NCBI GenBank assembly: GCA_006503475.1
Contig: RSEH01000030.1
Span: forward strand, 62,001-126,000
Direction: 5' to 3'
DNA length: 64,000 nucleotides
Source of the DNA: Stentor roeselii
Lineage: Eukaryota > Ciliophora > Heterotrichea > Heterotrichida > Stentoridae
Positions 1 through 64,000 of the stretch are shown in pieces (position 1 is the first letter of the stretch; every line of letters starts with the position of its first letter). Position numbers and translations under genes: made by a program. The notes beneath the pieces were generated by a model. It made no database searches. It worked only from the letters and a program-made list of their open reading frames with translations, and was not told the DNA's origin.

Positions 1-851
1 TTCTTTCATTAACTCAAGAAGTTTCTTCATTGAAGTATGACGCAATAATCCACAATGGAGACTTCGCCTACGACTTTTGTTCTGATAAGGGAAAAACAGG
101 AGACCAGTTCATGAACTACATCGAGCCGATAGCGAGTAAATTGCCATACATGGTATCTCAAGGCAACCATGAGGGAAAAGAAATAGTTTTACATTACAAG
201 CACCGTTTTCAAATGCCAGGACAAAGTTCAAACTTTTACTATTCCTTTAATATTGGTCTAGTCCACTTCGTGTCGTATTCAACAGAGTTTATATTTGAAG
301 ATAAAGACGATGACCAAAAAGCCCAAATGGAATTTTTGAAGTCTGACCTTTCACATCTAAATCGCACTCGATACCCTTGGCTTGTCGTCTTCGGACACCG
401 TCCTTCGTACTGCAGTCCTGACAACTCAGATCGTGATGACTTCACAAACTTCCTTAAAAGGAAAAATAAAGATTGCGATGAGGATGCTGAAAAGGTCAGA
501 GATGCCTTTGAAAATATTTGGAATCAGTATAAAGTTGATATTGTTATTCAGTCACATGTTCATAGTTATGAGAGACTTGCATCGATTTATAATAATGCTG
601 CTGTTAAATGTGAAGTTGAAAATAAAAATCTTTGTAAAAATGCTAGTGCACCGGTTTATATTGTCACTGGAGCTCCTGGGCAGAAAGAATCTCGGGCACC
701 TGCTAGTGAAACTCCTCTTCCATTTTCAAAAATTCAAGATGATAATTGGGGATACTCGAGAATGACTACTTTTAATCATACTCATTTGCTGTGGGAGCAA
801 GTTGCAAGTAGTTCACAGAAAGTTGTTGATACTTTATGGTTAACTAAATGA
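1..851 (+). CDS. Purple acid phosphatase-like metallophosphoesterase, 5' end outside window
   Basis: The reading frame is open from the first bases, so the gene starts upstream of the window; the first ATG is not its start. About 280 C-terminal residues are present. The metallophosphoesterase motifs are in the right order for purple acid phosphatases: GDFAYD, GNHE, FGHRPSYC and SHVHSYER. These supply the metal-ligand and substrate-binding residues of the dinuclear metal centre; the first motif (GDxG) would lie upstream. The usual G before HVH is S here. The C-terminal stretch NHTHLLWEQV followed by VVDTLW matches the end of the family, so the 3' end is complete. Family members hydrolyse phosphomonoesters at acid pH and are usually secreted or lysosomal. 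A signal peptide cannot be judged. The stop is TGA, one of two TGA stops I confirmed in the window. Confidence 0.9.
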   Translation, partial: LSLTQEVSSLKYDAIIHNGDFAYDFCSDKGKTGDQFMNYIEPIASKLPYMVSQGNHEGKEIVLHYKHRFQMPGQSSNFYYSFNIGLVHFVSYSTEFIFEDKDDDQKAQMEFLKSDLSHLNRTRYPWLVVFGHRPSYCSPDNSDRDDFTNFLKRKNKDCDEDAEKVRDAFENIWNQYKVDIVIQSHVHSYERLASIYNNAAVKCEVENKNLCKNASAPVYIVTGAPGQKESRAPASETPLPFSKIQDDNWGYSRMTTFNHTHLLWEQVASSSQKVVDTLWLTK

Positions 852-1621
852 GATTATTTATTAATTTATTGATTATTATGATTTTGTTGAATTTTGGGAA
901 GAGGAAGTATTGATTAGAAAATAACTTGTTTTATTTATGATTTGATTAGGTTTTTTCAAGAAAATTTAGTGATTTATTTTAGAAGTAGATTGCTTATGTT
1001 TGCTAGAGGGTAGATTCTCTCTTATTTCTTCTAGGTGTATTAAAAGAATATTATATTAAACATATAGAATTTATTAACTAAGAAAAAAAGCGAATATATA
1101 TTTCAGATCAAATGATCATAATAAGATGAATCAACATATTTGAAAGTGATTTAAGGGAGTACATAAAGTTAAAATAGGATGTTAGGACTAATTAAAATTA
1201 TTTTAGAAAGATAATCATTAATCATAAACACTGTCAATGATTTCTTATATAGGTTTTCAGATGGATACTTAATTTATTCGGTGATCTCACTAGTTAATCT
1301 CAAGGAAATTGATATCAATTGAATACAAGAGTAATAAAGTCTTTATAATTTTAACTTAATTGAAATATTCTATATAAATTTAAATGTCAATCAAAAAGCT
1401 GCACTAAATGTTCATCATTAAATTTTAAACCTTGCTCAAAATAAAATCATCTTTTAATCTTAAAACTTGTACAAATAAGTATAAGTTCAATTAAACCCGA
1501 TAAAGTATTTGAACCATTAAATTTTTCCAAGATCCTTAATCTTTCAATGATCTTGTCCATGATTCCTATCTTAATCTAGTATTTGATCTAACTTCCTTAC
1601 TTTACTATCTATCCAAATTAC
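852..1621. other. AT-rich intergenic spacer
   Basis: About 770 bases between two converging genes. It is AT-rich with stops in all frames. I see no tRNA, repeat array or protein motif in it. Confidence 0.6.
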
Positions 1622-3262
1622 CTAAGAGCAGTTGGTAATCTTCAAATTTTCAAAAACTAACATTCTCCAAGTTCTCTTGACAAAAGCCTACCTAACCAAT
1701 ACCTCAGCATCAACATCAAGAAACTTTTCCACAGTACTTTGAATTTTCTCAGGATTATCCCGATTGACGACCATTCTAGTAACAAGCTGAACCAAGTTGC
1801 GGTCATCCTGTCCAACATATTCAATAAAAAGTTTAGAAATAAAAGGTCCAAGTTTTTTTTCAATGATTCGATTTTGAGCAAGTGCATTCCAACTAAGTGA
1901 ATAAGCATAAAGGTCGTTTTTCCTTTTAGGGACCTTATCCAGAAGACTCTTAAAAAGTTTGAGTTTATTGTTAAAACTTTCTTCATTCATCGTGATTTCA
2001 GGACTTTGAGGCACTTCCTTAGGCGCTTCTTCAAAAAACAAAGGAAGACTAAGAGGTTTATGGCGTCTGTTGAATAAAGGGTCTTCTTCGTCCAGGTCTT
2101 GACTGACAGTGAAGCTAGTTAAAGGCTTTTCAATATTTTTCGTTTCTTTGACTGAAACAGTGATCTGTAGGTCTTGATGGTCTTTCAACTCGTACTCGTC
2201 TTCATTTTCTTTTTTTTTTCTCTCGATTTCTTCCATTTGCTTCTGTCGTTCGTCAGCAGTGGCGACTCCAGGGAAAAGTGACTCAAACTCTTTCCTTGAA
2301 TTAAGAACATCTTCTTCTTTTTCCTTTTCACGAAACTTAAGTCGTTCATTTCTGATTTTTTCGAATTTTTTACTGAATTTTTTCTTCAAATTTTCATCGT
2401 CACTTGAAAGGTACTCTTCATCTCTTCTCAACATTCTGATTCTTTCACGTTCTCTATCATCAACTTTTTCTTTTTCTTTTTCCCTTTCCCGTTCTTTCAT
2501 TTCTTCACGTTTAATCCATTCTTTTTCCTTTTCCTTAAAAACACGATCACGGTCCCTATAAAGAGCTCTTAATCTTTTTTCCCTTTCTTTTTCCCTAGGG
2601 TGTTCTTTTTCATCTTCTCTTTCTTCAGGGTCTTGACCGGCATGTTGTTCGAATTTAAAAATGATGTTTTTTACGTTGTTTTGAACACGTACGTCTTCTT
2701 TCACGACTTCATCTTCCCAAGTTTTAGGTCCGATGACGTCATTTTTATCCATTATGTTGTCCCATCGCTTGCGTTCCCAGTCGGCACGCTTCAAGTCGCT
2801 CCATTCTTTGATAAAAAACTCAGTTTGGGTGTCGACTCGACAGACTAACTTCGAGCCTTGAATCTGAAGATTGTTCATTAGTCTTAAACATCTGAGCATA
2901 CCTTCCACATATGTGAACTCAACAAAACCAAATGTAAGAGGCTTCCCTGAAGAGTCGAGAATCCTTCTCCATGAGTTGATTTGACCGCATTCTAAGAAGA
3001 GCTGCTCCATGAAGTAGTCGCTTAAACCGTTCGGGATTTTACCGATGTATACCTTGGTTGATCTTTCGGACTTGGTTCGAGGCTCGTCTGCTGGAAGAGG
3101 CATGCCCATTATGTCGCTTGGTGCTGCGATTTGATGGACTGTAGTCAGTGGAGTACTTGTTATGTTGAATAAGCCTCGTGGGCCTGTAGTCGCATTAGCT
3201 GAGATCACATGAGAACCTTGGATTTGAGAGCTTAAGGGGGACACTGAGTTCATTCCGTACAT
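1622..3262 (-). CDS. RBM25: RBM25-like splicing factor (RRM, RE/KE-rich region, PWI domain), one 15-nt intron
   Basis: The spliced protein has 541 residues, coded by complement(1622..1687,1703..3262). Domains in order: an RRM at about residues 70-145 (KVYIGKIPN, then FGFVEF); a long Arg/Glu/Lys-rich helix at about 190-335; and a PWI domain at about 430-541. RBM25 binds pre-mRNA with U1 snRNP partners and controls alternative splicing in the nucleus; that role is inferred from family membership. The unspliced frame stops inside the PWI domain at 1688. Removing GTATTGGTTAGGTAG (1688-1702) continues it with AEAFVKRTWRMLVFE, which matches the conserved PWI ending of RBM25 and is strong evidence for the intron. 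The start codon lies 73 bp from that of the divergent gene at 3336. Confidence 0.92.
1688..1702 (-). other. 15-nt intron in RBM25-like gene
   Basis: On the coding strand it reads GTATTGGTTAGGTAG. It starts GTA, ends AG and has A at position 10. Its removal restores the conserved end of the PWI domain. Confidence 0.92.
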
Positions 3263-3335
3263 TTTATTATGAATGAGTCAGTTGCTTGTTATAGTGGAAG
3301 GTAGTATTATTAAGGAGGTTTATAAGTAAATTTCA

Positions 3336-4157
3336 ATGAGGTCTGCCAAGAGAAAAATTACTTCCACTGAAAAGATACTATCAAGAAGAAAAGTCATCCT
3401 TGAAAAAATGACTCCAGAAAGACGCCAAAGACTTTTCATGAATGTTGACCTGGGTTATCGAAGAATTTCTCCAATCAACTGCTCACGAAATATCATGGCG
3501 ACTCACTCAGATATTGACAAAGAAATCGAACAAGCTCGAAAAAAATCGTTATTTTCTCCACTTGTCACTAAAAGAACTCAAGCTTCTTCTGTTTTAACTT
3601 TACACTCAGAGTCCAGCAGGGAAAAACCAGAAACTTTGTCAAAAGAACCTTCATTTCACTCAATTACTCCAAGTATCTCACCTAACCTCACCAGTCGAAC
3701 TAACAACTATGTAAAAAAATGCAGATTTTTAATCATCAAGCCAAAAAAATCTCTTCCTTTAGTAAAAAAACTTCAGCCTTTTGTTTTTATTACCTCGAAA
3801 CAATCTTCAAGACTTGCAAGGATGGAAAAAATCAAAAAAATTCTTGAAAAATGCTTCGAAATCAAAAAAGAATGGAAAAAAATGTTCGAGTTGTTCAAGA
3901 AAATGATGGACGAAATCGCGAATCACAAGGAAAAAATCATTGAATTTGTAGATATTCTTACAGGGAAGAACAGAGAAAAAAGATTAGTTGAAGATACTTG
4001 GAGCTGCTTCAAACCAATTAAAAATGATGCAGAACATGACCTTAAAATCGCGAAAGCAACGAAGAGAGGAAAGCATGTCTGGAAGCTTCATCATGTTTCT
4101 TTCATGAACTACGTCGATAAAATCATTCATTCAGTCCAAGCGAAAAAATTTTATTAA
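3336..4157 (+). CDS. Lys-rich protein of unknown function
   Basis: The protein has 273 residues and I do not recognise its family. It is strongly basic. The N-terminal 60 residues are Arg/Lys-rich, and residues 60-130 are Ser/Thr-rich and probably disordered. A helical Lys/Glu-rich segment from about 160 to 210 (EKIKKILEKCFEIKKEWKK) could form a coiled coil or bind nucleic acid or calmodulin. There is no signal peptide or membrane segment. It is transcribed divergently from the RBM25-like gene, with 73 bp between start codons, so the two may share a promoter region. The long clean ORF on the same compositional background as its neighbours supports a real gene. Confidence 0.75.
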   Translation: MRSAKRKITSTEKILSRRKVILEKMTPERRQRLFMNVDLGYRRISPINCSRNIMATHSDIDKEIEQARKKSLFSPLVTKRTQASSVLTLHSESSREKPETLSKEPSFHSITPSISPNLTSRTNNYVKKCRFLIIKPKKSLPLVKKLQPFVFITSKQSSRLARMEKIKKILEKCFEIKKEWKKMFELFKKMMDEIANHKEKIIEFVDILTGKNREKRLVEDTWSCFKPIKNDAEHDLKIAKATKRGKHVWKLHHVSFMNYVDKIIHSVQAKKFY

Positions 4158-4353
4158 GAGAAAGTAGAAGGCTTTTACTTAAAATCCTTAAAAGTTTGTC
4201 TTATTCTAAATTTTCATTTTGCTAGAAATTCACCAAAAAAAATTTCCATTTCTTTTTTATCCAAAAGTCACCCCCCTGAAATATGAAAAATCTCGAAGGA
4301 TTTTTTATTCCATTTTTAAAGACTAGCTAGTTTCGCTGATTATTCGTTTTAAA

Positions 4354-5277
4354 ATGCCCGTAATTGTAAATATGAACAGTAAGGTCGACCTGCGCCATTC
4401 AAAGTTTGGAGAAGAAGCCAAAAATTTCTTAATTGGAGGGTCGTCTGGAATGATAGCAACTGTGGTCATTCTTCCTGTTGATTACGTTAAGGTTCATGTT
4501 CAGTGCATGGCTGAAGGACGTTATGGAGTTAAAGTCAATGCCTGGGCTCTAGCCCGAACAACTTTAGCCACTCGAGGAATAAGCGAGTTTTACTCAGGTC
4601 TAACAAGTGCGATTCTGCGTCAAGCAGTTTACGCGACGACCCGTTTAGGTCTATACAAGACATTAGCTGACCGTGAAAAAGAGCGAACAAATTCATCCTC
4701 AATTTCCTTCACAAAGAAATCCTTATATTCCGTGATATCAGGAGGAATCGGTGCGATAGTGGGTAACCCATGCGACATCGCCTTGATCCGTCTTCAAACT
4801 GACCATTCGCTTCCCCCCTCAAGCAGACGAAACTACTCAGGAATCCTAAACGCGCTTTACCGCATCGGTAAAGAAGAAGGTCTTGCTGCCTATTGGACAG
4901 CCTGCACGCCGACAGTGATGCGGGCATGTTCAATAAACTTCGGAATGCTGGCGCCTTATGATCAATGCAAAGAGTTCCTGGACCACAATTTCGGCGCTTC
5001 AAGCATGAACCGGATTTACAGTTCTTTATTCGCAGCAGTCTGTGCCTGCATCATTTCTCTGCCTTTTGATAATGTTAAAGTGAAGTGCCAGAAAATGGTA
5101 AAGAACTCAGAAGGTGTCTTCCCTTATTCAGGGTTTTTCGATTGTTTGGTCAAAACTTCGCAAAAAGAAGGGTTTAAAGGATTTTATGCTGGGTTTTCGG
5201 TATATACTGCTAGGATCGGACCTCATGCGATTATCACTTTGCTGGCGCAGGACTTTTTGCATCAGTTATTAGACTAG
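4354..5277 (+). CDS. SLC25A11: Mitochondrial carrier, 2-oxoglutarate/malate carrier type
   Basis: A 307-residue SLC25 carrier of normal length with three tandem two-helix repeats. The signature motif of each repeat is visible: PVDYVK (residue 41), PCDIALIR (139) and PFDNVK (237). The second is the variant PxD-x3-R form also found in the oxoglutarate carrier. Text such as SSRRNYSGILNALYRIGKEEG and ARIGPHAIITLL resembles SLC25A11 more than ADP/ATP or phosphate carriers. It would exchange 2-oxoglutarate for malate or a related dicarboxylate across the inner mitochondrial membrane. Substrate is inferred; the family call is secure. Its stop lies 6 nt from the stop of the converging Kelch gene. Confidence 0.88.
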   Translation: MPVIVNMNSKVDLRHSKFGEEAKNFLIGGSSGMIATVVILPVDYVKVHVQCMAEGRYGVKVNAWALARTTLATRGISEFYSGLTSAILRQAVYATTRLGLYKTLADREKERTNSSSISFTKKSLYSVISGGIGAIVGNPCDIALIRLQTDHSLPPSSRRNYSGILNALYRIGKEEGLAAYWTACTPTVMRACSINFGMLAPYDQCKEFLDHNFGASSMNRIYSSLFAAVCACIISLPFDNVKVKCQKMVKNSEGVFPYSGFFDCLVKTSQKEGFKGFYAGFSVYTARIGPHAIITLLAQDFLHQLLD

Positions 5278-5283
5278 TTTATA

Positions 5284-7209
5284 TTATTTTAACAGTCGTA
5301 AGTGGGAATCGTTGCGCCAGGGACGGCCGAGGTCGTAAGGGGTTCGGACTTTTGATATCATTTCTAAAGGCTTTGAAGAATGGTCCACTGGAGTCGTTAT
5401 GTCGAAGTATTCAACGTTGAACTCGATTATTGAAAATGAAAGAGATGATGGGTCGGAACCTGAAGAGTTCATTAGGAATAATGTGTTACTCGCTCGGCAG
5501 AAGGCTATTGGGAATACTGTTTCGGTTATGTCTTCTAAAGGGCGGAAACAGTCTTGAAGCGTTAGGGTTTTTGAGTTTATGTCTGATGAGTTATCGATTC
5601 CGTCGAAGGATAGAGATTCGTTTATGGTTAGAAGGAATATGTGACTTGACTCGGTACCTCCCATCAAAGCAAGTCTTCTATTGCTAATAGGAAAAATTCC
5701 TATTTTACTCATAGGTTTGGGTAACGTGACCGATAATAATTCCCAGTGATTAAACTTGATACTATACCTTTCCACACTAGTCCCAGCAGGACTAAAAGGT
5801 TCACCTCCAACAACAAAAATATATTCATTCATCAAAGCCGAAGAAGCAGTTGCATCAGTCCTAGGATAAAACATAGAAGCGACTGGAATCCACTTATTCG
5901 ACTTAATCGAGTACTTTTCACAAGTTTTCGGATGTGGATTTCCTCCAAAAGCCCAAATATATCCATCACAAAACACACAAGCAGGGCCACTTCTCGGCAC
6001 AATCATTTCCGCCATTAAAACCAAAGTATGAAACTCCTGAGGCTTAAAAAAAAACAAATCCCTCATCTCAACCTGAGTATTCAGCGAATGTCCACCGATG
6101 CAAGCAATAGAAAAATCAGGTAAATAAACAAGTCGACTATTGACGCCAAATGCCCAGAGTGGGTGACTTCTGGTGAAATCATCTCGATTATGAATTTTCA
6201 CGTTTTCCCAGGATTTCAAGTCAATATCGTACCTCCAGATGTTTTGACTTCCCCATTCAAAGTAGTACAAAACGCGATTGTTGAACTTTTCGACGTATTC
6301 CTGGTCATGTTGATGGGCGAACTTGTCTATAAGGTGATTGTGAGCAAGATAAATCGACTGGTTCAAGTGGTCTAAAATCACTGAAAGTCGAAGAATTCTG
6401 TTGATATGTCCTTCAGAAGATAAAAAAAGTCCCTGCATGACCCAATCCACTGTAAAAATCGGGTTTCCAGGTAAAATAAACTCAGGTTTTCCACTTGATA
6501 TTGAAAATTCACTATCACTCACAGTAAGCACCACCTTCTTCTTCGACAAGCCTAAAGGAAAGCAGCTAACTTCATCTCCTTCAGACAAGTCAAAATTCTG
6601 CCTGATGTCAACAGGTTTAAAAGACTGAAGAACTTTCACCTCTGAAAGTCGAAAACCAACTATCGCGAACAGTCCTTCAAGGGAAGCAAATGCGCGATAA
6701 GGGTCAAATCGAAAAATGCTTCCATCTCTCAGTTGTATGAAACTATTGATCACGTCTGACTCGTCCTTAAACACAGATGCCGCTGTGAGACAAAGGTTCT
6801 CATTTAAAAGCACTCCCATGCCTTTCGGCATTCCATAAGCTCGACGGCCTCGGTCGTAAGAGTTTCCATTTTCGTAAATGGCGAAGACTGAAAATTGCAA
6901 GTCTCCTGGAGGCGCTGTTGCTTCGATTTTTCGCTTCAAGTAACGAATTGAGTTCTGATTGAGACTTGGAGAACGTCTTGGAATTGACTGGGAAAAGTTT
7001 GATGATCTTGAAGGCTGGTTTCTTGGAGTTTGAGACTTGTAAGAAGCTTCTCGAATAGGGTTTAATGAAGATGGGCTTTCGAGTTTTTTTTTTACTGTGA
7101 ATGAGTTCAGGGTGTTAGGGTGTTGCGCTCTGGATGAGACTATGCTGTTTCCTAGGTTTTTAAATGAATCGCTTGATTTTAGATTGAAGGAACCTGTTGA
7201 GTTTTTCAT
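5284..7209 (-). CDS. Kelch-repeat protein with N-terminal trypsin-like pseudo-protease domain
   Basis: The protein has 641 residues. Residues 1-95 are Ser/Pro-rich and look disordered. Residues 100-280 resemble a trypsin-fold domain: a GMGVLLNENLCLTAASVF strand pair sits where active enzymes have LTAAHC, and a LPGNPIF segment sits where they have GDSG. The catalytic His and Ser therefore appear to be missing, so any such domain would be inactive. Residues 350-570 hold Kelch blades (GYIWAFGG, KSNKWIPVASM, NEYIFVVGGEPF, RRLALMGG) forming a propeller that usually binds partner proteins. There is no BTB domain. The combination is unusual; a scaffold role is inference. It diverges from the kinase at 7246 with 36 bp between start codons. 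Confidence 0.8.
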   Translation of the reverse strand: MKNSTGSFNLKSSDSFKNLGNSIVSSRAQHPNTLNSFTVKKKLESPSSLNPIREASYKSQTPRNQPSRSSNFSQSIPRRSPSLNQNSIRYLKRKIEATAPPGDLQFSVFAIYENGNSYDRGRRAYGMPKGMGVLLNENLCLTAASVFKDESDVINSFIQLRDGSIFRFDPYRAFASLEGLFAIVGFRLSEVKVLQSFKPVDIRQNFDLSEGDEVSCFPLGLSKKKVVLTVSDSEFSISSGKPEFILPGNPIFTVDWVMQGLFLSSEGHINRILRLSVILDHLNQSIYLAHNHLIDKFAHQHDQEYVEKFNNRVLYYFEWGSQNIWRYDIDLKSWENVKIHNRDDFTRSHPLWAFGVNSRLVYLPDFSIACIGGHSLNTQVEMRDLFFFKPQEFHTLVLMAEMIVPRSGPACVFCDGYIWAFGGNPHPKTCEKYSIKSNKWIPVASMFYPRTDATASSALMNEYIFVVGGEPFSPAGTSVERYSIKFNHWELLSVTLPKPMSKIGIFPISNRRLALMGGTESSHIFLLTINESLSFDGIDNSSDINSKTLTLQDCFRPLEDITETVFPIAFCRASNTLFLMNSSGSDPSSLSFSIIEFNVEYFDITTPVDHSSKPLEMISKVRTPYDLGRPWRNDSHLRLLK

Positions 7210-7245
7210 TTCAAGCTTTATGGAGAATGATTAAGTTCTATAATT

Positions 7246-8910
7246 ATGAGTTTAGGGTGCTTTTTGGAAAGTCCTTATGTTTTGGTAGATGAAATGATGA
7301 TTCGTGATCGTGATTTGATTGACTGGAACTCACAGCAAGCTGTTCTTGATGTTAAAGGATGTAGTGATCAGGGACTTTTAGATATTGTTCATCGGGCAAC
7401 TGTTGGGTCGCTTCAGAAATGGGCTTCTTGTGTACTTTTCGAGAGGATTTTAAGTAAGGATCAGGTTTTTGATGAAAAAATATTTTGTGAGGTCTTTGAA
7501 ATGGTTTTGAAAACAAGTCCTGAGGTGAGGGAATCAGTTTTTTCTAATGTTTCTTGCTATTTTATTAGACTTTTGAATCCTATTGACTTAGAAAACCCTG
7601 AATTTGTAAGGATTTACAGTATTTTAAATTATTTAAATAGTCAAAGTGTTGACTTGACACAAGTTAAGTCTTTGATCAGGCTGAAAATTTCCTCAAAGCT
7701 TTTTAAAACTTGTTTAAATATCAGAAATTCTCATAATTTTGAAGGTGCGAGCTCACTTATTTTTCTATCATCCAAGCTGAAGCTAATAAATCTTACCTTA
7801 GAGAGAGAGATAAATCTGCTAATTTCAACAATCCTTGATACTCTTATTGATATTTATGATTTGGACCAGATTAAAGGTTTAACAAGCACCATTGAAGAAG
7901 GTTCCAGCAAGATCATCGAAAATTTATCATTTATCAAAGTATATGATCCGATAAACCCTTCAAACCTCTCCAAAATAACTAAAATCGAGTCATTCCTGCA
8001 CTTCGAAGTTCCAGCCCTTGATTCTTCCGCCGAAACTGAATCCCGAATTCCCCTCAATTCATCACTTCCAAGTCTTCCATCAATTCTCTGGCGTGCAAAG
8101 TCAATCTACAAGCGTAGCCTAAACGACTTCAAAGTATCAGTTTTCTTAGGATCCCTTCCAACCGGCGACCTGATCGCAAAAAAAATCTACAAATTCACCT
8201 CCAACGAAAAATACGAAAAAATGATCCAAAACGAGATCCAGACCCTTGAAAGTCTATCCCTTCGTTCCTCACCTTCCAACTGTTTCCTAAAGTTCTTCGG
8301 AAGTAAAAACAATTCCGGTTGTGTAGAACTTTTCATGGAAGCTCACGAAAAAACCTTAAAAACTTTTTTAGAAGACCGTTCAGGAGAAGTCCTTCCTCGA
8401 GAGACTTCAAAAAAGTTCATTTCAAATCTTTTGTCCTTTTTCGCAGAGCTTCAAACTTTAGGAATTTTTCATCGAGACATAAAGCCAAGCAACATCTTAG
8501 TGACCAGGCAGGAAGCCTTGAAAGTGATTGACTTCGGGACTGCGAGTAAGATGGACCAAAGCGACGTGACAATGCAGCACGACGTGCAAGGCACTCAGAA
8601 CTACATGGCTCCTGAACTCTTTGAAGACGACGGGACTTGTTTGAAGTCAGGCAAGTACCGGCCTGAAAAGTCAGATGTTTATTCTTTAGGAGTCACTTTC
8701 TTTGAATTGATTCAAGTGGGGCTGGTCTCTGGAATACCTGGCGGGCGAGAAAGGTTTCGAAGAGATTATATCAAGTTGATCAGTTGTTTAAATGCGGACT
8801 TGACTGTTAAGTCTTTGTTGAAGAGAATGCTTGAACCTTCTTACGCCTTGAGACCGGATTTCAAGGAATGTTTGTCGATTTTAAATGATGATGAAACAGG
8901 GATCAATTAA
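7246..8910 (+). CDS. Protein kinase with novel N-terminal half
   Basis: The protein has 554 residues. Residues 1-270 match nothing I recognise and look helical. The kinase domain fills about 275-545. The ATP-binding lysine is in LIAKKIY, the catalytic loop is HRDIKPSNILV (about 408), the metal motif is DFGTAS, and the activation segment ends in GTQNYMAPE. The glycine-rich loop is not recognisable: the expected stretch (KRSLNDFKVS) has no glycine. The key catalytic residues are present, so activity is plausible, but nucleotide binding may be atypical. The C-lobe YSLGVTFFELI is normal. The family is unclear. It converges with the FAR-acyltransferase gene; the two stops are 15 nt apart. Confidence 0.88.
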   Translation: MSLGCFLESPYVLVDEMMIRDRDLIDWNSQQAVLDVKGCSDQGLLDIVHRATVGSLQKWASCVLFERILSKDQVFDEKIFCEVFEMVLKTSPEVRESVFSNVSCYFIRLLNPIDLENPEFVRIYSILNYLNSQSVDLTQVKSLIRLKISSKLFKTCLNIRNSHNFEGASSLIFLSSKLKLINLTLEREINLLISTILDTLIDIYDLDQIKGLTSTIEEGSSKIIENLSFIKVYDPINPSNLSKITKIESFLHFEVPALDSSAETESRIPLNSSLPSLPSILWRAKSIYKRSLNDFKVSVFLGSLPTGDLIAKKIYKFTSNEKYEKMIQNEIQTLESLSLRSSPSNCFLKFFGSKNNSGCVELFMEAHEKTLKTFLEDRSGEVLPRETSKKFISNLLSFFAELQTLGIFHRDIKPSNILVTRQEALKVIDFGTASKMDQSDVTMQHDVQGTQNYMAPELFEDDGTCLKSGKYRPEKSDVYSLGVTFFELIQVGLVSGIPGGRERFRRDYIKLISCLNADLTVKSLLKRMLEPSYALRPDFKECLSILNDDETGIN

Positions 8911-8925
8911 ATACCTTAAGTTTAG

Positions 8926-11900
8926 TTATAACTTAGGAAATTCAGCGAGAAGGGCTCGTTTTAGTTCGTTCATTGCTCCGATTTTTTTTATAAAGGGGAC
9001 TTTGCGGAAGTTGCCCAGGTGTTCGACATGTTCTTCTAATATCGAGTTATTCACGTACCTGTCTTCAAGTCTCACTTCTCGAACAGTCTTCCCAGTGACT
9101 TGAATAATTCCCATTTCTTCCCAAGTCTGTAAAGAATGCTTGATCCAGACCCTTGAACAAGACTCATAAAATCCCAAAGTCCTTTCTTCAACCAGGTTCT
9201 CAACAAACCACTGAAGACTCAACTGCAACTTCTCGTATTGAATTGACTGATCCTTGCAAATTGCAGAGCAAAAAAGAAGGGTGCTCCAGTAAGTGTCGAC
9301 TATTGGCCAGACAAAAGAACATAAAAAGTTAATCGCGATTCCTGAAGTCCTGGAAAGAGTTACAAGTCCTTCTTTTTCACTGATAAATCCTCGATTTTTC
9401 AACAGGTTTAAAATATTTTCGATTCCTTTTCGACCGAAACTTAAATCTCTGCATTCAAATTCGTGTTTAAGAAAAGTTGTAAGAAATTCTGACTCTTCTA
9501 TGATCCTTGCAATAGGAATTCCTTCATCAAAAGCGAGAGTTTTACCGAAACTGTTTATTGTGCAAGTGACAAGTGACTCAAGAATGAAGACATTATGAAG
9601 AAAACTGCGGTAATAAGCAAGTAGCAGGATTTTTTTGTTGTCATTTGAAATTCCGATACGATTGTTGAATAAGTCTTTTCTGTTGACTATCAAGTTGTTC
9701 ATTAAAGCGAGTGAGTCCTTGACAGCGATTTGAGCGCCTCCCTTGTCAAGTCCACTGACCTTGAACCCTCTGTTTTTGACTTCATCCTGGACCCACTCGA
9801 CTTGGCTGATGAGGTCATCTTCTCCAAGAGTCCTTCTAGTGATTAACAAGACACTGGCAACGATAGAAGTCGGCATCACGATGGAAGACTCTTGAAGTCT
9901 ATACATGATCTCATAAGCCAATCGGTCAAGAATCAAGTTTTTTTCTATTCCCTGTGAAAATTGTTTCAGAGAAATCGGAGGAGAATGAGAAATATGAACT
10001 TTTCCGAAGTTTTGCTTCATTACTCGAAAAGTTTGCATCAGGTTCCAAATCGAGTCTTTTTCTTTGAACTCTCCTAAAAGCTCAAGAGGAAGACTTTCAC
10101 CTTCAATGACCCGGTCGTAGTTGATTGTGATAGGAACGAAGATGATGTCTTTCACTTCTCCTTCGAAGTAAGGAGTCGTGCAAATTGAAAGCAGTTCTTT
10201 TCTTGGATGCATGATTTTTCCAGTTCTACTGCGATGACCTTCAATAAAGAACTCTATGATTTGGTTATCAATAAGGAGAAGACTCATATATTCAGTTAAA
10301 ATTGATAAAAAAAGCTCATTTTTTAAGTTTTTGTTTTCAATGAAAAAACCTCCCGTCATTCTCAGGATTTTGTTGATAAGACTGACAGATAAGAACTTTT
10401 CACTTGTTGCAGTGTAAGGAGTTTTTATGTTGTAAGCGAAAAGAACGTAGTTCACGATTATCATGTCGAAGTAACTTCGGTGAGACGGCACGAAGACTAT
10501 CGGGTCTTTGGAGCTGCTGATGAACTTCTGCAAAATCGTTAAAGCTCCTTCGTCGACTACTATTTGCTCGAATATCGACCTCCAGACCTTCTTGAAAATC
10601 CAGGCCATTGACTGGATCACTGGAACTCGCACGTTTGCGAATAAGGAATCCATTATTTTTGATGACTCGTTGTTTAGGTTATGTATTGAAGCTTGTTGAG
10701 TTTTGTTTGAGTCTTTATTTGCTAGTTCTAGGATTTTGTTTTGGACTCTTGAAGAATTTAATACTATTGACTTTATGTCTTTTAGTCTACGGGTTAGAGT
10801 TGAGGATCCTCTTTCTAGTGCCCAACGAATGTCTGAAAAACTTGAGGAGGCTAGAAGGTCCCAGTTCAGGTCCATGTGTTCGAGTTTTAAGTTGCTCATG
10901 ATTGGCTCTTTTAATACATATCTTTTAATCCCACATATGAAGTTTGCAATATAAATCTTCCATTCAATAACACCTGGATCTAATTGAAATCTTGAAAGTT
11001 CCTCTGGTTTCAGCATTCGTATCAAATTGATTGAGTTTTGTGTGGAAAAAATCCATTCGTGTAGAGCGAAAGGAATAAAATATTGCAGTTCCATATTATC
11101 TTTTTTTATTGAGTTTTGAATGCGCTGGGACTCTTTAAATAAAGACTTATTTCCTGTCAATTGAGCGTAGCCCATAGACACCATCATAGGAATTTTTTTC
11201 GTAACAGTGACATAACCATGATACAAGTTCAAATAAGGAGTAAGTAAAACTCCAGGTTTCGAAACAGCCTTTTCAGGTGGAAACTTGATCCAAGTGGCAG
11301 TAGCGATATTTTTAACAGCTCCCCAGGTAATAGGATTTCTAGAAGAAGAGCCAACCTGGACAACAAGCGGTGCAGCAGGCTTACAATAAAAAGCAGCGGC
11401 ACAAATAATAGTATTACAAACCAAGTCAACAGGAACAATATCACAGACCTTATCACCTCGAGCGACAGCAATCTTCGTCCCCCCCAGTCCAACCATAAGC
11501 ATCAACCCGGTGATCGTCAAAGTCGTATCAACCCAGCCGGGCAGAGGCTCGTTCAAAGCAGCTCCAATCAAAGAAGAGCGAACAATGCACAAAGGAGCTC
11601 CTTTCGCCTCATCCGCAAGAATCAATTCAGTTAAAATATTAGAAAATAAATTTTTGTTCTTTTGTCTTCCCATTAATTTCGGAGTTTTCCGTAAAAGTTC
11701 ATCTGGACTTAGTTCCATGATTTCTTTTAACAAGGCTCTTGGGTCTTTTTCTGGCTTGTAAAGCTTTTCCTCGATCCACCCTTCGCTTTGGTTCATATTC
11801 ACGTATGCGGATGAGACGTGGATAAATGCTTGAAGACTTTTGAATCTTTTTGATAGGGCGAAAAGTTTTAAAGTGCCTAAGGTGTTGACTTGAATCGCGT

Positions 11901-12276
11901 GTTGAAGGGAAAGAGATGAGTCTGTGTTTCCGAAAGCGTTTATCACGATTTCCACGTTTTCGACGAGCTTTCGCTCGTCAGAAGAAGAGGTGATGAGGGA
12001 GTCTTTTGTAAGGTCCCAACCGATTGGAACGATTTTCTTTCGAGCTTCTTCCCAGCCTGCTTGTCTTAAACGGGTGAAACATTGACTTTCGAGGATTTCC
12101 ATGTTAAACCTTTCGTCGATACTCAGACCTTTGACTTGTCGGATTAGCAGGTAGACTTTTTTTATCTGGGGAAGAGCGAATAAAAGCTTTTCTGTTATCA
12201 CTTTGCCTAGAAAACCTGTCGAGCCAGCAAGAAGAATCGACTTTCCAGCGTAAAAGGAGTCTAGCATTTTTTTCAA
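8926..12276 (-). CDS. FARAT: Fatty acyl-CoA reductase fused to DHAP acyltransferase (FARAT type)
   Basis: A 1,116-residue fusion. The N-terminal half is a fatty acyl-CoA reductase: NAD(P)H motif AGSTGFLGKVI (about residue 17), the VSSAYVN catalytic tyrosine region, VPVDLV, and a FAR C-terminal domain to about 480. The C-terminal half is a DHAP/GPAT-type acyltransferase with all four motifs: HRSYFD (about 598), GGFFIENKN, EGHRSRTGK (about 681) and FVPITINYD. The two reactions give fatty alcohol and acyl-DHAP, the two precursors of ether lipids. From memory, a fusion of this kind (TtFARAT) has been characterised in Tetrahymena. The last three residues are PKL, which fits a peroxisomal PTS1 signal. 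Upstream (12301-12420) the coding strand is almost free of G. Confidence 0.93.
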   Translation of the reverse strand: MKKMLDSFYAGKSILLAGSTGFLGKVITEKLLFALPQIKKVYLLIRQVKGLSIDERFNMEILESQCFTRLRQAGWEEARKKIVPIGWDLTKDSLITSSSDERKLVENVEIVINAFGNTDSSLSLQHAIQVNTLGTLKLFALSKRFKSLQAFIHVSSAYVNMNQSEGWIEEKLYKPEKDPRALLKEIMELSPDELLRKTPKLMGRQKNKNLFSNILTELILADEAKGAPLCIVRSSLIGAALNEPLPGWVDTTLTITGLMLMVGLGGTKIAVARGDKVCDIVPVDLVCNTIICAAAFYCKPAAPLVVQVGSSSRNPITWGAVKNIATATWIKFPPEKAVSKPGVLLTPYLNLYHGYVTVTKKIPMMVSMGYAQLTGNKSLFKESQRIQNSIKKDNMELQYFIPFALHEWIFSTQNSINLIRMLKPEELSRFQLDPGVIEWKIYIANFICGIKRYVLKEPIMSNLKLEHMDLNWDLLASSSFSDIRWALERGSSTLTRRLKDIKSIVLNSSRVQNKILELANKDSNKTQQASIHNLNNESSKIMDSLFANVRVPVIQSMAWIFKKVWRSIFEQIVVDEGALTILQKFISSSKDPIVFVPSHRSYFDMIIVNYVLFAYNIKTPYTATSEKFLSVSLINKILRMTGGFFIENKNLKNELFLSILTEYMSLLLIDNQIIEFFIEGHRSRTGKIMHPRKELLSICTTPYFEGEVKDIIFVPITINYDRVIEGESLPLELLGEFKEKDSIWNLMQTFRVMKQNFGKVHISHSPPISLKQFSQGIEKNLILDRLAYEIMYRLQESSIVMPTSIVASVLLITRRTLGEDDLISQVEWVQDEVKNRGFKVSGLDKGGAQIAVKDSLALMNNLIVNRKDLFNNRIGISNDNKKILLLAYYRSFLHNVFILESLVTCTINSFGKTLAFDEGIPIARIIEESEFLTTFLKHEFECRDLSFGRKGIENILNLLKNRGFISEKEGLVTLSRTSGIAINFLCSFVWPIVDTYWSTLLFCSAICKDQSIQYEKLQLSLQWFVENLVEERTLGFYESCSRVWIKHSLQTWEEMGIIQVTGKTVREVRLEDRYVNNSILEEHVEHLGNFRKVPFIKKIGAMNELKRALLAEFPKL

Positions 12277-13349
12277 CTATTTGGATTGTATGAAATAAGG
12301 ATGAGGGATTGATTGGAAGGGAGAAGGAATTTGAGATTCTTTGAATTAATAGTTTTTTTTGGGGCTTTTTTGGGTTTTTGAAGAAGGGAATCAGTTTGGA
12401 TTAATTTTTAAGGGAAATTATTACTTGTTGAATAATTAATTTGATTTTGGTTTAAAAAGGAAACTTGCATTTTTTCAACTATTTTGGATTAGTTTAAATA
12501 GGGTAGGAATTTTATTGGAATTGTAGGATGGTTTTTGTGATTATTTGAAGAAACACTTTTCGATTTGATATTTTGTGTTTTTAAAGGGAATTTTATCATT
12601 TTTTTGATTAGTTTTAGAAGAAAATGATTAGTTGTTGGATATTTATCAAGATTTATGTTTATTTAATATTTATTAAGCATACTTTGAAGACACTTTCTGA
12701 TTTTAAAGATCATGAAGAGATTTCATTCATTATATTATAATTTGAATTAATGTTGATAGTCAATCTTAGAAAAATTCAACTAATTAATATCCAGATTTAC
12801 CTATAATACTAGCTAAAGTTTTCGAATCCTTATTTAAGCAGGATATTTGTAATATAATTTATTAAATTGAGAAATATTTGAATATTCACTTGTGCAATTA
12901 TGTACCTTCATTGATGAATTTTATTAGATATTATAAGTATATGATTAGCAAAATTTTAAGGAAATATTATTATTCAACAGTAGTAGCTTTCTTCTGAATT
13001 ATAATTTTATGCTTCAAATCTGCAAATGTTTATAAGTGAAATTAAATGCTTTCTAAACACTGATTGTTCAATTTTAATTATGCTATATTTTTACATAAAA
13101 AATCCCTAAAAGTCCTTTCTTTCATTAAATTGATGATGATATTCAATACCCCGTTTTCGATCAATGCTAAAAAACTCAGCATATACCTTAATACCTTTCC
13201 CTAAATAAACATTTAGTCTTACAATAATCATATCATAAAATATTCATAATATTTAATATTTCTACTTAAATGATTCGAAATTATATTAATCACCTTTTTA
13301 TTCCTCTAATTCACTCTGATAAATTCAAACCCTTAAATAAAACATTTAT
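12277..13349. other. Intergenic spacer between divergent genes
   Basis: About 1.07 kb. The 12301-12420 part has 35 G and 3 C on the plus strand (hand count), the mirror of the C-rich 5' flanks seen elsewhere, as expected upstream of a minus-strand gene. The rest is AT-rich with no ORF or RNA gene that I can recognise. Confidence 0.6.
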
Positions 13350-14147
13350 ATGCAAGACCAATTTTTAAATCTTTACCGAAGACACAGTGTCGCGAATTCA
13401 GCACCTGAGGTAACCCAACATTTAAATCCTCGAAAATATCCTCAAGAAAAGTTCATTTCAACTCTTCACAAGTACTCCAACAACGAATGGCTTAAAAAAC
13501 ACGGAAAAGGTAATTTCATTGACTTCAACTCAAAGCAAAGAGCTCGAATCAGACAAATATTTAAACAACTCGACAAAGACGGTTCAGGCGCTCTTGGCGT
13601 TGATGAACTCTTCGAACCTCTTCTTGCTTTAGGCCTAGTTGAAACCAAAGAGCAAGTAAAAAAAATGATGCTTCGAGTTGACACAAACCAGTCTGGGCTT
13701 ATTGAATTTGAAGAGTTTATCAAGATAATCAAGCAAAACTCTTCAGTGAATGACACTCTTGTCAAATTTTTCAAGGATTTAAGTAATGAGAACATCACTG
13801 AAGATATGAAAGACCTGCCTTTTGGACTCATGTTGTCGAATAAGAGAAGGGAACTCATGTTGCAAGGGTATCTTGCTAAAAATTTAACTGTCAGGGAACA
13901 GGGACAAAAAATCATGAATGCCTTTGCACAGGAATTGAAGAATGAACCTGGTGTCGATAACAAAAAGGAAAGACTTAAGGTTAAAAATGAAATCAATATT
14001 AGGAAGTATATTGAAAGGCAAAATTGTATTAGAAGTGCTGTTGAAGGGATTAGGGGGTCGAGGTCGAGTTTTATTACTATCACTGGAAGGCCTAATACAG
14101 CTTCGAAAAGACCTATGACTAGAAGAGATATTTTAAAGTTGGAATAA
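13350..14147 (+). CDS. EF-hand calcium-binding protein
   Basis: The protein has 265 residues. Two adjacent canonical EF-hand loops are visible: DKDGSGALGVDE (residues 75-86) and DTNQSGLIEFEE (111-122), both with ligands at positions 1, 3, 5 and 12. They form one calmodulin-like pair. The 70-residue N-terminal extension and the C-terminal half (about 145-265) are basic, Lys/Arg-rich and helical, ending in a Ser/Arg/Thr-rich tail; I do not recognise that part. It lacks the second EF pair of calmodulin or centrin, so it is neither. A calcium-sensing role in the cytosol or cortex is inferred. Confidence 0.87.
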   Translation: MQDQFLNLYRRHSVANSAPEVTQHLNPRKYPQEKFISTLHKYSNNEWLKKHGKGNFIDFNSKQRARIRQIFKQLDKDGSGALGVDELFEPLLALGLVETKEQVKKMMLRVDTNQSGLIEFEEFIKIIKQNSSVNDTLVKFFKDLSNENITEDMKDLPFGLMLSNKRRELMLQGYLAKNLTVREQGQKIMNAFAQELKNEPGVDNKKERLKVKNEINIRKYIERQNCIRSAVEGIRGSRSSFITITGRPNTASKRPMTRRDILKLE

Positions 14148-14224
14148 GGATGATTTGTTAATAAGTATAGAAGAATTTTATTTAATTTTGAAAGAATTTT
14201 CTGTATTAAGATAAATCAATCGAA

Positions 14225-14614
14225 ATGCAAAACTCAAAAAAGTCCGAAAGTCGGCGAAAATCATCAGTATACACTCCAGGTCGTAACCAAACAATGCAAT
14301 CATCAACAAAGACAAACAGAGAGTCATCAGTTTCATTAAACAACATAAACAACAGTTTTGAAGGCAGTCGAGTTGGTTCATTCGATATCGAGGAAATTCG
14401 TATTGAAGTAGAAACGCGAAAACAAAGATACTCGCAAAGAGATAAAGAATTTGATGAGATCCTTTCAAAAGACATGCAAATCTTGACTCAGCAGGCTGAT
14501 AAAAAAGACGGTTTAGAAACTTTGCCGAGCCTTCCTACTCCCAGGTTCAACAACGAATCGAATTCATCTGCAGGGGTCTGGGACTGTTGTAAAAAATACT
14601 GCGCGATCACTTAA
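14225..14614 (+). CDS. Small Ser-rich protein with Cys-rich CaaX-like C-terminus
   Basis: The protein has 129 residues and its family is unknown. It is hydrophilic and Ser/Asn/Arg-rich, with a short Glu/Arg helix in the middle. It ends WDCCKKYCAIT. The last four residues, CAIT, fit a CaaX prenylation box, and the two Cys just before could be palmitoylated, so a membrane-attached small adaptor is plausible. It follows the EF-hand gene by 77 bp on the same strand. The conspicuous C-terminus and codon use like its neighbours favour a real gene over a chance ORF. Confidence 0.65.
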   Translation: MQNSKKSESRRKSSVYTPGRNQTMQSSTKTNRESSVSLNNINNSFEGSRVGSFDIEEIRIEVETRKQRYSQRDKEFDEILSKDMQILTQQADKKDGLETLPSLPTPRFNNESNSSAGVWDCCKKYCAIT

Positions 14615-14680
14615 AGTGATTGAAACTGCCATGTGTCTGGAATTTAACTAATTTAAAGAGTAATATGAATGGATTGTTAA

Positions 14681-17600
14681 CTATAGTAATCCTAGTTTTT
14701 CTTTCATGCTTGCTAGGGTGCTCTCGATTTCGTAGTTTTGATCTTCGATTAAAACTGTGGCTTCTTGGATTTTTTTAGATTCAGCTTCTAAAGTAGTTTC
14801 ATATTCATCACAAAGTTTATTCATATTCTTAAATTTCATAGTAATCAAAGTATAATCTTCAACTTCTTCATCATTTTCATCTCTAACAAAATGAATAATT
14901 CTTTTGCAGTCATCATCTTTTCTCCAAAACATCATCATTTCAACCTCAAGTATCATTTTCGTTAATTCCTTTCCATCCGCAACAACTTGATTTTCTTTAA
15001 CCCTGCTGTAAGTATCCGACAAAATACTAATCAGCAAATTAAGCATAATAATAAAGTTGAATAAAGTAATTAAAACATAAAACAGCCATTGAAGTTGACT
15101 CAAATCTTCAAACCCTGAATTTCCTAATGTAGTCGAGTAAACCCTAATAAGCAAAGGCCAGTAATAATCCTGAGGTTCTCCTAAAGCATAAAAAATAAAG
15201 CTAAATGCTAAAATTGCATAAAAGAAAATAACCATGAAAGCCGGTATATCTTTAAAAACCTCAAAAATCAAGTTAATCAAGTACCTGACTTCACTAAAAA
15301 TCCTGAAATAAGTGATTCCCCTGACCCAAGAAGCAAGAATAATAAGAACCAGGTAATCCGAGTCATTTTTCAAGTACCCTAACCAAGCCAAAATGACATA
15401 CCCAAAGAAAAGGAAAGACCTTGCCAAATCAATAAGATTCCACCAGTCCTTAAAATAATCCCATCCTCCAGAGTAAAGTTGATAACCTTCATAACAACTA
15501 AGAGCAATGCTAAACCCAGTCGGCAATACTAAAAAGTCATCATTATAAACCTCAACAGTGGCAAACCAGGTAAGACTAAAAAGGTAAAAAAAGTAAAGAG
15601 AAGTCTGAAAGTACATCACAATCCTCGCTTCTTTCCATTTTTCCTCCAATATCAACCTCACCAGTCGAGTCTCAAAAATCGTATCATTTTTCGTGTTCAA
15701 AAGACTTTCTAAGAACTTGATACTCTGACTAGACCCAAGCGTAACAAAGACCTCGAAACAAGAATGTTCAAAGATAACTGCAGTGCCGTCTAAAGTATTC
15801 GCAGTGAGACCTAAAACCTCTTTCGAGTTAACTTCCATGGTCTTGCTATAAGAGACCAGAGGCAGTTCAACATCAGAAACGAAATTCGGAAGATTGTTGA
15901 AATAATGTCTTCTAAATCCAAATTCATACAACTTGCTCAGCCCGTCAAGGCCTGACTGGTTCAGAGCAATTAATGAATCAGTGACAGTGACTAGACTGTA
16001 AGGGTTACTAGGCCATCTATTTTTCATGCATTTTATTGCAATTTTAGCACATTCTGGGAAGTCCTGCTCGAGAGCAACTGATAAAATCGTGTGACCGTTT
16101 GTCGACCTCACGTAAGGCGCGCAGATTGACTTGGAATCATCGGCTTGAGACCCGAGCAAGGCCTGGGTGAGGAAGTCCTGATAGTCAAAATAAGCATAAA
16201 GGTGTTGAACTGAAAGTTTAAAAGGCATGATGAGCCAGTTATGAAATCTTCCATCATATTTCACTTCTTTTCCTGAAACGATTTTTCTGATATAGTCAAA
16301 GAAAGTTTTTTCTAAGTTGCTGACGTCATCTCCAATGATTTTAACGTGCTTTGTGTTAAGAGGACTCTCGAAACATTCAGATTTTCCTTTGTACTTCACT
16401 GCCATTAACTGGTTTCCACAGAAGAAGGTGCAGGTTTGAATGGACTTGAAGGTCATGCTGGACTTTAAGTCGTAATCAGCCAGGTCCCAGATGTCGAGGC
16501 CGTTTTCATTTTGAGTGAGCAGATATCCAGTTGCAGGAAAGAGTAAAATCCTTTTAGAAGGACGGGAAAGAGAAACATTTCTTATCATCACGCATTGAGT
16601 GATACTCCAAAGCAGGAAGTTCGAGTCAGTCACAATGATTAACTTGGAACAGTCATCCGTGCATTTCATGTCATTCACTTTTCCTTCAAATTCATCAATT
16701 TCAGCAAGTTCATTTCTTTCTTTATCGTTTGTCATGTATTCTATCACTATTTGCTTCACTGTGTCTTTTCCTTCTTTAGGACCAGCTGAAAATAAGAATA
16801 TGTTAAAGGGTGAGATGCAGACTTGGTAAACGTTTCCATCGTGATAAAGTTGAGAATTGATTTCTACAGGTTTTTCTCCCATCAGGAAAGTTGTGATGTT
16901 GTACATGCTGCCGATTGAAAGGTACTTCTTGTCTTGGCTTAAAGTAACTGAAACCATTTCTCCAGCAACAAAAGAAAATTCAGTTGAAGGCTGTGAAAAG
17001 TCATTCAAGTTAAAAACTTGAACTTTGTAGCTGAAACGAGTCTCAGTGATCGCCGTCTGGCTGAAGAGATAAAGAAAATAATCTCGAGTAATAAGATACC
17101 TATAATGTTCTGGCAATTCATACGAATTTTCCTTCTTCCCTGTCCCATCCCAGTAGTCAACTCTTTTAGAAGAGACTCCTACAAGTTTATCACCGATTCC
17201 AACGAACTCTTCAGCATCACAACTTGAGATTTTTTTAACTACTTCGAAATGAGGAATTTTCCACCTCATTGCCCTGCTGTCATCTGAGATTGATATGATG
17301 AACTGCTCGTCAGGGGTCAAGGCTAAAGACCTGATGGGCGCCTCGTGTCCTTCAAGTGATAAGGAAGGCCTGTCTGCTTCTGTCTGAATGTGCCAGATGT
17401 AAACTTGCTTGTTGTCTCCTGCTGTTATCATCAGAGACTCGTCTATTGTTATGTCTATCGCGTTCACTGCTGCCTTTCCTCGAAAGACCTTTCGAATCAC
17501 CCAGTCTCCGAAGGACCATAAAATAATCTCACCTCGAACGTCTCCTGTTGCAAGTAATTTGTTTGATGTACTGAATTTCAATGTGTTTATACCGTGGTTT

Positions 17601-18304
17601 GCTTTTAAAGTGGAAAGGATACGGCCTGAATCTTCACCTTGGGAGAATTGGATCTCGTATATTATGCAGACACCGTCTTCTGAACCGCTGGCTAGATATG
17701 CATTGTTTGAGGATAGGTCCATGGCTTTTAGAGGGGCTGAATGATTAAAAAGATCCTTAGTACCCTCCTGTCCTTCTTTAATCACCCAGAATTTGACTGA
17801 GCCATCATCAGAAGCCGAGACCATCCACTCATTACTGGGATTGACAATCAAAGCATTGACAGTTCCAGAATGACCCTCAAAGCTTTTCAAAGGTTTAAAT
17901 GTTTCAATGACATAAGAGTAGATTTTATTATCAGACCCTCCTACAAACAAGAGTTTTTCATCAGGTGAGATGCTGAGAGCATGCAAAGAAGACTCACAGA
18001 CCTGAGAGTCCTTAAGAATCATCTGCTCCTTCAAGTCAACAATAGCGATTTTTCCTTCAGTTGAAGTAACAGCGAAGTATCTGTCACCTTTCATCACTTT
18101 CAAGTTTGTTGCTTGCAAGAACAAGGCTATTGAAAGTGGAGCACTTTCCGATAAATACGAGGTAACCATTGAAAACTCATCATCTACTGATTTAAATGAT
18201 AATAAATCAATCTCCTGGCCTTTCTTGTAGACTGATTTTTGACGAGCTGACCCTTGAAGAGATTTATTCCATGGAATATTGTCCATCAAGTTTCCCCAAG
18301 ACAT
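14681..18304 (-). CDS. WD40-repeat/TRP-like ion channel fusion
   Basis: The protein has 1,207 residues. Residues 60-370 contain clear WD40 repeats (for example SGTVNALIVNPSNEWMVSAS and APIRSLALTPDEQ) and residues 370-680 look like a second, weaker propeller. About 690-780 is a linker with ankyrin-like helices (NGHTILSVALEQDFPECAKI). The C-terminal third, about 885-1100, is a six-helix channel domain of TRP/polycystin type: S1 around YFQTSLYFFYLF, S2-S5, a pore segment TTLGNSGFEDL (about 1058), and S6 FNFIIMLNLLISILSDTYSRV. A cytosolic coiled-coil tail follows. It probably forms a cation channel gated or anchored through the WD40 part. Animal TRP channels carry ankyrin rather than WD40 repeats, so the architecture is unusual; ion selectivity is unknown. 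Confidence 0.9.
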   Translation of the reverse strand: MSWGNLMDNIPWNKSLQGSARQKSVYKKGQEIDLLSFKSVDDEFSMVTSYLSESAPLSIALFLQATNLKVMKGDRYFAVTSTEGKIAIVDLKEQMILKDSQVCESSLHALSISPDEKLLFVGGSDNKIYSYVIETFKPLKSFEGHSGTVNALIVNPSNEWMVSASDDGSVKFWVIKEGQEGTKDLFNHSAPLKAMDLSSNNAYLASGSEDGVCIIYEIQFSQGEDSGRILSTLKANHGINTLKFSTSNKLLATGDVRGEIILWSFGDWVIRKVFRGKAAVNAIDITIDESLMITAGDNKQVYIWHIQTEADRPSLSLEGHEAPIRSLALTPDEQFIISISDDSRAMRWKIPHFEVVKKISSCDAEEFVGIGDKLVGVSSKRVDYWDGTGKKENSYELPEHYRYLITRDYFLYLFSQTAITETRFSYKVQVFNLNDFSQPSTEFSFVAGEMVSVTLSQDKKYLSIGSMYNITTFLMGEKPVEINSQLYHDGNVYQVCISPFNIFLFSAGPKEGKDTVKQIVIEYMTNDKERNELAEIDEFEGKVNDMKCTDDCSKLIIVTDSNFLLWSITQCVMIRNVSLSRPSKRILLFPATGYLLTQNENGLDIWDLADYDLKSSMTFKSIQTCTFFCGNQLMAVKYKGKSECFESPLNTKHVKIIGDDVSNLEKTFFDYIRKIVSGKEVKYDGRFHNWLIMPFKLSVQHLYAYFDYQDFLTQALLGSQADDSKSICAPYVRSTNGHTILSVALEQDFPECAKIAIKCMKNRWPSNPYSLVTVTDSLIALNQSGLDGLSKLYEFGFRRHYFNNLPNFVSDVELPLVSYSKTMEVNSKEVLGLTANTLDGTAVIFEHSCFEVFVTLGSSQSIKFLESLLNTKNDTIFETRLVRLILEEKWKEARIVMYFQTSLYFFYLFSLTWFATVEVYNDDFLVLPTGFSIALSCYEGYQLYSGGWDYFKDWWNLIDLARSFLFFGYVILAWLGYLKNDSDYLVLIILASWVRGITYFRIFSEVRYLINLIFEVFKDIPAFMVIFFYAILAFSFIFYALGEPQDYYWPLLIRVYSTTLGNSGFEDLSQLQWLFYVLITLFNFIIMLNLLISILSDTYSRVKENQVVADGKELTKMILEVEMMMFWRKDDDCKRIIHFVRDENDEEVEDYTLITMKFKNMNKLCDEYETTLEAESKKIQEATVLIEDQNYEIESTLASMKEKLGLL

Positions 18305-18813
18305 TTATATGGGGTTACAAAAACTCACCAGAGAAGGTCGAAGTCAGGTTTTCGAGAAAAGGAAAAATCAGAGATCATAACTTTAACTTAAAGTTCTTAC
18401 CAATTGAAATGAATCCATTGTTGATGAGCAAAGCACCTTCAGATAATATTATCTGAAATCTTAAAATTAGTAAACTATTCTATCATATAGAATTTAAAAA
18501 TAGTTAATATTATCTTCCATATCCCAACATAGATCAATCTAGTCATTCCATAATTAATTAAATGAAGACACTCTAACAAAACCCTACAAAAATGCAGTCC
18601 TATTCTTTCAAATCTATTAAAACCCATAACCCATTAAAACCCCTCCTCAAATCCCCCCTTCTCCTTCCACTCCAATCCCCAATCCCACCTTTCACAACCT
18701 AAAAAAATCCCACTAATCCCCACGATCACCCAAGACCTCCTTCGCTGTATTCCACAACTACCTTCAGAATTTCTCATTCAAATATCTTTAAAAATCGATG
18801 GTAATAAATAGAA
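18305..18813. other. Intergenic spacer between divergent genes
   Basis: About 500 bases. The right half is a strongly C-rich, G-poor tract, listed separately. The left part is ordinary AT-rich sequence; the plus-strand ORF that crosses it is antisense overlap with the channel gene. Confidence 0.6.
18541..18813 (+). promoter_or_regulatory. Nearly G-free, C-rich 5' flank of the 14-3-3 gene
   Basis: In 18601-18720 the plus strand has 0 G and 50 C in 120 bases (hand count). The tract runs up to the start of the 14-3-3 gene. Similar tracts lie before 34642 and 41870 and, mirrored, before the minus-strand gene starting at 12276. A promoter or 5'-UTR role is inferred from position only. Confidence 0.45.
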
Positions 18814-19557
18814 ATGGGAAAACTCGACCATCCAGAAAGTCTCTCAAAAGACGAGCTGATCCTGCTGAGCAAAATGTCAGAACAATGCGAAAGATACGAA
18901 GAAATGATAGATTTCGTCCGTCACTTCATCTCCAAGATGTCAGGAGAACTATCAGTAGAAGAGCGAAACATCTTATCCGTCGCCTTTAAAAACGTCGTCG
19001 GCAACAGAAGAACCGCCTGGCGGGTGCTAAGCTCGATCGAGCAGAAAGAAGGCCGAAGAGGAAATGAAGCGAATAAGACCCGGGCTCAGTCTTACAAGGA
19101 AAAGGTCGAAGGTGAGCTGCGAAGTTTTTGCAGAGAGATTTTGAGGGTCATTGACAATGACTTGATACCTAAGACCAGTTCAGATGAAGGCAAAGTTTTC
19201 TTCATTAAGATGAAGGGAGACTATTATCGCTATATTTGTGAATTCGCTCAAGGACAGTATAAGGAAGATAGCTCGAAAAGTGCTCAGGAAAGTTATCATC
19301 AGGCTCTTACCTTGGCTGAAGGCAGTCTTGATGCCACTCATCCTAGCAGAATCGGACTGGCACTTAATTACTCCGTGTTTAATTATGAAATTTTAGGACT
19401 ACATGATGAAGCTATCAAAATCGCACAGAAAGCCTTTGATGAGGGAATCGCTAATTTGGAAAATTTGACTGATGAACAGGCTTATAAGGAAAGTACAATG
19501 ATTTTGCAGCTTATTAGGGATAATATTTCCCTTTGGACTACTGAAGGGGATAGTTAA
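18814..19557 (+). CDS. 14-3-3 protein
   Basis: The protein has 247 residues, the usual length for 14-3-3 proteins. The nine-helix fold is recognisable throughout. Features include SVAFKNVVGNRRTAWRVLSSIEQK with the phosphopeptide-binding Lys and Arg, GDYYRYICEF with the Arg-Tyr pair, and NYSVFNYEIL followed by AFDEGIANLENL. 14-3-3 dimers bind phosphoserine/threonine motifs in client proteins, mostly in the cytosol. The ATG at 18814 gives a normal 14-3-3 N-terminus (MGKLDHPESLSKDELILLSKM); an out-of-frame ATG at 18798 is ignored. The acidic C-terminus TTEGDS is short. Confidence 0.96.
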   Translation: MGKLDHPESLSKDELILLSKMSEQCERYEEMIDFVRHFISKMSGELSVEERNILSVAFKNVVGNRRTAWRVLSSIEQKEGRRGNEANKTRAQSYKEKVEGELRSFCREILRVIDNDLIPKTSSDEGKVFFIKMKGDYYRYICEFAQGQYKEDSSKSAQESYHQALTLAEGSLDATHPSRIGLALNYSVFNYEILGLHDEAIKIAQKAFDEGIANLENLTDEQAYKESTMILQLIRDNISLWTTEGDS

Positions 19558-19707
19558 TAGCTTAGGTTTCGATTTAGAGAGTTTGAATTGTTTGCCGGGT
19601 AATCTTCGAAAAGCAATGAATTAATAAAAAAGCAAAAAACTCATCTCCATCCATCTAAAACCTTACCCACTTCTCCAAGTCCTAATAAATTCATTCAAAT
19701 AATCGAA

Positions 19708-20715
19708 ATGAATTTCGATCACCCTCAAGAAATCCACCTATTCGCTCAAAAAACTCCAAAAAGCAATTCGAACTTCCCTCCACCCTTGCTGAACTTTCAC
19801 CGAAAAGTAGCTAGTTCTCCTTATTCCAGTCCAATAAAAGACCCGATCCCAACTGAAATTCCAGCGAACAGTCCGAAGTGCCACACAAAAGGTTTCAACT
19901 TCCTCCATTCCAGGTACCATGAAAGTACAGAGTTCGGGTCTAAATCCTCATCGAAAATACGAAGTCCATTCAAAAAATACGTAAAAAACATCCAAACCTT
20001 GAACAGAGAGATGCAAATAATGAGCTCTCAATTAAAACTTGCCAACGACAACATCACTTTTTTAACCAATCAACTCAACGAGGTTAACCACAAACATGCT
20101 CTGCATGTCCAAGAAATTCATGAAAGACATGAACAAAAATTAACTAAAATGAAAAATGACATCGAAAAACTACTTCAAATGAAGGGAATCAATTCGAAAA
20201 ACGACTTGCAAGCTGTTATTTTTGAAAAAGACTTGGAAATCGTGGAACTTCATAAAATCATCAAGGAAAACCTGGAAAAAGTCACTAATCAATATGAAAA
20301 AAAACTAAAAATCAAGCAAAATGAGCAGAATCTTCAGATATCAACTTTAAAAAAACAGTTCGTCGACGTGATCCAAGACCTAAAAGAGAAGTTTTTCAAT
20401 GAAATCGAGGACCTTCAGATAAGTTTCAAGAAAGAAATGGACAAAACTAAAGAAGTGATGATCAAGATGAAAGAAGGCAGTTCAGAAAGTGAAGGCAGTA
20501 CAGCTCTTGAAATCGAAAACATAAAAGAAAGAGAAAAAGGACATACAAGTGTGAGCGACTTGCAGATAATAGAAGAGATCAGCTTCCAACATAACCTAAG
20601 CCATGACTACGAAGATGAGAAAAACCCGGGAGACTTCGACGTTTCTCTTCGAATGCTGATAAACGAGATAGGCTTCGACGGTGAGGTTTCAATAACTGAC
20701 ATTCTAAGTAATTAA
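19708..20715 (+). CDS. Coiled-coil protein of unknown function
   Basis: The protein has 335 residues. Residues 1-90 are Pro/Ser/Lys-rich and probably disordered. A continuous coiled coil runs from about 95 to 265, including TLNREMQIMSSQLKLANDNI and long Lys/Glu heptads. The tail is acidic and ends with a hydrophobic helix, LRMLINEIGFDGEVSITDILSN. There is no signal peptide or enzymatic motif. It ends only 7 nt before the start of the receptor gene on the same strand, an unusually small gap for separate transcripts. A structural role at the cortex or basal bodies is possible but not shown. Confidence 0.8.
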   Translation: MNFDHPQEIHLFAQKTPKSNSNFPPPLLNFHRKVASSPYSSPIKDPIPTEIPANSPKCHTKGFNFLHSRYHESTEFGSKSSSKIRSPFKKYVKNIQTLNREMQIMSSQLKLANDNITFLTNQLNEVNHKHALHVQEIHERHEQKLTKMKNDIEKLLQMKGINSKNDLQAVIFEKDLEIVELHKIIKENLEKVTNQYEKKLKIKQNEQNLQISTLKKQFVDVIQDLKEKFFNEIEDLQISFKKEMDKTKEVMIKMKEGSSESEGSTALEIENIKEREKGHTSVSDLQIIEEISFQHNLSHDYEDEKNPGDFDVSLRMLINEIGFDGEVSITDILSN

Positions 20716-20722
20716 TCAATAA

Positions 20723-23700
20723 ATGATTTTCACTTTACTCATTTCTCACGTTTTCGCGAGTCAAGAAATTTCTATCGCGTTGCTTACTTCTCAATACACC
20801 AAAGCTGAGCTGAGAACAGAATTTGAAGCGAATTTAGAAGGACTTGTGAAAAGTATTGAAAATTCCTTTTCTTTAACCTCTCCAATTCTTTTATTGTGGG
20901 AAGAACTTGATTTGGTCAACTTTAAAGGGACTTGGTCTATGAGTGAGAACTTAGCTGAACATGACGTGAGTGTTTTTATTGACACTTGCAACTACCCGAT
21001 ATTCACCCAGTACCTTTCAAGTCTTGCATCGAAAAACAACTGGCTTCATATTGTTGCGGACCGGCCTTTGAATTCGATAATCGGCGAGACTGTTAGTAGA
21101 AATACGTTTTTTACTTATCCGAACTTCACAGTTGAAGCGATTTCAGTGAAAAACCTTATTTTTTCAAACCACTGGGAAAACCTCGGACTTATTTACGACC
21201 AGCAAGTGAACAACATCCAAATGGCCAAAAAGTTCAAAACACTCATTCCAGGGTCTTACATAAAAGACGAGCTAATCCTCGACACCGACGACGCGATCAG
21301 TTACATAACCTTATCAAGAAGACTTGAAAGTACGACTCGTAACTCAGGGGCTAGAATCATTGTCGTATTTTCGAATCCCGTCCTTGCTGGACTTTTGCTA
21401 AGAGCAGCTGATGAGGTGGTCATGGGAAGTTCCGGTTATGCCTGGATCTTTAACAGTGAAGCAATGTGCAAGTTAGGAGAAATCGCAAGAAACTCGCATG
21501 CAGATATTCCTAGAGAAAGTTATGGAATACTTAAAACTGGCGCTGTTGGAATCATGGCCAGTGACGAGGAGTATCTAAAAGAACAGCCACTCGGCAACAT
21601 TCACTCAATTATTAGTCTTGTCGTTAGCGGCTTACTTAAAGGACTTGGGAAAGAAGGACTTAGAAGTTATTTCTTGATGAATGATTATATTGACTCCCTC
21701 CCCTACCAGCTTCACTTCGACTCATCAGGACTGAAGCAGGTCAACTACGACCTTTACAACCTAAAAAATTTCGCCGCAACGAAAGTTGCGGCCTGGGACT
21801 TAAAAACAGGGGTCTTCCAGATGGACCAAAGCAAAACGATCATTTGGCCAGGACTGGGAAAGAAGGTGCCTGATGATAACGTTCCTATAATAAAAGTGTG
21901 TTTTTTATACCCTAAAACCAATTTCGACGGCAGTATCAATTTAAAAGGACTAGAAGCTGAGCAAGGTTTTTCTTTAGCAATATCAGAGATCAACAACAGT
22001 ACAGAACTAATCGGAGACTACGACATTGAAGTGATTTTTAAAGACACTCTTCAATCAACTTCACTAGCTGGAGTGACTGTGAAGTCTTTAGCGAGTTTTA
22101 ACGTTTTAGCTTATATCGGGCCTGACAGTGACGATTTGGCGAAGTCTTATTCAAAAGCTTTGAGTGCTTATTTAGACCCGAAGCCATTAGTGTCATATTT
22201 GGCTTCTGACTATCTTTTAAGTGACTCGACAGTGTACCCGAGGTTTCTCAGGACAGTTCAGCCTGACGGTCTCCAAGCAGTGGCGATAGCGATGCAGATA
22301 AACGTCCTTGCCTGGAAGAAAATCGCGGTTTTGTACTCAGATGACTTGACCGGTCAAGGCATTTACACAAGTTTTCAGAACAACATGAACACCCTGGAAA
22401 TCGAAATCGTTAACAAAGAGTCCAAACGCAGTTTAACAGTCGGGTTAAACCAAGACGGCACTCTCACACAAAAGACAAAAGATAGAATTGATGAAGTTTT
22501 AAGTGAAATCGTTAGACAACAGGGTAAAGTCATTGTTTATCTTGGAAACCCTGCACTTACACCGCAAATCGCTAAAGTCGCTTATCAAAAAGAACTTCAT
22601 GGAAAAGACTACTGCTGGATGGGCTCCATGTGGATCACTGAGTCGGTTCTGCAGCAGATTGAAACTTTGTATAAAGATGATAAAGATGATATTTTTAAAA
22701 TCATCAATGGCGCTCTTGGGTTGACTCATAAAGGGATTCAGGGAGACATCGGGAATCAATTTGCTCAGACGTATTTGGGCTTGTTTGGAAAGAACTACTC
22801 GACTGAAGCACTGCTTGCTTATGACTCTGCTTATTTACTTGGGTATACTATTAAGGGAATGATTTCTAGAGGAGAGGATTTTAATAGTGGAAAAGAACTT
22901 ACTGACTCTTTGAGGTCAGCTGATTTCACTGGAGCTTCAGGGAAAATCAAGTTCTCTGAAGGGACTAATGATAGAAGTGCTTTTGGGTTTTCTGTCATTA
23001 ATGTGCAGGATAAAAAAATTGTTAGGGTGCAGGAATACAACCCTTTGGATCCTTCCATGTTTCAGAATGTTTCGAATTCATCGATTGTTTATGGTGATGG
23101 GGCAAAAAAAGCTCCAAGCGATACTTGGAGTAAATCCTACGACTGTCCATTCGCAGAGCACATGTCCTCAGTCTCCATAACAGGAGTTATAATAGTTCTC
23201 TGCGTGGGTCTAGCCTTGCTTCTAATAACTTTAGTCCTGAGTTACTTTTCCTACAAAAAATGGAGAGAAGTGCCAATCGAAGAAATCGAGAAAAAGGTGA
23301 CCCGCAACTGGAAAGACACAATGTCCCAAGTTCAAATCTTTGTAGAATTCTTCCAGTTCATAGCAATCGCTCCAACTTTCCAAAGCTTAAAGCTAGTAAT
23401 TCAAGCAGCTTCCAACATTTTCATGCTTGACGTGATGAAAGTGGCTCAAAGCAGTAAAAGTGATTATTGGATTTTACTCTCAGTAGTTTGCGGCCTCTGT
23501 TATTCCTGGTCGATCCTCGTTGCTTTAATCATGGCAAATGCTGAGAACTGGCTTCGAAAAGTGCCTCTTTGTCAGAGGCTGTTATCAGTGATGAATGCTT
23601 TGTACCTGCCTTTCTTTGGAAATACGATGTTTTTACCGGCACTTGCTTTGCTTTTAGATGTTTTGGTTTGTGACCATCAGGCTCAAGGGAAGGCTTATGT

Positions 23701-24454
23701 GTGGCGTGATTGTTATGTTAATTGCTGGGAAGGAGAACATATTCCTTATCTTGTGATGGCGATTCTCGCAATTATCTTTTATGAACCTGTCGCTGTCTTC
23801 AGTCGCCCGTTGTGGCAACAGGCCAAGACAGGGTTAAACATCAAGATCAAGCCGATTTTTCTGCTTTTTAAGACTTGCATTCAAATCTTGTTGATCGCTG
23901 TCGGGAAGTCCTTGCAAGGAATCTCTCCTTTGTCACATGCTATTGTTTTTTCAGTGATTTTCATTACTTTTACGGTGGTTACTTACAAAATACGCCCTTT
24001 TAACTATAATAGATGCAACCTTTGGGAAGTCATTTCATTGATGATGGTCTCTTATTTGTCGGTACTTGCAACTTTGTCGTATGTTGGGAATCAAACTCAT
24101 GTTGCTTGGTTTGTTTGTCTTATTATTGGATGGAGTATCATGGGAGCTGCTGGGTTGTTTATACAGAAAAAAAAAATGCCTAACTTGTTGATTTCGCCCA
24201 GTGATAAAGATAATAAAATTATTGATTATAACCCGGTTAAACATCTGGGAATCAATGACCACTCTCAGGATATGAGCGATTTAAAGGATTATAAGGAGGA
24301 AGATAATAAACTTGAAATCCCTAAAATTGTTAGTCCTTCCGGAGATGTTATTAAAATTAGGGTTGATGAGGAAAATCAGGTTGAAGAGGATAACCATCGA
24401 AATTCTGATAATGAAGATATTGATGCTGATGAAGAGGCTCAGCCTATTAATTAG
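20723..24454 (+). CDS. Receptor-like membrane protein with two PBP1 domains and about nine membrane helices
   Basis: The protein has 1,243 residues. A short signal peptide (MIFTLLISHVFAS) is followed by two periplasmic-binding/ANF-receptor-like domains. The first (about 15-380) is divergent. The second (about 388-785) is clear: IKVCFLYPKTNF, AEQGFSLAISEINN, AYIGPDSDD, WKKIAVLYSDD and ALLAYDSAYLLG. A Cys-containing linker leads to about eight or nine hydrophobic helices (about 812-1150), with a Cys-rich loop CYVNCWEG, and an acidic cytosolic tail. PBP1 domains bind amino acids, GABA or similar ligands in class C GPCRs and glutamate channels. The membrane part does not match class C 7TM domains that I know, so it may signal differently. 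It is probably a surface chemoreceptor. Confidence 0.85.
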   Translation: MIFTLLISHVFASQEISIALLTSQYTKAELRTEFEANLEGLVKSIENSFSLTSPILLLWEELDLVNFKGTWSMSENLAEHDVSVFIDTCNYPIFTQYLSSLASKNNWLHIVADRPLNSIIGETVSRNTFFTYPNFTVEAISVKNLIFSNHWENLGLIYDQQVNNIQMAKKFKTLIPGSYIKDELILDTDDAISYITLSRRLESTTRNSGARIIVVFSNPVLAGLLLRAADEVVMGSSGYAWIFNSEAMCKLGEIARNSHADIPRESYGILKTGAVGIMASDEEYLKEQPLGNIHSIISLVVSGLLKGLGKEGLRSYFLMNDYIDSLPYQLHFDSSGLKQVNYDLYNLKNFAATKVAAWDLKTGVFQMDQSKTIIWPGLGKKVPDDNVPIIKVCFLYPKTNFDGSINLKGLEAEQGFSLAISEINNSTELIGDYDIEVIFKDTLQSTSLAGVTVKSLASFNVLAYIGPDSDDLAKSYSKALSAYLDPKPLVSYLASDYLLSDSTVYPRFLRTVQPDGLQAVAIAMQINVLAWKKIAVLYSDDLTGQGIYTSFQNNMNTLEIEIVNKESKRSLTVGLNQDGTLTQKTKDRIDEVLSEIVRQQGKVIVYLGNPALTPQIAKVAYQKELHGKDYCWMGSMWITESVLQQIETLYKDDKDDIFKIINGALGLTHKGIQGDIGNQFAQTYLGLFGKNYSTEALLAYDSAYLLGYTIKGMISRGEDFNSGKELTDSLRSADFTGASGKIKFSEGTNDRSAFGFSVINVQDKKIVRVQEYNPLDPSMFQNVSNSSIVYGDGAKKAPSDTWSKSYDCPFAEHMSSVSITGVIIVLCVGLALLLITLVLSYFSYKKWREVPIEEIEKKVTRNWKDTMSQVQIFVEFFQFIAIAPTFQSLKLVIQAASNIFMLDVMKVAQSSKSDYWILLSVVCGLCYSWSILVALIMANAENWLRKVPLCQRLLSVMNALYLPFFGNTMFLPALALLLDVLVCDHQAQGKAYVWRDCYVNCWEGEHIPYLVMAILAIIFYEPVAVFSRPLWQQAKTGLNIKIKPIFLLFKTCIQILLIAVGKSLQGISPLSHAIVFSVIFITFTVVTYKIRPFNYNRCNLWEVISLMMVSYLSVLATLSYVGNQTHVAWFVCLIIGWSIMGAAGLFIQKKKMPNLLISPSDKDNKIIDYNPVKHLGINDHSQDMSDLKDYKEEDNKLEIPKIVSPSGDVIKIRVDEENQVEEDNHRNSDNEDIDADEEAQPIN

Positions 24455-24572
24455 AATAAGTAATTTAGTTGAGAGAAGCAATTAGGAATTTTATGATTTT
24501 CTGTTTTTTTTAGTTAGAAGGGTTGTGATCTTTAACTTGATTTAAAATTCAACATAATTAAAATCTCCTTTA

Positions 24573-25640
24573 ATGGATAAAAGACTGCTAATTTCAATTC
24601 TCGCGACCGTCCTCTGCATAATTTGTCTAATCCTCGAGCTATCTTTAGTAGACTTTCTCCAAGACTCCAGCACTGCCTATATAATCTCTTTACAAAAAGA
24701 CCGAAATTCCTCATCAGAAACTTTTTTTATCGTGATATCAAAAGGATCAATGTACATATCAGTGCTAATCGGTTTTCCGTTGTTTTACCTCTATAGTTAC
24801 AAGTCAGGCCTATTATGTTTATCAATAACTTACACAAGTCTCTGGCTGGGTAACACATTCAAAATGTTGATAGCTCATCCCCGTCCTTTTTGGTACGATT
24901 CAGAAGTAGCAGCATTGTCCTGTCCTTTAGACTTTGGTTCTCCTTCAGGACATGCAGCCACTGTTGGCTCAACGATTCTGTTTTTCTGCTTCTTTTTTTA
25001 TGAAAAACAAAAGATTTTAACTGTTTCCTGTAGTTTTGCACTGTTGTTCTTGATAGGATTCGATAGAAACTACCTGGGAGTTCATTTTTACTTTCAGGTT
25101 GTCCTTGGGTACTCTTTTGCGTTTTTAGTTGCTTCTTGGATGACTTGGAAGGAGACTTGGTTGTTGATTAAGAAATTTCGTAAGTCGTTGAAACTTCAGA
25201 TCACTTTTCAGGTATTTTATTTAGGGCTGTTGTTGTTTGGAGTACTTATTTATTTTGTGAGAGACCCTGAATTGAAAGACTCTTGGAAAAAGAACTATGA
25301 GTCTAAATGCTCGAAAAATCTTTTAAAGTCTGATTCTTTGTATGATCCTTTAGAAGAAAGTTCAAGTATTTTGATTGTTTCGGGATTGATTCTTGGACTT
25401 TATCTTTTGAAGCCATTTAAAAAAAAGGGAAAAATATACAAACTTTTGTCGATTATAGTCTTTGCGATTGGTCTGGTGTTGGAGCAGGTAATCGAAATGT
25501 ACATAAAACGACTATCCAGGCCAGCCTCTTTCACCCTATTAAGTTTGATCCGTTTCATCATCGGTCTCTATGTGACAGCTATCACTCCTTTAATTGTTTC
25601 TTTTTGCATCCGACGATGCAAAGAACCCCTTAATAATTAA
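24573..25640 (+). CDS. PAP2-superfamily membrane phosphatase
   Basis: A 355-residue multi-pass protein with about eight hydrophobic helices. The three PAP2 motifs are present and in order: KMLIAHPRP (K-x6-RP, about residue 97), PSGHA (about 124) and R-x4-GVHF (about 171). These form the phosphohistidine active site. The layout, with two helices before motif 1, resembles glucose-6-phosphatase and sphingosine-1-phosphate phosphatase more than the short lipid phosphate phosphatases. The substrate is probably a lipid or sugar phosphate in the ER, but which one is not determined. Its stop codon is separated from the next start by a single base. Confidence 0.87.
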   Translation: MDKRLLISILATVLCIICLILELSLVDFLQDSSTAYIISLQKDRNSSSETFFIVISKGSMYISVLIGFPLFYLYSYKSGLLCLSITYTSLWLGNTFKMLIAHPRPFWYDSEVAALSCPLDFGSPSGHAATVGSTILFFCFFFYEKQKILTVSCSFALLFLIGFDRNYLGVHFYFQVVLGYSFAFLVASWMTWKETWLLIKKFRKSLKLQITFQVFYLGLLLFGVLIYFVRDPELKDSWKKNYESKCSKNLLKSDSLYDPLEESSSILIVSGLILGLYLLKPFKKKGKIYKLLSIIVFAIGLVLEQVIEMYIKRLSRPASFTLLSLIRFIIGLYVTAITPLIVSFCIRRCKEPLNN

Positions 25641-25641
25641 T

Positions 25642-28600
25642 ATGGACAATTTTCAGTTTATTGAAACCCTGCTGACCAGCAACAACCCCTGCCAAAAGGA
25701 CGTAGTCGACGAGTTGAACCAGATGCTCAACGACTTCATCAGTCAAGGTTCGAACATAACTGAAAACCTGGTCCTGGCGAGTTTTATCTTCGACTTATTA
25801 TCGCCCAGTTTAGAAGCTTCTGACCCGATTTCTCATTTCGAGCATAACCGGGTGGCCTACAACGAGAAAATTCATGAAATCACAGGACCTGCAGTTCAAC
25901 TAAACCCTTTCGAGTTTTCTGTCTTCTTGGAATGCAAAAAAATCCAAAAAAAGCCGAAATCCGAAGCTTATGTTCCAAGTCAGTCTTCAGGACTGAAGGT
26001 TGCCAGGTCTTTGAAAGAAAAAGAAAGAGACAAAAAGTTATTCTCAGAGATTTATATGACCGCCGCGCGAAATACCTGCATCTTAGAAGACCCTCAAATC
26101 GCGATGGACCTTCTGGACAAGCTGAACAGCGGCCTTACAAATGATTACCTTCAAAATGAACTGTTGGAGTTCCTTGGCTTTGATAATATCGAAGTAGTTG
26201 AACAGCTTTTAACGAATCGTCGACTTATCACTGAAACTTGTAAAAGTCTTTCAGTAAAAAAACCTGAACAGAAACTTTTAGACGTTGTCACAACTACCGG
26301 CTCAGGGAAGAGAAATAAAAAACAAATGGAAAAAATCGCTAAACGAGAAGGTCCGACTTTCACTTCAAATTTGGATGTTCTTCGTGAACTGGGCTTTGAT
26401 GAGAAGTTTTTAACACAGAATAACCAACTGGGTTTAAAATCTCAGAAAATTTCAGAAGACATGAATTATTCAATGCCTTTTTCCACTTTTCAACAAAAAG
26501 CTCTTCCTTCCAACCTCCAAACGATAAATGAAAAAATGCATATCGAGTTCGTTTTACCCGCGCCAATAAAAAAAAACGTTTTAAAGGAAAACCTGATTTC
26601 AATCGACATGTTTAAAGAGTGGTGTCGCCCAGCCTTTTCAGGAATTACTCATTTAAACGAAATGCAAAGCATTGTATACCCAGAGGCTTACTTTTCCAAC
26701 CACAACCTTCTAGTCTCGGCGCCGACAGGCGCCGGTAAAACGAACATCGCGCTGATGTGCGTGTTAAAAGCTTTAGAGAATTCAATGGTTGACGGTGTGA
26801 TCGACACTGACATAAAAATAATCTACGTGGCTCCAATGAAAGCTCTCGCTTCCGAAGTAACTGAAAAGTTTTCCTCAAAGCTAAAGTACTTAGGCCTCTT
26901 TGTGAAAGAACTCACAGGCGACATGCAACTGACCAAGACCGAATTCGCAAAGACCCAGATGATTGTCACGACTCCTGAAAAGTGGGACGTCGTTACTCGC
27001 AAGTCAGACTCTTCAGCCATCAAAGTAAAACTTCTCGTGTTGGACGAGATTCACTTGCTTGACGACGAACGAGGACCTGTCCTCGAAGCTCTCGTCGCCA
27101 GGACCTTGAGACTTGTGGAGACTTCACAGGAGGCCATTCGCATTGTTGGCCTTAGTGCGACTTTGCCTAATTATAAAGACGTGGCTGAATTTTTAAGGGT
27201 CGGCGAAGCTGGATGCTTTTATTTCGGAGGAGAGTTTAGACCTGTACCTCTGGAGCAAAGGTTCATCGGAGTTAATCAGGTTCCTAACTTGGAGGCTCAG
27301 AAGGCCTTGATGAATGAAATCACTTATGCCAAGGTCTTGGAACAGATTAAAAGAGATGAACAGGTCTTGGTTTTCGTTCATTCCAGAAGAGATACTATTA
27401 AAACTTGCTTTGAATTAAGAGACCTCGCTGTGCAAAGAGGAGAAATTTCTTGGTTCGAACAATGCTACTCGATGGAGTCGAAACGGGAAGTAGAGAAATC
27501 GAAAAACAGAGATTTAAGGCAAATTTTTGAGTTCGGGATGGGAATTCATAACGCTGGAATGCTTCGTAAAGATCGAGATCTGACTGAAAGACTTTTTAAG
27601 AAGAAAAACATCAGGGTGTTAGTTACAACTGCCACTTTAGCCTGGGGAGTCAACTTACCTGCTCATGCTGTCATCATCAAGGGAACTGACATTTACGACT
27701 CAAGTATCGGAAACTTCAAAGATATCGGAATTCTTGACGTTCAGCAAATCTTCGGAAGAGCTGGTCGCCCGGACTTCGACACTTCGGGAGTCGCGATGAT
27801 TTTAACAACGAAGGATAAAATTGAGAAGTACAAAAGAATGCTGGTAGATCAACGATCGATTGAAAGTAAATTTTTGAACCATCTTCGAGACTCTTTAAAT
27901 GCGGAAGTCTCGCTGGGGACTGTCAGTACCATTCATGAGGCTTTTTCTTGGCTTCGATATACTTATTTTTTTGTAAGGGTTAAAAGAAATCCTTTGTTTT
28001 ATGGATTTAATCAGGATGAAGTCGCTCAACCTTACTTGTTAGAAGAAAGCATCAAGAAAAGAATTAAAGATGCGGCAAGAGGACTCAATTTGTTTAGAAT
28101 GATTCGATATGATGAGGTTAATGGAAATCTTGCAATCACTGCTGTTGGAAGGACTGCATCGCATTTTTATATTAATTGTGAAAGTATACAAGTTTATGTT
28201 GAAAAACTTAATGTTGATATGATGGATGAAGAGTTTTTTGATATGTTTTGTGAAAGTCATGAATTCAAACAGCTTAAAATGAGAGAGGATGAAAATGAAG
28301 AATTGATGAACTTGGCTGATATTGCTGGACAGAATTGGATTGAGATTAAGAAGGAAGATGTTTATAATACTTATGGAAAAGTTATGGCTCTGCTTTTTGC
28401 TTATTTGTCTAGTATACCTATTACTACATTTTCTTTGGTTGCTGATATGGCCTATATAGTCCAAAACGGTGCAAGAATCATCAGAGCCTTATTCGAGATG
28501 GTGCTTAAGCGAAACTGGGCATACATGAGTGAAAAGCTCTTAACCCTAAGCCGAAACATCGACCGACGACTCCTTCCATGGTCCAACCCTCTGTACCAAT

Positions 28601-31600
28601 TCACGGCATCATGCAACGTAGGAGGTTACACAAGTTCCTCATCCTCCAACCTCTTCATGGGCGGTTTTTTAGCTGAAGAAATCGTAGAAAAGGTTCAAAG
28701 TTTAGGTCTAAGCATAGAAAAAATCCAAGAAATCGAGTTCAAAGAGCTGACATTTCTATTAAGACGTGAAGAATCAGCTCGAATCCTCCAAAAGTTCATT
28801 TCCTATCTTCCGAAACTCGAGATAAACTACACAATTCACCCAATTTCTTCAACAATCTCAAAAGTAACCCTCGAGTTCATCAACCAATTCACCTGGAAAG
28901 AGCGTTGGCACGGAAACACATTAGTCTACTGGGTCTGGGTAGACGACGGTAACGACATTCTGCATTACGAGTCCTTCGTCTTGCACTACAAAAGTCTCTT
29001 TAAAAACGAGAAGCCAAGCACGACTTTTGCGATCCCAACAGGAAGGTACAAGCCAGGAGACTACATTTACCTCAGGTGCTTCAGTGACAGGTGGGCAGGG
29101 GCGGACACGACGATCCGGGTAGAAATCGACGTCTCTTTACTTCCAACTGACGACATTCAACATACTGAACTTCTCGATTTGAACCCTTTGCCGAAGTCAG
29201 TTTTAAACAACCCGATTTTAGAAAATCTTTACAAGTTCGATTTTTTCAACCCAATCCAAAGTCAGACCTTCCACACTCTTTACTATCACGACACAAATGT
29301 CCTGGTAGGAGCTCCGACTGGTTCAGGTAAGACGATAACAGCAGAAATCGCGATGTTCCGAGTCTTCAACAGTTACCCAGACAAGAAGATAATCTACATC
29401 GCGCCTTTAAAGGCTTTAGCAAAGGAAAGACTGAAAGATTGGACAATACGATTAGGAGTTCTAAACAAAAGTGTCTTGGAACTAACAGGCGACTACACTC
29501 CTGACATCGTCGCTCTTAACAATGCAGACGTTCTGATCACTACCCCTGAAAAATGGGACGGAATCAGTCGAAACTGGCAACATCGAAGCTACGTCCAAAG
29601 AGTCGGACTGGTCGTCATCGACGAAATTCACCTGCTCGGGCAGGACCGAGGCCCAGTCCTCGAAGTCATCGTTTCGAGGATGAGGTTCATGTCGACTCAG
29701 ATCAATTCCAACATCCGCATCATTGGCTTAAGCACTGCATTGGCTAATGCCCAAGACCTGGCAAATTGGCTGGGAATTGAACCGATTGGCTTCTTTAACT
29801 TCAAACCTTCTGTACGCCCAGTCCCTCTGCAGGTGCATGTTGATGGCTTCCCGGAAAAGAACTACTGTCCTAGAATGGCGACTATGAACCGCCCGGCTTA
29901 TAATGCGATTAAAACTTACAGTCCTACGAAACCTGTACTGATTTTTGTTGCGTCTAGAAGACAGACTAGACTCACTGCTTTTGATTTAATTGCTTATTGT
30001 GCTGCTGACAGGCAGGACCATCAAGGGTTTTTAAAAATTCCGAGAGATGAGATGGAAGTCGTGCTGACCACTGTACATGATGAGAACTTGCATCATTCAC
30101 TTAGTTATGGAATTGGACTTCATCATGCAGGTCTCTCGGAAAATGACAGGAAAGTCGTTGAGGAACTTTTTGTTACTGGAAAAATTCAGATACTTGTCAC
30201 GACTACTACTTTAGCTTGGGGAGTTAACTTCCCAGCACATCTTGTTATTATTAAGGGGTCTGAGTTTTTTGATGCAAAGGCGAAAAAATATGTAGATTTT
30301 CCTATTACTGATATTTTGCAGATGATGGGAAGGGCTGGACGACCCCAGTTTGATGATAATGGAATTGTTTGTATTTATGTACTTGAAGAAAAAAGAGCCT
30401 TTTTGAAAACTTTCTTGTATCAGCCTTTTCCTGTTGAGTCTAGCTTGCAGACTAAACTTCTTGATCATGTTAATGCGGAAATAGCTGCTGGGACTCTTGT
30501 GTCTAGGGGAAGTTGTATTAATTATATGACTTGGACTTACTTTTATAGGAGACTTACTAAAAATCCTGGGTATTATGGATTGCTTTCTGTTACTTATGAT
30601 GCGGTTAATCACTTTTTGCTTAGTTTGATTGATGAGACTTTGAATAAACTGGCTGATTTAGAGTGTGTTGAAATTGAAGATGATTACTTGACCCCACTAC
30701 CAATGGGCCACATCGCAAGTTACTACTACATAAACTGTATCTCAGTAAAATACCTAAAAAACGAGCTAAGCGTTCCAGACCTCTCATTCGATTCCCTAAT
30801 CGAGATCCTAAGCCGAGTAGAGGAGTTTTCAGAGCTTCCAGTGCGTCACAACGAAGAAAACCTAAACGAAGAGTTAGCAAAATTATTAAATTTCAAAGCA
30901 GAGTACTCAGAGCTCGACTCGCCCCACACAAAAACTCAACTTCTTCTCCTGGCTCACCTTTCCCGAGTAGAGCTTCCGATATCAGACTACATAACAGACA
31001 CAAAGCTCGTTCTCGACCAAAGCGTGAGACTTTTAAACGGCATGGTCGAGATATCAAGCCAAGTCGGTACATTATCCAACACATTAAAAATCGCGACTCT
31101 TCTTCAAATGTTGACGCAAGGTCACTGGTTCTACCATTCAACCCTTTCCAACCTTCCAGGTCTTTCCCAGGCAGCTCTTCAGTCACTTCACAATAACCGA
31201 GTCACGTCTCTGGCCCACTTGATTGAAATGGACGGGCGGTCTTTACCAAGTCTTTTCGAATCTTTATCAATTCAACTTTCAAAACAAGCCTTTCAAGATC
31301 TTCGAAAATGCATTTCAGCTCTTCCTTTATTTGAAATTTCTTGGACTGTTAAAGAAAATAAACAGGATGTTGAGGATAGCTTGTGGGGAGAAGTTGAAAC
31401 TTTCAGAGAAGATGCTTTAGTTGAGGTTGTTGTGAAAGTGGAAAGTCGCAATAGGACTGCGAGTAAAAAGGCTCAGATGAGTAGGACTGGAAGAATGCAG
31501 GATATTGGCTTGTGGGTGATGATTGGATGTAAAAACTCTGATAAGGTCTTAGCTATCAAAAAGCTGCAGTTTCCGAATAGACCTGTTTCTAATTTTAACT

Positions 31601-31692
31601 TGACTATTCAAGTGCCAAGGAACCCGCAATTGTGTCTTCTGCTTGTGCATGATGCTTACATTGGACTAGACCAAGAATATGAAATGGCTTAA
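25642..31692 (+). CDS. ASCC3: ASCC3-type Ski2-like helicase with two helicase cassettes
   Basis: The protein has 2,016 residues. The in-frame TTG upstream is not used as the start because it lies inside the PAP2 gene; ATG 25642 is chosen. There are two complete Ski2-like cassettes, each with RecA1, RecA2, winged-helix and Sec63 parts. Cassette 1 has APTGAGKT (about residue 359), DEIHLLDD and FGRAGRP; cassette 2 has APTGSGKT (about 1223), DEIHLLGQ and MGRAGRP. Both keep their catalytic residues. Stretches such as AHLSRVELPISDYITDTK and LGLDQEYEM match ASCC3 rather than Brr2. ASCC3 is the helicase of the ASCC/RQT complex, which unwinds DNA for alkylation repair and splits collided ribosomes. 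There are several abrupt composition flips inside the gene. Confidence 0.95.
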   Translation: MDNFQFIETLLTSNNPCQKDVVDELNQMLNDFISQGSNITENLVLASFIFDLLSPSLEASDPISHFEHNRVAYNEKIHEITGPAVQLNPFEFSVFLECKKIQKKPKSEAYVPSQSSGLKVARSLKEKERDKKLFSEIYMTAARNTCILEDPQIAMDLLDKLNSGLTNDYLQNELLEFLGFDNIEVVEQLLTNRRLITETCKSLSVKKPEQKLLDVVTTTGSGKRNKKQMEKIAKREGPTFTSNLDVLRELGFDEKFLTQNNQLGLKSQKISEDMNYSMPFSTFQQKALPSNLQTINEKMHIEFVLPAPIKKNVLKENLISIDMFKEWCRPAFSGITHLNEMQSIVYPEAYFSNHNLLVSAPTGAGKTNIALMCVLKALENSMVDGVIDTDIKIIYVAPMKALASEVTEKFSSKLKYLGLFVKELTGDMQLTKTEFAKTQMIVTTPEKWDVVTRKSDSSAIKVKLLVLDEIHLLDDERGPVLEALVARTLRLVETSQEAIRIVGLSATLPNYKDVAEFLRVGEAGCFYFGGEFRPVPLEQRFIGVNQVPNLEAQKALMNEITYAKVLEQIKRDEQVLVFVHSRRDTIKTCFELRDLAVQRGEISWFEQCYSMESKREVEKSKNRDLRQIFEFGMGIHNAGMLRKDRDLTERLFKKKNIRVLVTTATLAWGVNLPAHAVIIKGTDIYDSSIGNFKDIGILDVQQIFGRAGRPDFDTSGVAMILTTKDKIEKYKRMLVDQRSIESKFLNHLRDSLNAEVSLGTVSTIHEAFSWLRYTYFFVRVKRNPLFYGFNQDEVAQPYLLEESIKKRIKDAARGLNLFRMIRYDEVNGNLAITAVGRTASHFYINCESIQVYVEKLNVDMMDEEFFDMFCESHEFKQLKMREDENEELMNLADIAGQNWIEIKKEDVYNTYGKVMALLFAYLSSIPITTFSLVADMAYIVQNGARIIRALFEMVLKRNWAYMSEKLLTLSRNIDRRLLPWSNPLYQFTASCNVGGYTSSSSSNLFMGGFLAEEIVEKVQSLGLSIEKIQEIEFKELTFLLRREESARILQKFISYLPKLEINYTIHPISSTISKVTLEFINQFTWKERWHGNTLVYWVWVDDGNDILHYESFVLHYKSLFKNEKPSTTFAIPTGRYKPGDYIYLRCFSDRWAGADTTIRVEIDVSLLPTDDIQHTELLDLNPLPKSVLNNPILENLYKFDFFNPIQSQTFHTLYYHDTNVLVGAPTGSGKTITAEIAMFRVFNSYPDKKIIYIAPLKALAKERLKDWTIRLGVLNKSVLELTGDYTPDIVALNNADVLITTPEKWDGISRNWQHRSYVQRVGLVVIDEIHLLGQDRGPVLEVIVSRMRFMSTQINSNIRIIGLSTALANAQDLANWLGIEPIGFFNFKPSVRPVPLQVHVDGFPEKNYCPRMATMNRPAYNAIKTYSPTKPVLIFVASRRQTRLTAFDLIAYCAADRQDHQGFLKIPRDEMEVVLTTVHDENLHHSLSYGIGLHHAGLSENDRKVVEELFVTGKIQILVTTTTLAWGVNFPAHLVIIKGSEFFDAKAKKYVDFPITDILQMMGRAGRPQFDDNGIVCIYVLEEKRAFLKTFLYQPFPVESSLQTKLLDHVNAEIAAGTLVSRGSCINYMTWTYFYRRLTKNPGYYGLLSVTYDAVNHFLLSLIDETLNKLADLECVEIEDDYLTPLPMGHIASYYYINCISVKYLKNELSVPDLSFDSLIEILSRVEEFSELPVRHNEENLNEELAKLLNFKAEYSELDSPHTKTQLLLLAHLSRVELPISDYITDTKLVLDQSVRLLNGMVEISSQVGTLSNTLKIATLLQMLTQGHWFYHSTLSNLPGLSQAALQSLHNNRVTSLAHLIEMDGRSLPSLFESLSIQLSKQAFQDLRKCISALPLFEISWTVKENKQDVEDSLWGEVETFREDALVEVVVKVESRNRTASKKAQMSRTGRMQDIGLWVMIGCKNSDKVLAIKKLQFPNRPVSNFNLTIQVPRNPQLCLLLVHDAYIGLDQEYEMA

Positions 31693-31704
31693 TTAGATAA
31701 TAAT

Positions 31705-32283
31705 ATGCAGGCGGATGAAATCATTCATAGACCCCATGAAGACTCGTTCAAAGAGATTGAGATTCAGGATATGTCTGACGGAAATAATATCATTTATATA
31801 CCCAGAGGGAGTTTAAAACAGGATATTGCTGTACCGGCTTTGAACTCTGTGCAGATTGTAGCGATTTCTGAAAGAGATATCAAATTTAGCCAGGTTATTC
31901 AATTCGGTAAATTCGTCAAGTGGGTCTCAATGATTGAATTTTTGATGATTTTTACTTATCTGATACTTGGACTTCCTTTTTTACTTTTCTTGTTAATCCT
32001 GCCTATTCTTGGGTATTTATCAGCGAAAAAGATCTGGAAAGCCTTAGGAGTGGTTTACTTGATCTACTTAATTTCAAGTGTTTTGTTGAGGATTATTTTA
32101 ATCGTCGCGTTCAGAAATTTGATTTTTATTGTAGTTGGAAGTATTGTTGTTTTGTTTAACTTGATTTGCATTAGATATGTGATCAAGTTTTTAAAAGTGA
32201 CTAAAGAACTTAATGACTTGGAGAGGGCAGAACTGTTGATTTTGCAGAATGGAGTTCCATTGAGAAGAGAAGAAAATGATTAA
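31705..32283 (+). CDS. Small four-helix membrane protein of unknown function
   Basis: The protein has 192 residues. A hydrophilic N-terminal 70 residues is followed by four hydrophobic helices between about 75 and 170 (IEFLMIFTYLILGLPFLLF; LGVVYLIYLISSVLL; LIFIVVGSIVVLFNLI among them) and a short charged C-terminus. The topology therefore has both ends on the same side, probably cytosolic. No motif identifies a family. It starts 12 nt after the ASCC3 stop on the same strand. Confidence 0.78.
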   Translation: MQADEIIHRPHEDSFKEIEIQDMSDGNNIIYIPRGSLKQDIAVPALNSVQIVAISERDIKFSQVIQFGKFVKWVSMIEFLMIFTYLILGLPFLLFLLILPILGYLSAKKIWKALGVVYLIYLISSVLLRIILIVAFRNLIFIVVGSIVVLFNLICIRYVIKFLKVTKELNDLERAELLILQNGVPLRREEND

Positions 32284-32293
32284 TTACTAAGAA

Positions 32294-33943
32294 TTAGTGC
32301 TGCCAACAGTAACTACGGCCTGACTGAGAATTTCTTTTACACTGAGTGCCTCTTTGAGTAGTAGCCTGGCATCGACGACTGTAAGATGCGTACCCGTTGT
32401 TGTTGTTGTTTGAAGATGATTTTGACTCTTCCAAGGACTCTAGTTTCCTTTTCGTTGAAGAATGATCCGACCTTTCAGTGTCTAATTCATCTGCTTTGGT
32501 CTTACTTTGAAGACTTGAAATCTTTGATTTAAATGAACTGATTTTTTTATTCAAAGAGTCAATTTTTTCGTTGTTTTCCTGAACTGACAAGTAAAGTTCG
32601 TCAGTCTCTTCTTCATTTTCCTTTAGTCTTGCTGATTAAGGCTTACCTTCCAATTCTGAGTTTTTTGAATTTAAACTTTTTTGGATTTCGTATAAACTTT
32701 CAAGTTCTTCCTTGAGTTTTTCTATTGTTTCGTTAAGTTCTGAATTTTGGAGATAGAGTTGGGATTCTTGTGCTAAGGAGGAATTACATTCAAGGTCCAT
32801 GATCTTTGATGTTAGCTCACTTTGAATCTTTTCTGATGTTTCAAGATCTAAATTAAGGGATTCAATGGTTTCTTGAAGGCTAATTATCTTGAATTTTTCG
32901 TTTTCTAGTTGAAATTCGAGAGGCTCATCAGTGAATTGATGATATTTCCAGTTTATTTCCTGAATTTCGAGTTCGAGCTCTTGAATTTTATTGATTGACA
33001 TTTCATTTGTTTTTGTTTCTGCATCGAGCTGTTCGGTAAGAAACCTAATTTCCTCTCTAAGTTCATCAATAATTAACTGACTCGATTCCTGAACCACTTT
33101 TTCATCTTCCAATAATTCTATCTTAACATTCTTCTCAAAATCTTCATCTTCAAGCTTGACCTTAACATCAATTTCATTAACTGAATCATTGTCACCTTTA
33201 ATATCCTTTTTCAAATGCTGTTCAAGCGCTTCAATTTTCATAATTAAAACCTGAACATTTTCCTTTTCCGCTTCAAATTTCTGCAGAAATTTCTCAGCAT
33301 TTAATTTTTCAGCATCAAATTTTTCACTAATTTCTTCAATATTTTTTTCAAGCCTTGCCTTATCATTTCTCTGCAATTCTATTTCTTCTTCAAGTTTAAG
33401 AATATTTATATCTTTAATCTCATTGATTTCTTTTTCTTTTTCCAGCTGATTCTGTACTTCATTCATCATTTCTACATTTTAATTACCCTTGAGTTTTTCA
33501 TTCTCTTTGATAAGTGTTGATCTAGAGCCAGAGCTTTCATTTGATTCACTTTCTTCTTCATTATCTTCTTTTTCACTCTGGTCCTCTTCTTCGTACTCTT
33601 CTTCATTTTCTTCGATATCTTCAGAGTACTCTTCGTAGTCGTCTCTGATGGGAGAGGGAAGAGTTTCATTTTGGCTGAAGTTTAGAGACTTCTTGCTTTG
33701 GAAGGTCTTTTTGTATTCACTGACGAGAATCCTTGAAAGACCGACCACGTGAGACAAAGCTTTTTCGAGCTTGCTGATCCTTTTTTCTGCCAGTTTTAAC
33801 TCGATGTCTAGAGGTTTCGATTTACGGCAGGACTGTTCGATGATGAAAGGAATAGAAAATTTTGAGTAGATCTCAGTTATGATTGCAGCTCCTTTCTCGA
33901 TTTCAAGCTCGAAGTCTTTCCTTTCTAGGTATTTGGTAGACAT
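32294..33943 (-). CDS. Coiled-coil protein with C-terminal Cys/His module, two 15-nt introns
   Basis: The spliced CDS is complement(32294..32631,32647..33471,33487..33943) and codes 539 residues. The three exons are open frames that each stop just inside a 15-nt GTA...AG element; removing both gives one continuous coiled coil. An acidic stretch (about 120-145) is followed by long Glu/Lys heptads to about 500. The last 27 residues are different: RRCQATTQRGTQCKRN, then SYCWQH, a Cys/His pattern (C-x9-C-x10-C-x2-H) like the small CQAxTxxGxxCKR/YCWQH module common in bacteria and large viruses (Pfam DUF5763, from memory). That module probably binds zinc. The combination with a long coiled coil is unusual. 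Its stop lies 10 bp from the stop of the converging 4-TM gene. Confidence 0.85.
32632..32646 (-). other. 15-nt intron in coiled-coil gene (second)
   Basis: Coding strand GTAAGCCTTAATCAG, with A at position 10. It contains an in-frame stop when retained; removal joins NSELE to ARLKENEEE in one coiled coil. Confidence 0.88.
33472..33486 (-). other. 15-nt intron in coiled-coil gene (first)
   Basis: Coding strand GTAATTAAAATGTAG, with A at position 10. Removal joins ENEKLK to EMMNEVQ and keeps the heptad pattern. Confidence 0.88.
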
Positions 33944-34641
33944 ATAATTATAAGGAAAATTATGGATGTAAAGATTACAATTTAGATGATTACTTATTGC
34001 TACTTAATTTGAAAGAGTAACTTAATTTTTACTTATATAGATTAAGTTTTTTTAGATTTTTTGTGTTTTATTATATGATAAGTCCCTGATTACATTAAGA
34101 AGTCTTGAACTGAGATAAGTTTATTTAGCAGATTTTGTCAACTTTGCTTTTTGTGAATAGATTTAAGTAAAAAAAATTGATTTATTGAATTAAGTCTTGG
34201 GTGATATCAAAGTTGTAAAAAAATTGCTGAGATAAATTATTATATAGTAGAAAATCTACTAGAAAGTCGATTCTCAGAATATGCCAAATTCAATAAACCA
34301 CTAACTGTTCCTTGATAACATCTCTCATAAATTTTCTACACTTCCAAATTCATAACCTCAAGGCACCCACACTTAAACAACCCAACATTAATCCTTCAAA
34401 AATCCCAAAAAAACCCCACAACCATTTCTTCAACCTAAAAATTCCACATACTAATTCCAAACCTCCCTCCAAAAATAAACCTTAAACCCATCTTCCCACA
34501 AAAATTCTTCCAATTCCCAAACCCGTAACTTCCCCAAAAAAAAATCCAAAATCAATCTTCTAAACCCTCCTCACTAAAATCAACTTCTTCAAAGCCATAG
34601 TGAGTTAACACCCAACTCCCACTCAATGAACTAACAATAAA
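33944..34641. other. Intergenic spacer between divergent genes
   Basis: About 700 bases. The left 300 are AT-rich without features. The right 320 form a C-rich, nearly G-free tract, listed separately. No RNA gene or ORF is supported. Confidence 0.6.
34321..34641 (+). promoter_or_regulatory. Nearly G-free, C-rich 5' flank of the carboxypeptidase gene
   Basis: In 34381-34560 the plus strand has 1 G and 63 C in 180 bases (hand count). The tract ends close to the start codon at 34642. A promoter, nucleosome-free or 5'-UTR role is inferred from position and from the other tracts of this kind. Confidence 0.5.
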
Positions 34642-36849
34642 ATGAACAGTGACGACTCAGCAGTTTTCGTTGACTGTGAAAGTCCAAATCCCCAGTTATC
34701 CCAAGACGAATTAGTACTTGACGAGCTTTACAAATACATCCCGCCGCCGATCCCTTTGATTCCAAAGGACAAATACAAAGAAACAGCGAAATTTCAAGAT
34801 TTAAAACTTGAAGAAAAGCTTTCTCGTTACTCGAAACTTGCATCGTCAAAGCCCTGGGACCAAGAAGCACATCCTGACCAAAGCAATCAAAGCAACGGCT
34901 TAATCGATTTATTCTCAGCAATCGACGAAAATTCGATTGTCTACCAAAGAGACAACACGCGAAAAGGAGTGAACTCGATAAGTCTTAAGGTGAAACTCGA
35001 TTCTCTTTCAACTCTTCCTAAATTTGAATCGAAGTCAGTAGTCACCCTGGTGAAAAACGATTTATCCTTTGACAGTAAGTTCGAAAGCGGTAACCTTGGA
35101 CTGGCAATACGGAAAGCAGAGTTCGAATACGACCTGCTGATGCAAAACGACATCAACACCAAAGGCCATACACAATGGTTTTACTTTAAAGTGCAGAATA
35201 CTAAGACAGGGACTTACAAGTTCAACATCTTGAACTTCACTAAAAACGACTCGTTGTTCAATCATGGGATGAAAGTTTTAATTCACTCTGAAAAACTTTT
35301 CCAAAAGACTAAAACTCAATGGTTTCGAGGAGGTTCTGAAATTTCTTACTTTTGTAACAATATCCAAAGAACAGCGAAGGGGAATACTTTTTACACCCTG
35401 ACCTTTAAATATGAGTTTTTATTTGACTCGGATATGGTGTACTTCGCTTACTGCTACCCTTACACCTACACTAAACTCTTGCAGGATTTGGACTCGCTCG
35501 AGATAAACTACTCAGAAATTCTCACCAGAAGGACCTTGTGTCTTAGTATCAGTGAAAAAAGATGTGAACTGGTAACTATCACTGCACCAGGCTCGGTCGA
35601 TGACATAAAAAAACGCAAAGGAGTCGTATTGTCTGCCAGAGTCCACCCTGGAGAGACTGTCGGCTCTTGGATGATTAAAGGCGTTCTTGAGTTTTTAACT
35701 TCGAAGACTAAGGAAGCAAAGGCTTTAAGGGAAAAATATGTTTTTAAAGTACTACCAATGATGAACCCTGATGGGGTTTATTATGGAAATTATCGATGTG
35801 GAATTGCAGGATCGGATTTAAATAGAAATTGGAAAACACCTTCTAAGATTCTTCATCCTACGATTTATGCGGCTAAGAAAATGATTAAGAGCTTCTCGAA
35901 AGAAAGGACTGTTGAACTGGTTTGTGACTTTCATGGACATTCGAAGAGGAAAAATATTTTTATGTATGGATGTAATTTGCCTGAAGCTCCGGAAATCACT
36001 AGATGCATTCCTTTTATTATTTCTAAGTACTCGCCTTACTTTTTCTATCCTTATTGCTCGTTTAGGATGCAGAAAGCTAAGGAGTCTACTATGAGGATTA
36101 CTTTGTTTAAAGAAATTAAGGTTCCACTTGTTTATACCTTAGAAGCTTCTTTTTTTGGAGGAGATTTTGTAAGAGTTATGTAGGGAAAGTTTAATGGGGT
36201 TCATTATTTGACTGAAGATTTAATGACTATGGGGAAACAGGTTTGCACCTCACTAATAATTTACAACCAAGACGAAGAAGAAGGATCCGAGGTCTTAAGT
36301 AAACAAAAGATCTACTCCGAGCTCTTAAGTAACAAAGAACTGCTAGAAGAGCTAGCAAGTGACTCATCAGGTAGTGACTCAGAGCCATCAGAAGACAACC
36401 TTCCACTGCGCGAGTTAGAGCCGATGATAAAAGTAGCATCAAGCATAAAGCACCTTGAAATCCGTAAAAAACACTTAAAAGAAATCGAGAAAAAAAGCCG
36501 ATCTTTTTCAAGTAAACGCGACATGTCAAACAAAGTCTTCGGAGTTCCATTACGAAAGGCAAAATGCAACAACTGCGGCGAGAACCTGCAACTAGGTCAT
36601 ATTTGCCAGAAAAAAATAAGCATCAACAAGATCCAAGCAGTCGCTCGAAAAAACAGCTCAGCTTACGTGAATGGAAACGGAAAGCGAGTAAGAGACCAAG
36701 CGACTCAAACAGTAAAAATCGAAGAATCTAAAACACTCTCGCCTCACGAAGGACTACGTGTGAATAAAACTCGTTTAAGTAAAGCCTTTCAATCAAATAC
36801 GAGAAGCAAGCTTGCACATGAGTTGCTTCAACAGAAGTTCTTGAAATAA
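34642..36849 (+). CDS. Cytosolic carboxypeptidase (CCP/AGBL, M14), one 15-nt intron
   Basis: Spliced as join(34642..36168,36184..36849), 730 residues. An N-terminal CCP-type beta domain (about 110-285; HTQWFYFKVQNTKTGTYKFNILNF) precedes an M14 zinc peptidase domain. That domain has HPGE (about 335), DLNRNW (about 393) and DFHGHS (about 430), which supply zinc and substrate contacts, and TLEASFF with the catalytic Glu (about 502). CCPs shorten polyglutamate side chains or C-terminal tails of tubulin, which matters in cilia. Without splicing, the frame stops at 36181, inside the catalytic domain. Removing GTAAGAGTTATGTAG continues it with GDFGKFNGVHYLTEDL, the expected family text. The 200-residue tail has an acidic Ser-rich part and a CNNCGENLQLGHIC zinc-type motif. 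Confidence 0.93.
36169..36183 (+). other. 15-nt intron in carboxypeptidase gene
   Basis: GTAAGAGTTATGTAG, with A at position 10. Its last three bases are an in-frame stop if retained; removal restores the end of the M14 domain. Confidence 0.93.
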
Positions 36850-36885
36850 TGTAATTTAATAACTTTGAAATAATTAAAATTTAGC

Positions 36886-38538
36886 TCAATAAACAGTAAA
36901 ATTATGCAAAAAATTGTGAGCCGTATTCCTGACCTCGATTTTATCTTTGACAATATAACAAAATTCACATAGTTCAAAGTTAAAGCATTGGTTGCACTTG
37001 TACTTCGGGGATGCCAACGGGGTCCTTCCGCATGAGTTGCACTTTGAGTGCTTGAAAACTCGGTTGTTATGACTGATCATCTCTAGTCGATGTTTTGAAT
37101 CATGTCCAGGAAGTTGATCGTATTCACTGAACTTGAAATTGAAGAAACATCCTTGACCTGTTTAAAACTTACACAAAATAACCCCGTTACAATCACTGCA
37201 AATTACACATGGTCCTAGAATAGGACATTGTTTGCATTTTATGCACTTTTTTGACTCGTTTATCTGCAACGCATGGCCGGAGTACTCGAAACTGTGAGTG
37301 CGGAACTCGTGATCGATGCATGAAACTCTTTGATCGAAGCAAGCTGTTTAAATTTTACATTCGCACATATTGCAAAAGTCGCATTTTAAACATTGAAAAC
37401 GAATTCCAATGATAGTCTTTTTACATGAAATACAATTATGATAAGAATGAACATTGTTGTTGATTTCTAATTTCACTGCATTTAACTTGGAACCAACACA
37501 TTTTTCACAAAAGTTTTCACTTGTTTTCAGATCTTTCCATCGAAAATTCTGGAGTTTTTCACAGCAGGTCTCGCAGGTGATGATTAAAGGGTCGAGAAAA
37601 CGTTCACCGATTTCATTTCCCATTGAAAGCCAGCCATTTTTAAGGTTGTTGTTTTTTGCGAAGATTTCTACTTTTTTGCAACCTGGCATCATGAGGTCGA
37701 TGATCGTGTAAAGTTGGTCGGGCTTTTGAGAGTTTTTTTTTATGTCAGAAACGATTATGTCGTTTGCGATTTTTGATCTGAACTCAACGCGGTCGCCTGA
37801 AGGACTTTTGTATCCCACAAGGCACATCACTGATGATCTCATGAAAAATTTACCTTTTGCGATTTCGACTTTTGTTTCGTTTGAAAGAGTTCGGATCCAG
37901 ACTAGACGATCTACGATGTCGTATCCCCATTTGTTTAAACATTCGTAACCGGGATTCACGTTTTGGTTTAGAATCCAGAGGAAACAAAATCCTCCTTTTG
38001 ATAACTTTTCTATGGGGATGTTTAGAATTTCTTTGTTGGTTAAGGTCCCTGCCTCGTTTTGTTTTTCTTGCCAGGGGGGGTCGACAACAATGACATCAAA
38101 AAACCCAAACTTGGAAATAATCCTTTCAGGGTCCATATACCTTAAATCACAAGTAATATAAGTAGTAGTAGCAAGTCTCGAGACCTGATCAGAGCTAGCT
38201 TCAACAGCTTCAATAACATGTTCCAAGACCTCCTTGGCAACTAGTTCAGGATCAGTCTTCGCTTTTTTCTTAAGCGTATTAAAAATTTTCTGAGTTTTAT
38301 TCGCCTGAGTCTTTGCCCTGGGCAAGAAGAACGGAATGCTTTCAGCAGATTCAATATCATAATTAAAAGCATTGATGTTATTATCACTGTACTCGCTATC
38401 CTCCTCACTATCAGGTAAGAATTTGCTAACATTATGTCTTTTCGTCGGTAAATTAACGACTTGTCGCTGGACTTTGTTGCGATCTCTGAACTCAAATCGA
38501 TGTTTTTTGTCGTCTTCCATACTTCTTTTGTTGTCCAT
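36886..38538 (-). CDS. MT-A70 family methyltransferase with C-terminal ZZ-type zinc-finger array, two introns
   Basis: Spliced as complement(36886..37157,37173..37343,37359..38538), 540 residues. Residues 1-110 are charged and probably disordered. The MT-A70 domain (about 115-325) has VVDPPW, the catalytic DPPW motif of adenine N6-methyltransferases, FCFLWILNQN, and NGWLSMGNE at the end. The closest relatives known to me are METTL3/METTL14 and the ciliate MTA/AMT enzymes that methylate RNA or DNA adenines. After the domain come a CxxC/CxxC ribbon (CETCCEKL, then FCEKC) and three ZZ-like fingers beginning HNCISCKK, KKCIKCKQ and SKCNSCGR, each ending with His pairs. The fingers appear only after two 15-nt introns are removed. 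The start at ATG 38538 (or 38520) is chosen because the longer ORF runs antisense into the AP-3 gene. The stop is TGA. Confidence 0.9.
37158..37172 (-). other. 15-nt intron in MT-A70 gene (second)
   Basis: Coding strand GTAAGTTTTAAACAG, with A at position 10. Removal joins the second ZZ-like finger across CNGVILC and QGCFF. Confidence 0.9.
37344..37358 (-). other. 15-nt intron in MT-A70 gene (first)
   Basis: Coding strand GTAAAATTTAAACAG, with A at position 10. Removal joins DFCNMCE to SCFDQRV and completes the first ZZ-like finger. Confidence 0.9.
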
Positions 38539-38542
38539 ATAT

Positions 38543-40603
38543 ATGAACTTTTTATCAATACTCGCCGGAAAACCTGAGAAACCAAAGGAAAAAACTCCTG
38601 TCAAAGGCATTCCTGCTAAAGACGCTGACATGTTCCTGGCAAATGTTGGAAACCAGCAGATTATCACCTTGCTTAAAAGTGAAAATGAAGACGAACAGTT
38701 GAAAGGAATGAAAATCTTGATTGCCATGCAGATTAGAAGAAAAGACGTAACTGGACTAGTTCCTTATGTGGTGAACATGATCACTAATAGCTTTTATGTA
38801 AAAAGACTCAGTTATTTCTTTTTAGGTTCGTGTTCTGGAGCGAGTCAGCATATCTTGATGAGTATCAATTCTTTTCATAAGGAATTAAAAGATGCGAAAG
38901 TTATTAACAGGGCAAGTTCTTTGAGAGCCTTTTCAAGTTTGAGGATTGATGAAATTTTACATATCATGACCTTGGCACTTCAAAGAGGAGTCAGTGATTT
39001 TAGTTTGTATGTCAGAAGGTCGGCTTGTTATGCTTTGATCAAGTTGAGTGAGTGGGATGAATGTGATAAAAGTTTGATACTTCAGATGTTGAGCAAGTTG
39101 TTGAGTGACTCAGATGCATATGTTGTCGGACCTGCACTTTTTTCACTTAATGCGATTTATCCTCAAAAACTTGACCTCCTGCATGGACATTATCGGAGAA
39201 TTGTTAGATCCTTGACTTTGCTTGAGTTTTGCTTTATTCCTAATGCTTTATCGGTTTTAAAGAGATATGCTAGAGTCTATTTGGATGTTCAGTTCATTGA
39301 AAAGAATCAAAAAATGAACCCGGACTTGAAACTTTTGATTGATGCGAGTGAAGAGCTGCTTTCATTCGATTCAGCGAGTATAATAATTGCTTCGGCTGAA
39401 GTGCTTCTTTTTTTCAACCAAATAAAATATTATTCCAAGGCGATTTTCGCACTTCTGAACTTTAAACATGTTCCAAATTCACTGGCAACATTAGAACTTT
39501 CACTCCTGCACCAATTCTCATTAAAAGACCCCTCTCTCTTCACCGAAATTTCATCATATTTTTACCTAAACAATTCAGACTCACTAGACATATCTCTAAA
39601 AAAACTCGAGATTCTCTCAGAAACAACCACGGAAATAAACGCAAGTCAAGTCCTAAAAGAACTTCAAATCTACACCCGACACGAAAGACCAGAAATCGCA
39701 GTAGCTGCAGTATCAACATTTGGAAAAATCTGTGAAAAACACGAAAATCTCTACAATCCAGTAACAAAGCATCTAGTTTCACTATTAAAATCAAAAGCTC
39801 CTTACATAGCCTCTCAAGTGATCGTGGTGATGAGAAAACTGATTTCACAAGATGCCGACAAGAACCGTAAAATAATAGTCCATTGCGCGAAAAACATTGA
39901 AAACATTCTTCATCCTCCTGCAAGGGCGTGTGCCTTGTGGATCATTGGAAAGTACTACAAAGTGATTCCGACTTTAGCTGTGGAGACTTTAAGAAAACTC
40001 GCAGTTTCCTTCGCGAAAGAACCTGGACTTGTCAAGCATCAGATCTTGAACAGCACTTGCGGAGTCTTGGCTGAAACAAACGATCCTCGACTTTTGAATG
40101 TTTTGAAGTTCTTGATACATTCGGGGTCTTTTGATATCAGTTATGATGTCAGGGATAAATGCAGACTTTTGAATGGCTTTTTTGTGGAAAAAAATGTGAA
40201 AAGTGACCTGAAAACGCTTTTTGAACAGTTTAATGATGATGGGCTTCAGGTTTTGAAAAAAGATGATTTTTTGCCTATGAGTTTGTCGTTTCTCACCGGA
40301 AATAGGGTTAAGGGGTATGAAAGGTATTTTGAAGACTTGGTTGATAGGGAAAGTCTTGAGAAGACTTTGACTGAGGATACTAGTTATTTGAGAGATGAGG
40401 AAATTGCACCTACTATCACTGTCAAGCCTAGTACTAGCTATAGTAGTGAAGATGTTCAGAAAAATGTTGCGGGTACTGGACTTCGCACAAGGGTCGTTGT
40501 TAATAATCCTGAAAGTTTCCAAGATTTCTTGAAAGATGAAGAAAGTGTGGATTATAGTGAAGAGGGTGAAAGTGAGGAAGAAGATGAAAGTGAGGATGAT
40601 TAA
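38543..40603 (+). CDS. AP3B: AP-3 beta-type adaptin trunk
   Basis: A 686-residue protein from ATG 38543. The upstream ATG at 38372 would add a hydrophobic stretch antisense to the MT-A70 gene and is rejected. Residues 20-560 are an adaptin N-terminal domain of HEAT-like repeats: LKGMKILIAMQIRRKDVTGL, RASSLRAFSSLRIDEI, YVRRSACYALIKL and YPQKLDLLHGHYR match beta-3 adaptin. AP-3 sorts cargo from endosomes or Golgi to lysosome-related organelles. The C-terminus is a Ser/Glu/Asp-rich tail (EEGESEEEDESEDD), like the acidic hinge of AP3B, and the protein ends there: the C-terminal ear domain of animal AP3B (about 1,090 residues) is absent. The gene diverges from the MT-A70 gene with 4 bp between start codons. 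Confidence 0.88.
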   Translation: MNFLSILAGKPEKPKEKTPVKGIPAKDADMFLANVGNQQIITLLKSENEDEQLKGMKILIAMQIRRKDVTGLVPYVVNMITNSFYVKRLSYFFLGSCSGASQHILMSINSFHKELKDAKVINRASSLRAFSSLRIDEILHIMTLALQRGVSDFSLYVRRSACYALIKLSEWDECDKSLILQMLSKLLSDSDAYVVGPALFSLNAIYPQKLDLLHGHYRRIVRSLTLLEFCFIPNALSVLKRYARVYLDVQFIEKNQKMNPDLKLLIDASEELLSFDSASIIIASAEVLLFFNQIKYYSKAIFALLNFKHVPNSLATLELSLLHQFSLKDPSLFTEISSYFYLNNSDSLDISLKKLEILSETTTEINASQVLKELQIYTRHERPEIAVAAVSTFGKICEKHENLYNPVTKHLVSLLKSKAPYIASQVIVVMRKLISQDADKNRKIIVHCAKNIENILHPPARACALWIIGKYYKVIPTLAVETLRKLAVSFAKEPGLVKHQILNSTCGVLAETNDPRLLNVLKFLIHSGSFDISYDVRDKCRLLNGFFVEKNVKSDLKTLFEQFNDDGLQVLKKDDFLPMSLSFLTGNRVKGYERYFEDLVDRESLEKTLTEDTSYLRDEEIAPTITVKPSTSYSSEDVQKNVAGTGLRTRVVVNNPESFQDFLKDEESVDYSEEGESEEEDESEDD

Positions 40604-40773
40604 GTTAGACTAACTCACACATTAAAAGGATTAGATTGATAAACTGATTATCTAGGTTTAGCTTATTAAGAGAATTTTTGAAGACTTGAATATTTTCACT
40701 ACTTTAAACATCAAAACACTAAAAATAAAATTCTCAAAAAAATTAATAATCATCCAAGCCTCCATAAACATAA

Positions 40774-41610
40774 ATGATAGAAGACCTCAAAAAAGAACTC
40801 GAAAGACTCAACAGCATTCAAGAAATCTTCACCAGCGACAACAAAAGAATCGAGAACAAACTAAACGAGCTACACAAGCGTAAAAACAGTCTAACCCAAA
40901 TGTACAACCCATCTAAAGTCGAAGCCCTAAGTGAAAAGTACCGAAAGCACGCAAAAGACGAAGAAGAGTTAAAAAGAATAATCTACGAGTACCAACTAGC
41001 AATAGACTACTTAAAAAGTCGTCACAATTCAATCCTAAGCAATCAAAGTTTGTATCATTCTCCCTCTTCTCGTGAAATGGGTTCTTTCGACATGGACAAC
41101 ATCGAAAAAGAACTGGCAGAGGAACAGGGCAACTTGAGTTATCAACGCGAAAGACTCAAAAAATTCACAAATATTTTTTCAGTCTTGCAAAACATCAAAA
41201 AAGACGTGGCTCAGCAAATTGAACAGAAAAAATTCGTAGTTGAAAAAGGGGTTCGAGGACTTGATGACTTAATTGATCGACTTGAATTTCTGAGGGATTT
41301 GGAACTTTTAGCGAATAAAATACTTGAAAAAGTTCATTATTTTGATGAAATTGAATTCGAGGAAAGAAAAACTGTTGAATGCTGGAATCATCATTTGAAT
41401 ACTATTGGAAGGAAAAATAGTATTGAGAAAAGGGCTTTTTTGAAAAGGGATGAAAAGGGTACTTGGGAGGAAATGAATGAAAAGGTTGTTAGGAATGATT
41501 TGGAAAGTAAGGATGAGTGGTTTAAGGGTTTTTTGGAGGTTTTTAATCATGAGAAAAGTATGAGTTTTGTTTTTGTGTTGTTGGTGTTTCTAATAGTTTT
41601 AGTGTTATAG
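40774..41610 (+). CDS. Tail-anchored coiled-coil protein
   Basis: A 278-residue protein. Coiled coil runs from residue 1 to about 95 and again from 105 to 200. The last 14 or so residues, SFVFVLLVFLIVLVL, form one hydrophobic helix with nothing after it, the layout of a tail-anchored protein such as a SNARE, golgin or GET-pathway client. The helix is short but adequate. The middle part is reminiscent of SNARE-like or syntaxin-like bundles, but I see no Q- or R-SNARE zero-layer residue that I would trust. A role in vesicle tethering or ER/Golgi membranes is an inference from topology only. Confidence 0.75.
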   Translation: MIEDLKKELERLNSIQEIFTSDNKRIENKLNELHKRKNSLTQMYNPSKVEALSEKYRKHAKDEEELKRIIYEYQLAIDYLKSRHNSILSNQSLYHSPSSREMGSFDMDNIEKELAEEQGNLSYQRERLKKFTNIFSVLQNIKKDVAQQIEQKKFVVEKGVRGLDDLIDRLEFLRDLELLANKILEKVHYFDEIEFEERKTVECWNHHLNTIGRKNSIEKRAFLKRDEKGTWEEMNEKVVRNDLESKDEWFKGFLEVFNHEKSMSFVFVLLVFLIVLVL

Positions 41611-41640
41611 CGTTAGCATACCTCAACTATCAAAAAATTC

Positions 41641-41869
41641 TTAATCTATTTCGACAACTAGAAAATTTCAAATAAATCCAAATATCCCTTCAACCAAAAT
41701 TAAATCAAAACCAAACTCTCTTCATAAACCTCCATTTAAATTTAAAAGCTCTTCACCTATTACCACTAAAATCCCTTTAAACCCAACCAACCCAACCCAA
41801 AATCCCACCTGACCCAAAAAAAACCCCCTAAAAATTCCAAAACTACTAATCCCATTAATAACCATAAAT
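41641..41869 (+). promoter_or_regulatory. Nearly G-free, C-rich 5' flank of the giant repeat gene
   Basis: In 41701-41869 the plus strand has 2 G and 55 C in 169 bases (hand count), running to the start codon. It matches the tracts before 18814 and 34642. Promoter or 5'-UTR function is inferred. Confidence 0.5.
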
Positions 41870-44800
41870 ATGAGCAAATCTCAAATGTTTACATCATTGC
41901 TCTCTCCAAAGCCAGGAAAAGTCCCAGGTGGTCCTCCCAGTTCAGACAAGTCACAAGTCTTTAAATTTTCAGAGCCTCTAACAAGTAAGTCCCAATCTCA
42001 AAGCAAGTTGAAGTTCATTCCCGCAAGTCATTCATCAGCGCTTCAAGAGCTTTCAATAGAATTTTCAGACGCTTACGAGTTCCGTCAGAAGTGTTTCGAA
42101 AAAATCAAAGGGCTCGAAACTGTGATAGAAAGAAACCGAGCCACTTACGAGAACGAGATCAATTACATGCAGGAGTTCATTAAGTTACTCAAAAGGAAAC
42201 TTGGCAAAACCCGGGGAAGCAACGAGTCAATTGACTTGACTTGTGATGAATGCAGGGAAAAGGGAAAAATCATCAGTTCTCTTAATGCTGATTTGGATGA
42301 ACTTGAACATGACTTGAGAAACGCGGAAGGACAGAATAAAATACTTAAAAATGAAGTGTTGAGACAGAAGAAAGAATTGGAAAATTTTTATAATTTACAG
42401 AATCAGATGCAAGAATATGTTGAAATTGTTGCTGAATTGGAAGAAAATAAACAGGCTAATGAAAAAGTCATTTTTGAACTTAGGGTTGAGAATAAAAAAC
42501 TTGAAATTTTACTGAAAGAAAAAACTTTGAAATTGGAAAATGAAAGTAGTTTGAGTAGAAATCGAGAAGAAAATATCGAAATTTTAAATTTTAAGCTGAA
42601 AAATTTTGAAGTTACTTCTGAAAAATATGAAAAAATTCAAGAAAAATATGAGAAAATTCAAGAAAAATTTGAAAGTTTTCAGCAGGAATTTATCCAGAAG
42701 TGTACGGAATTAGAGGAAAATAAATTGAAACATGAAAAAATCGTTTTTGGGTTCAATTCTGAAACGAAAACACTTGAGATTCAATTGAAGGAAAAAAATT
42801 TGATGTTGGAAAAAGAAACCAGTTTGTTAGAAAGTTGTCAAGAAAATCTAAAAAATTTGAATGTTCAGCTTAAAAACTTAGAAGAAATCTCAAAGAAATA
42901 CGAAATTCTTCAAGAAACTTTTGAGTTTAAATGCAAAGAACTTGATGAAAATCGAAAAAATCATGAAAAAATTGTTTCTGAGCTTAAATTGGAATCTGAA
43001 TCACTTGAGTTTCAATTGACTGAAAAAAATGAAGTAATTGAAAGAAAAGTGGAGTTATTAAAAAGTTCAGAAGAAAATATTCAAGCTTTGGCTACGAAAG
43101 TGAAAAATTTAGAAGAAATCTCAGAAGAATTTGAAATTTTTAAGAAAAATTTTGAAAAAGTTTCAGAAAATAATGAAAACCTACAAAAAAATCTTGAAAA
43201 AATCTCAAGTCACAATGAAGCACTTCAAGAAAAACTTGAAAATATCTCAGAACAATACGAAAATCTTCAAAAAGACTTCAAAGAAATCACAGAAAATAAC
43301 GAAAATCTTCAAATAAACCTCGAAAAAATCACAGAAAATTATCAAAGTCTTCAAAAAGACTTCCAAGAAAAGTGCAGAGAACTTGCTGAAAATAAAGAAA
43401 ACTATGAAAGTGTTCTTTTTGATATACAAAAGCAAAAAAAATCACTTGAAACCCATCTGGTCGAAAAAACACAAGAATTCGAAAAAGAGTCAAATTTGCT
43501 AAAAATTTCAGAAGAAAATCTTCAAATTTTATCATCCAAGTTGAAAACCTCTCAAGAACTCTCAGAAAATCACCAAAATCTACACGAAGAAGCTGAAGAA
43601 AAACGAAAAGACCTTGAGAAAACCAAAAAACTTCTTGAAAACCTGATCTTTGAACTTAAAGTCGAAAACAAAAAACTCGAAATTCAACTAACAGAAAAAA
43701 GTTTCCTTCTGGAAAAAGAAACCAGTTCATTAAAAACATCAGAAGAAAATCTTCAAATTTTTACCACGAAATCGAAAAACCTCGAAGAATCTTTAGAAAA
43801 ATACGAAAACCTAAAAAACACTTTAGAAGAAAAATGCTCAGAACTCGACGAAACCAACAAAATAAACGAAAAAATCATTTTCGATCTAAAACTAGAAAAC
43901 CAAAATCAAGAAACCCATCTAAAAGAAAAATCCTTCAAACTTGAAAAAGCCGAAAACCATTTAAAAAACCAAGAAGAATCCCTTCACCTCCTAACCCTAA
44001 AGCTCGAAGCACAAGAAGCCACCTCATCATCCTTAAAAGTCCTTCAAGAAAAATTCCACGACAAATGCAAAGAACTTGAAAAATTGCAGTCAATGTTCGA
44101 AGACTTCATTTTCCGATTCCCAGACCTTTTATCAAAAGAAGACCCGATTCCTTATTTAGAATCAACCTCATTCGATGCGACATCTCACGCGATTCACCCA
44201 GAGCACTTATCACAAATCGAGCACGATCTTTCAAGACTCCTTGAAGAAAAATCAACTCTTAAATACCTGGACATGGTTCAGTCCCTTCTCGAAAAGCTTC
44301 GAAATCTGCTGACTGAAAACCAGTCTTTAGCCTCTTCTCTTAAAATTTACCAGCGCGACCTTAAAATTCATTCAGAAAACCTTTCTGAGATCCAAGTCGA
44401 GCAAAATCAACTACTTCGGGAAAACTCGACTTTGATGCAATTTAATGAGAAGTCAAATTTTGAAGTTCAAAGTCTTCAGACCCAGGTGCAAGAGCAGGAC
44501 TGTTTAATTGAAAAACTTAGAAGTTTATTAGAAAAAAAATCTGCTGAACTTCATAAGTTTGAAGAAATCATGCAAGAGTATCTCTCTGGAAATGAAAAAA
44601 TTAAAACTGTTGAACCTCAAGTACCTGTTGATGATGAAAGCTCTGCAAGGTACCTTGGGATTATTAAAGATTTGACTCTTAAACTTAGAAGTGCCATGGA
44701 AAAAAGTGAAAGACTTTTAATGGAAAAGAATGAACTTGGTTTAGAGATTCAACAACTTGTTAGTCAATTAAAGGTCCAGGCTACGGAAAATGAATTTGAA

Positions 44801-47800
44801 GAGCTTAGGGGACAGGTGAAGAAGGTTGAACCTTTTGTTAAAACTTCGAATAAATATGTTCAAACTTCGAATCACCAGGAAAAGTTAAGAAGTGAAAGTA
44901 GAGATTTTGGAAATGGACAAAATTTGAGGTCTTTTGAAATGCCTTTGAGGTATCAGGATTTAAATCCGAGAGCTAGGCTCACACCTCCCAGGCAACAGTT
45001 TGCAAGAACTTGGAACCCTTCAGAGTCTAGGGATGATTTGAGATATGCGAGTCAAGACCCGATGATTAGGAGGCCTTTTCAGGGAAGGTATGTTGAAGAT
45101 GACTGGCCAAGGCCCTCAGCATATCAAAAAGATGAAAACCTTAGGTACTCTATTAGAAGAGAAGACCCAGGCAGATTCAGAGAAAATCCAGAAGACTACT
45201 ATCGAGGCCGTAGATTCAATCCAGAAGAAAATCCGGAAGACTACTATCGAGGCAGTAGATTCACAGAAAATCCAGAAGAAAATCTTAGAGATTATCCAAG
45301 AAAACATCTGAGAGATAATCCAACTGAAGACCCCGAAGACTATCATCGAGTTTATCCAGACTCAAGAATAATAAGCCAAAAGATTCCCAATCAATCAAAT
45401 CTCCGCTTTCAAGATGATGAAGACTTGCATCATGACCCTAGATCATCAAGACTACCTTATGAATCTCACATGACAGATACAGATTACCCTGAATATTCAC
45501 TTCCTCAGTCCTACAGCTACGCTCTTAAAGATAAAGGACAAGAAAAAGCTTGTTTCTATCCAAAAAATAAAGACTCAACTTTTGACGAACTTGATGAAAC
45601 CCGTCACAGAAGATCTGATGATCTTGAAGAAAGACCCGAAAGATCCAGAGGGCTTGCCGCAAAAAAATCAAAGGGTAAAAACCTCCGCAATTCCAGAGAG
45701 CGAGAACCATACTTGCCACAAGAGCGAGAATCACACTTTTCACGAGAGCGAGAACCTTATTTGTCAGGCCAAGGAGAATTTTATAGAGAGAGGGAGCAAG
45801 AACCTTATAAATCAGCTGAGTTTCTACCATATATGTCTGCAGGGCATGAAAAGTCTATACCGAGGCAGGAGTCTTTAAGAAATAAAGAACACGAAAGGTT
45901 TTACACAGATGAGCAAGATTCGTACGGACCTAGAGATATAGAGCTGAATACACCAATAGAACAAAATTTGTACAGGGACAGAGAATATGATGAAAAAAGA
46001 CCAGGAGAAAATTTCAAAAAAATGAGAAAAGAAGACTTTACTGGGGCAAGAGATGAAGACTTTCATAAGCCAAGAAATGAAGACTTTCATAAGCCAAGAG
46101 ATGAAGACTTTCATAAGCCAAGAGATGAAGACTTTCATAAGACAAGAAATGAAGACTTTCATAAGCCACGAAAAGAAGATCTCCAAAGACCAAGAGATGA
46201 AGATTTCAACAGATCAAGAGAAAAAGATTCTTATAAGCCACGAGAAGAAGATTTTCGTAAGCCAAGAGAGGAAGATTTTCATAGACTGAGAGAAAAAGAT
46301 TTCAGCAGGCCTAGAGAAGAAGATTTTTACAAGCCAAGAGAAGAAGATTTTCACAGACCAAGAGAAGAAGATTTCCACAGACCAAGAGAAGAAGATTTTC
46401 ACAGACCAAGTGAAGAAAATTTCAGAAGGCCAAAAGAAGAAGATTTCCATAGACCAAGTGAAGAAAACTCCAGAAGGCCAAATGAAGAAGATCTCAGCAG
46501 GCCAAGAGAAGAAGATTTTCATAATCCACGAGAAGAAGATTTTCACAGACCAAGTGAGGAAAATTTCAGAAGGACAAAAGAAGAAGATTTCCACAGACCA
46601 AGTGAAAAAAATTTCAGAAGGCCGAAAGAAGAAGATCTCAGCAGGCCAAGAGAAAAAGATTTTCATAATCCACGAAAAGAAGATTTCCACAGAACAAGAG
46701 ATGAAGATTTCCAAAGGTCAAGAGAAGAAGATTTCAGCAGGCCAAGAGAAGAAGATTTCAGCAAGTCAAGAGAAGAAGATTTCAGCAGGCCAAGAGAAGA
46801 AGCTTTCCACAGACCAAATGAGGAAATTTTCAGAAGGGCAAAAGAAGAAAATTTCCACAGACCAAGAGAAGAAAATTTCAGAAGGGCAAAAGAAGAAGAT
46901 TTCCACAGACCAGATGAAGAAAATTTCAGAAAGGCAAAAGAAGAAGATTTCCATAGACCAAGTGAAGAAAATTTCAGAAGGGCAAAAGAAGAAGATTTCC
47001 ACAGACCAGGTGAAGAAAATTTCAGAAAGGCAAAAGAAGAAGATTTCCATAGACCAAGTGAAGAAAATTTCAGAAAGGCAAAAGAAAAAAATTTCAGAAG
47101 GGCAAAAGAAGAAGATTTCAGCAAGCCAAGAGAAGAAGATTTTCATAATCCACGAAGGGAAGATTTTCAGAGACCAAGAGAAGAAGATTTAAACAGACCA
47201 AGAGAAAAAGATTCTTTTAAGCCAAGAGAAGAAGATTTAAACAGACCAAGAGAAAAAGATTCTTTCAAGCCAAGAGAAGAAGATTTTTATAAGCCAAGAG
47301 AAGAAGATTTTCATAGACTGAGAGAAAAAGATTCTTATAAGCCACGAGAAGAAGATTTTCATAAGCCAAGAGAAGAAGATTTCCAAAGGTCAAGAGAAGA
47401 AGATCCTTACAAAACTAATGATTTTCACTATCCAAGGGAAGAAGACTCTTACAGAGCTCGAGGAAAAGATTCCTATAAACCTAGAGATCAAGACTTGTAT
47501 AGAGATGATGAAAAAGACTCACACTGGCCTATAGAAGAAGAATTCTCCAGATCAAGGAAAGATGATTTCAGCAGACCAAGAGAAGAAGCCAGTTATAAAA
47601 ATAAAGAAGAGGATTCAAACTGGCCCAAGCAAGAAGATATTCACAGAGATCAAGAAAAAGATCCACGAAGGACTAAGGAAGATGATCTTCACAGATACAG
47701 ACCTGAAGCTTCAAATAAACTGAAACAAGAAGATTCAAACAGAACAAAAAGAGAAGGCTCAGCCAGGCCAAGAGAAGAAGTCTTCAGGCCACTAGAAGAT

Positions 47801-50800
47801 GAGACATTCAAGCCAAGAATAGATGATTTTCAATTGCCAAGAGAAGAATTCAAAAAAGAAAGAAAAGAAGAATTTAACAGGCTAAGAGATGAGGAAGATA
47901 ACTGGTCAGGGGAGGACTTATGCAAACCTAGAGAAAAAAATACTGAGAAGTCGATAAGACGAGAAGATCTTTATAAATCAAAACCTGAAGACTCATTCAG
48001 ACCAAATCAAGAAGAACTTTTCAGGTCAGGAGAAGACTATAATAGGCCAAGACAACCTGTTATTAGCAGGCCAAGAGAGTTTGATTCGAATAAGTCGGGA
48101 GAAGAAGGTTTAAGCAGGTCTAGACAAGAAGATTTAAGAGCACCAAGTGAAGAAAAATTTTTAAAGTCAAAAGTTGAAAACCCATACAAGCCAAGAGAAG
48201 AAGACCCTAACTGGCCAAGACAAGAAGATCCTTACAGGCCAAGACAAGAAAACCCTTACTGGGCAAGACAAGAAGAGCCTTACAGGCCAAGAGAAGAAGA
48301 CTCAAACAGGCCAAGGCAAGAAGACTCAAATAGGCCAAAACAAGAATACTCTTCCAGACCAAAACACGAAGATTCATTCAGACCTAAACAAGAAGATTCT
48401 TATAGACCTAAACTAGAAGAATCATACAGGCCACAACAAGAAGAAGATTCTTATAGACCAAGACAAGAAAATTCATTCAGACCTAAACAAGAAGATTCTT
48501 TTAAACCTAAACAAGAAGATTCATTCAGGCCAAGAGAAGAAGACTCAAACAGGCCAAGGCAAGAAGACTTAAACAGGCCAAGGCAAGAAGATTTATTCAA
48601 ACCTAAACAAGAAGATTCTTATAGACCTAAACAAGAAGAATCTTATAAACCTAAACAAGAAGACTCTTCCAGACCAAGACAAGAAGATTTATTCAAATCT
48701 AAACAAAAAGATTATAATAGACCTAAAAACGAAGACTCATACAGGCCAAAACAAGAAGAATCTTCCAGACCAATAGAAGGAGACTCATCCAGACCAAGAC
48801 AAGAAAATCCTTACAGACCTAAACAGGAAGATTCATTCAGGCCAAGAGAAGAAGACTTAAACAGGCCAAGGCAAGAAGACTTAAATAGGCCAAGGCAAGA
48901 AGATTTATTCAAACCTAAACAAGAAGATTCTTATAGACCTAAACAAGAAGAATCTTATAAACCTAAACAAGAAGATTCATTCAGGCCAAAACAAGATGAT
49001 TCTTATAGAAAGCAAGAAGATTCTTATAGACCAAAACAAGAAGATTCATTCAGGCCAGATGATTCTTATAGACCAAAGCAAGAAGATTCTTACAAAAACG
49101 AAGATTCTTATAAACCAAAACACGAAGATTCATTCAGGCCGAAACAAGATGATTCTTATAGAAAACAAGAAGACTCTTCCAGACCAAGAGAAGAAGATCC
49201 TTACAGACCTAAAAATGAAGAACCATACAGTGCAAAACAAGATGATCCATACAGGTCAAAACAAGATTACTCTTACAGACCAAAACAGGAAGATTCATTC
49301 AGGCCAAAGGAAGATGATTCTTATAGAAAACAAGAAGACTCTTTCAGACCAAAACAAGAAGACTCATACAGGCCAAAACAAGAAGATTCTTATAGACCAA
49401 AACAGGGAGATTCTTATAGACCAAAACAAGAAGATTCTTACAGGCCAAAACAAGATGATTCTTATAGAAAACAAGAAGACTCTTCCAGACCGAAACACGA
49501 AGATTCATCCAGGCCGAAACAAGATGATTCTTATAGAAAACAAGAAGACTCTTCCAGACCAAGAGAAGATTCTTATAGACCAAAACAGGAAGATTCTTAT
49601 AGACCGAAACAAGAAGACTCATACAGGCCAAAACAAGAAATCCCATATAAACCAAAACAAAATGAATCATACAGGCCAAGACAAGAAGATTCTTACAGAC
49701 CTAAAAATGAAGAACCATACAGGTCAAAACAAGATGATCCATACAGGGCAAAACAAGATGACTCTTACAGACCTAAAAATGAAGAACCGTACAGGGCAAA
49801 ACAAGATGAATCATACAGACCTAAAAATGAAGAAACATACAGTTCAAAACAAGATGACTCTTACAGACCTAAAAATGAAGAACCATACAGGTCAAAACAA
49901 GATGATCCATACAAATCAAAACAAGATGACTCTTACAGACCTAAAAATGAAGAACCATACAGGGCAAAAGACGAGGATTCTTACAGACCTAAAAACGATG
50001 ATCTTTACAGGGGAAAACAAGAGGATTTTTACAGACCTAAAAATGATGATCTATACAGGGGAAAACAAGAGGATTCTTACAGACCTAAAAATGAAGATCT
50101 ATATAAGGGAAAGCAAGAAGACTCTAACAGACCTAAAAATGAAGAATCCTACAGACCAAAAAATGAAGAACCGTACAGGGCAAAACAAGATGACTCTTAC
50201 AGACCTAAAAATGAAGAACCATACAGGTCAAAACAAGATGATCCATACAGTTCAAAACAAGATGACTCTTACAGACCTAAAAATGAAGAACCATACAGGT
50301 CAAAACAAGATGATCTATACAGGGCTAAACAAGATGACTCTTACAGACCAAAAAATGAAGAATGCTACAGACCCAAACAAGGAGACTTATACGGGCAAAG
50401 GCCTGAAGACTTTACTAGGCCAAGACAAGAGGAACTTCTCAATCCAAATCAAGATGACTTCAATCAACCAAGAAAAGAAAACTTTAACAAAGATGAAAAA
50501 GATGATTACTTGCCAAGACAAGAAAATCTTCACAGAGAAAAAGATTTATTCAGATCAAGAGAAGATTTAAAAAAGCCAAGAGAAGATGACCTACAAAGAC
50601 CTATTGAAAAAACTTACTATAGACCAAGGGAAGAATTCCTTTACAACCCAACTGATCAAGAACTCTTCAAACCAAGAGAACAACTGTTATACGGCCCTAG
50701 AGACCCTAACAGATCTCACGAAGAAGACACTAAAAAGCCAAGAATACAAGACGATACAGATCCACATACCTCCAAAGATCATCCTTCATTCAGACCTTCT

Positions 50801-51922
50801 GAATCCGACCATCAAAATCCAAGATCCCAAAAAAACCTGTCCATAAAAGACTCAAATCCTGAACCTCTCGAAAACGACCCAAAAAACCCCAACAAAAAAT
50901 CCCAAAAAGTCCCTGAAGCTTATTCATTCCACCCACGTGCATTCGAAGCGACTTATGAAGAACTTCCAGAAACCACTGAGATCATAGTCGACCTTCCATT
51001 TCCCGAAGACATGAAAAACGCTTCATCCATCGAAGAAAATCTTTCCTTAACAAATCAAAACCAAAGCCTTCCAACCTCGAAATCACCCGATTTTCACTCA
51101 AATCGATTACCTCCTCTTTCACTTCTTCATTCATCAGCGCCAGAGTCCTCAAAAGGTTTCGAGCCGATGTTTTCCTTGAGCGAGAAGCCATCACTGGAAC
51201 AGCTGCTGTCAACTTATCCACCAGACGAAATCACTGAACGACTCTTTCAACAGAACTCAGCCTTGACGTCCTCATTGAAAGAAACTCTAGAAAAAGTAGA
51301 CCAACAGCAAAGGTGCATCGAAGAGCTTCTTAACAAACTACAGTCCGTGCATTATGAAGTCCCTGAAGAAGGGAAAGAATTGGAAATTCAAGAAAATCCT
51401 GAAATAAATGAACTTCTTGCGAAAATTAAATATCAAGCTGATTTAATCTCTGAACTGGAAAATAAAAATGCTGAACTTGAAGGAAGGTTTAATCGAATTA
51501 GAGTCAAAAATAATCAACTTGAATCACAAACTAAGAAATATTCAGAAAATGTGGAAAAAGTCTTCAAAGATGTGAATAAAAAACTTCAGGTTATTGAGAA
51601 AAGTCTTGCTAATAAAGAGGAAAAAATCAAAGCGATTTATAATGATTATGCAAGGTTTAAGCAAAAGTACATCACAGGCTTTCAAGAAAAAAGCAAAGCT
51701 TTGCTGAATTCGATCATGGACCCGAAAAATGAAGAAATCAGGAATTCTTTAATGAGTCAGGACCTGGACAAGGATGATCTTATCAAACTTTTAAGGCAAA
51801 GAGTTGAATTTTTACAGGAAAAAATCGATGCACTGGTCAAATCGAACTTTATGACGAAAGAACTCATCGAAAACATCAGCGATAAAGCACATGACGCCAT
51901 TGAAATGATTAAAGTAGATTAA
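41870..51922 (+). CDS. Giant coiled-coil/octapeptide-repeat protein, 3,350 residues
   Basis: I do not recognise a known family. From the N-terminus: a basic head (1-60) and a coiled coil. Residues 186-731 hold six repeats of 77 residues (exactly 11 heptads), with 14-residue inserts in repeats 1 and 3. More coiled coil follows to about 1,000. A Pro/Arg/Tyr-rich part has short repeats such as ENPEDYYRG. At about 1,384-1,850 there is an octapeptide array with consensus REEDFHRP. An irregular part separates it from a second array at about 2,104-2,847 with consensus KQEDSYRP and the 16-mer KNEEPYRx-KQDDSYRP. A Pro-rich linker leads to a final coiled coil (about 3,120-3,345). There is no signal peptide or membrane helix. 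The ends look like fibre-forming rods and the middle like a long charged spacer. A cytoskeletal or cortical fibre role is inference. Confidence 0.92.
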   Translation: MSKSQMFTSLLSPKPGKVPGGPPSSDKSQVFKFSEPLTSKSQSQSKLKFIPASHSSALQELSIEFSDAYEFRQKCFEKIKGLETVIERNRATYENEINYMQEFIKLLKRKLGKTRGSNESIDLTCDECREKGKIISSLNADLDELEHDLRNAEGQNKILKNEVLRQKKELENFYNLQNQMQEYVEIVAELEENKQANEKVIFELRVENKKLEILLKEKTLKLENESSLSRNREENIEILNFKLKNFEVTSEKYEKIQEKYEKIQEKFESFQQEFIQKCTELEENKLKHEKIVFGFNSETKTLEIQLKEKNLMLEKETSLLESCQENLKNLNVQLKNLEEISKKYEILQETFEFKCKELDENRKNHEKIVSELKLESESLEFQLTEKNEVIERKVELLKSSEENIQALATKVKNLEEISEEFEIFKKNFEKVSENNENLQKNLEKISSHNEALQEKLENISEQYENLQKDFKEITENNENLQINLEKITENYQSLQKDFQEKCRELAENKENYESVLFDIQKQKKSLETHLVEKTQEFEKESNLLKISEENLQILSSKLKTSQELSENHQNLHEEAEEKRKDLEKTKKLLENLIFELKVENKKLEIQLTEKSFLLEKETSSLKTSEENLQIFTTKSKNLEESLEKYENLKNTLEEKCSELDETNKINEKIIFDLKLENQNQETHLKEKSFKLEKAENHLKNQEESLHLLTLKLEAQEATSSSLKVLQEKFHDKCKELEKLQSMFEDFIFRFPDLLSKEDPIPYLESTSFDATSHAIHPEHLSQIEHDLSRLLEEKSTLKYLDMVQSLLEKLRNLLTENQSLASSLKIYQRDLKIHSENLSEIQVEQNQLLRENSTLMQFNEKSNFEVQSLQTQVQEQDCLIEKLRSLLEKKSAELHKFEEIMQEYLSGNEKIKTVEPQVPVDDESSARYLGIIKDLTLKLRSAMEKSERLLMEKNELGLEIQQLVSQLKVQATENEFEELRGQVKKVEPFVKTSNKYVQTSNHQEKLRSESRDFGNGQNLRSFEMPLRYQDLNPRARLTPPRQQFARTWNPSESRDDLRYASQDPMIRRPFQGRYVEDDWPRPSAYQKDENLRYSIRREDPGRFRENPEDYYRGRRFNPEENPEDYYRGSRFTENPEENLRDYPRKHLRDNPTEDPEDYHRVYPDSRIISQKIPNQSNLRFQDDEDLHHDPRSSRLPYESHMTDTDYPEYSLPQSYSYALKDKGQEKACFYPKNKDSTFDELDETRHRRSDDLEERPERSRGLAAKKSKGKNLRNSREREPYLPQERESHFSREREPYLSGQGEFYREREQEPYKSAEFLPYMSAGHEKSIPRQESLRNKEHERFYTDEQDSYGPRDIELNTPIEQNLYRDREYDEKRPGENFKKMRKEDFTGARDEDFHKPRNEDFHKPRDEDFHKPRDEDFHKTRNEDFHKPRKEDLQRPRDEDFNRSREKDSYKPREEDFRKPREEDFHRLREKDFSRPREEDFYKPREEDFHRPREEDFHRPREEDFHRPSEENFRRPKEEDFHRPSEENSRRPNEEDLSRPREEDFHNPREEDFHRPSEENFRRTKEEDFHRPSEKNFRRPKEEDLSRPREKDFHNPRKEDFHRTRDEDFQRSREEDFSRPREEDFSKSREEDFSRPREEAFHRPNEEIFRRAKEENFHRPREENFRRAKEEDFHRPDEENFRKAKEEDFHRPSEENFRRAKEEDFHRPGEENFRKAKEEDFHRPSEENFRKAKEKNFRRAKEEDFSKPREEDFHNPRREDFQRPREEDLNRPREKDSFKPREEDLNRPREKDSFKPREEDFYKPREEDFHRLREKDSYKPREEDFHKPREEDFQRSREEDPYKTNDFHYPREEDSYRARGKDSYKPRDQDLYRDDEKDSHWPIEEEFSRSRKDDFSRPREEASYKNKEEDSNWPKQEDIHRDQEKDPRRTKEDDLHRYRPEASNKLKQEDSNRTKREGSARPREEVFRPLEDETFKPRIDDFQLPREEFKKERKEEFNRLRDEEDNWSGEDLCKPREKNTEKSIRREDLYKSKPEDSFRPNQEELFRSGEDYNRPRQPVISRPREFDSNKSGEEGLSRSRQEDLRAPSEEKFLKSKVENPYKPREEDPNWPRQEDPYRPRQENPYWARQEEPYRPREEDSNRPRQEDSNRPKQEYSSRPKHEDSFRPKQEDSYRPKLEESYRPQQEEDSYRPRQENSFRPKQEDSFKPKQEDSFRPREEDSNRPRQEDLNRPRQEDLFKPKQEDSYRPKQEESYKPKQEDSSRPRQEDLFKSKQKDYNRPKNEDSYRPKQEESSRPIEGDSSRPRQENPYRPKQEDSFRPREEDLNRPRQEDLNRPRQEDLFKPKQEDSYRPKQEESYKPKQEDSFRPKQDDSYRKQEDSYRPKQEDSFRPDDSYRPKQEDSYKNEDSYKPKHEDSFRPKQDDSYRKQEDSSRPREEDPYRPKNEEPYSAKQDDPYRSKQDYSYRPKQEDSFRPKEDDSYRKQEDSFRPKQEDSYRPKQEDSYRPKQGDSYRPKQEDSYRPKQDDSYRKQEDSSRPKHEDSSRPKQDDSYRKQEDSSRPREDSYRPKQEDSYRPKQEDSYRPKQEIPYKPKQNESYRPRQEDSYRPKNEEPYRSKQDDPYRAKQDDSYRPKNEEPYRAKQDESYRPKNEETYSSKQDDSYRPKNEEPYRSKQDDPYKSKQDDSYRPKNEEPYRAKDEDSYRPKNDDLYRGKQEDFYRPKNDDLYRGKQEDSYRPKNEDLYKGKQEDSNRPKNEESYRPKNEEPYRAKQDDSYRPKNEEPYRSKQDDPYSSKQDDSYRPKNEEPYRSKQDDLYRAKQDDSYRPKNEECYRPKQGDLYGQRPEDFTRPRQEELLNPNQDDFNQPRKENFNKDEKDDYLPRQENLHREKDLFRSREDLKKPREDDLQRPIEKTYYRPREEFLYNPTDQELFKPREQLLYGPRDPNRSHEEDTKKPRIQDDTDPHTSKDHPSFRPSESDHQNPRSQKNLSIKDSNPEPLENDPKNPNKKSQKVPEAYSFHPRAFEATYEELPETTEIIVDLPFPEDMKNASSIEENLSLTNQNQSLPTSKSPDFHSNRLPPLSLLHSSAPESSKGFEPMFSLSEKPSLEQLLSTYPPDEITERLFQQNSALTSSLKETLEKVDQQQRCIEELLNKLQSVHYEVPEEGKELEIQENPEINELLAKIKYQADLISELENKNAELEGRFNRIRVKNNQLESQTKKYSENVEKVFKDVNKKLQVIEKSLANKEEKIKAIYNDYARFKQKYITGFQEKSKALLNSIMDPKNEEIRNSLMSQDLDKDDLIKLLRQRVEFLQEKIDALVKSNFMTKELIENISDKAHDAIEMIKVD
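42425..44062 (+). repeat. Six tandem 231-nt (77-residue) coiled-coil repeats with 42-nt sub-repeats
   Basis: Repeat units begin at residues 186, 277, 354, 501, 578 and 655 of the giant protein. Units 2, 4, 5 and 6 are each exactly 77 residues, starting KCxEL or KRKDL. Unit 1 has one extra 14-mer and unit 3 has five (for example ISEQYENLQKDFKE). Every length is a multiple of seven, so the heptad register never breaks. Confidence 0.9.
46020..47410 (+). repeat. 24-nt tandem array A (REEDFHRP octapeptides)
   Basis: A nearly gapless run of 24-nt units coding variants of REEDFHRP, with sub-types such as REKDFSRP and AKEEDFHRP-SEENFRR. The unit length is divisible by three, so other frames also stay open; this explains the long antisense and out-of-frame ORFs here. 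Confidence 0.9.
48180..50410 (+). repeat. 24-nt tandem array B (KQEDSYRP octapeptides, with 48-nt higher-order units)
   Basis: 24-nt units coding KQEDSYRP or REEDSNRP variants. From about 49690 to 50350 the unit doubles to 16 residues (KNEEPYRS-KQDDSYRP). Some units are shortened (DDSYRKQ), always in frame. Confidence 0.9.
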
Positions 51923-51930
51923 ATTTATAA

Positions 51931-52134
51931 ATGGGAAGCTGCAAGTCAAAAGAAAACATTCAAGAACCTGCTTTTCGCACATCTCCTGAAACGGTTCAAG
52001 TCAGGCCGACGATGACTCACTTATTTTTTCCACCTGTCGTTAAAGTAAGTAAAAACGAGTTGAAACCGAGTCTTTTTATAGTGAGAGAAGTCGGAGTCGC
52101 GAATGAAGAAACTATCAAATCGCCTTTAAATTAA
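51931..52134 (+). CDS. Small MGSC protein, probably N-myristoylated
   Basis: The protein has 67 residues and its family is unknown. It starts MGSCKSKEN, which fits the N-myristoylation pattern (Gly2, Ser at position 6) with a Cys beside it for palmitoylation, as in Src-type or Ras-pathway membrane adaptors. The rest is a short Val/Pro-rich chain without membrane helices. It starts 8 nt after the stop of the giant gene on the same strand and ends 3 nt before the stop of the converging zinc-knuckle gene. Short length limits certainty; the N-terminal motif, shared in outline with the products at 57941 and 54088, supports it. Confidence 0.6.
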   Translation: MGSCKSKENIQEPAFRTSPETVQVRPTMTHLFFPPVVKVSKNELKPSLFIVREVGVANEETIKSPLN

Positions 52135-52137
52135 TAA

Positions 52138-52584
52138 TTATATGTCGCATCGAGCGTGCCCTGAAGCTCTACAAATAAAACAACGAAGATTCTTCAAGTT
52201 AGCCTCTGAGATGTAACCTCTTGAAATGCAACTTGAAGCAGTATGTCCTCGCACTTTGCATAGTTCACAGAAACTTGCACCGTACATACTCGTCGACTTC
52301 CCTTTCCAAGCACATTCTCGGATCACATGTCCTACTTCTCCACATTCAATACAGAAGAATTCTTTGCAACGATGATTTACCAGGTCTTCAGCGCACTTCA
52401 GGCATTTTGAAGACCTTTTAATCCCTGGGACTATCGACTTTGAATGAATTTCTGGCTTTGAATATCTTAAAAGCATTTCTTGAAGACGATGCCAAGTTGA
52501 GTCTTTATTTTCGGATTTTGATAACTGAGTATTTTTTACGAGTTCTTGATAAACTTTTAGCCTTGGGTCAGGATTTTTTTCCAT
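52138..52584 (-). CDS. Zinc-knuckle (CCHC) protein
   Basis: A 148-residue protein. The first 60 residues are basic. Three CX2C zinc-knuckle-like modules follow: CIECGEVGHVIREC and CELCKVRGHTASSC are complete CX2CX4HX4C knuckles, and CFICRASGHARC has only two residues between His and the last Cys. A further CX2C pair (CLKCAEDL) lies before them. Such proteins bind single-stranded RNA or DNA, as in CNBP or the TRAMP-complex Air proteins. No retroelement domain is present, so a host RNA-binding protein is favoured. Its start lies 34 bp from the stop of the kinase upstream. Confidence 0.82.
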   Translation of the reverse strand: MEKNPDPRLKVYQELVKNTQLSKSENKDSTWHRLQEMLLRYSKPEIHSKSIVPGIKRSSKCLKCAEDLVNHRCKEFFCIECGEVGHVIRECAWKGKSTSMYGASFCELCKVRGHTASSCISRGYISEANLKNLRCFICRASGHARCDI

Positions 52585-52618
52585 TATTAAAAGTTTTAGA
52601 TTTTTATTTAAGAAATTA

Positions 52619-54088
52619 TCAGTTGAGGTTATTTTTACTTACTCTTAATGCTTTGCATACAATTTCAAAAAAATCGTCGAATCCGATCATGTCTTTGTTA
52701 AATGATAAAAAATATTTGGACCAGCAGTCGACGTCGTCTTTGTCCCAGGCTTTTATCCAGGATAGTCTTTCGATTATTTGCTCTACGCGGATCTTTTCAC
52801 ATCCACTTGATAAGAATTCGAAAAAGAACTGCAAGTTATTATTTTCTAGAAAGTGTTTTGAGTTGATCGCAACTTCAACGAAATCTGAGTAGCAGACAAC
52901 TTCGGTGTTACGAAACTTTTCAATGATTTCCTCAGCAGCAGCACTAGACTCATTCCTCGAATGTTTAATACAAAAAAACCTAAAAAAGTCTTCCTTGACA
53001 AGCAATCCATCAAAGTCAGTATCCAAATGAATAAAAACTTTCTCAATTTCAATCAAATCATCAGCCGAGCTCTTCAACTGAATAAGAAACTTTTTCGCAG
53101 ATTTAACAAAAGTAGACACTTCAGAATTTCTAATTCTTACTAAGACATGAAAGCAAGCTTCATAGTTCATTAAATTTAAACGTTCAAACCAAGGATGTTT
53201 CAAAGAATCCTCAGCACTGATCCTCTTAACAGGGTCTTTTTGCAGCATAAGTTTAATCAAATGAACTGCATTTTGAGAGAACTTTGCCCAGACAGGTGAA
53301 GAAAAGTCGAATTTAATCATCTGCAGTTTTTTCGGGTCTTGTTTATCAGTAAGTCCTGGCAGGTTCTTTTTTCCAGTGAGAAGGACGTACATGATGATTC
53401 CACAGGACCAGACGTCGCACTTTTCATTGTAAGAACGATTGACTGTTTCAGGAGCCATGTAGTGAAAAGTCCCGTGAGCGCCTGAAAGTCCTTTTTCTTC
53501 GAAGCTGGCTGCTGTGTCAAAGTCAATCAATTTGATTGAAATTCCTCGCTCAGTGCTTAGAAGGATGTTTTCTGGTTTTATGTCTCGATGAGCGATTTTT
53601 TGCTTGTGCATGTAACAAATAACGATAAGTAACTGCTGGATTATTATGCATATCGACGTTTCTTTAAATATTCGCTTGTTTTTCAAGTGATTTAGTAAGT
53701 CGCCTTCCTCGTGGTAGTCCATTAAAAGGTAAAAAAAATCTCGCTCTTCGAAGAACTCGTAAAAACTGATGATTAGGGGATGGTCTAGACGGTTTAATAT
53801 GTCGATTTTGTTGTAAAACCAGGAGTTTTCGATGTTTGCTGTTCGCAAATAGTCCTTGTTTATTATTTTTACTGCTTTTGAAACTTTTAGCTTTTTGTCT
53901 GTGCAAAGTTTCACATCTCCGTAGCTGCCATACCCCAATTTATTTTTCGCGAGACTATAACTCGAGTCAAAAGAATTAAAATTTCTAAACAATCTCTGCC
54001 TTCCAACAGAAATCGTGCTCAAGCTCTTAGAGTGAAAATTTCCCTCAGCATACAAAGGTTGTCCCTTTGCACAACAAATGCTTCCCAT
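52619..54088 (-). CDS. Calcium-dependent protein kinase (CDPK)-like
   Basis: The protein has 489 residues. The N-terminus MGSICCAKG fits N-myristoylation plus palmitoylation. The kinase domain (about 45-305) has glycine loop GYGSYGDVKL, AVKIINKD with the ATP lysine, HRDIKPENILL, and GTFHYMAPE. The metal motif is DFD rather than DFG, which is unusual but keeps the essential Asp. The domain ends KHPWF. The C-terminal part follows CDPK layout with four EF-hand positions, but only DTDFDGLLVKED is a canonical loop; the others (for example NKDMIGFDDFFE) are degenerate. Calcium control through one working EF hand is likely, and membrane attachment is inferred. Confidence 0.88.
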   Translation of the reverse strand: MGSICCAKGQPLYAEGNFHSKSLSTISVGRQRLFRNFNSFDSSYSLAKNKLGYGSYGDVKLCTDKKLKVSKAVKIINKDYLRTANIENSWFYNKIDILNRLDHPLIISFYEFFEERDFFYLLMDYHEEGDLLNHLKNKRIFKETSICIIIQQLLIVICYMHKQKIAHRDIKPENILLSTERGISIKLIDFDTAASFEEKGLSGAHGTFHYMAPETVNRSYNEKCDVWSCGIIMYVLLTGKKNLPGLTDKQDPKKLQMIKFDFSSPVWAKFSQNAVHLIKLMLQKDPVKRISAEDSLKHPWFERLNLMNYEACFHVLVRIRNSEVSTFVKSAKKFLIQLKSSADDLIEIEKVFIHLDTDFDGLLVKEDFFRFFCIKHSRNESSAAAEEIIEKFRNTEVVCYSDFVEVAINSKHFLENNNLQFFFEFLSSGCEKIRVEQIIERLSWIKAWDKDDVDCWSKYFLSFNKDMIGFDDFFEIVCKALRVSKNNLN

Positions 54089-54102
54089 TTATTACTGAAA
54101 AT

Positions 54103-55263
54103 TTAAAAATCCCTTTTCACCCTACAAGCCAGAAGCCACTCCCTAGCAATAACCCGACAAGCTAATTTTTTCATAACATTTTCCAATTTTTTCCTCAAAA
54201 AAAACCCTCTCCAACAAGCCTGAATTTTAATAACCGCGATTTCCTCACTAAAGACGACCCTTTGAGGTAAACTTTCAATATCATGCAAAATACAGCTTTG
54301 ATACAAATTAAGCAAATCACAGATTTGCTCTCCTTCACTAGAGAAAAGTTCCCAAATAGACCCTGCACTACTTTCCTTCATACTTCGAAGTTGCATGTAA
54401 AAAGCAGCTTCAGTGAACCCCCATCGATGCAAGTCACTAAATTTCCACTGCCTTAAAAATTCCTTCGAGTCATTTCTAACCAGAGTGATTCCATTAGAAC
54501 TAACTCCGATCATTAAACTTTCAGGAAGTGCTCGAGTTTTCTTTTGTCGAGCAGGGAAAAACCTGCATCCAAAGACAGCAAGTTTCATAGCTTCTAAGAC
54601 ATAACATTTTTTAAGCAGCAGCAAAGACTTCTAAGTAAAAAGTACTGAAGTGCTTTGAGAATATGCCTGAAGAATTATTATTTCCATGTGTTTTCCGCCG
54701 TGTTTTTCAAGGAGTAAAGTGCTTATAAAGTCTCTGATTCTGGACTGCATGAAGCCGAGTTTATGTTTTTCTGAAGAGTAAGGACCGAATTCGATTTGCA
54801 TTTGAATTGAAGCTAGGACTGTTGCGTTGGTTATGCCTGCAAAGTAGTAACCTGTTAAAATGTTGTGCTTTGTTTGGATGTAGTATAAGTGAGTCGTTGC
54901 TTCGTTCGCGTTTAGAATGTTCAACTCACGGAAAACTCGACATTTAACTACAAGTTTCTTTTCAGACTTTTTGTTGTGAAGGTCGTTTAAACTTTGATCA
55001 TTTTGAAGAAGTCTTTCTTCGGTTCTACCGTTTCTTGTCCATTCTTCGAATAACCCGAAGTTGTCGATGTCCTCGATTCCGATTTTGTTTGATAGGATTT
55101 CAAGAATTTCTTTAAATTTGCAGTCTTGGTCGACTGAGATTGTTTTGAAGTCGTTGTCGATTAGATGAACTCGAAGCTTTACACGACGGGGAGATCCACG
55201 GTTTATACTTGAGTAGTTACCTGCGTCGTTTGAACTGTCATCGGGCTTTGAGTGCTTTCTCAT
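54103..55263 (-). CDS. FERM-domain protein with IQ motif, one 15-nt intron
   Basis: Spliced as complement(54103..54630,54646..55263), 381 residues. Residues 25-110 form the ubiquitin-like F1 lobe (RVKLRVHLIDNDFKTISVD), 110-205 the helical F2 lobe (ATTHLYYIQTKHNILTGYY), and 215-325 the PH-like F3 lobe (LMIGVSSNGITLV, QWKFSDLHRWGF). An IQ motif, IKIQACWRGFFLRK, follows at about 345. The unspliced frame stops between F2 and F3; removing GTACTTTTTACTTAG joins them in the expected order. FERM domains link membranes to the cytoskeleton, and the IQ motif would bind calmodulin or centrin. Here they stand alone, without the myosin or talin parts they usually accompany. Confidence 0.85.
54631..54645 (-). 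other. 15-nt intron in FERM-IQ gene
   Basis: Coding strand GTACTTTTTACTTAG, with A at position 10. It ends in an in-frame stop if retained; removal joins SQSTS to KSLLLLKK and links FERM lobes 2 and 3. Confidence 0.88.
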
Positions 55264-55290
55264 GGATTATTAGGAAATTAGGAAGTCTAA

Positions 55291-56142
55291 TTAAATAGGC
55301 TTCGTTGATGCGATTTTTCTTTGGATCTTGTTGCTTAGAGCGCTTAAGGATTTGGTGTTGTCGGATTTTTGGATCTTTTGGGAGACTTCCCTTGCTGCTG
55401 ACAATGCAAGTTTCTGTGCATTAACATATCCATTTCCAAGTTCCACATCAGCTTCCAAATAAGCAATTCTTCTCTCCAAGGCATACTTTCTAAGCATATC
55501 AGCTTTTTTATCCTGACTCAACTCTTCAATTTTCAACAACATTTCACGATGTTCTTCACTAAACATCTCAAATTCTCCTACAAACTTATCTTGCATATGT
55601 CGATAAGCTTTTTCCTTTTGAAGCATATCTTCCTTGTATATCTGTATCTGTCCTTTAAGCAAGTCAAGAAGTTTTCCAATAGTTCCTTCTGCGAGGGTGT
55701 CTTTAACAGTAATTTCAGGAAGCGTTTCGAAGAGTTGGTCAACTTCTTTTCTGTTCTCCGAAAGAATTTCTTTTGTTTTTTTTCTGAGACTTTCTTGGGA
55801 GTCGGTCGAGTTTATCGCATCTGTGAGAAAAAAATTTTCTTCTAAAGGTTTTTTAAGTGAAAAAATTTCACTTTCGTTCTTTTTGAAGTACTTTTGGTTC
55901 ACGTCTTTTGAGACTTCCAAACGTCTTGTTTGTGCTTGAAGCTCGCTTAGTTGCTCTTTTAATGCCTCGTTTTCTCGACGGATCTGGTAAAGCTTCTGCT
56001 TGTTTTGGGTTTCTTTTATTTGGCTCTCGGTTAGGAACTGGTTGAGGACTTCAGGATTTTCCTCGCCTTGGAAGTCTTGTTGGAACTTGGATGTTTTTTT
56101 TGGAACTCTTGAAGAATGGGAGAAGGAGGGCAGGTTAGCCAT
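55291..56142 (-). CDS. Coiled-coil protein of unknown function
   Basis: The protein has 283 residues. A Ser-rich head (1-35) leads into coiled coil at about 40-85 (QIRRENEALKEQLSELQAQ) and again at 150-230 (LLDLLKGQIQIYKEDMLQKE). The end is basic. There are no catalytic motifs or membrane segments. Its stop lies 27 bp from the start of the FERM-IQ gene on the same strand. A role in cytoskeletal or centriolar assemblies is possible but unsupported beyond the coiled coil. Confidence 0.8.
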   Translation of the reverse strand: MANLPSFSHSSRVPKKTSKFQQDFQGEENPEVLNQFLTESQIKETQNKQKLYQIRRENEALKEQLSELQAQTRRLEVSKDVNQKYFKKNESEIFSLKKPLEENFFLTDAINSTDSQESLRKKTKEILSENRKEVDQLFETLPEITVKDTLAEGTIGKLLDLLKGQIQIYKEDMLQKEKAYRHMQDKFVGEFEMFSEEHREMLLKIEELSQDKKADMLRKYALERRIAYLEADVELGNGYVNAQKLALSAAREVSQKIQKSDNTKSLSALSNKIQRKIASTKPI

Positions 56143-56611
56143 AATAATGGTTAAAAAAGAAATATTTTAGTTGAAAGTCTAAATATTTTATAATCATATT
56201 GAAGTTTTATGTGGTAATGATTAGGTAAGGTAGTCATCTGAAGGTTATTTCTGAATTTAATTAGAAAACTGTTAGATATAAGGTATATTTGACTATTATT
56301 TAAATTTATTATTGAACAGAAAAAATATATGAAAGTTGTCATACAACAAAGAAATAAACTTATATATAAGCTCGTGATCAGCTTGACATCTATTGCTTCT
56401 CAATAATATATAAAATTATCTTAAATCTAAAGAAAGAGAAATTCTAATGTATTAGAGTCTCTTCGACTAAGTATAAATAAAATAAATTAAATATCAAATA
56501 ATTATCATGAATTACTCAAATCATCCAAAAAAACCAAATAAAAATAAAAATTTTTACTTCCTTCAACTTTCAACTATTCCCACCTTAAATCTTTTAAAAT
56601 CCGTAAATATA
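56143..56611. other. AT-rich intergenic region
   Basis: About 470 bases between divergent genes. An in-frame ATG at 56507 would add 35 residues to RNase T2 ahead of its signal peptide; I treat that stretch as 5' flank. Nothing else is recognised. Confidence 0.55.
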
Positions 56612-57214
56612 ATGATTATTTTTGCCATCATTTCATTAGCCCAATCTTACGATTACCACACCTTAGAAGTAACTTGGAGACCTTCTGACTGCAAATTCTC
56701 AAAATGCACAAATGGATACATTTCAGAAGATTTCAACATTCACGGGCTATGGCCAGATTTCTGGAATGGCACTTACCCTTCATATTGCAAAAAAATTCCA
56801 TTCAACATCACGGAAGAAACGAAAAAACAGATGAAAATTTACTGGAAGTCTTTCAAAGGAGGAGACCCATCAAACTTCTGGCAGTATGAATGGAATAAGC
56901 ATGGAACATGCATGAATCCACTTTTGTCGTGTGATGATTACTTTGCGAAAACTTTGAAGCTATTTAATGATATGGATATCATGAAAAAATTGAATGATTC
57001 AGGAATTTTACCCTGTAATTTGAAAAAGTACAGAATTCAGACAATTGTATCAGCGTTTAACAAAAAAACTATTGTTCAATGTAGGAAACTTGGTGAATCT
57101 TATCTTTTAACTGCACTTCGGATATGTTATGACCTTACTTTTAATGTAATTGATTGTGTCGAATCGCAAAAGAAGTGCGGAAATGAGGTATTCTTTCCAT
57201 CAATAACTAGTTAA
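56612..57214 (+). CDS. RNase T2 family ribonuclease, secreted or lysosomal
   Basis: A 200-residue protein from ATG 56612. This start gives a compact signal peptide (MIIFAIISLAQS), whereas the longer frame from 56507 would place 35 polar residues before it. Both catalytic blocks are present: HGLWPDFW (CAS I) and FWQYEWNKHGTC (CAS II), with the catalytic His residues and the Glu/Lys between them. Paired cysteines fit the conserved disulfides. RNase T2 enzymes cut single-stranded RNA through a 2',3'-cyclic phosphate at acid pH. In a phagotrophic ciliate a digestive or rRNA-turnover role in food vacuoles or lysosomes is likely. Confidence 0.93.
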   Translation: MIIFAIISLAQSYDYHTLEVTWRPSDCKFSKCTNGYISEDFNIHGLWPDFWNGTYPSYCKKIPFNITEETKKQMKIYWKSFKGGDPSNFWQYEWNKHGTCMNPLLSCDDYFAKTLKLFNDMDIMKKLNDSGILPCNLKKYRIQTIVSAFNKKTIVQCRKLGESYLLTALRICYDLTFNVIDCVESQKKCGNEVFFPSITS

Positions 57215-57259
57215 TCATTCAACAATTCCTCTAAAAAACCTTCATTACTATCAACATTA

Positions 57260-57820
57260 TTAGTAGTTTGTCGCACTCCAAGGACTAGGAGTATCATTCC
57301 TCCTGCGTGATTTCAACTTCCTCACAACAGTAATCGGCCTAAGAGGTCTAAACTGTGCATATTTAGCAGGTTTTGTAAGTTTCTGCTTGCTAGGAGGTCG
57401 ACTTTTACTTTCTTTAACAATTCCAGTTCTTTTCCCTTTAAGTTCAATCGAATGATTTTTTTGACAACTGACGATATTCGGACTATGCGAGAAGTTTTTC
57501 GAATGTGCAGGTTCATCAAAAAGTTCTTTTCCAAGCATAAGCAGGTCTTCAATGCTTAAAATCGAGCTGCGACCAGAGTAGTTTAAAGTTTTCAACTCTT
57601 CAGTTTTCAGATTTTCTTGAGTTTTGTTCAGTGACTTCTTTTGAAAAGCTTGTGTTTTGTTCATTAAAGATCGTTTTGATAGAAAGCCAGCTCCTAAATC
57701 AACAACTGCAACTCTTTTACTTGTTTTGAACCTTTCATGGATTTTTTGAATTGCACTGGAGTCTCTTGGAGAATTAGAAGTTTTTTTAGTGTTTTTTCTT
57801 GAGAAAACAGGTCGTATCAT
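57260..57820 (-). CDS. Basic, probably disordered protein of unknown function
   Basis: A 186-residue protein rich in Lys, Arg, Ser and Thr, with no recognised domain. A short amphipathic segment, ILSIEDLLMLGKELF, is the only likely helix. The basic C-terminus (FRPLRPITVVRKLKSRRR) could bind nucleic acid, microtubules or membranes. It converges with RNase T2 (45 bp between stops) and diverges from the gene at 57941. The single clean ORF supports a gene, but no homology helps. Confidence 0.65.
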   Translation of the reverse strand: MIRPVFSRKNTKKTSNSPRDSSAIQKIHERFKTSKRVAVVDLGAGFLSKRSLMNKTQAFQKKSLNKTQENLKTEELKTLNYSGRSSILSIEDLLMLGKELFDEPAHSKNFSHSPNIVSCQKNHSIELKGKRTGIVKESKSRPPSKQKLTKPAKYAQFRPLRPITVVRKLKSRRRNDTPSPWSATNY

Positions 57821-57940
57821 GGAAAAAGATTTTTAATTAGAATTATTTTCTGGGGTTTGAGACTTTTTGATTAAATTTTATGAAGTTTATGGTGACTTTG
57901 AAAAATAATTATTTTGACTTTTTTGATTATTATTCGCAAC

Positions 57941-58144
57941 ATGGGGTCTTGCTTTGGAATGAGTAAAATGAAGAGGTCGGAATCCGGGTCTAAATCGCAG
58001 AGACAAGAGACTTTTATTGTTTATTCAAATGCTGGAATGAGTAGTCATCTGAGTAAAGTTATAATACGGCAGCCGGCTTTACTTGCTCTTGGTAATAATC
58101 CACTTTACAAATCTAGGATTAATCGAAGGAGCAACCTTAACTAA
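57941..58144 (+). CDS. Small MGSC protein, probably N-myristoylated
   Basis: A 67-residue protein from ATG 57941. An upstream start at 57914 adds only hydrophobic 5'-flank residues and would hide the motif. It begins MGSCFGMSK, suitable for N-myristoylation at Gly2 with a palmitoylatable Cys4, and is otherwise basic (RSESGSKSQRQ; SRINRRSNLN). It has the same length as the product at 51931 but no clear sequence similarity beyond MGSC. The family is unknown. Short length makes this tentative. Confidence 0.55.
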   Translation: MGSCFGMSKMKRSESGSKSQRQETFIVYSNAGMSSHLSKVIIRQPALLALGNNPLYKSRINRRSNLN

Positions 58145-58154
58145 TAAATATGAT

Positions 58155-58980
58155 TTCTGGCTTGTTTTCGACTTAGGATAGTAAGTGAAAGATATTCTTT
58201 TGTCTTCATTAAATTCGAGTATTTTTATGATCATCTGTCGTAAAAAGTTATTGTTTAATTTTCCTACTCTTTTACTTTCAAAAATTCTAGAGGATCTTAT
58301 CGATTTATTGATTATTATCAAGCCTTTCTGAAGTATTTAGAAGATTATCAGTCCCAGTGAAAAATATCAGATTTATTAGGGTTGATACACTCCATATAGA
58401 GCATTTTCTTGATTTAGCTCTTAGTATTTTGTTAGTTTAGAAGACAGGTAATTCGCAGCTCGTTTCAAGGTCAATGCTGATGAATTTTTTTGTGCAGAAG
58501 CTCAAGTCGCTTATTTAAGAGTTTTTCTCATTGTGAGTGATCAGAATATTTTCAGGTTTTATGTCTCTATAAAATTATTTTCTCTCTTGAAGGAAGAATA
58601 AAGCGTCTACTGTTTGAAATAGTAAATAATAAATTTTTTCTTCATTTATAATTTCCCTGAAAGCATTGAAGTTCTCAATCAGTGGCCTTAATTACAATTT
58701 TATAAAAATATCATCATTGATAAACTTCTTTCATTTACTATAGGGTGCAACTTGTAAGTTTTATTATGTTTGAATGACTATTGAAGCTAAGGAATAACAT
58801 TTACGACTTATTGAGTTACTTCTTTAATTGAGTTAAGGTTCTGAATTTTCGGATTTCATAGTTGATTTAAATAAAAATTCTCATCCAATTAATTTCTGCG
58901 CTTCCTAGCTTTGAATGGATTTCGAGTTTTTGAAAGTCTTCACCTGAGGCAGTTTTTTTATATTAAAATATTAGAAAATG
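58155..58980 (-). pseudogene. Decayed protein kinase gene
   Basis: Read on the minus strand, pieces of one kinase domain appear in the right order. An N-lobe start is near 58940 (FQKLEIHSKLGSAEI), then a helix-C/strand region (NSHSNIIKLTSC). The catalytic loop YRDIKPENILITHNE is near 58575-58530, and a C-lobe piece (WSVSTLINLIFFTG) and LRQMIIKILEFNEDKRISF lie near 58240. Several in-frame stops (for example just before the YRDIKPEN block, TAA near 58574) and at least one frame change before the last block interrupt it. The DFG equivalent is lost. It is not explained by 15-nt introns. Confidence 0.75.
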
Positions 58981-59644
58981 TCGATAATTCAATTCTCAAA
59001 TTATTTCATTTAGGGGATAGGGTGTAAGGTGGTTTCTTTATACAGTATTTATTGTTTTTCTATTTATTTTTGAAAGTATAAATTTTGATAAATAAAACAG
59101 GTTTATCTTCAGATTTTCATTCATCAGAGATACATTAACCTTAAATATATCTAAGCAAGCTGATTTATATCAAAATTTCAATCTATTTCATCATATCTTT
59201 CATTTTATAATAATCCTGACTGTTTATTGCATGAATGTTTCTGGTAAATATTAAGAACAATTGAGATTTTTTTCATCAAAATAGATAGCTTTAATGATAA
59301 TACAAAGTTTTAATAAAATGAAATTTAACATTATTTAATTGAAACTATTTTTAGTACTTGACCATTCCGAAACTCACAATGAACGTTATCAATTCATGTT
59401 CAATAATAATTTCTTACTTATCCTGCTCAATAATTCCAAAAAATAATAAAAATTTTGACATAATTTTTATTATTTCTTCTTATTAACCTTATACAACTGG
59501 CATTTCTTCAGCAATATCAATAACTGACCTCAAAATTACAAAAATTTTTAAAATTTAGTCTATGATTGTATGAAGAAACTTTTAACTACCCTTAAGTATT
59601 AGATTACTTGCTTATGGTATATCAGAAACAACTACTCTCTTGCG

Positions 59645-59795
59645 TTTACTTTTAATCAGTACTGGTAAATCTAATTTTTAGATAATAATTGATATATTAT
59701 TATTATTCAATCCTGGATTCGCAAGATTCGAACATACTATAGGCTTTCACTCTTATGGGGCCACATCCTTAGATTATATAAGATTACAAAAATTT
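59645..59795 (+). pseudogene. Fragment of a second F5/8C-type gene
   Basis: The stretch near 59710-59785 reads FNPGFARFEHTIGFHSYGA, then TSLDYIRLQ. It aligns with SNPNYARFEYTISGSDNGW and NLDPEEYLQ in the intact gene just downstream, and ISTG near 59655 matches ISTGTLG. A stop and length changes lie between the matching blocks, and no complete ORF exists. It is probably a remnant of a tandem duplicate. Confidence 0.7.
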
Positions 59796-59805
59796 AAATA
59801 TAAAA

Positions 59806-60945
59806 ATGAATATCTTTTGGGTAACAATCAAAATATCTTTTTTTCTAATCTTTACCATTGCTGACATCACTTCAACAATTTCAAAGAGCGATCTAGATGT
59901 TGCAAAAAAGTGTTTTGCTTCAGGACATCCTTGTATTACAGAATCTTTGGACTGCTCAGCATCTTTAGATTTTGTTGCACATCGTTTATCAGAGACAGCC
60001 GCTCAATTATTATTGATTTTAAATATAAACTACTTCGGGAATGCAGGATCTTACACAGTATTTCCTGGAATCAGCACTGGAACTTTAGGTTTAAGATCTT
60101 CATCCATTTATGATTATTCATCCAATCCTAACTACGCGAGATTCGAATACACTATAAGTGGTTCCGATAATGGATGGGCGCCAAAAAATTTAGATCCAGA
60201 AGAATATCTCCAAGTAACAACTCCAATTCCTTACTATTTCAATAAAATTACAACTCGAGGTAAAAGAGACACTGGGTCCTTCATAAAATCTTTCATCCTT
60301 TTATACTCACTTGACCTAGTAACATGGATCAACTACAACAACCAAGAAATTCTCATAGCGAACACCGAAGTTCAAGAGCCAGTCGAAAACATTTTAATTC
60401 CATTCCTCGCGAAGTCCATCAGAATCTATTGTAAATCTTTCTCAACCATGTGCTCTACTCAGATTGAAGTTCATATTTCTCATCCTGTTTATTCAAGAGT
60501 AGTCCCTTCGGGCACAGTTGTAAGCGCCGTGGAAGGAGGTCTAAATCTTTTGGCTTCAAGCTACTATGATTATTTACATGAACTAGACAGAATTCATTTA
60601 AATTTTACTGCAAATCAACTAGCACATAGCTGGTGTAGTGCTTTTGACGATAATAAACAGTGGGCTATGGTCTCTGCTACAAAAATTGTGAAATGGACGA
60701 AAGTTGATACTCAAGGCAGGGGAGACTTTGACTATTATCCTACTTCGATAAAAATTTCTTACACTGTAGATGGAGTTAATTGGGTTTTCTATAAACAAGG
60801 GTTGATTTTACCTGCAAATAGTGATAGAAATACTATTGTTGTTCATATTTTAGAACCATTTGTTGCAAGGGCAATTAAGATTCATATCGAAACTTTTGTT
60901 TTCTTTCCTTGTATGAGATTTGAAGCGTATTATGAGGAAATTTAG
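59806..60945 (+). CDS. Secreted protein with two F5/8C (discoidin-like) domains
   Basis: A 379-residue protein. Residues 1-27 are a signal peptide (hydrophobic SFFLIFTIADI). Two tandem discoidin-like beta-barrel domains follow, at about 80-225 and 235-378. Each has a YLQV- or WAMV-type first strand, a TRG or TQGRGDFD motif, the S-x-DG/L-x-W-x-x-Y core (SLDLVTWINY; TVDGVNWVFY) and an ending IRIYCKSF or IKIHIETF before a closing Glu strand. F5/8C domains bind sugars or phospholipids on cell surfaces. No membrane helix follows, so it is probably secreted or held in cortical granules. Upstream lies a fragment of a related gene. Confidence 0.85.
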   Translation: MNIFWVTIKISFFLIFTIADITSTISKSDLDVAKKCFASGHPCITESLDCSASLDFVAHRLSETAAQLLLILNINYFGNAGSYTVFPGISTGTLGLRSSSIYDYSSNPNYARFEYTISGSDNGWAPKNLDPEEYLQVTTPIPYYFNKITTRGKRDTGSFIKSFILLYSLDLVTWINYNNQEILIANTEVQEPVENILIPFLAKSIRIYCKSFSTMCSTQIEVHISHPVYSRVVPSGTVVSAVEGGLNLLASSYYDYLHELDRIHLNFTANQLAHSWCSAFDDNKQWAMVSATKIVKWTKVDTQGRGDFDYYPTSIKISYTVDGVNWVFYKQGLILPANSDRNTIVVHILEPFVARAIKIHIETFVFFPCMRFEAYYEEI

Positions 60946-61490
60946 AGATATAGATAGTTTAGATTGATTTAGTAATTGAAGATTCAAAATTAGAGGCAAC
61001 TTTCCAAGAAAATTAATATCATTAATAAAATTCTTTCATCCAAAACCTCAAAAATTGAACCTCTATAAAAAACCCTAAAACAAATTCAATTACCGACCAA
61101 CTCTCGCCATCTCCAAAAACCAATAAAGATATTCAAGACAATTTACTATTTCTTCTCTCTTTATTCTTCTATAATCAGCTATATTTATTTCCTTTCCCGT
61201 TCTATCGGTTCAAATATCTCTCCGAGAATGTTTGAATTATATTTTCAATAATCCGAGACCCCTCAGGACTTTCCCAATATCAGCAGAATCCCTAAGGCCC
61301 CATCTACGGTCTGGGCTTGATAATGTTCGAAGACCTTATGTGGCAATGCGAAAACTGGTAAAAGAATCAATATTACCACTTTTCTAACCTAAGACCCTTT
61401 AATCTAAAAATTTGATCCAAATAATGGAACTTTAATGATCAGTAAAGACAACATCAACTCTTCATCTTTAAAGCGAAAAATCAGCGAAAG

Positions 61491-61570
61491 GCTCCTCAAT
61501 GATATGAAAGGCTCCTCAATGATATGAAAGGCTCCTCAATGATATGAAAGGCTCCTCAATGATATGAAAG
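61491..61570. repeat. 20-bp tandem repeat, four perfect copies
   Basis: The unit gctcctcaatgatatgaaag occurs four times without mismatch at 61491, 61511, 61531 and 61551. The preceding bases (gcgaaag) match the end of the unit. There are no spacers. Confidence 0.97.
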
Positions 61571-61734
61571 ACGCAACAGCGACAACTTAGAAGCCAATCA
61601 ACTACTTTTAGAAAGGTAGACAGAGAAAAACCTTAATTCGGTGATTCTCATTAAATTTGCTTTTTTGCCTTTTTTGGTTGAATATCTGGGCTTTCAATGC
61701 TTTGAAATTGATAAGACCGAGGAATTTCTTTGGG

Positions 61735-61761
61735 GATAGAATTGATAGAATTGATAGAATT
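61735..61761. repeat. 9-bp tandem repeat, three copies
   Basis: The unit gatagaatt occurs three times in a row without mismatch. Confidence 0.95.
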
Positions 61762-62885
61762 TGAAGACTTACTCGAAATTTGAAAGGACACTTGAAGTGA
61801 AAACTTTTCTGAGAAATTAAACTCACTTGTCCTTGACTATTATTTCCCCGATGTACTTGAGTCTTAAGGGTTAAGGATTATTCGCATTTGGAGTTATTTT
61901 GTAAAAGTGCGTGTTTTAAGTATTAGAAAAAAAAATACTTTCCTAGGGACTACGTCTTTGAAGTCAATCATATTTATGTCTATGAGAAAAAAGTTGTTGA
62001 TTTGAAAGATTATTTCTTTAGAGAAATGGGTCGGCTTTTTGAATTAAACTCATTAATAAATTTGCTTTAATAATTCTAGAAACAACCCCAACTGGTCTTT
62101 CTGAATCAAAGCAACCCAACAAATCCTTGCAAATTCTAAGCCAAAAATTTTCAAATATTTTTTACTTCACAATAGAATCTTCTAGCATAGTTTCATGAAG
62201 ATCCTACCTAAGTTAAAATAAACTACTGTTATCCTTTAATTTTAATATTTTCCCAAAACCGAGATATTCATTAAAATATGTTAGCAGTTCATTTTTTAAT
62301 TATTGTTGCAATTGTTGATAGAGATTATTAGCTAAATGCAGAGTCCTTTTGATATAAATGATTTACAGGATTGTGTATAGTGGATAACGGGCTATTGAAT
62401 TAAATGAATGCATTATATGATTATCTATCAAAGATTTAATAACTATTTATAACTTTCAATGATACTCATTCTTTTCATCCTGTAAGCGATTCACACGATA
62501 TCTTCACTTAAATTCTTAATCTAAACAAAAACATAAAATTTCTGAGAAAATAATCCAAACTGAAATCTGCTCACTCAACATATACTCAAATTCATGATTC
62601 AAGATCAAATAATAAATCAAATACAATTCTCCATACCAAAATCTCACCAAATAATCCTAAGTTCACATCAAACCGAAATTTCAGTTGTTAATCTTGTATC
62701 GAAAAATTGTATTTCTTCATTTCAAAGTAATAATCTCTGATAAACCTCTTAATAATGTCAAACTGCTCATCAGTCTACAACCAAATTGAATCTGCAAGCA
62801 ACCCAAGAGGCAATAATATTTATCCAAACAAATAATTTCTAGTGAAGACAAGAACACTTATACTACTTACAAATTCAGAAAAATA

Positions 62886-64000
62886 ATGGAATCAATTGAA
62901 TTGGAACAATTGGAAAGGGATGGAAATCCAATTCATTTTATCTCAGGTCATGTCGAAGTTTACCTAGCCCGGCACAAAACAACAAATAAAATTTACTGCG
63001 TTAAGCAAGTTTGTACTGAATCTAAATCAGATTTAAATAGAAAATTTAAAGAGATTTTAATTTCAGTTCATTTAAAGCATCCAAATATCAATACGATTAA
63101 AGGCTTGGATTTTGTTATAAAAGAAGATGATCCTTGTTCACTTGTGATGATTATGGAGTACTACAGCGAAGGTGACCTTGAAGCGCTGATTAGGAATAGA
63201 ATCCTTAAAAAAGAAAAGTGGCTTGAAGAAGAGCTTTTAAGACTTTTAAACCAAATGATCGATGCATTGGCTTACATGCAAAATCTGAACATATGTCATC
63301 GAGACATAAAGCCTATGAATATTTTAGTAAGTGAAAATGGGAAGAAGCTAGTTCTCACTGACCTTGGATGTGCAAAGACCTTAGAAGAACAAAACAATCA
63401 CACTATTCTTGGAACTAACAATTATCTAAGTCCTTTGATGCGAATAGCTTTTATGAATACAATTAATGGAATTTTTAGAGTAGAACATGACCCTTTCAAA
63501 TCAGACGTTTATTCTCTTGGCCTTGTCTTTCTCTACATGTTATCATTTGAAAAGCCTCAAAGAAATCTCAATCTAAAAGACTTTCTTTCTTTTGTCACTT
63601 CTCAAATCAACAGCAATCGACAGTTTTATCCTACTCTTATTGAAATCCTTGAAAAAATGCTTGCTGAAAATGAAGAAAATCGCTTAAATTTTATAGAATT
63701 ACAGAATTTTACACAGATTTTCAACTGTAATTACTGCAGTAAGCCTCTTCTCAAGAAAGATTTGATAGAAAACGGGAAATTTGGAGTGTGTTGTAAAAAC
63801 TGTTTGAAAAATGTGAAAACTTTTGTTTCAGGAAAAATGTAAGAAAAATTTAGAGTTTGTATTATTTGCAATCAATTTATTGGACCTAATTTTAGATGTG
63901 GATGCTTTATTGAAAGGTGTTGTTTCTGTAAAATGAAAAAACATGATGGATTGAATTGTTTGGAGAATCTCAGTATTATTAGTTCTCATGAAAAAAATAT
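62886..64000 (+). CDS. Protein kinase with Cys-rich tail, one 15-nt intron, 3' end outside window
   Basis: Join(62886..63838,63854..>64000). The kinase domain covers about residues 20-285: CVKQVCTE with the ATP lysine, HRDIKPMNILV, then a metal motif DLG instead of DFG (LTDLGCAK) and LGTNNYLSPLM where APE is expected. The glycine loop (ISGHVEVYLA) is weak. The regulatory C-lobe text YSLGLVFLYML is normal. After the kinase come Cys pairs, CNYCSKPLL and CCKNC. Removing GTAAGAAAAATTTAG (63839-63853) continues this with VCIICNQF and RCGCFIERCCFCKM, which extends the zinc-binding region across the intron. The gene runs off the window. Activity is plausible since Lys, catalytic Asp and metal Asp are present. 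Confidence 0.87.
63839..63853 (+). other. 15-nt intron in terminal kinase gene
   Basis: GTAAGAAAAATTTAG, with A at position 10. The frame stops at once if it is retained (ATG then TAA); removal extends a Cys-rich region. Confidence 0.87.

Follow-up and report, generated by a model that had tools for sequence, protein, structure and literature searches.

What kind of protein is encoded by a gene that carries about 200 diverged copies of a charged octapeptide, and what might such a chain do in the cell? The question is raised by a locus in the window, the 64,000-nucleotide stretch of Stentor roeselii DNA analyzed here, in which the following features (window coordinates) were distinguished:

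41870..51922, + strand: single-exon open reading frame, ATG to TAA, 3350 aa, uninterrupted, containing the whole array and both ends
42113..42208, + strand: N-terminal head motif LETVIERNRATYENEINYMQEFIKLLKRKLGK, aa 82-113, recurring in this genome in genes of contigs C167, C191 and C137
42122..44641, + strand: N-terminal coiled-coil rod, aa 85-924, with heptad periodicity (z up to 12.8 at period 3.5)
45002..46018, + strand: lead-in, aa 1045-1383, Pro/Arg/Tyr-rich and weakly 8-periodic (lag-8 z 4.9)
46031..47410, + strand: array block 1, F family (REEDFHRP/KEEDFHRP), 58 unit matches, with a 16-aa higher-order period
47411..48199, + strand: diverged middle of the array, 36 unit matches, register unchanged
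48200..50419, + strand: array block 2, Y family (KQEDSYRP), 94 unit matches, with a 72-base (24-aa) period ranked top by TRF
50420..50764, + strand: diverged tail of the array, 15 unit matches
51227..51718, + strand: C-terminal helical/coiled-coil domain, predicted helices at aa 3120-3158 and 3177-3283

The large coding octapeptide array described in a first-pass annotation of this DNA is real: it lies in one uninterrupted reading frame (3369 open codons on contig C213 of the genome record), and identity at a lag of eight residues is 0.579 over aa 1384-1847 (shuffled 0.123 +- 0.016, z 29) and 0.541 over aa 2111-2850 (shuffled 0.103 +- 0.012, z 38). A cyclic 8-column Viterbi parse recovers it without a break from aa 1388 to 2965 (46031-50764 in the window), with 203 unit matches, 175 of them full 8-mers. 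The earlier count of about 180 units agrees with the 188 found in the F block, middle and Y block, which fill the span first assigned to the array (46020-50410), but the array does not end there and continues to 50764. What had been taken for an irregular spacer between the two families is still 8-periodic (lag-8 identity 0.243 vs 0.089, z 8.9) and in register, and is therefore diverged array. Recent segmental copies occur within the array (for example 48505-48663 and 48817-48975, 98% identical), and because such copies are near-identical the exact copy number is uncertain.

The view that no described protein is known to have this design is supported: no Pfam family scored above its cut-off with the protein or pieces of the array, the whole protein had no PDB match at E <= 0.001, and among the titles and beginnings of abstracts listed in literature searches there is no natural protein of this kind. 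Weaker PDB matches, without a common theme, were given by the Y block alone (three, E 0.014-0.21), the C-terminus (three, E 0.063-0.99) and a profile of the head (41 at E <= 5, best 0.027). When the unit consensus sequences were searched against the genome, all 30 of the listed F matches and 29 of the 30 listed Y matches fell in the array gene, these counts being lower bounds. The remaining Y match, C209:14894-15094 (E 2.3e-6), is on the strand opposite a gene that has repeats of Pro/Gly/Met/Asn/Leu, and was set aside as a chance frame. Both the lead-in and the C-terminal domain matched only their own locus in the genome at E <= 0.001, and the Y block produced 23 pattern matches in prokaryote and five in viral collections, none of them confirmed.

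Several known architectures can be compared directly. Articulin/alveolin cortical proteins carry Val-Pro-Val-rich repeats (Pfam IMCp), of which we found a single VPV-type match in 3350 residues, and the family is absent from the Pfam matches. Single alpha-helix (ER/K) rods of the trichohyalin type are long, proline-free charged helices; the array has 161 Pro in 1578 residues, its longest Pro-free stretch is 29 residues, and the longest helix predicted in a 600-residue piece spans 19, which argues against such a rod. Repetitive, like the array protein, is FAZ10 of trypanosomes, an example of the giant cytoskeletal proteins of protists. In the available part of its description FAZ10 is likewise very large, and is cytoskeleton-associated (PMC5358337); no relation to the array protein is claimed. 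The Y block matched Cornifin/SPRR (PF02389) at E 5.2e-5, but its 23.9 bits fall short of the curated cut-off, 34.8, and it was not assigned to that family. The repeats of Sfi1 form helices with Trp and Leu, of the type AX7LLX3F/LX2WK/R; the array protein, with 7 Trp in 3350 residues, yielded no strict and no relaxed match to this pattern, and Sfi1 is absent among its Pfam matches at E <= 5. A genome-wide search with PF08457 gave no matches and likewise detected none of 14 controls, and is hence uninformative. What the array protein shares with the Sfi1-like centrin/spasmin scaffolds of ciliate myonemes, as they appear in the accessible text of PMC12661445, is giant size and repetitiveness in a ciliate, with many copies of a short unit.

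The array was thought to lie as a charged middle between coiled-coil ends. Lag-identity in the rod peaks at 7, 14, 21 and 28, but the heptad signal is weak in aa 169-252 (z 2.1) and absent in aa 757-840 (z 0.1); at the C-terminus a 107-residue helix is predicted, mostly with confidence, and a heptad signal (z 4.0 and 5.3) covers aa 3109-3276, but none is found in the last windows, aa 3234-3317 (z 0.1) and 3266-3349 (z 0.0). The N-terminal head is not confined to this gene. As an ungapped 32-mer it recurs at 56% identity on C167 (score 103, next best within that protein 34), 47% on C137 (76 against 16) and 38% on C191 (71 against 24), and the C167 piece used as query in turn returned the array gene (E 1.8e-6), C191 (1.3e-4) and C137 (7.0e-4). 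Two further genes were left out, on C1 for weakness (49 against 44; E 0.14) and on C40 because the match lies elsewhere in the protein (aa 209, score 57; E 0.13). In the array gene the motif stands near the N-terminus and is followed by a long coiled-coil-like chain; in the three relatives it starts at aa 48-95, and on C167 and C191 it likewise precedes very long chains, rich in Glu/Lys/Leu as judged by eye. Among the matches listed for the octapeptide array, none lies in these three genes, and the C137 gene is short (384 aa).

One aromatic (F or Y) per unit was first proposed; exactly one F, Y or W describes most units of the F block (50/58) and Y block (76/94) but only 22/36 in the middle and 6/15 in the tail. 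Among full units with exactly one, it occupies column 5 in 44 of 49 F-block and column 6 in 64 of 67 Y-block units. A strict alternation of acidic and basic residues is not what the units have; instead, two or three acids are followed by an aromatic zone and then by basic-P-basic. In classes the Y unit reads + 0 - - 0 aromatic + small, and its 84 full copies have a positive residue at column 1 in 83 and column 7 in 79; column 3 is acidic in 79 of them and column 4 in 78, and column 6 is aromatic in 67. In the Y block 89 of 120 single-step variants stay within the class, against 20 of 53 possible changes, and it is clearly the periodic charge and aromatic classes that are mainly kept there, not exact residues; the F block is less strict (34 of 71, expected share 19/56). 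Selection retains the unit amino acids in both blocks: at high synonymous divergence pN/pS is 0.48 in the F block (bootstrap 0.39-0.59) and 0.38 in the Y block (0.32-0.46), and none of 600 neutral simulations was as low. The ratio is relaxed in the middle (0.64) and tail (0.79). The design of the array looks to be under maintaining selection.

With 0.52 of its residues charged and a net charge of -0.03 per residue, the array is better mixed than its shuffles (charge segregation 0.08 vs 0.13-0.14, a value divided by that of a simple fully sorted chain and differing from the published kappa). A review (PMC7503639, accessible text) associates good charge mixing with chain expansion and with weak electrostatic coacervation. 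Of the 'extended or condensing' middle first envisaged, the charge mixing therefore favors 'extended', as far as charge goes, an argument that leaves out aromatic contacts. A figure legend in the same source gives 0.1-0.3 as the segregation range favoring inter-chain contacts; 0.08 is close to that range, and is not a published kappa. Structure prediction for a 600-residue piece (pLDDT 43.7 on average, the four helices being short and of low confidence) suggests that the chain is probably unfolded, although single-sequence predictions do not prove disorder. A large repetitive protein whose charged middle is predicted to be unstructured, between coiled-coil-like ends, is supported.

We hypothesize, at what we consider about an even chance of being right, that the protein is a lineage-restricted giant scaffold, most likely cytoskeletal, in which the array, a well-mixed polyampholyte, forms a long extended tether between coiled coils. 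Judging from the heptads and the other genes with the same head, head and rod probably target and dimerize the protein, the rod reaching an estimated 125 nm or so (840 residues x 0.15 nm), while the C-terminal helix would provide a second assembly contact. The roughly 1,580 residues of the array, near-neutral, strongly charged and well mixed, would link these ends over an estimated distance of some 45 nm when free, which pulling could raise to as much as about 570 nm. Such a chain would be swollen and extensible, and might therefore work as a spacer, a long tether or an entropic spring. If the array is indeed a selected extensible tether, its about 200 variant units within one protein would amount to a natural experiment on the way in which the mechanics of disordered chains depend on the spacing of charges and aromatics, and the protein, well defined and with no relative of its array found, would be a candidate passive cytoskeletal element of large ciliates. 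Against the tether reading, a pure spacer would need no aromatic at a fixed place in every unit, and the F block holds its classes less strictly than the Y block.

It is doubtful, but worth weighing, that the aromatic and about two Arg/Lys of each unit act as stickers, whose reversible pi and cation-pi cross-links would condense or gel the array. The fixed aromatic column is in line with this, and artificial resilin-like (GRGDSPYS)n polymers, whose units each carry one Tyr, Arg and Asp, undergo phase separation of the upper-critical-temperature kind (preprint PMC10491311, in the part available); the array shares with them an exact 8-residue unit, one aromatic and paired Arg/acid. Against it, a well-mixed charge fraction of about 0.5 favors swelling and weak electrostatic coacervation, and in 17 of the 84 full Y units column 6 is not aromatic.

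Rather unlikely, in our view, is an array of docking sites, similar to Sfi1 in logic and not in sequence, whose units would be short linear motifs for a folded partner, with one partner for the F block, another for the Y block, and Ser-Tyr phosphorylation as a possible switch. Retention of the units at the amino-acid level, the different aromatic positions of the two blocks and the central Ser-Tyr of the Y unit are all consistent with docking, but the array pieces reach no Pfam cut-off, and the Y columns vary (K 66 and R 17 at column 1, D 60 and E 18 at column 4, Y 54 and F 13 at column 6, P replaced in 20 of 84). To our knowledge, most linear motifs are tighter than this.

As a long shot, the gene may be a natural counterpart of the man-made octapeptide polymers. 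Its about 200 units, in two tunable blocks, would then form an elastic or gelling spring of the resilin type that returns a large contractile cell to its shape, and phosphorylation at Ser/Tyr might switch it. Ser and Pro, disorder and tens of copies are further points of likeness in the available part of PMC10491311; the polymers described there are, however, man-made, Gly-containing, charged at 2/8 positions and without coiled-coil ends, whereas the array belongs to a natural gene, with about 4/8 positions charged and about 200 copies that have diverged.

Improbable, too, is that unequal exchange merely enlarged a disordered linker that is tolerated but itself functionless: the recent segmental copies, the relaxed middle and tail and the confinement of the array to one gene among the genome matches listed are all in line with neutral growth, but the low pN/pS of the F and Y blocks, which no neutral simulation reached, and 1,578 codons with no stop speak against it. 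An artefact of assembly or reading frame as the source of the array is scarcely credible: long arrays may suffer collapse or misjoining, and other frames stay open for up to 524 codons, but over the full units each block has 4 to 74 stops in the five other frames and none in the coding frame, and both flanks share the frame of the array.

A Blepharisma-type code (TGA = Trp) is not supported in the window. With TGA read through, 48 reading frames of at least 150 codons were found, of which 18 were dropped: 17 overlie a retained one in another frame or strand, and that at 111-917 has no TGA until close to its end, at 849-851, which is the stop of the frame at 30-851. Among the 30 retained, 29 contain no TGA and the remaining one has it solely as the last codon; TGG totals 176 over the set. 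Telomere repeats of CCCTAACA, the repeat reported for Blepharisma in the available part of PMC9942806, occur at three of 17 contig-end pieces and, together with the dense genes, fit a heterotrich-like ciliate genome.

The giant gene carries an array of octapeptides in two families, as the first-pass annotation had described, and between these families the array is continuous rather than interrupted. The parts of the gene concerned here are as follows.

41870-51922, plus strand: giant ORF of 3350 residues, with no internal stop and no frame break
42113-42208 (aa 82-113), plus strand: N-terminal head motif, of the type Y..QL.YMQ.YI..L+.KL
46031-50764 (aa 1388-2965), plus strand: array proper, a single block of 203 unit matches, 175 of them full
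aa 1388-1847, plus strand: F family, REEDFHRP and KEEDFHRP, strongest lag 16
aa 2111-2850, plus strand: Y family, KQEDSYRP, TRF best period 72 bases (24 residues)

Despite the 72-base period, lag 8 is strongest at the protein level over the Y block as a whole. The stretch between the families, previously taken for an irregular spacer, is itself 8-periodic (z 8.9) and keeps the register of its flanks, and is therefore diverged array. Off-length units occur (for example, seven residues without proline), always differing by whole codons. Recent exchange inside the array is evident from segmental copies that are 98% identical over 159 bases.

The coiled-coil-like ends proposed earlier are supported. 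Heptad periodicity runs through aa 85-924 (z up to 12.8; lag-identity peaks at 7, 14, 21 and 28) with gaps, the signal being weak in aa 169-252 and absent in aa 757-840, and alignment-free structure prediction places a 107-residue helix (82 residues at pLDDT >= 90) in a C-terminal piece of 320 residues. Between rod and array lies a Pro/Arg/Tyr-rich lead-in with weak 8-periodicity (z 4.9). The design had been put forward as new, and the searches gave no homology to a known family that would speak against this: at E <= 0.01 the full-length protein had no Pfam match, seven pieces of it had none above the families' own cut-offs, and at E <= 0.001 the full length had no match in PDB. The closest sub-threshold Pfam match on the Y block was Cornifin (E 5.2e-5, 23.9 of 34.8 bits); those on the ends were mostly coiled-coil families.

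Across the genome assembly (44.4 Mb, 522 contigs; the window is C213:62001-126000), the lead-in and the C-terminus each matched only themselves at E <= 0.001, and among the matches listed the array was confined to the giant gene, save one antisense frame taken as chance. The head motif, whose window copy matches no Pfam family above cut-off, recurs in three further genes.

C167, from aa 92: gene truncated at the contig end, 1583 aa or more
C191, from aa 95: gene of 1406 aa
C137, from aa 48: gene of 384 aa

The motif marks a small gene family, two members of which are very long and coiled-coil-like by eye. Because the head recurs elsewhere while the array and C-terminus do not, we infer that the giant gene is probably a member of a small coiled-coil protein family and acquired array and tail separately.

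The best-supported reading makes the giant protein a scaffold of cytoskeletal type, whose array would serve as a long, extensible tether. The cortical or contractile-fibre role suggested earlier draws no support from the analysis. The 1578 residues of the array include 389 K+R, 434 D+E, 171 F/Y/W and 161 P, and charge segregation is 0.08 against 0.13-0.14 in shuffles (the denominator is approximate), so that opposite charges are better mixed. The part of a review drawn on here (PMC7503639) associates good mixing of charges with chain expansion and with weak electrostatic coacervation; segregation of 0.1-0.3, not far above the array's value, is given there as favouring inter-chain contacts. This swollen-chain argument concerns charge and does not extend to the aromatics. 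It is unlikely, though worth weighing, that the array forms a gel with its units as stickers; that it is an array of docking sites is slightly less probable again, and a natural octapeptide polymer acting as an elastic or gelling spring is the boldest and most doubtful of the three. Structure prediction across 600 residues of the array, also alignment-free, gave a mean pLDDT of 43.7 and four short low-confidence helices; such low single-sequence confidence is compatible with disorder but is no proof of it.

Neutral growth of the repeat is disfavoured. Between full units, pN/pS is 0.48 in the F block (57 units; bootstrap 0.39-0.59), 0.38 in the Y block (84 units; 0.32-0.46), 0.64 in the middle (25 units) and 0.79 in the tail (9 units), and none of 600 neutral simulations (100 runs at each of three rates for each of the two blocks) was as low as the observed F or Y values, with mean pS of 0.27-0.55 simulated against 0.48 observed in F and 0.39-0.64 against 0.57 in Y. 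The observed values come from all pairs, those of the simulations and bootstraps from 400 sampled ones. Control frames not sharing the wobble position gave 0.62-1.83. The wobble-sharing antisense frame gave 0.45 and 0.43, as expected, but contains 20 and 32 stops. One-step variants keep the charge/aromatic class in 89 of 120 cases in Y (against 20 of 53 possible changes) and, more weakly, in 34 of 71 in F (against 19 of 56). Since the Y class pattern (+ 0 - - 0 aromatic + small) is almost invariant and its variants class-keeping, selection there acts mainly on charge and aromatic pattern. That the array is an artefact is unlikely, the frame running through it unbroken.

The natural reading of the genome is that of a somatic, heterotrich-like ciliate. 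Telomeric CCCTAACA repeats stand on 3 of 17 contig-end pieces read (contigs C26 and C40), and some window ORFs are only 6-15 bases apart; the same telomeric repeat and short intergenic regions are reported for the heterotrich Blepharisma in the portion of PMC9942806 consulted. In Blepharisma, however, TGA encodes Trp, whereas no Trp-coding TGA is seen in the window's long ORFs. Among the 30 long ORFs examined, out of 38, the stop is TAA or TAG in 29; TGA is almost unused window-wide, with none internal in 29 of a retained set of 30 long ORFs, against 176 TGG. Adjoining the giant gene upstream, ORF 40774-41610 has no Pfam match; it begins with a coiled-coil-like stretch and ends in a hydrophobic tail that by eye resembles a tail anchor. 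On the minus strand, ORF 8926-12267 fuses a fatty acyl-CoA reductase (PF07993, PF03015) to an acyltransferase and GPAT C-terminal region (PF01553, PF19277), and ORF 14681-18304 joins WD40 repeats and an ion-channel domain (PF00520) in one frame, an unusual pairing that is possibly a gene-model effect. A perfect tandem repeat of a 20-base unit (4.2 copies) lies at 61486-61570.
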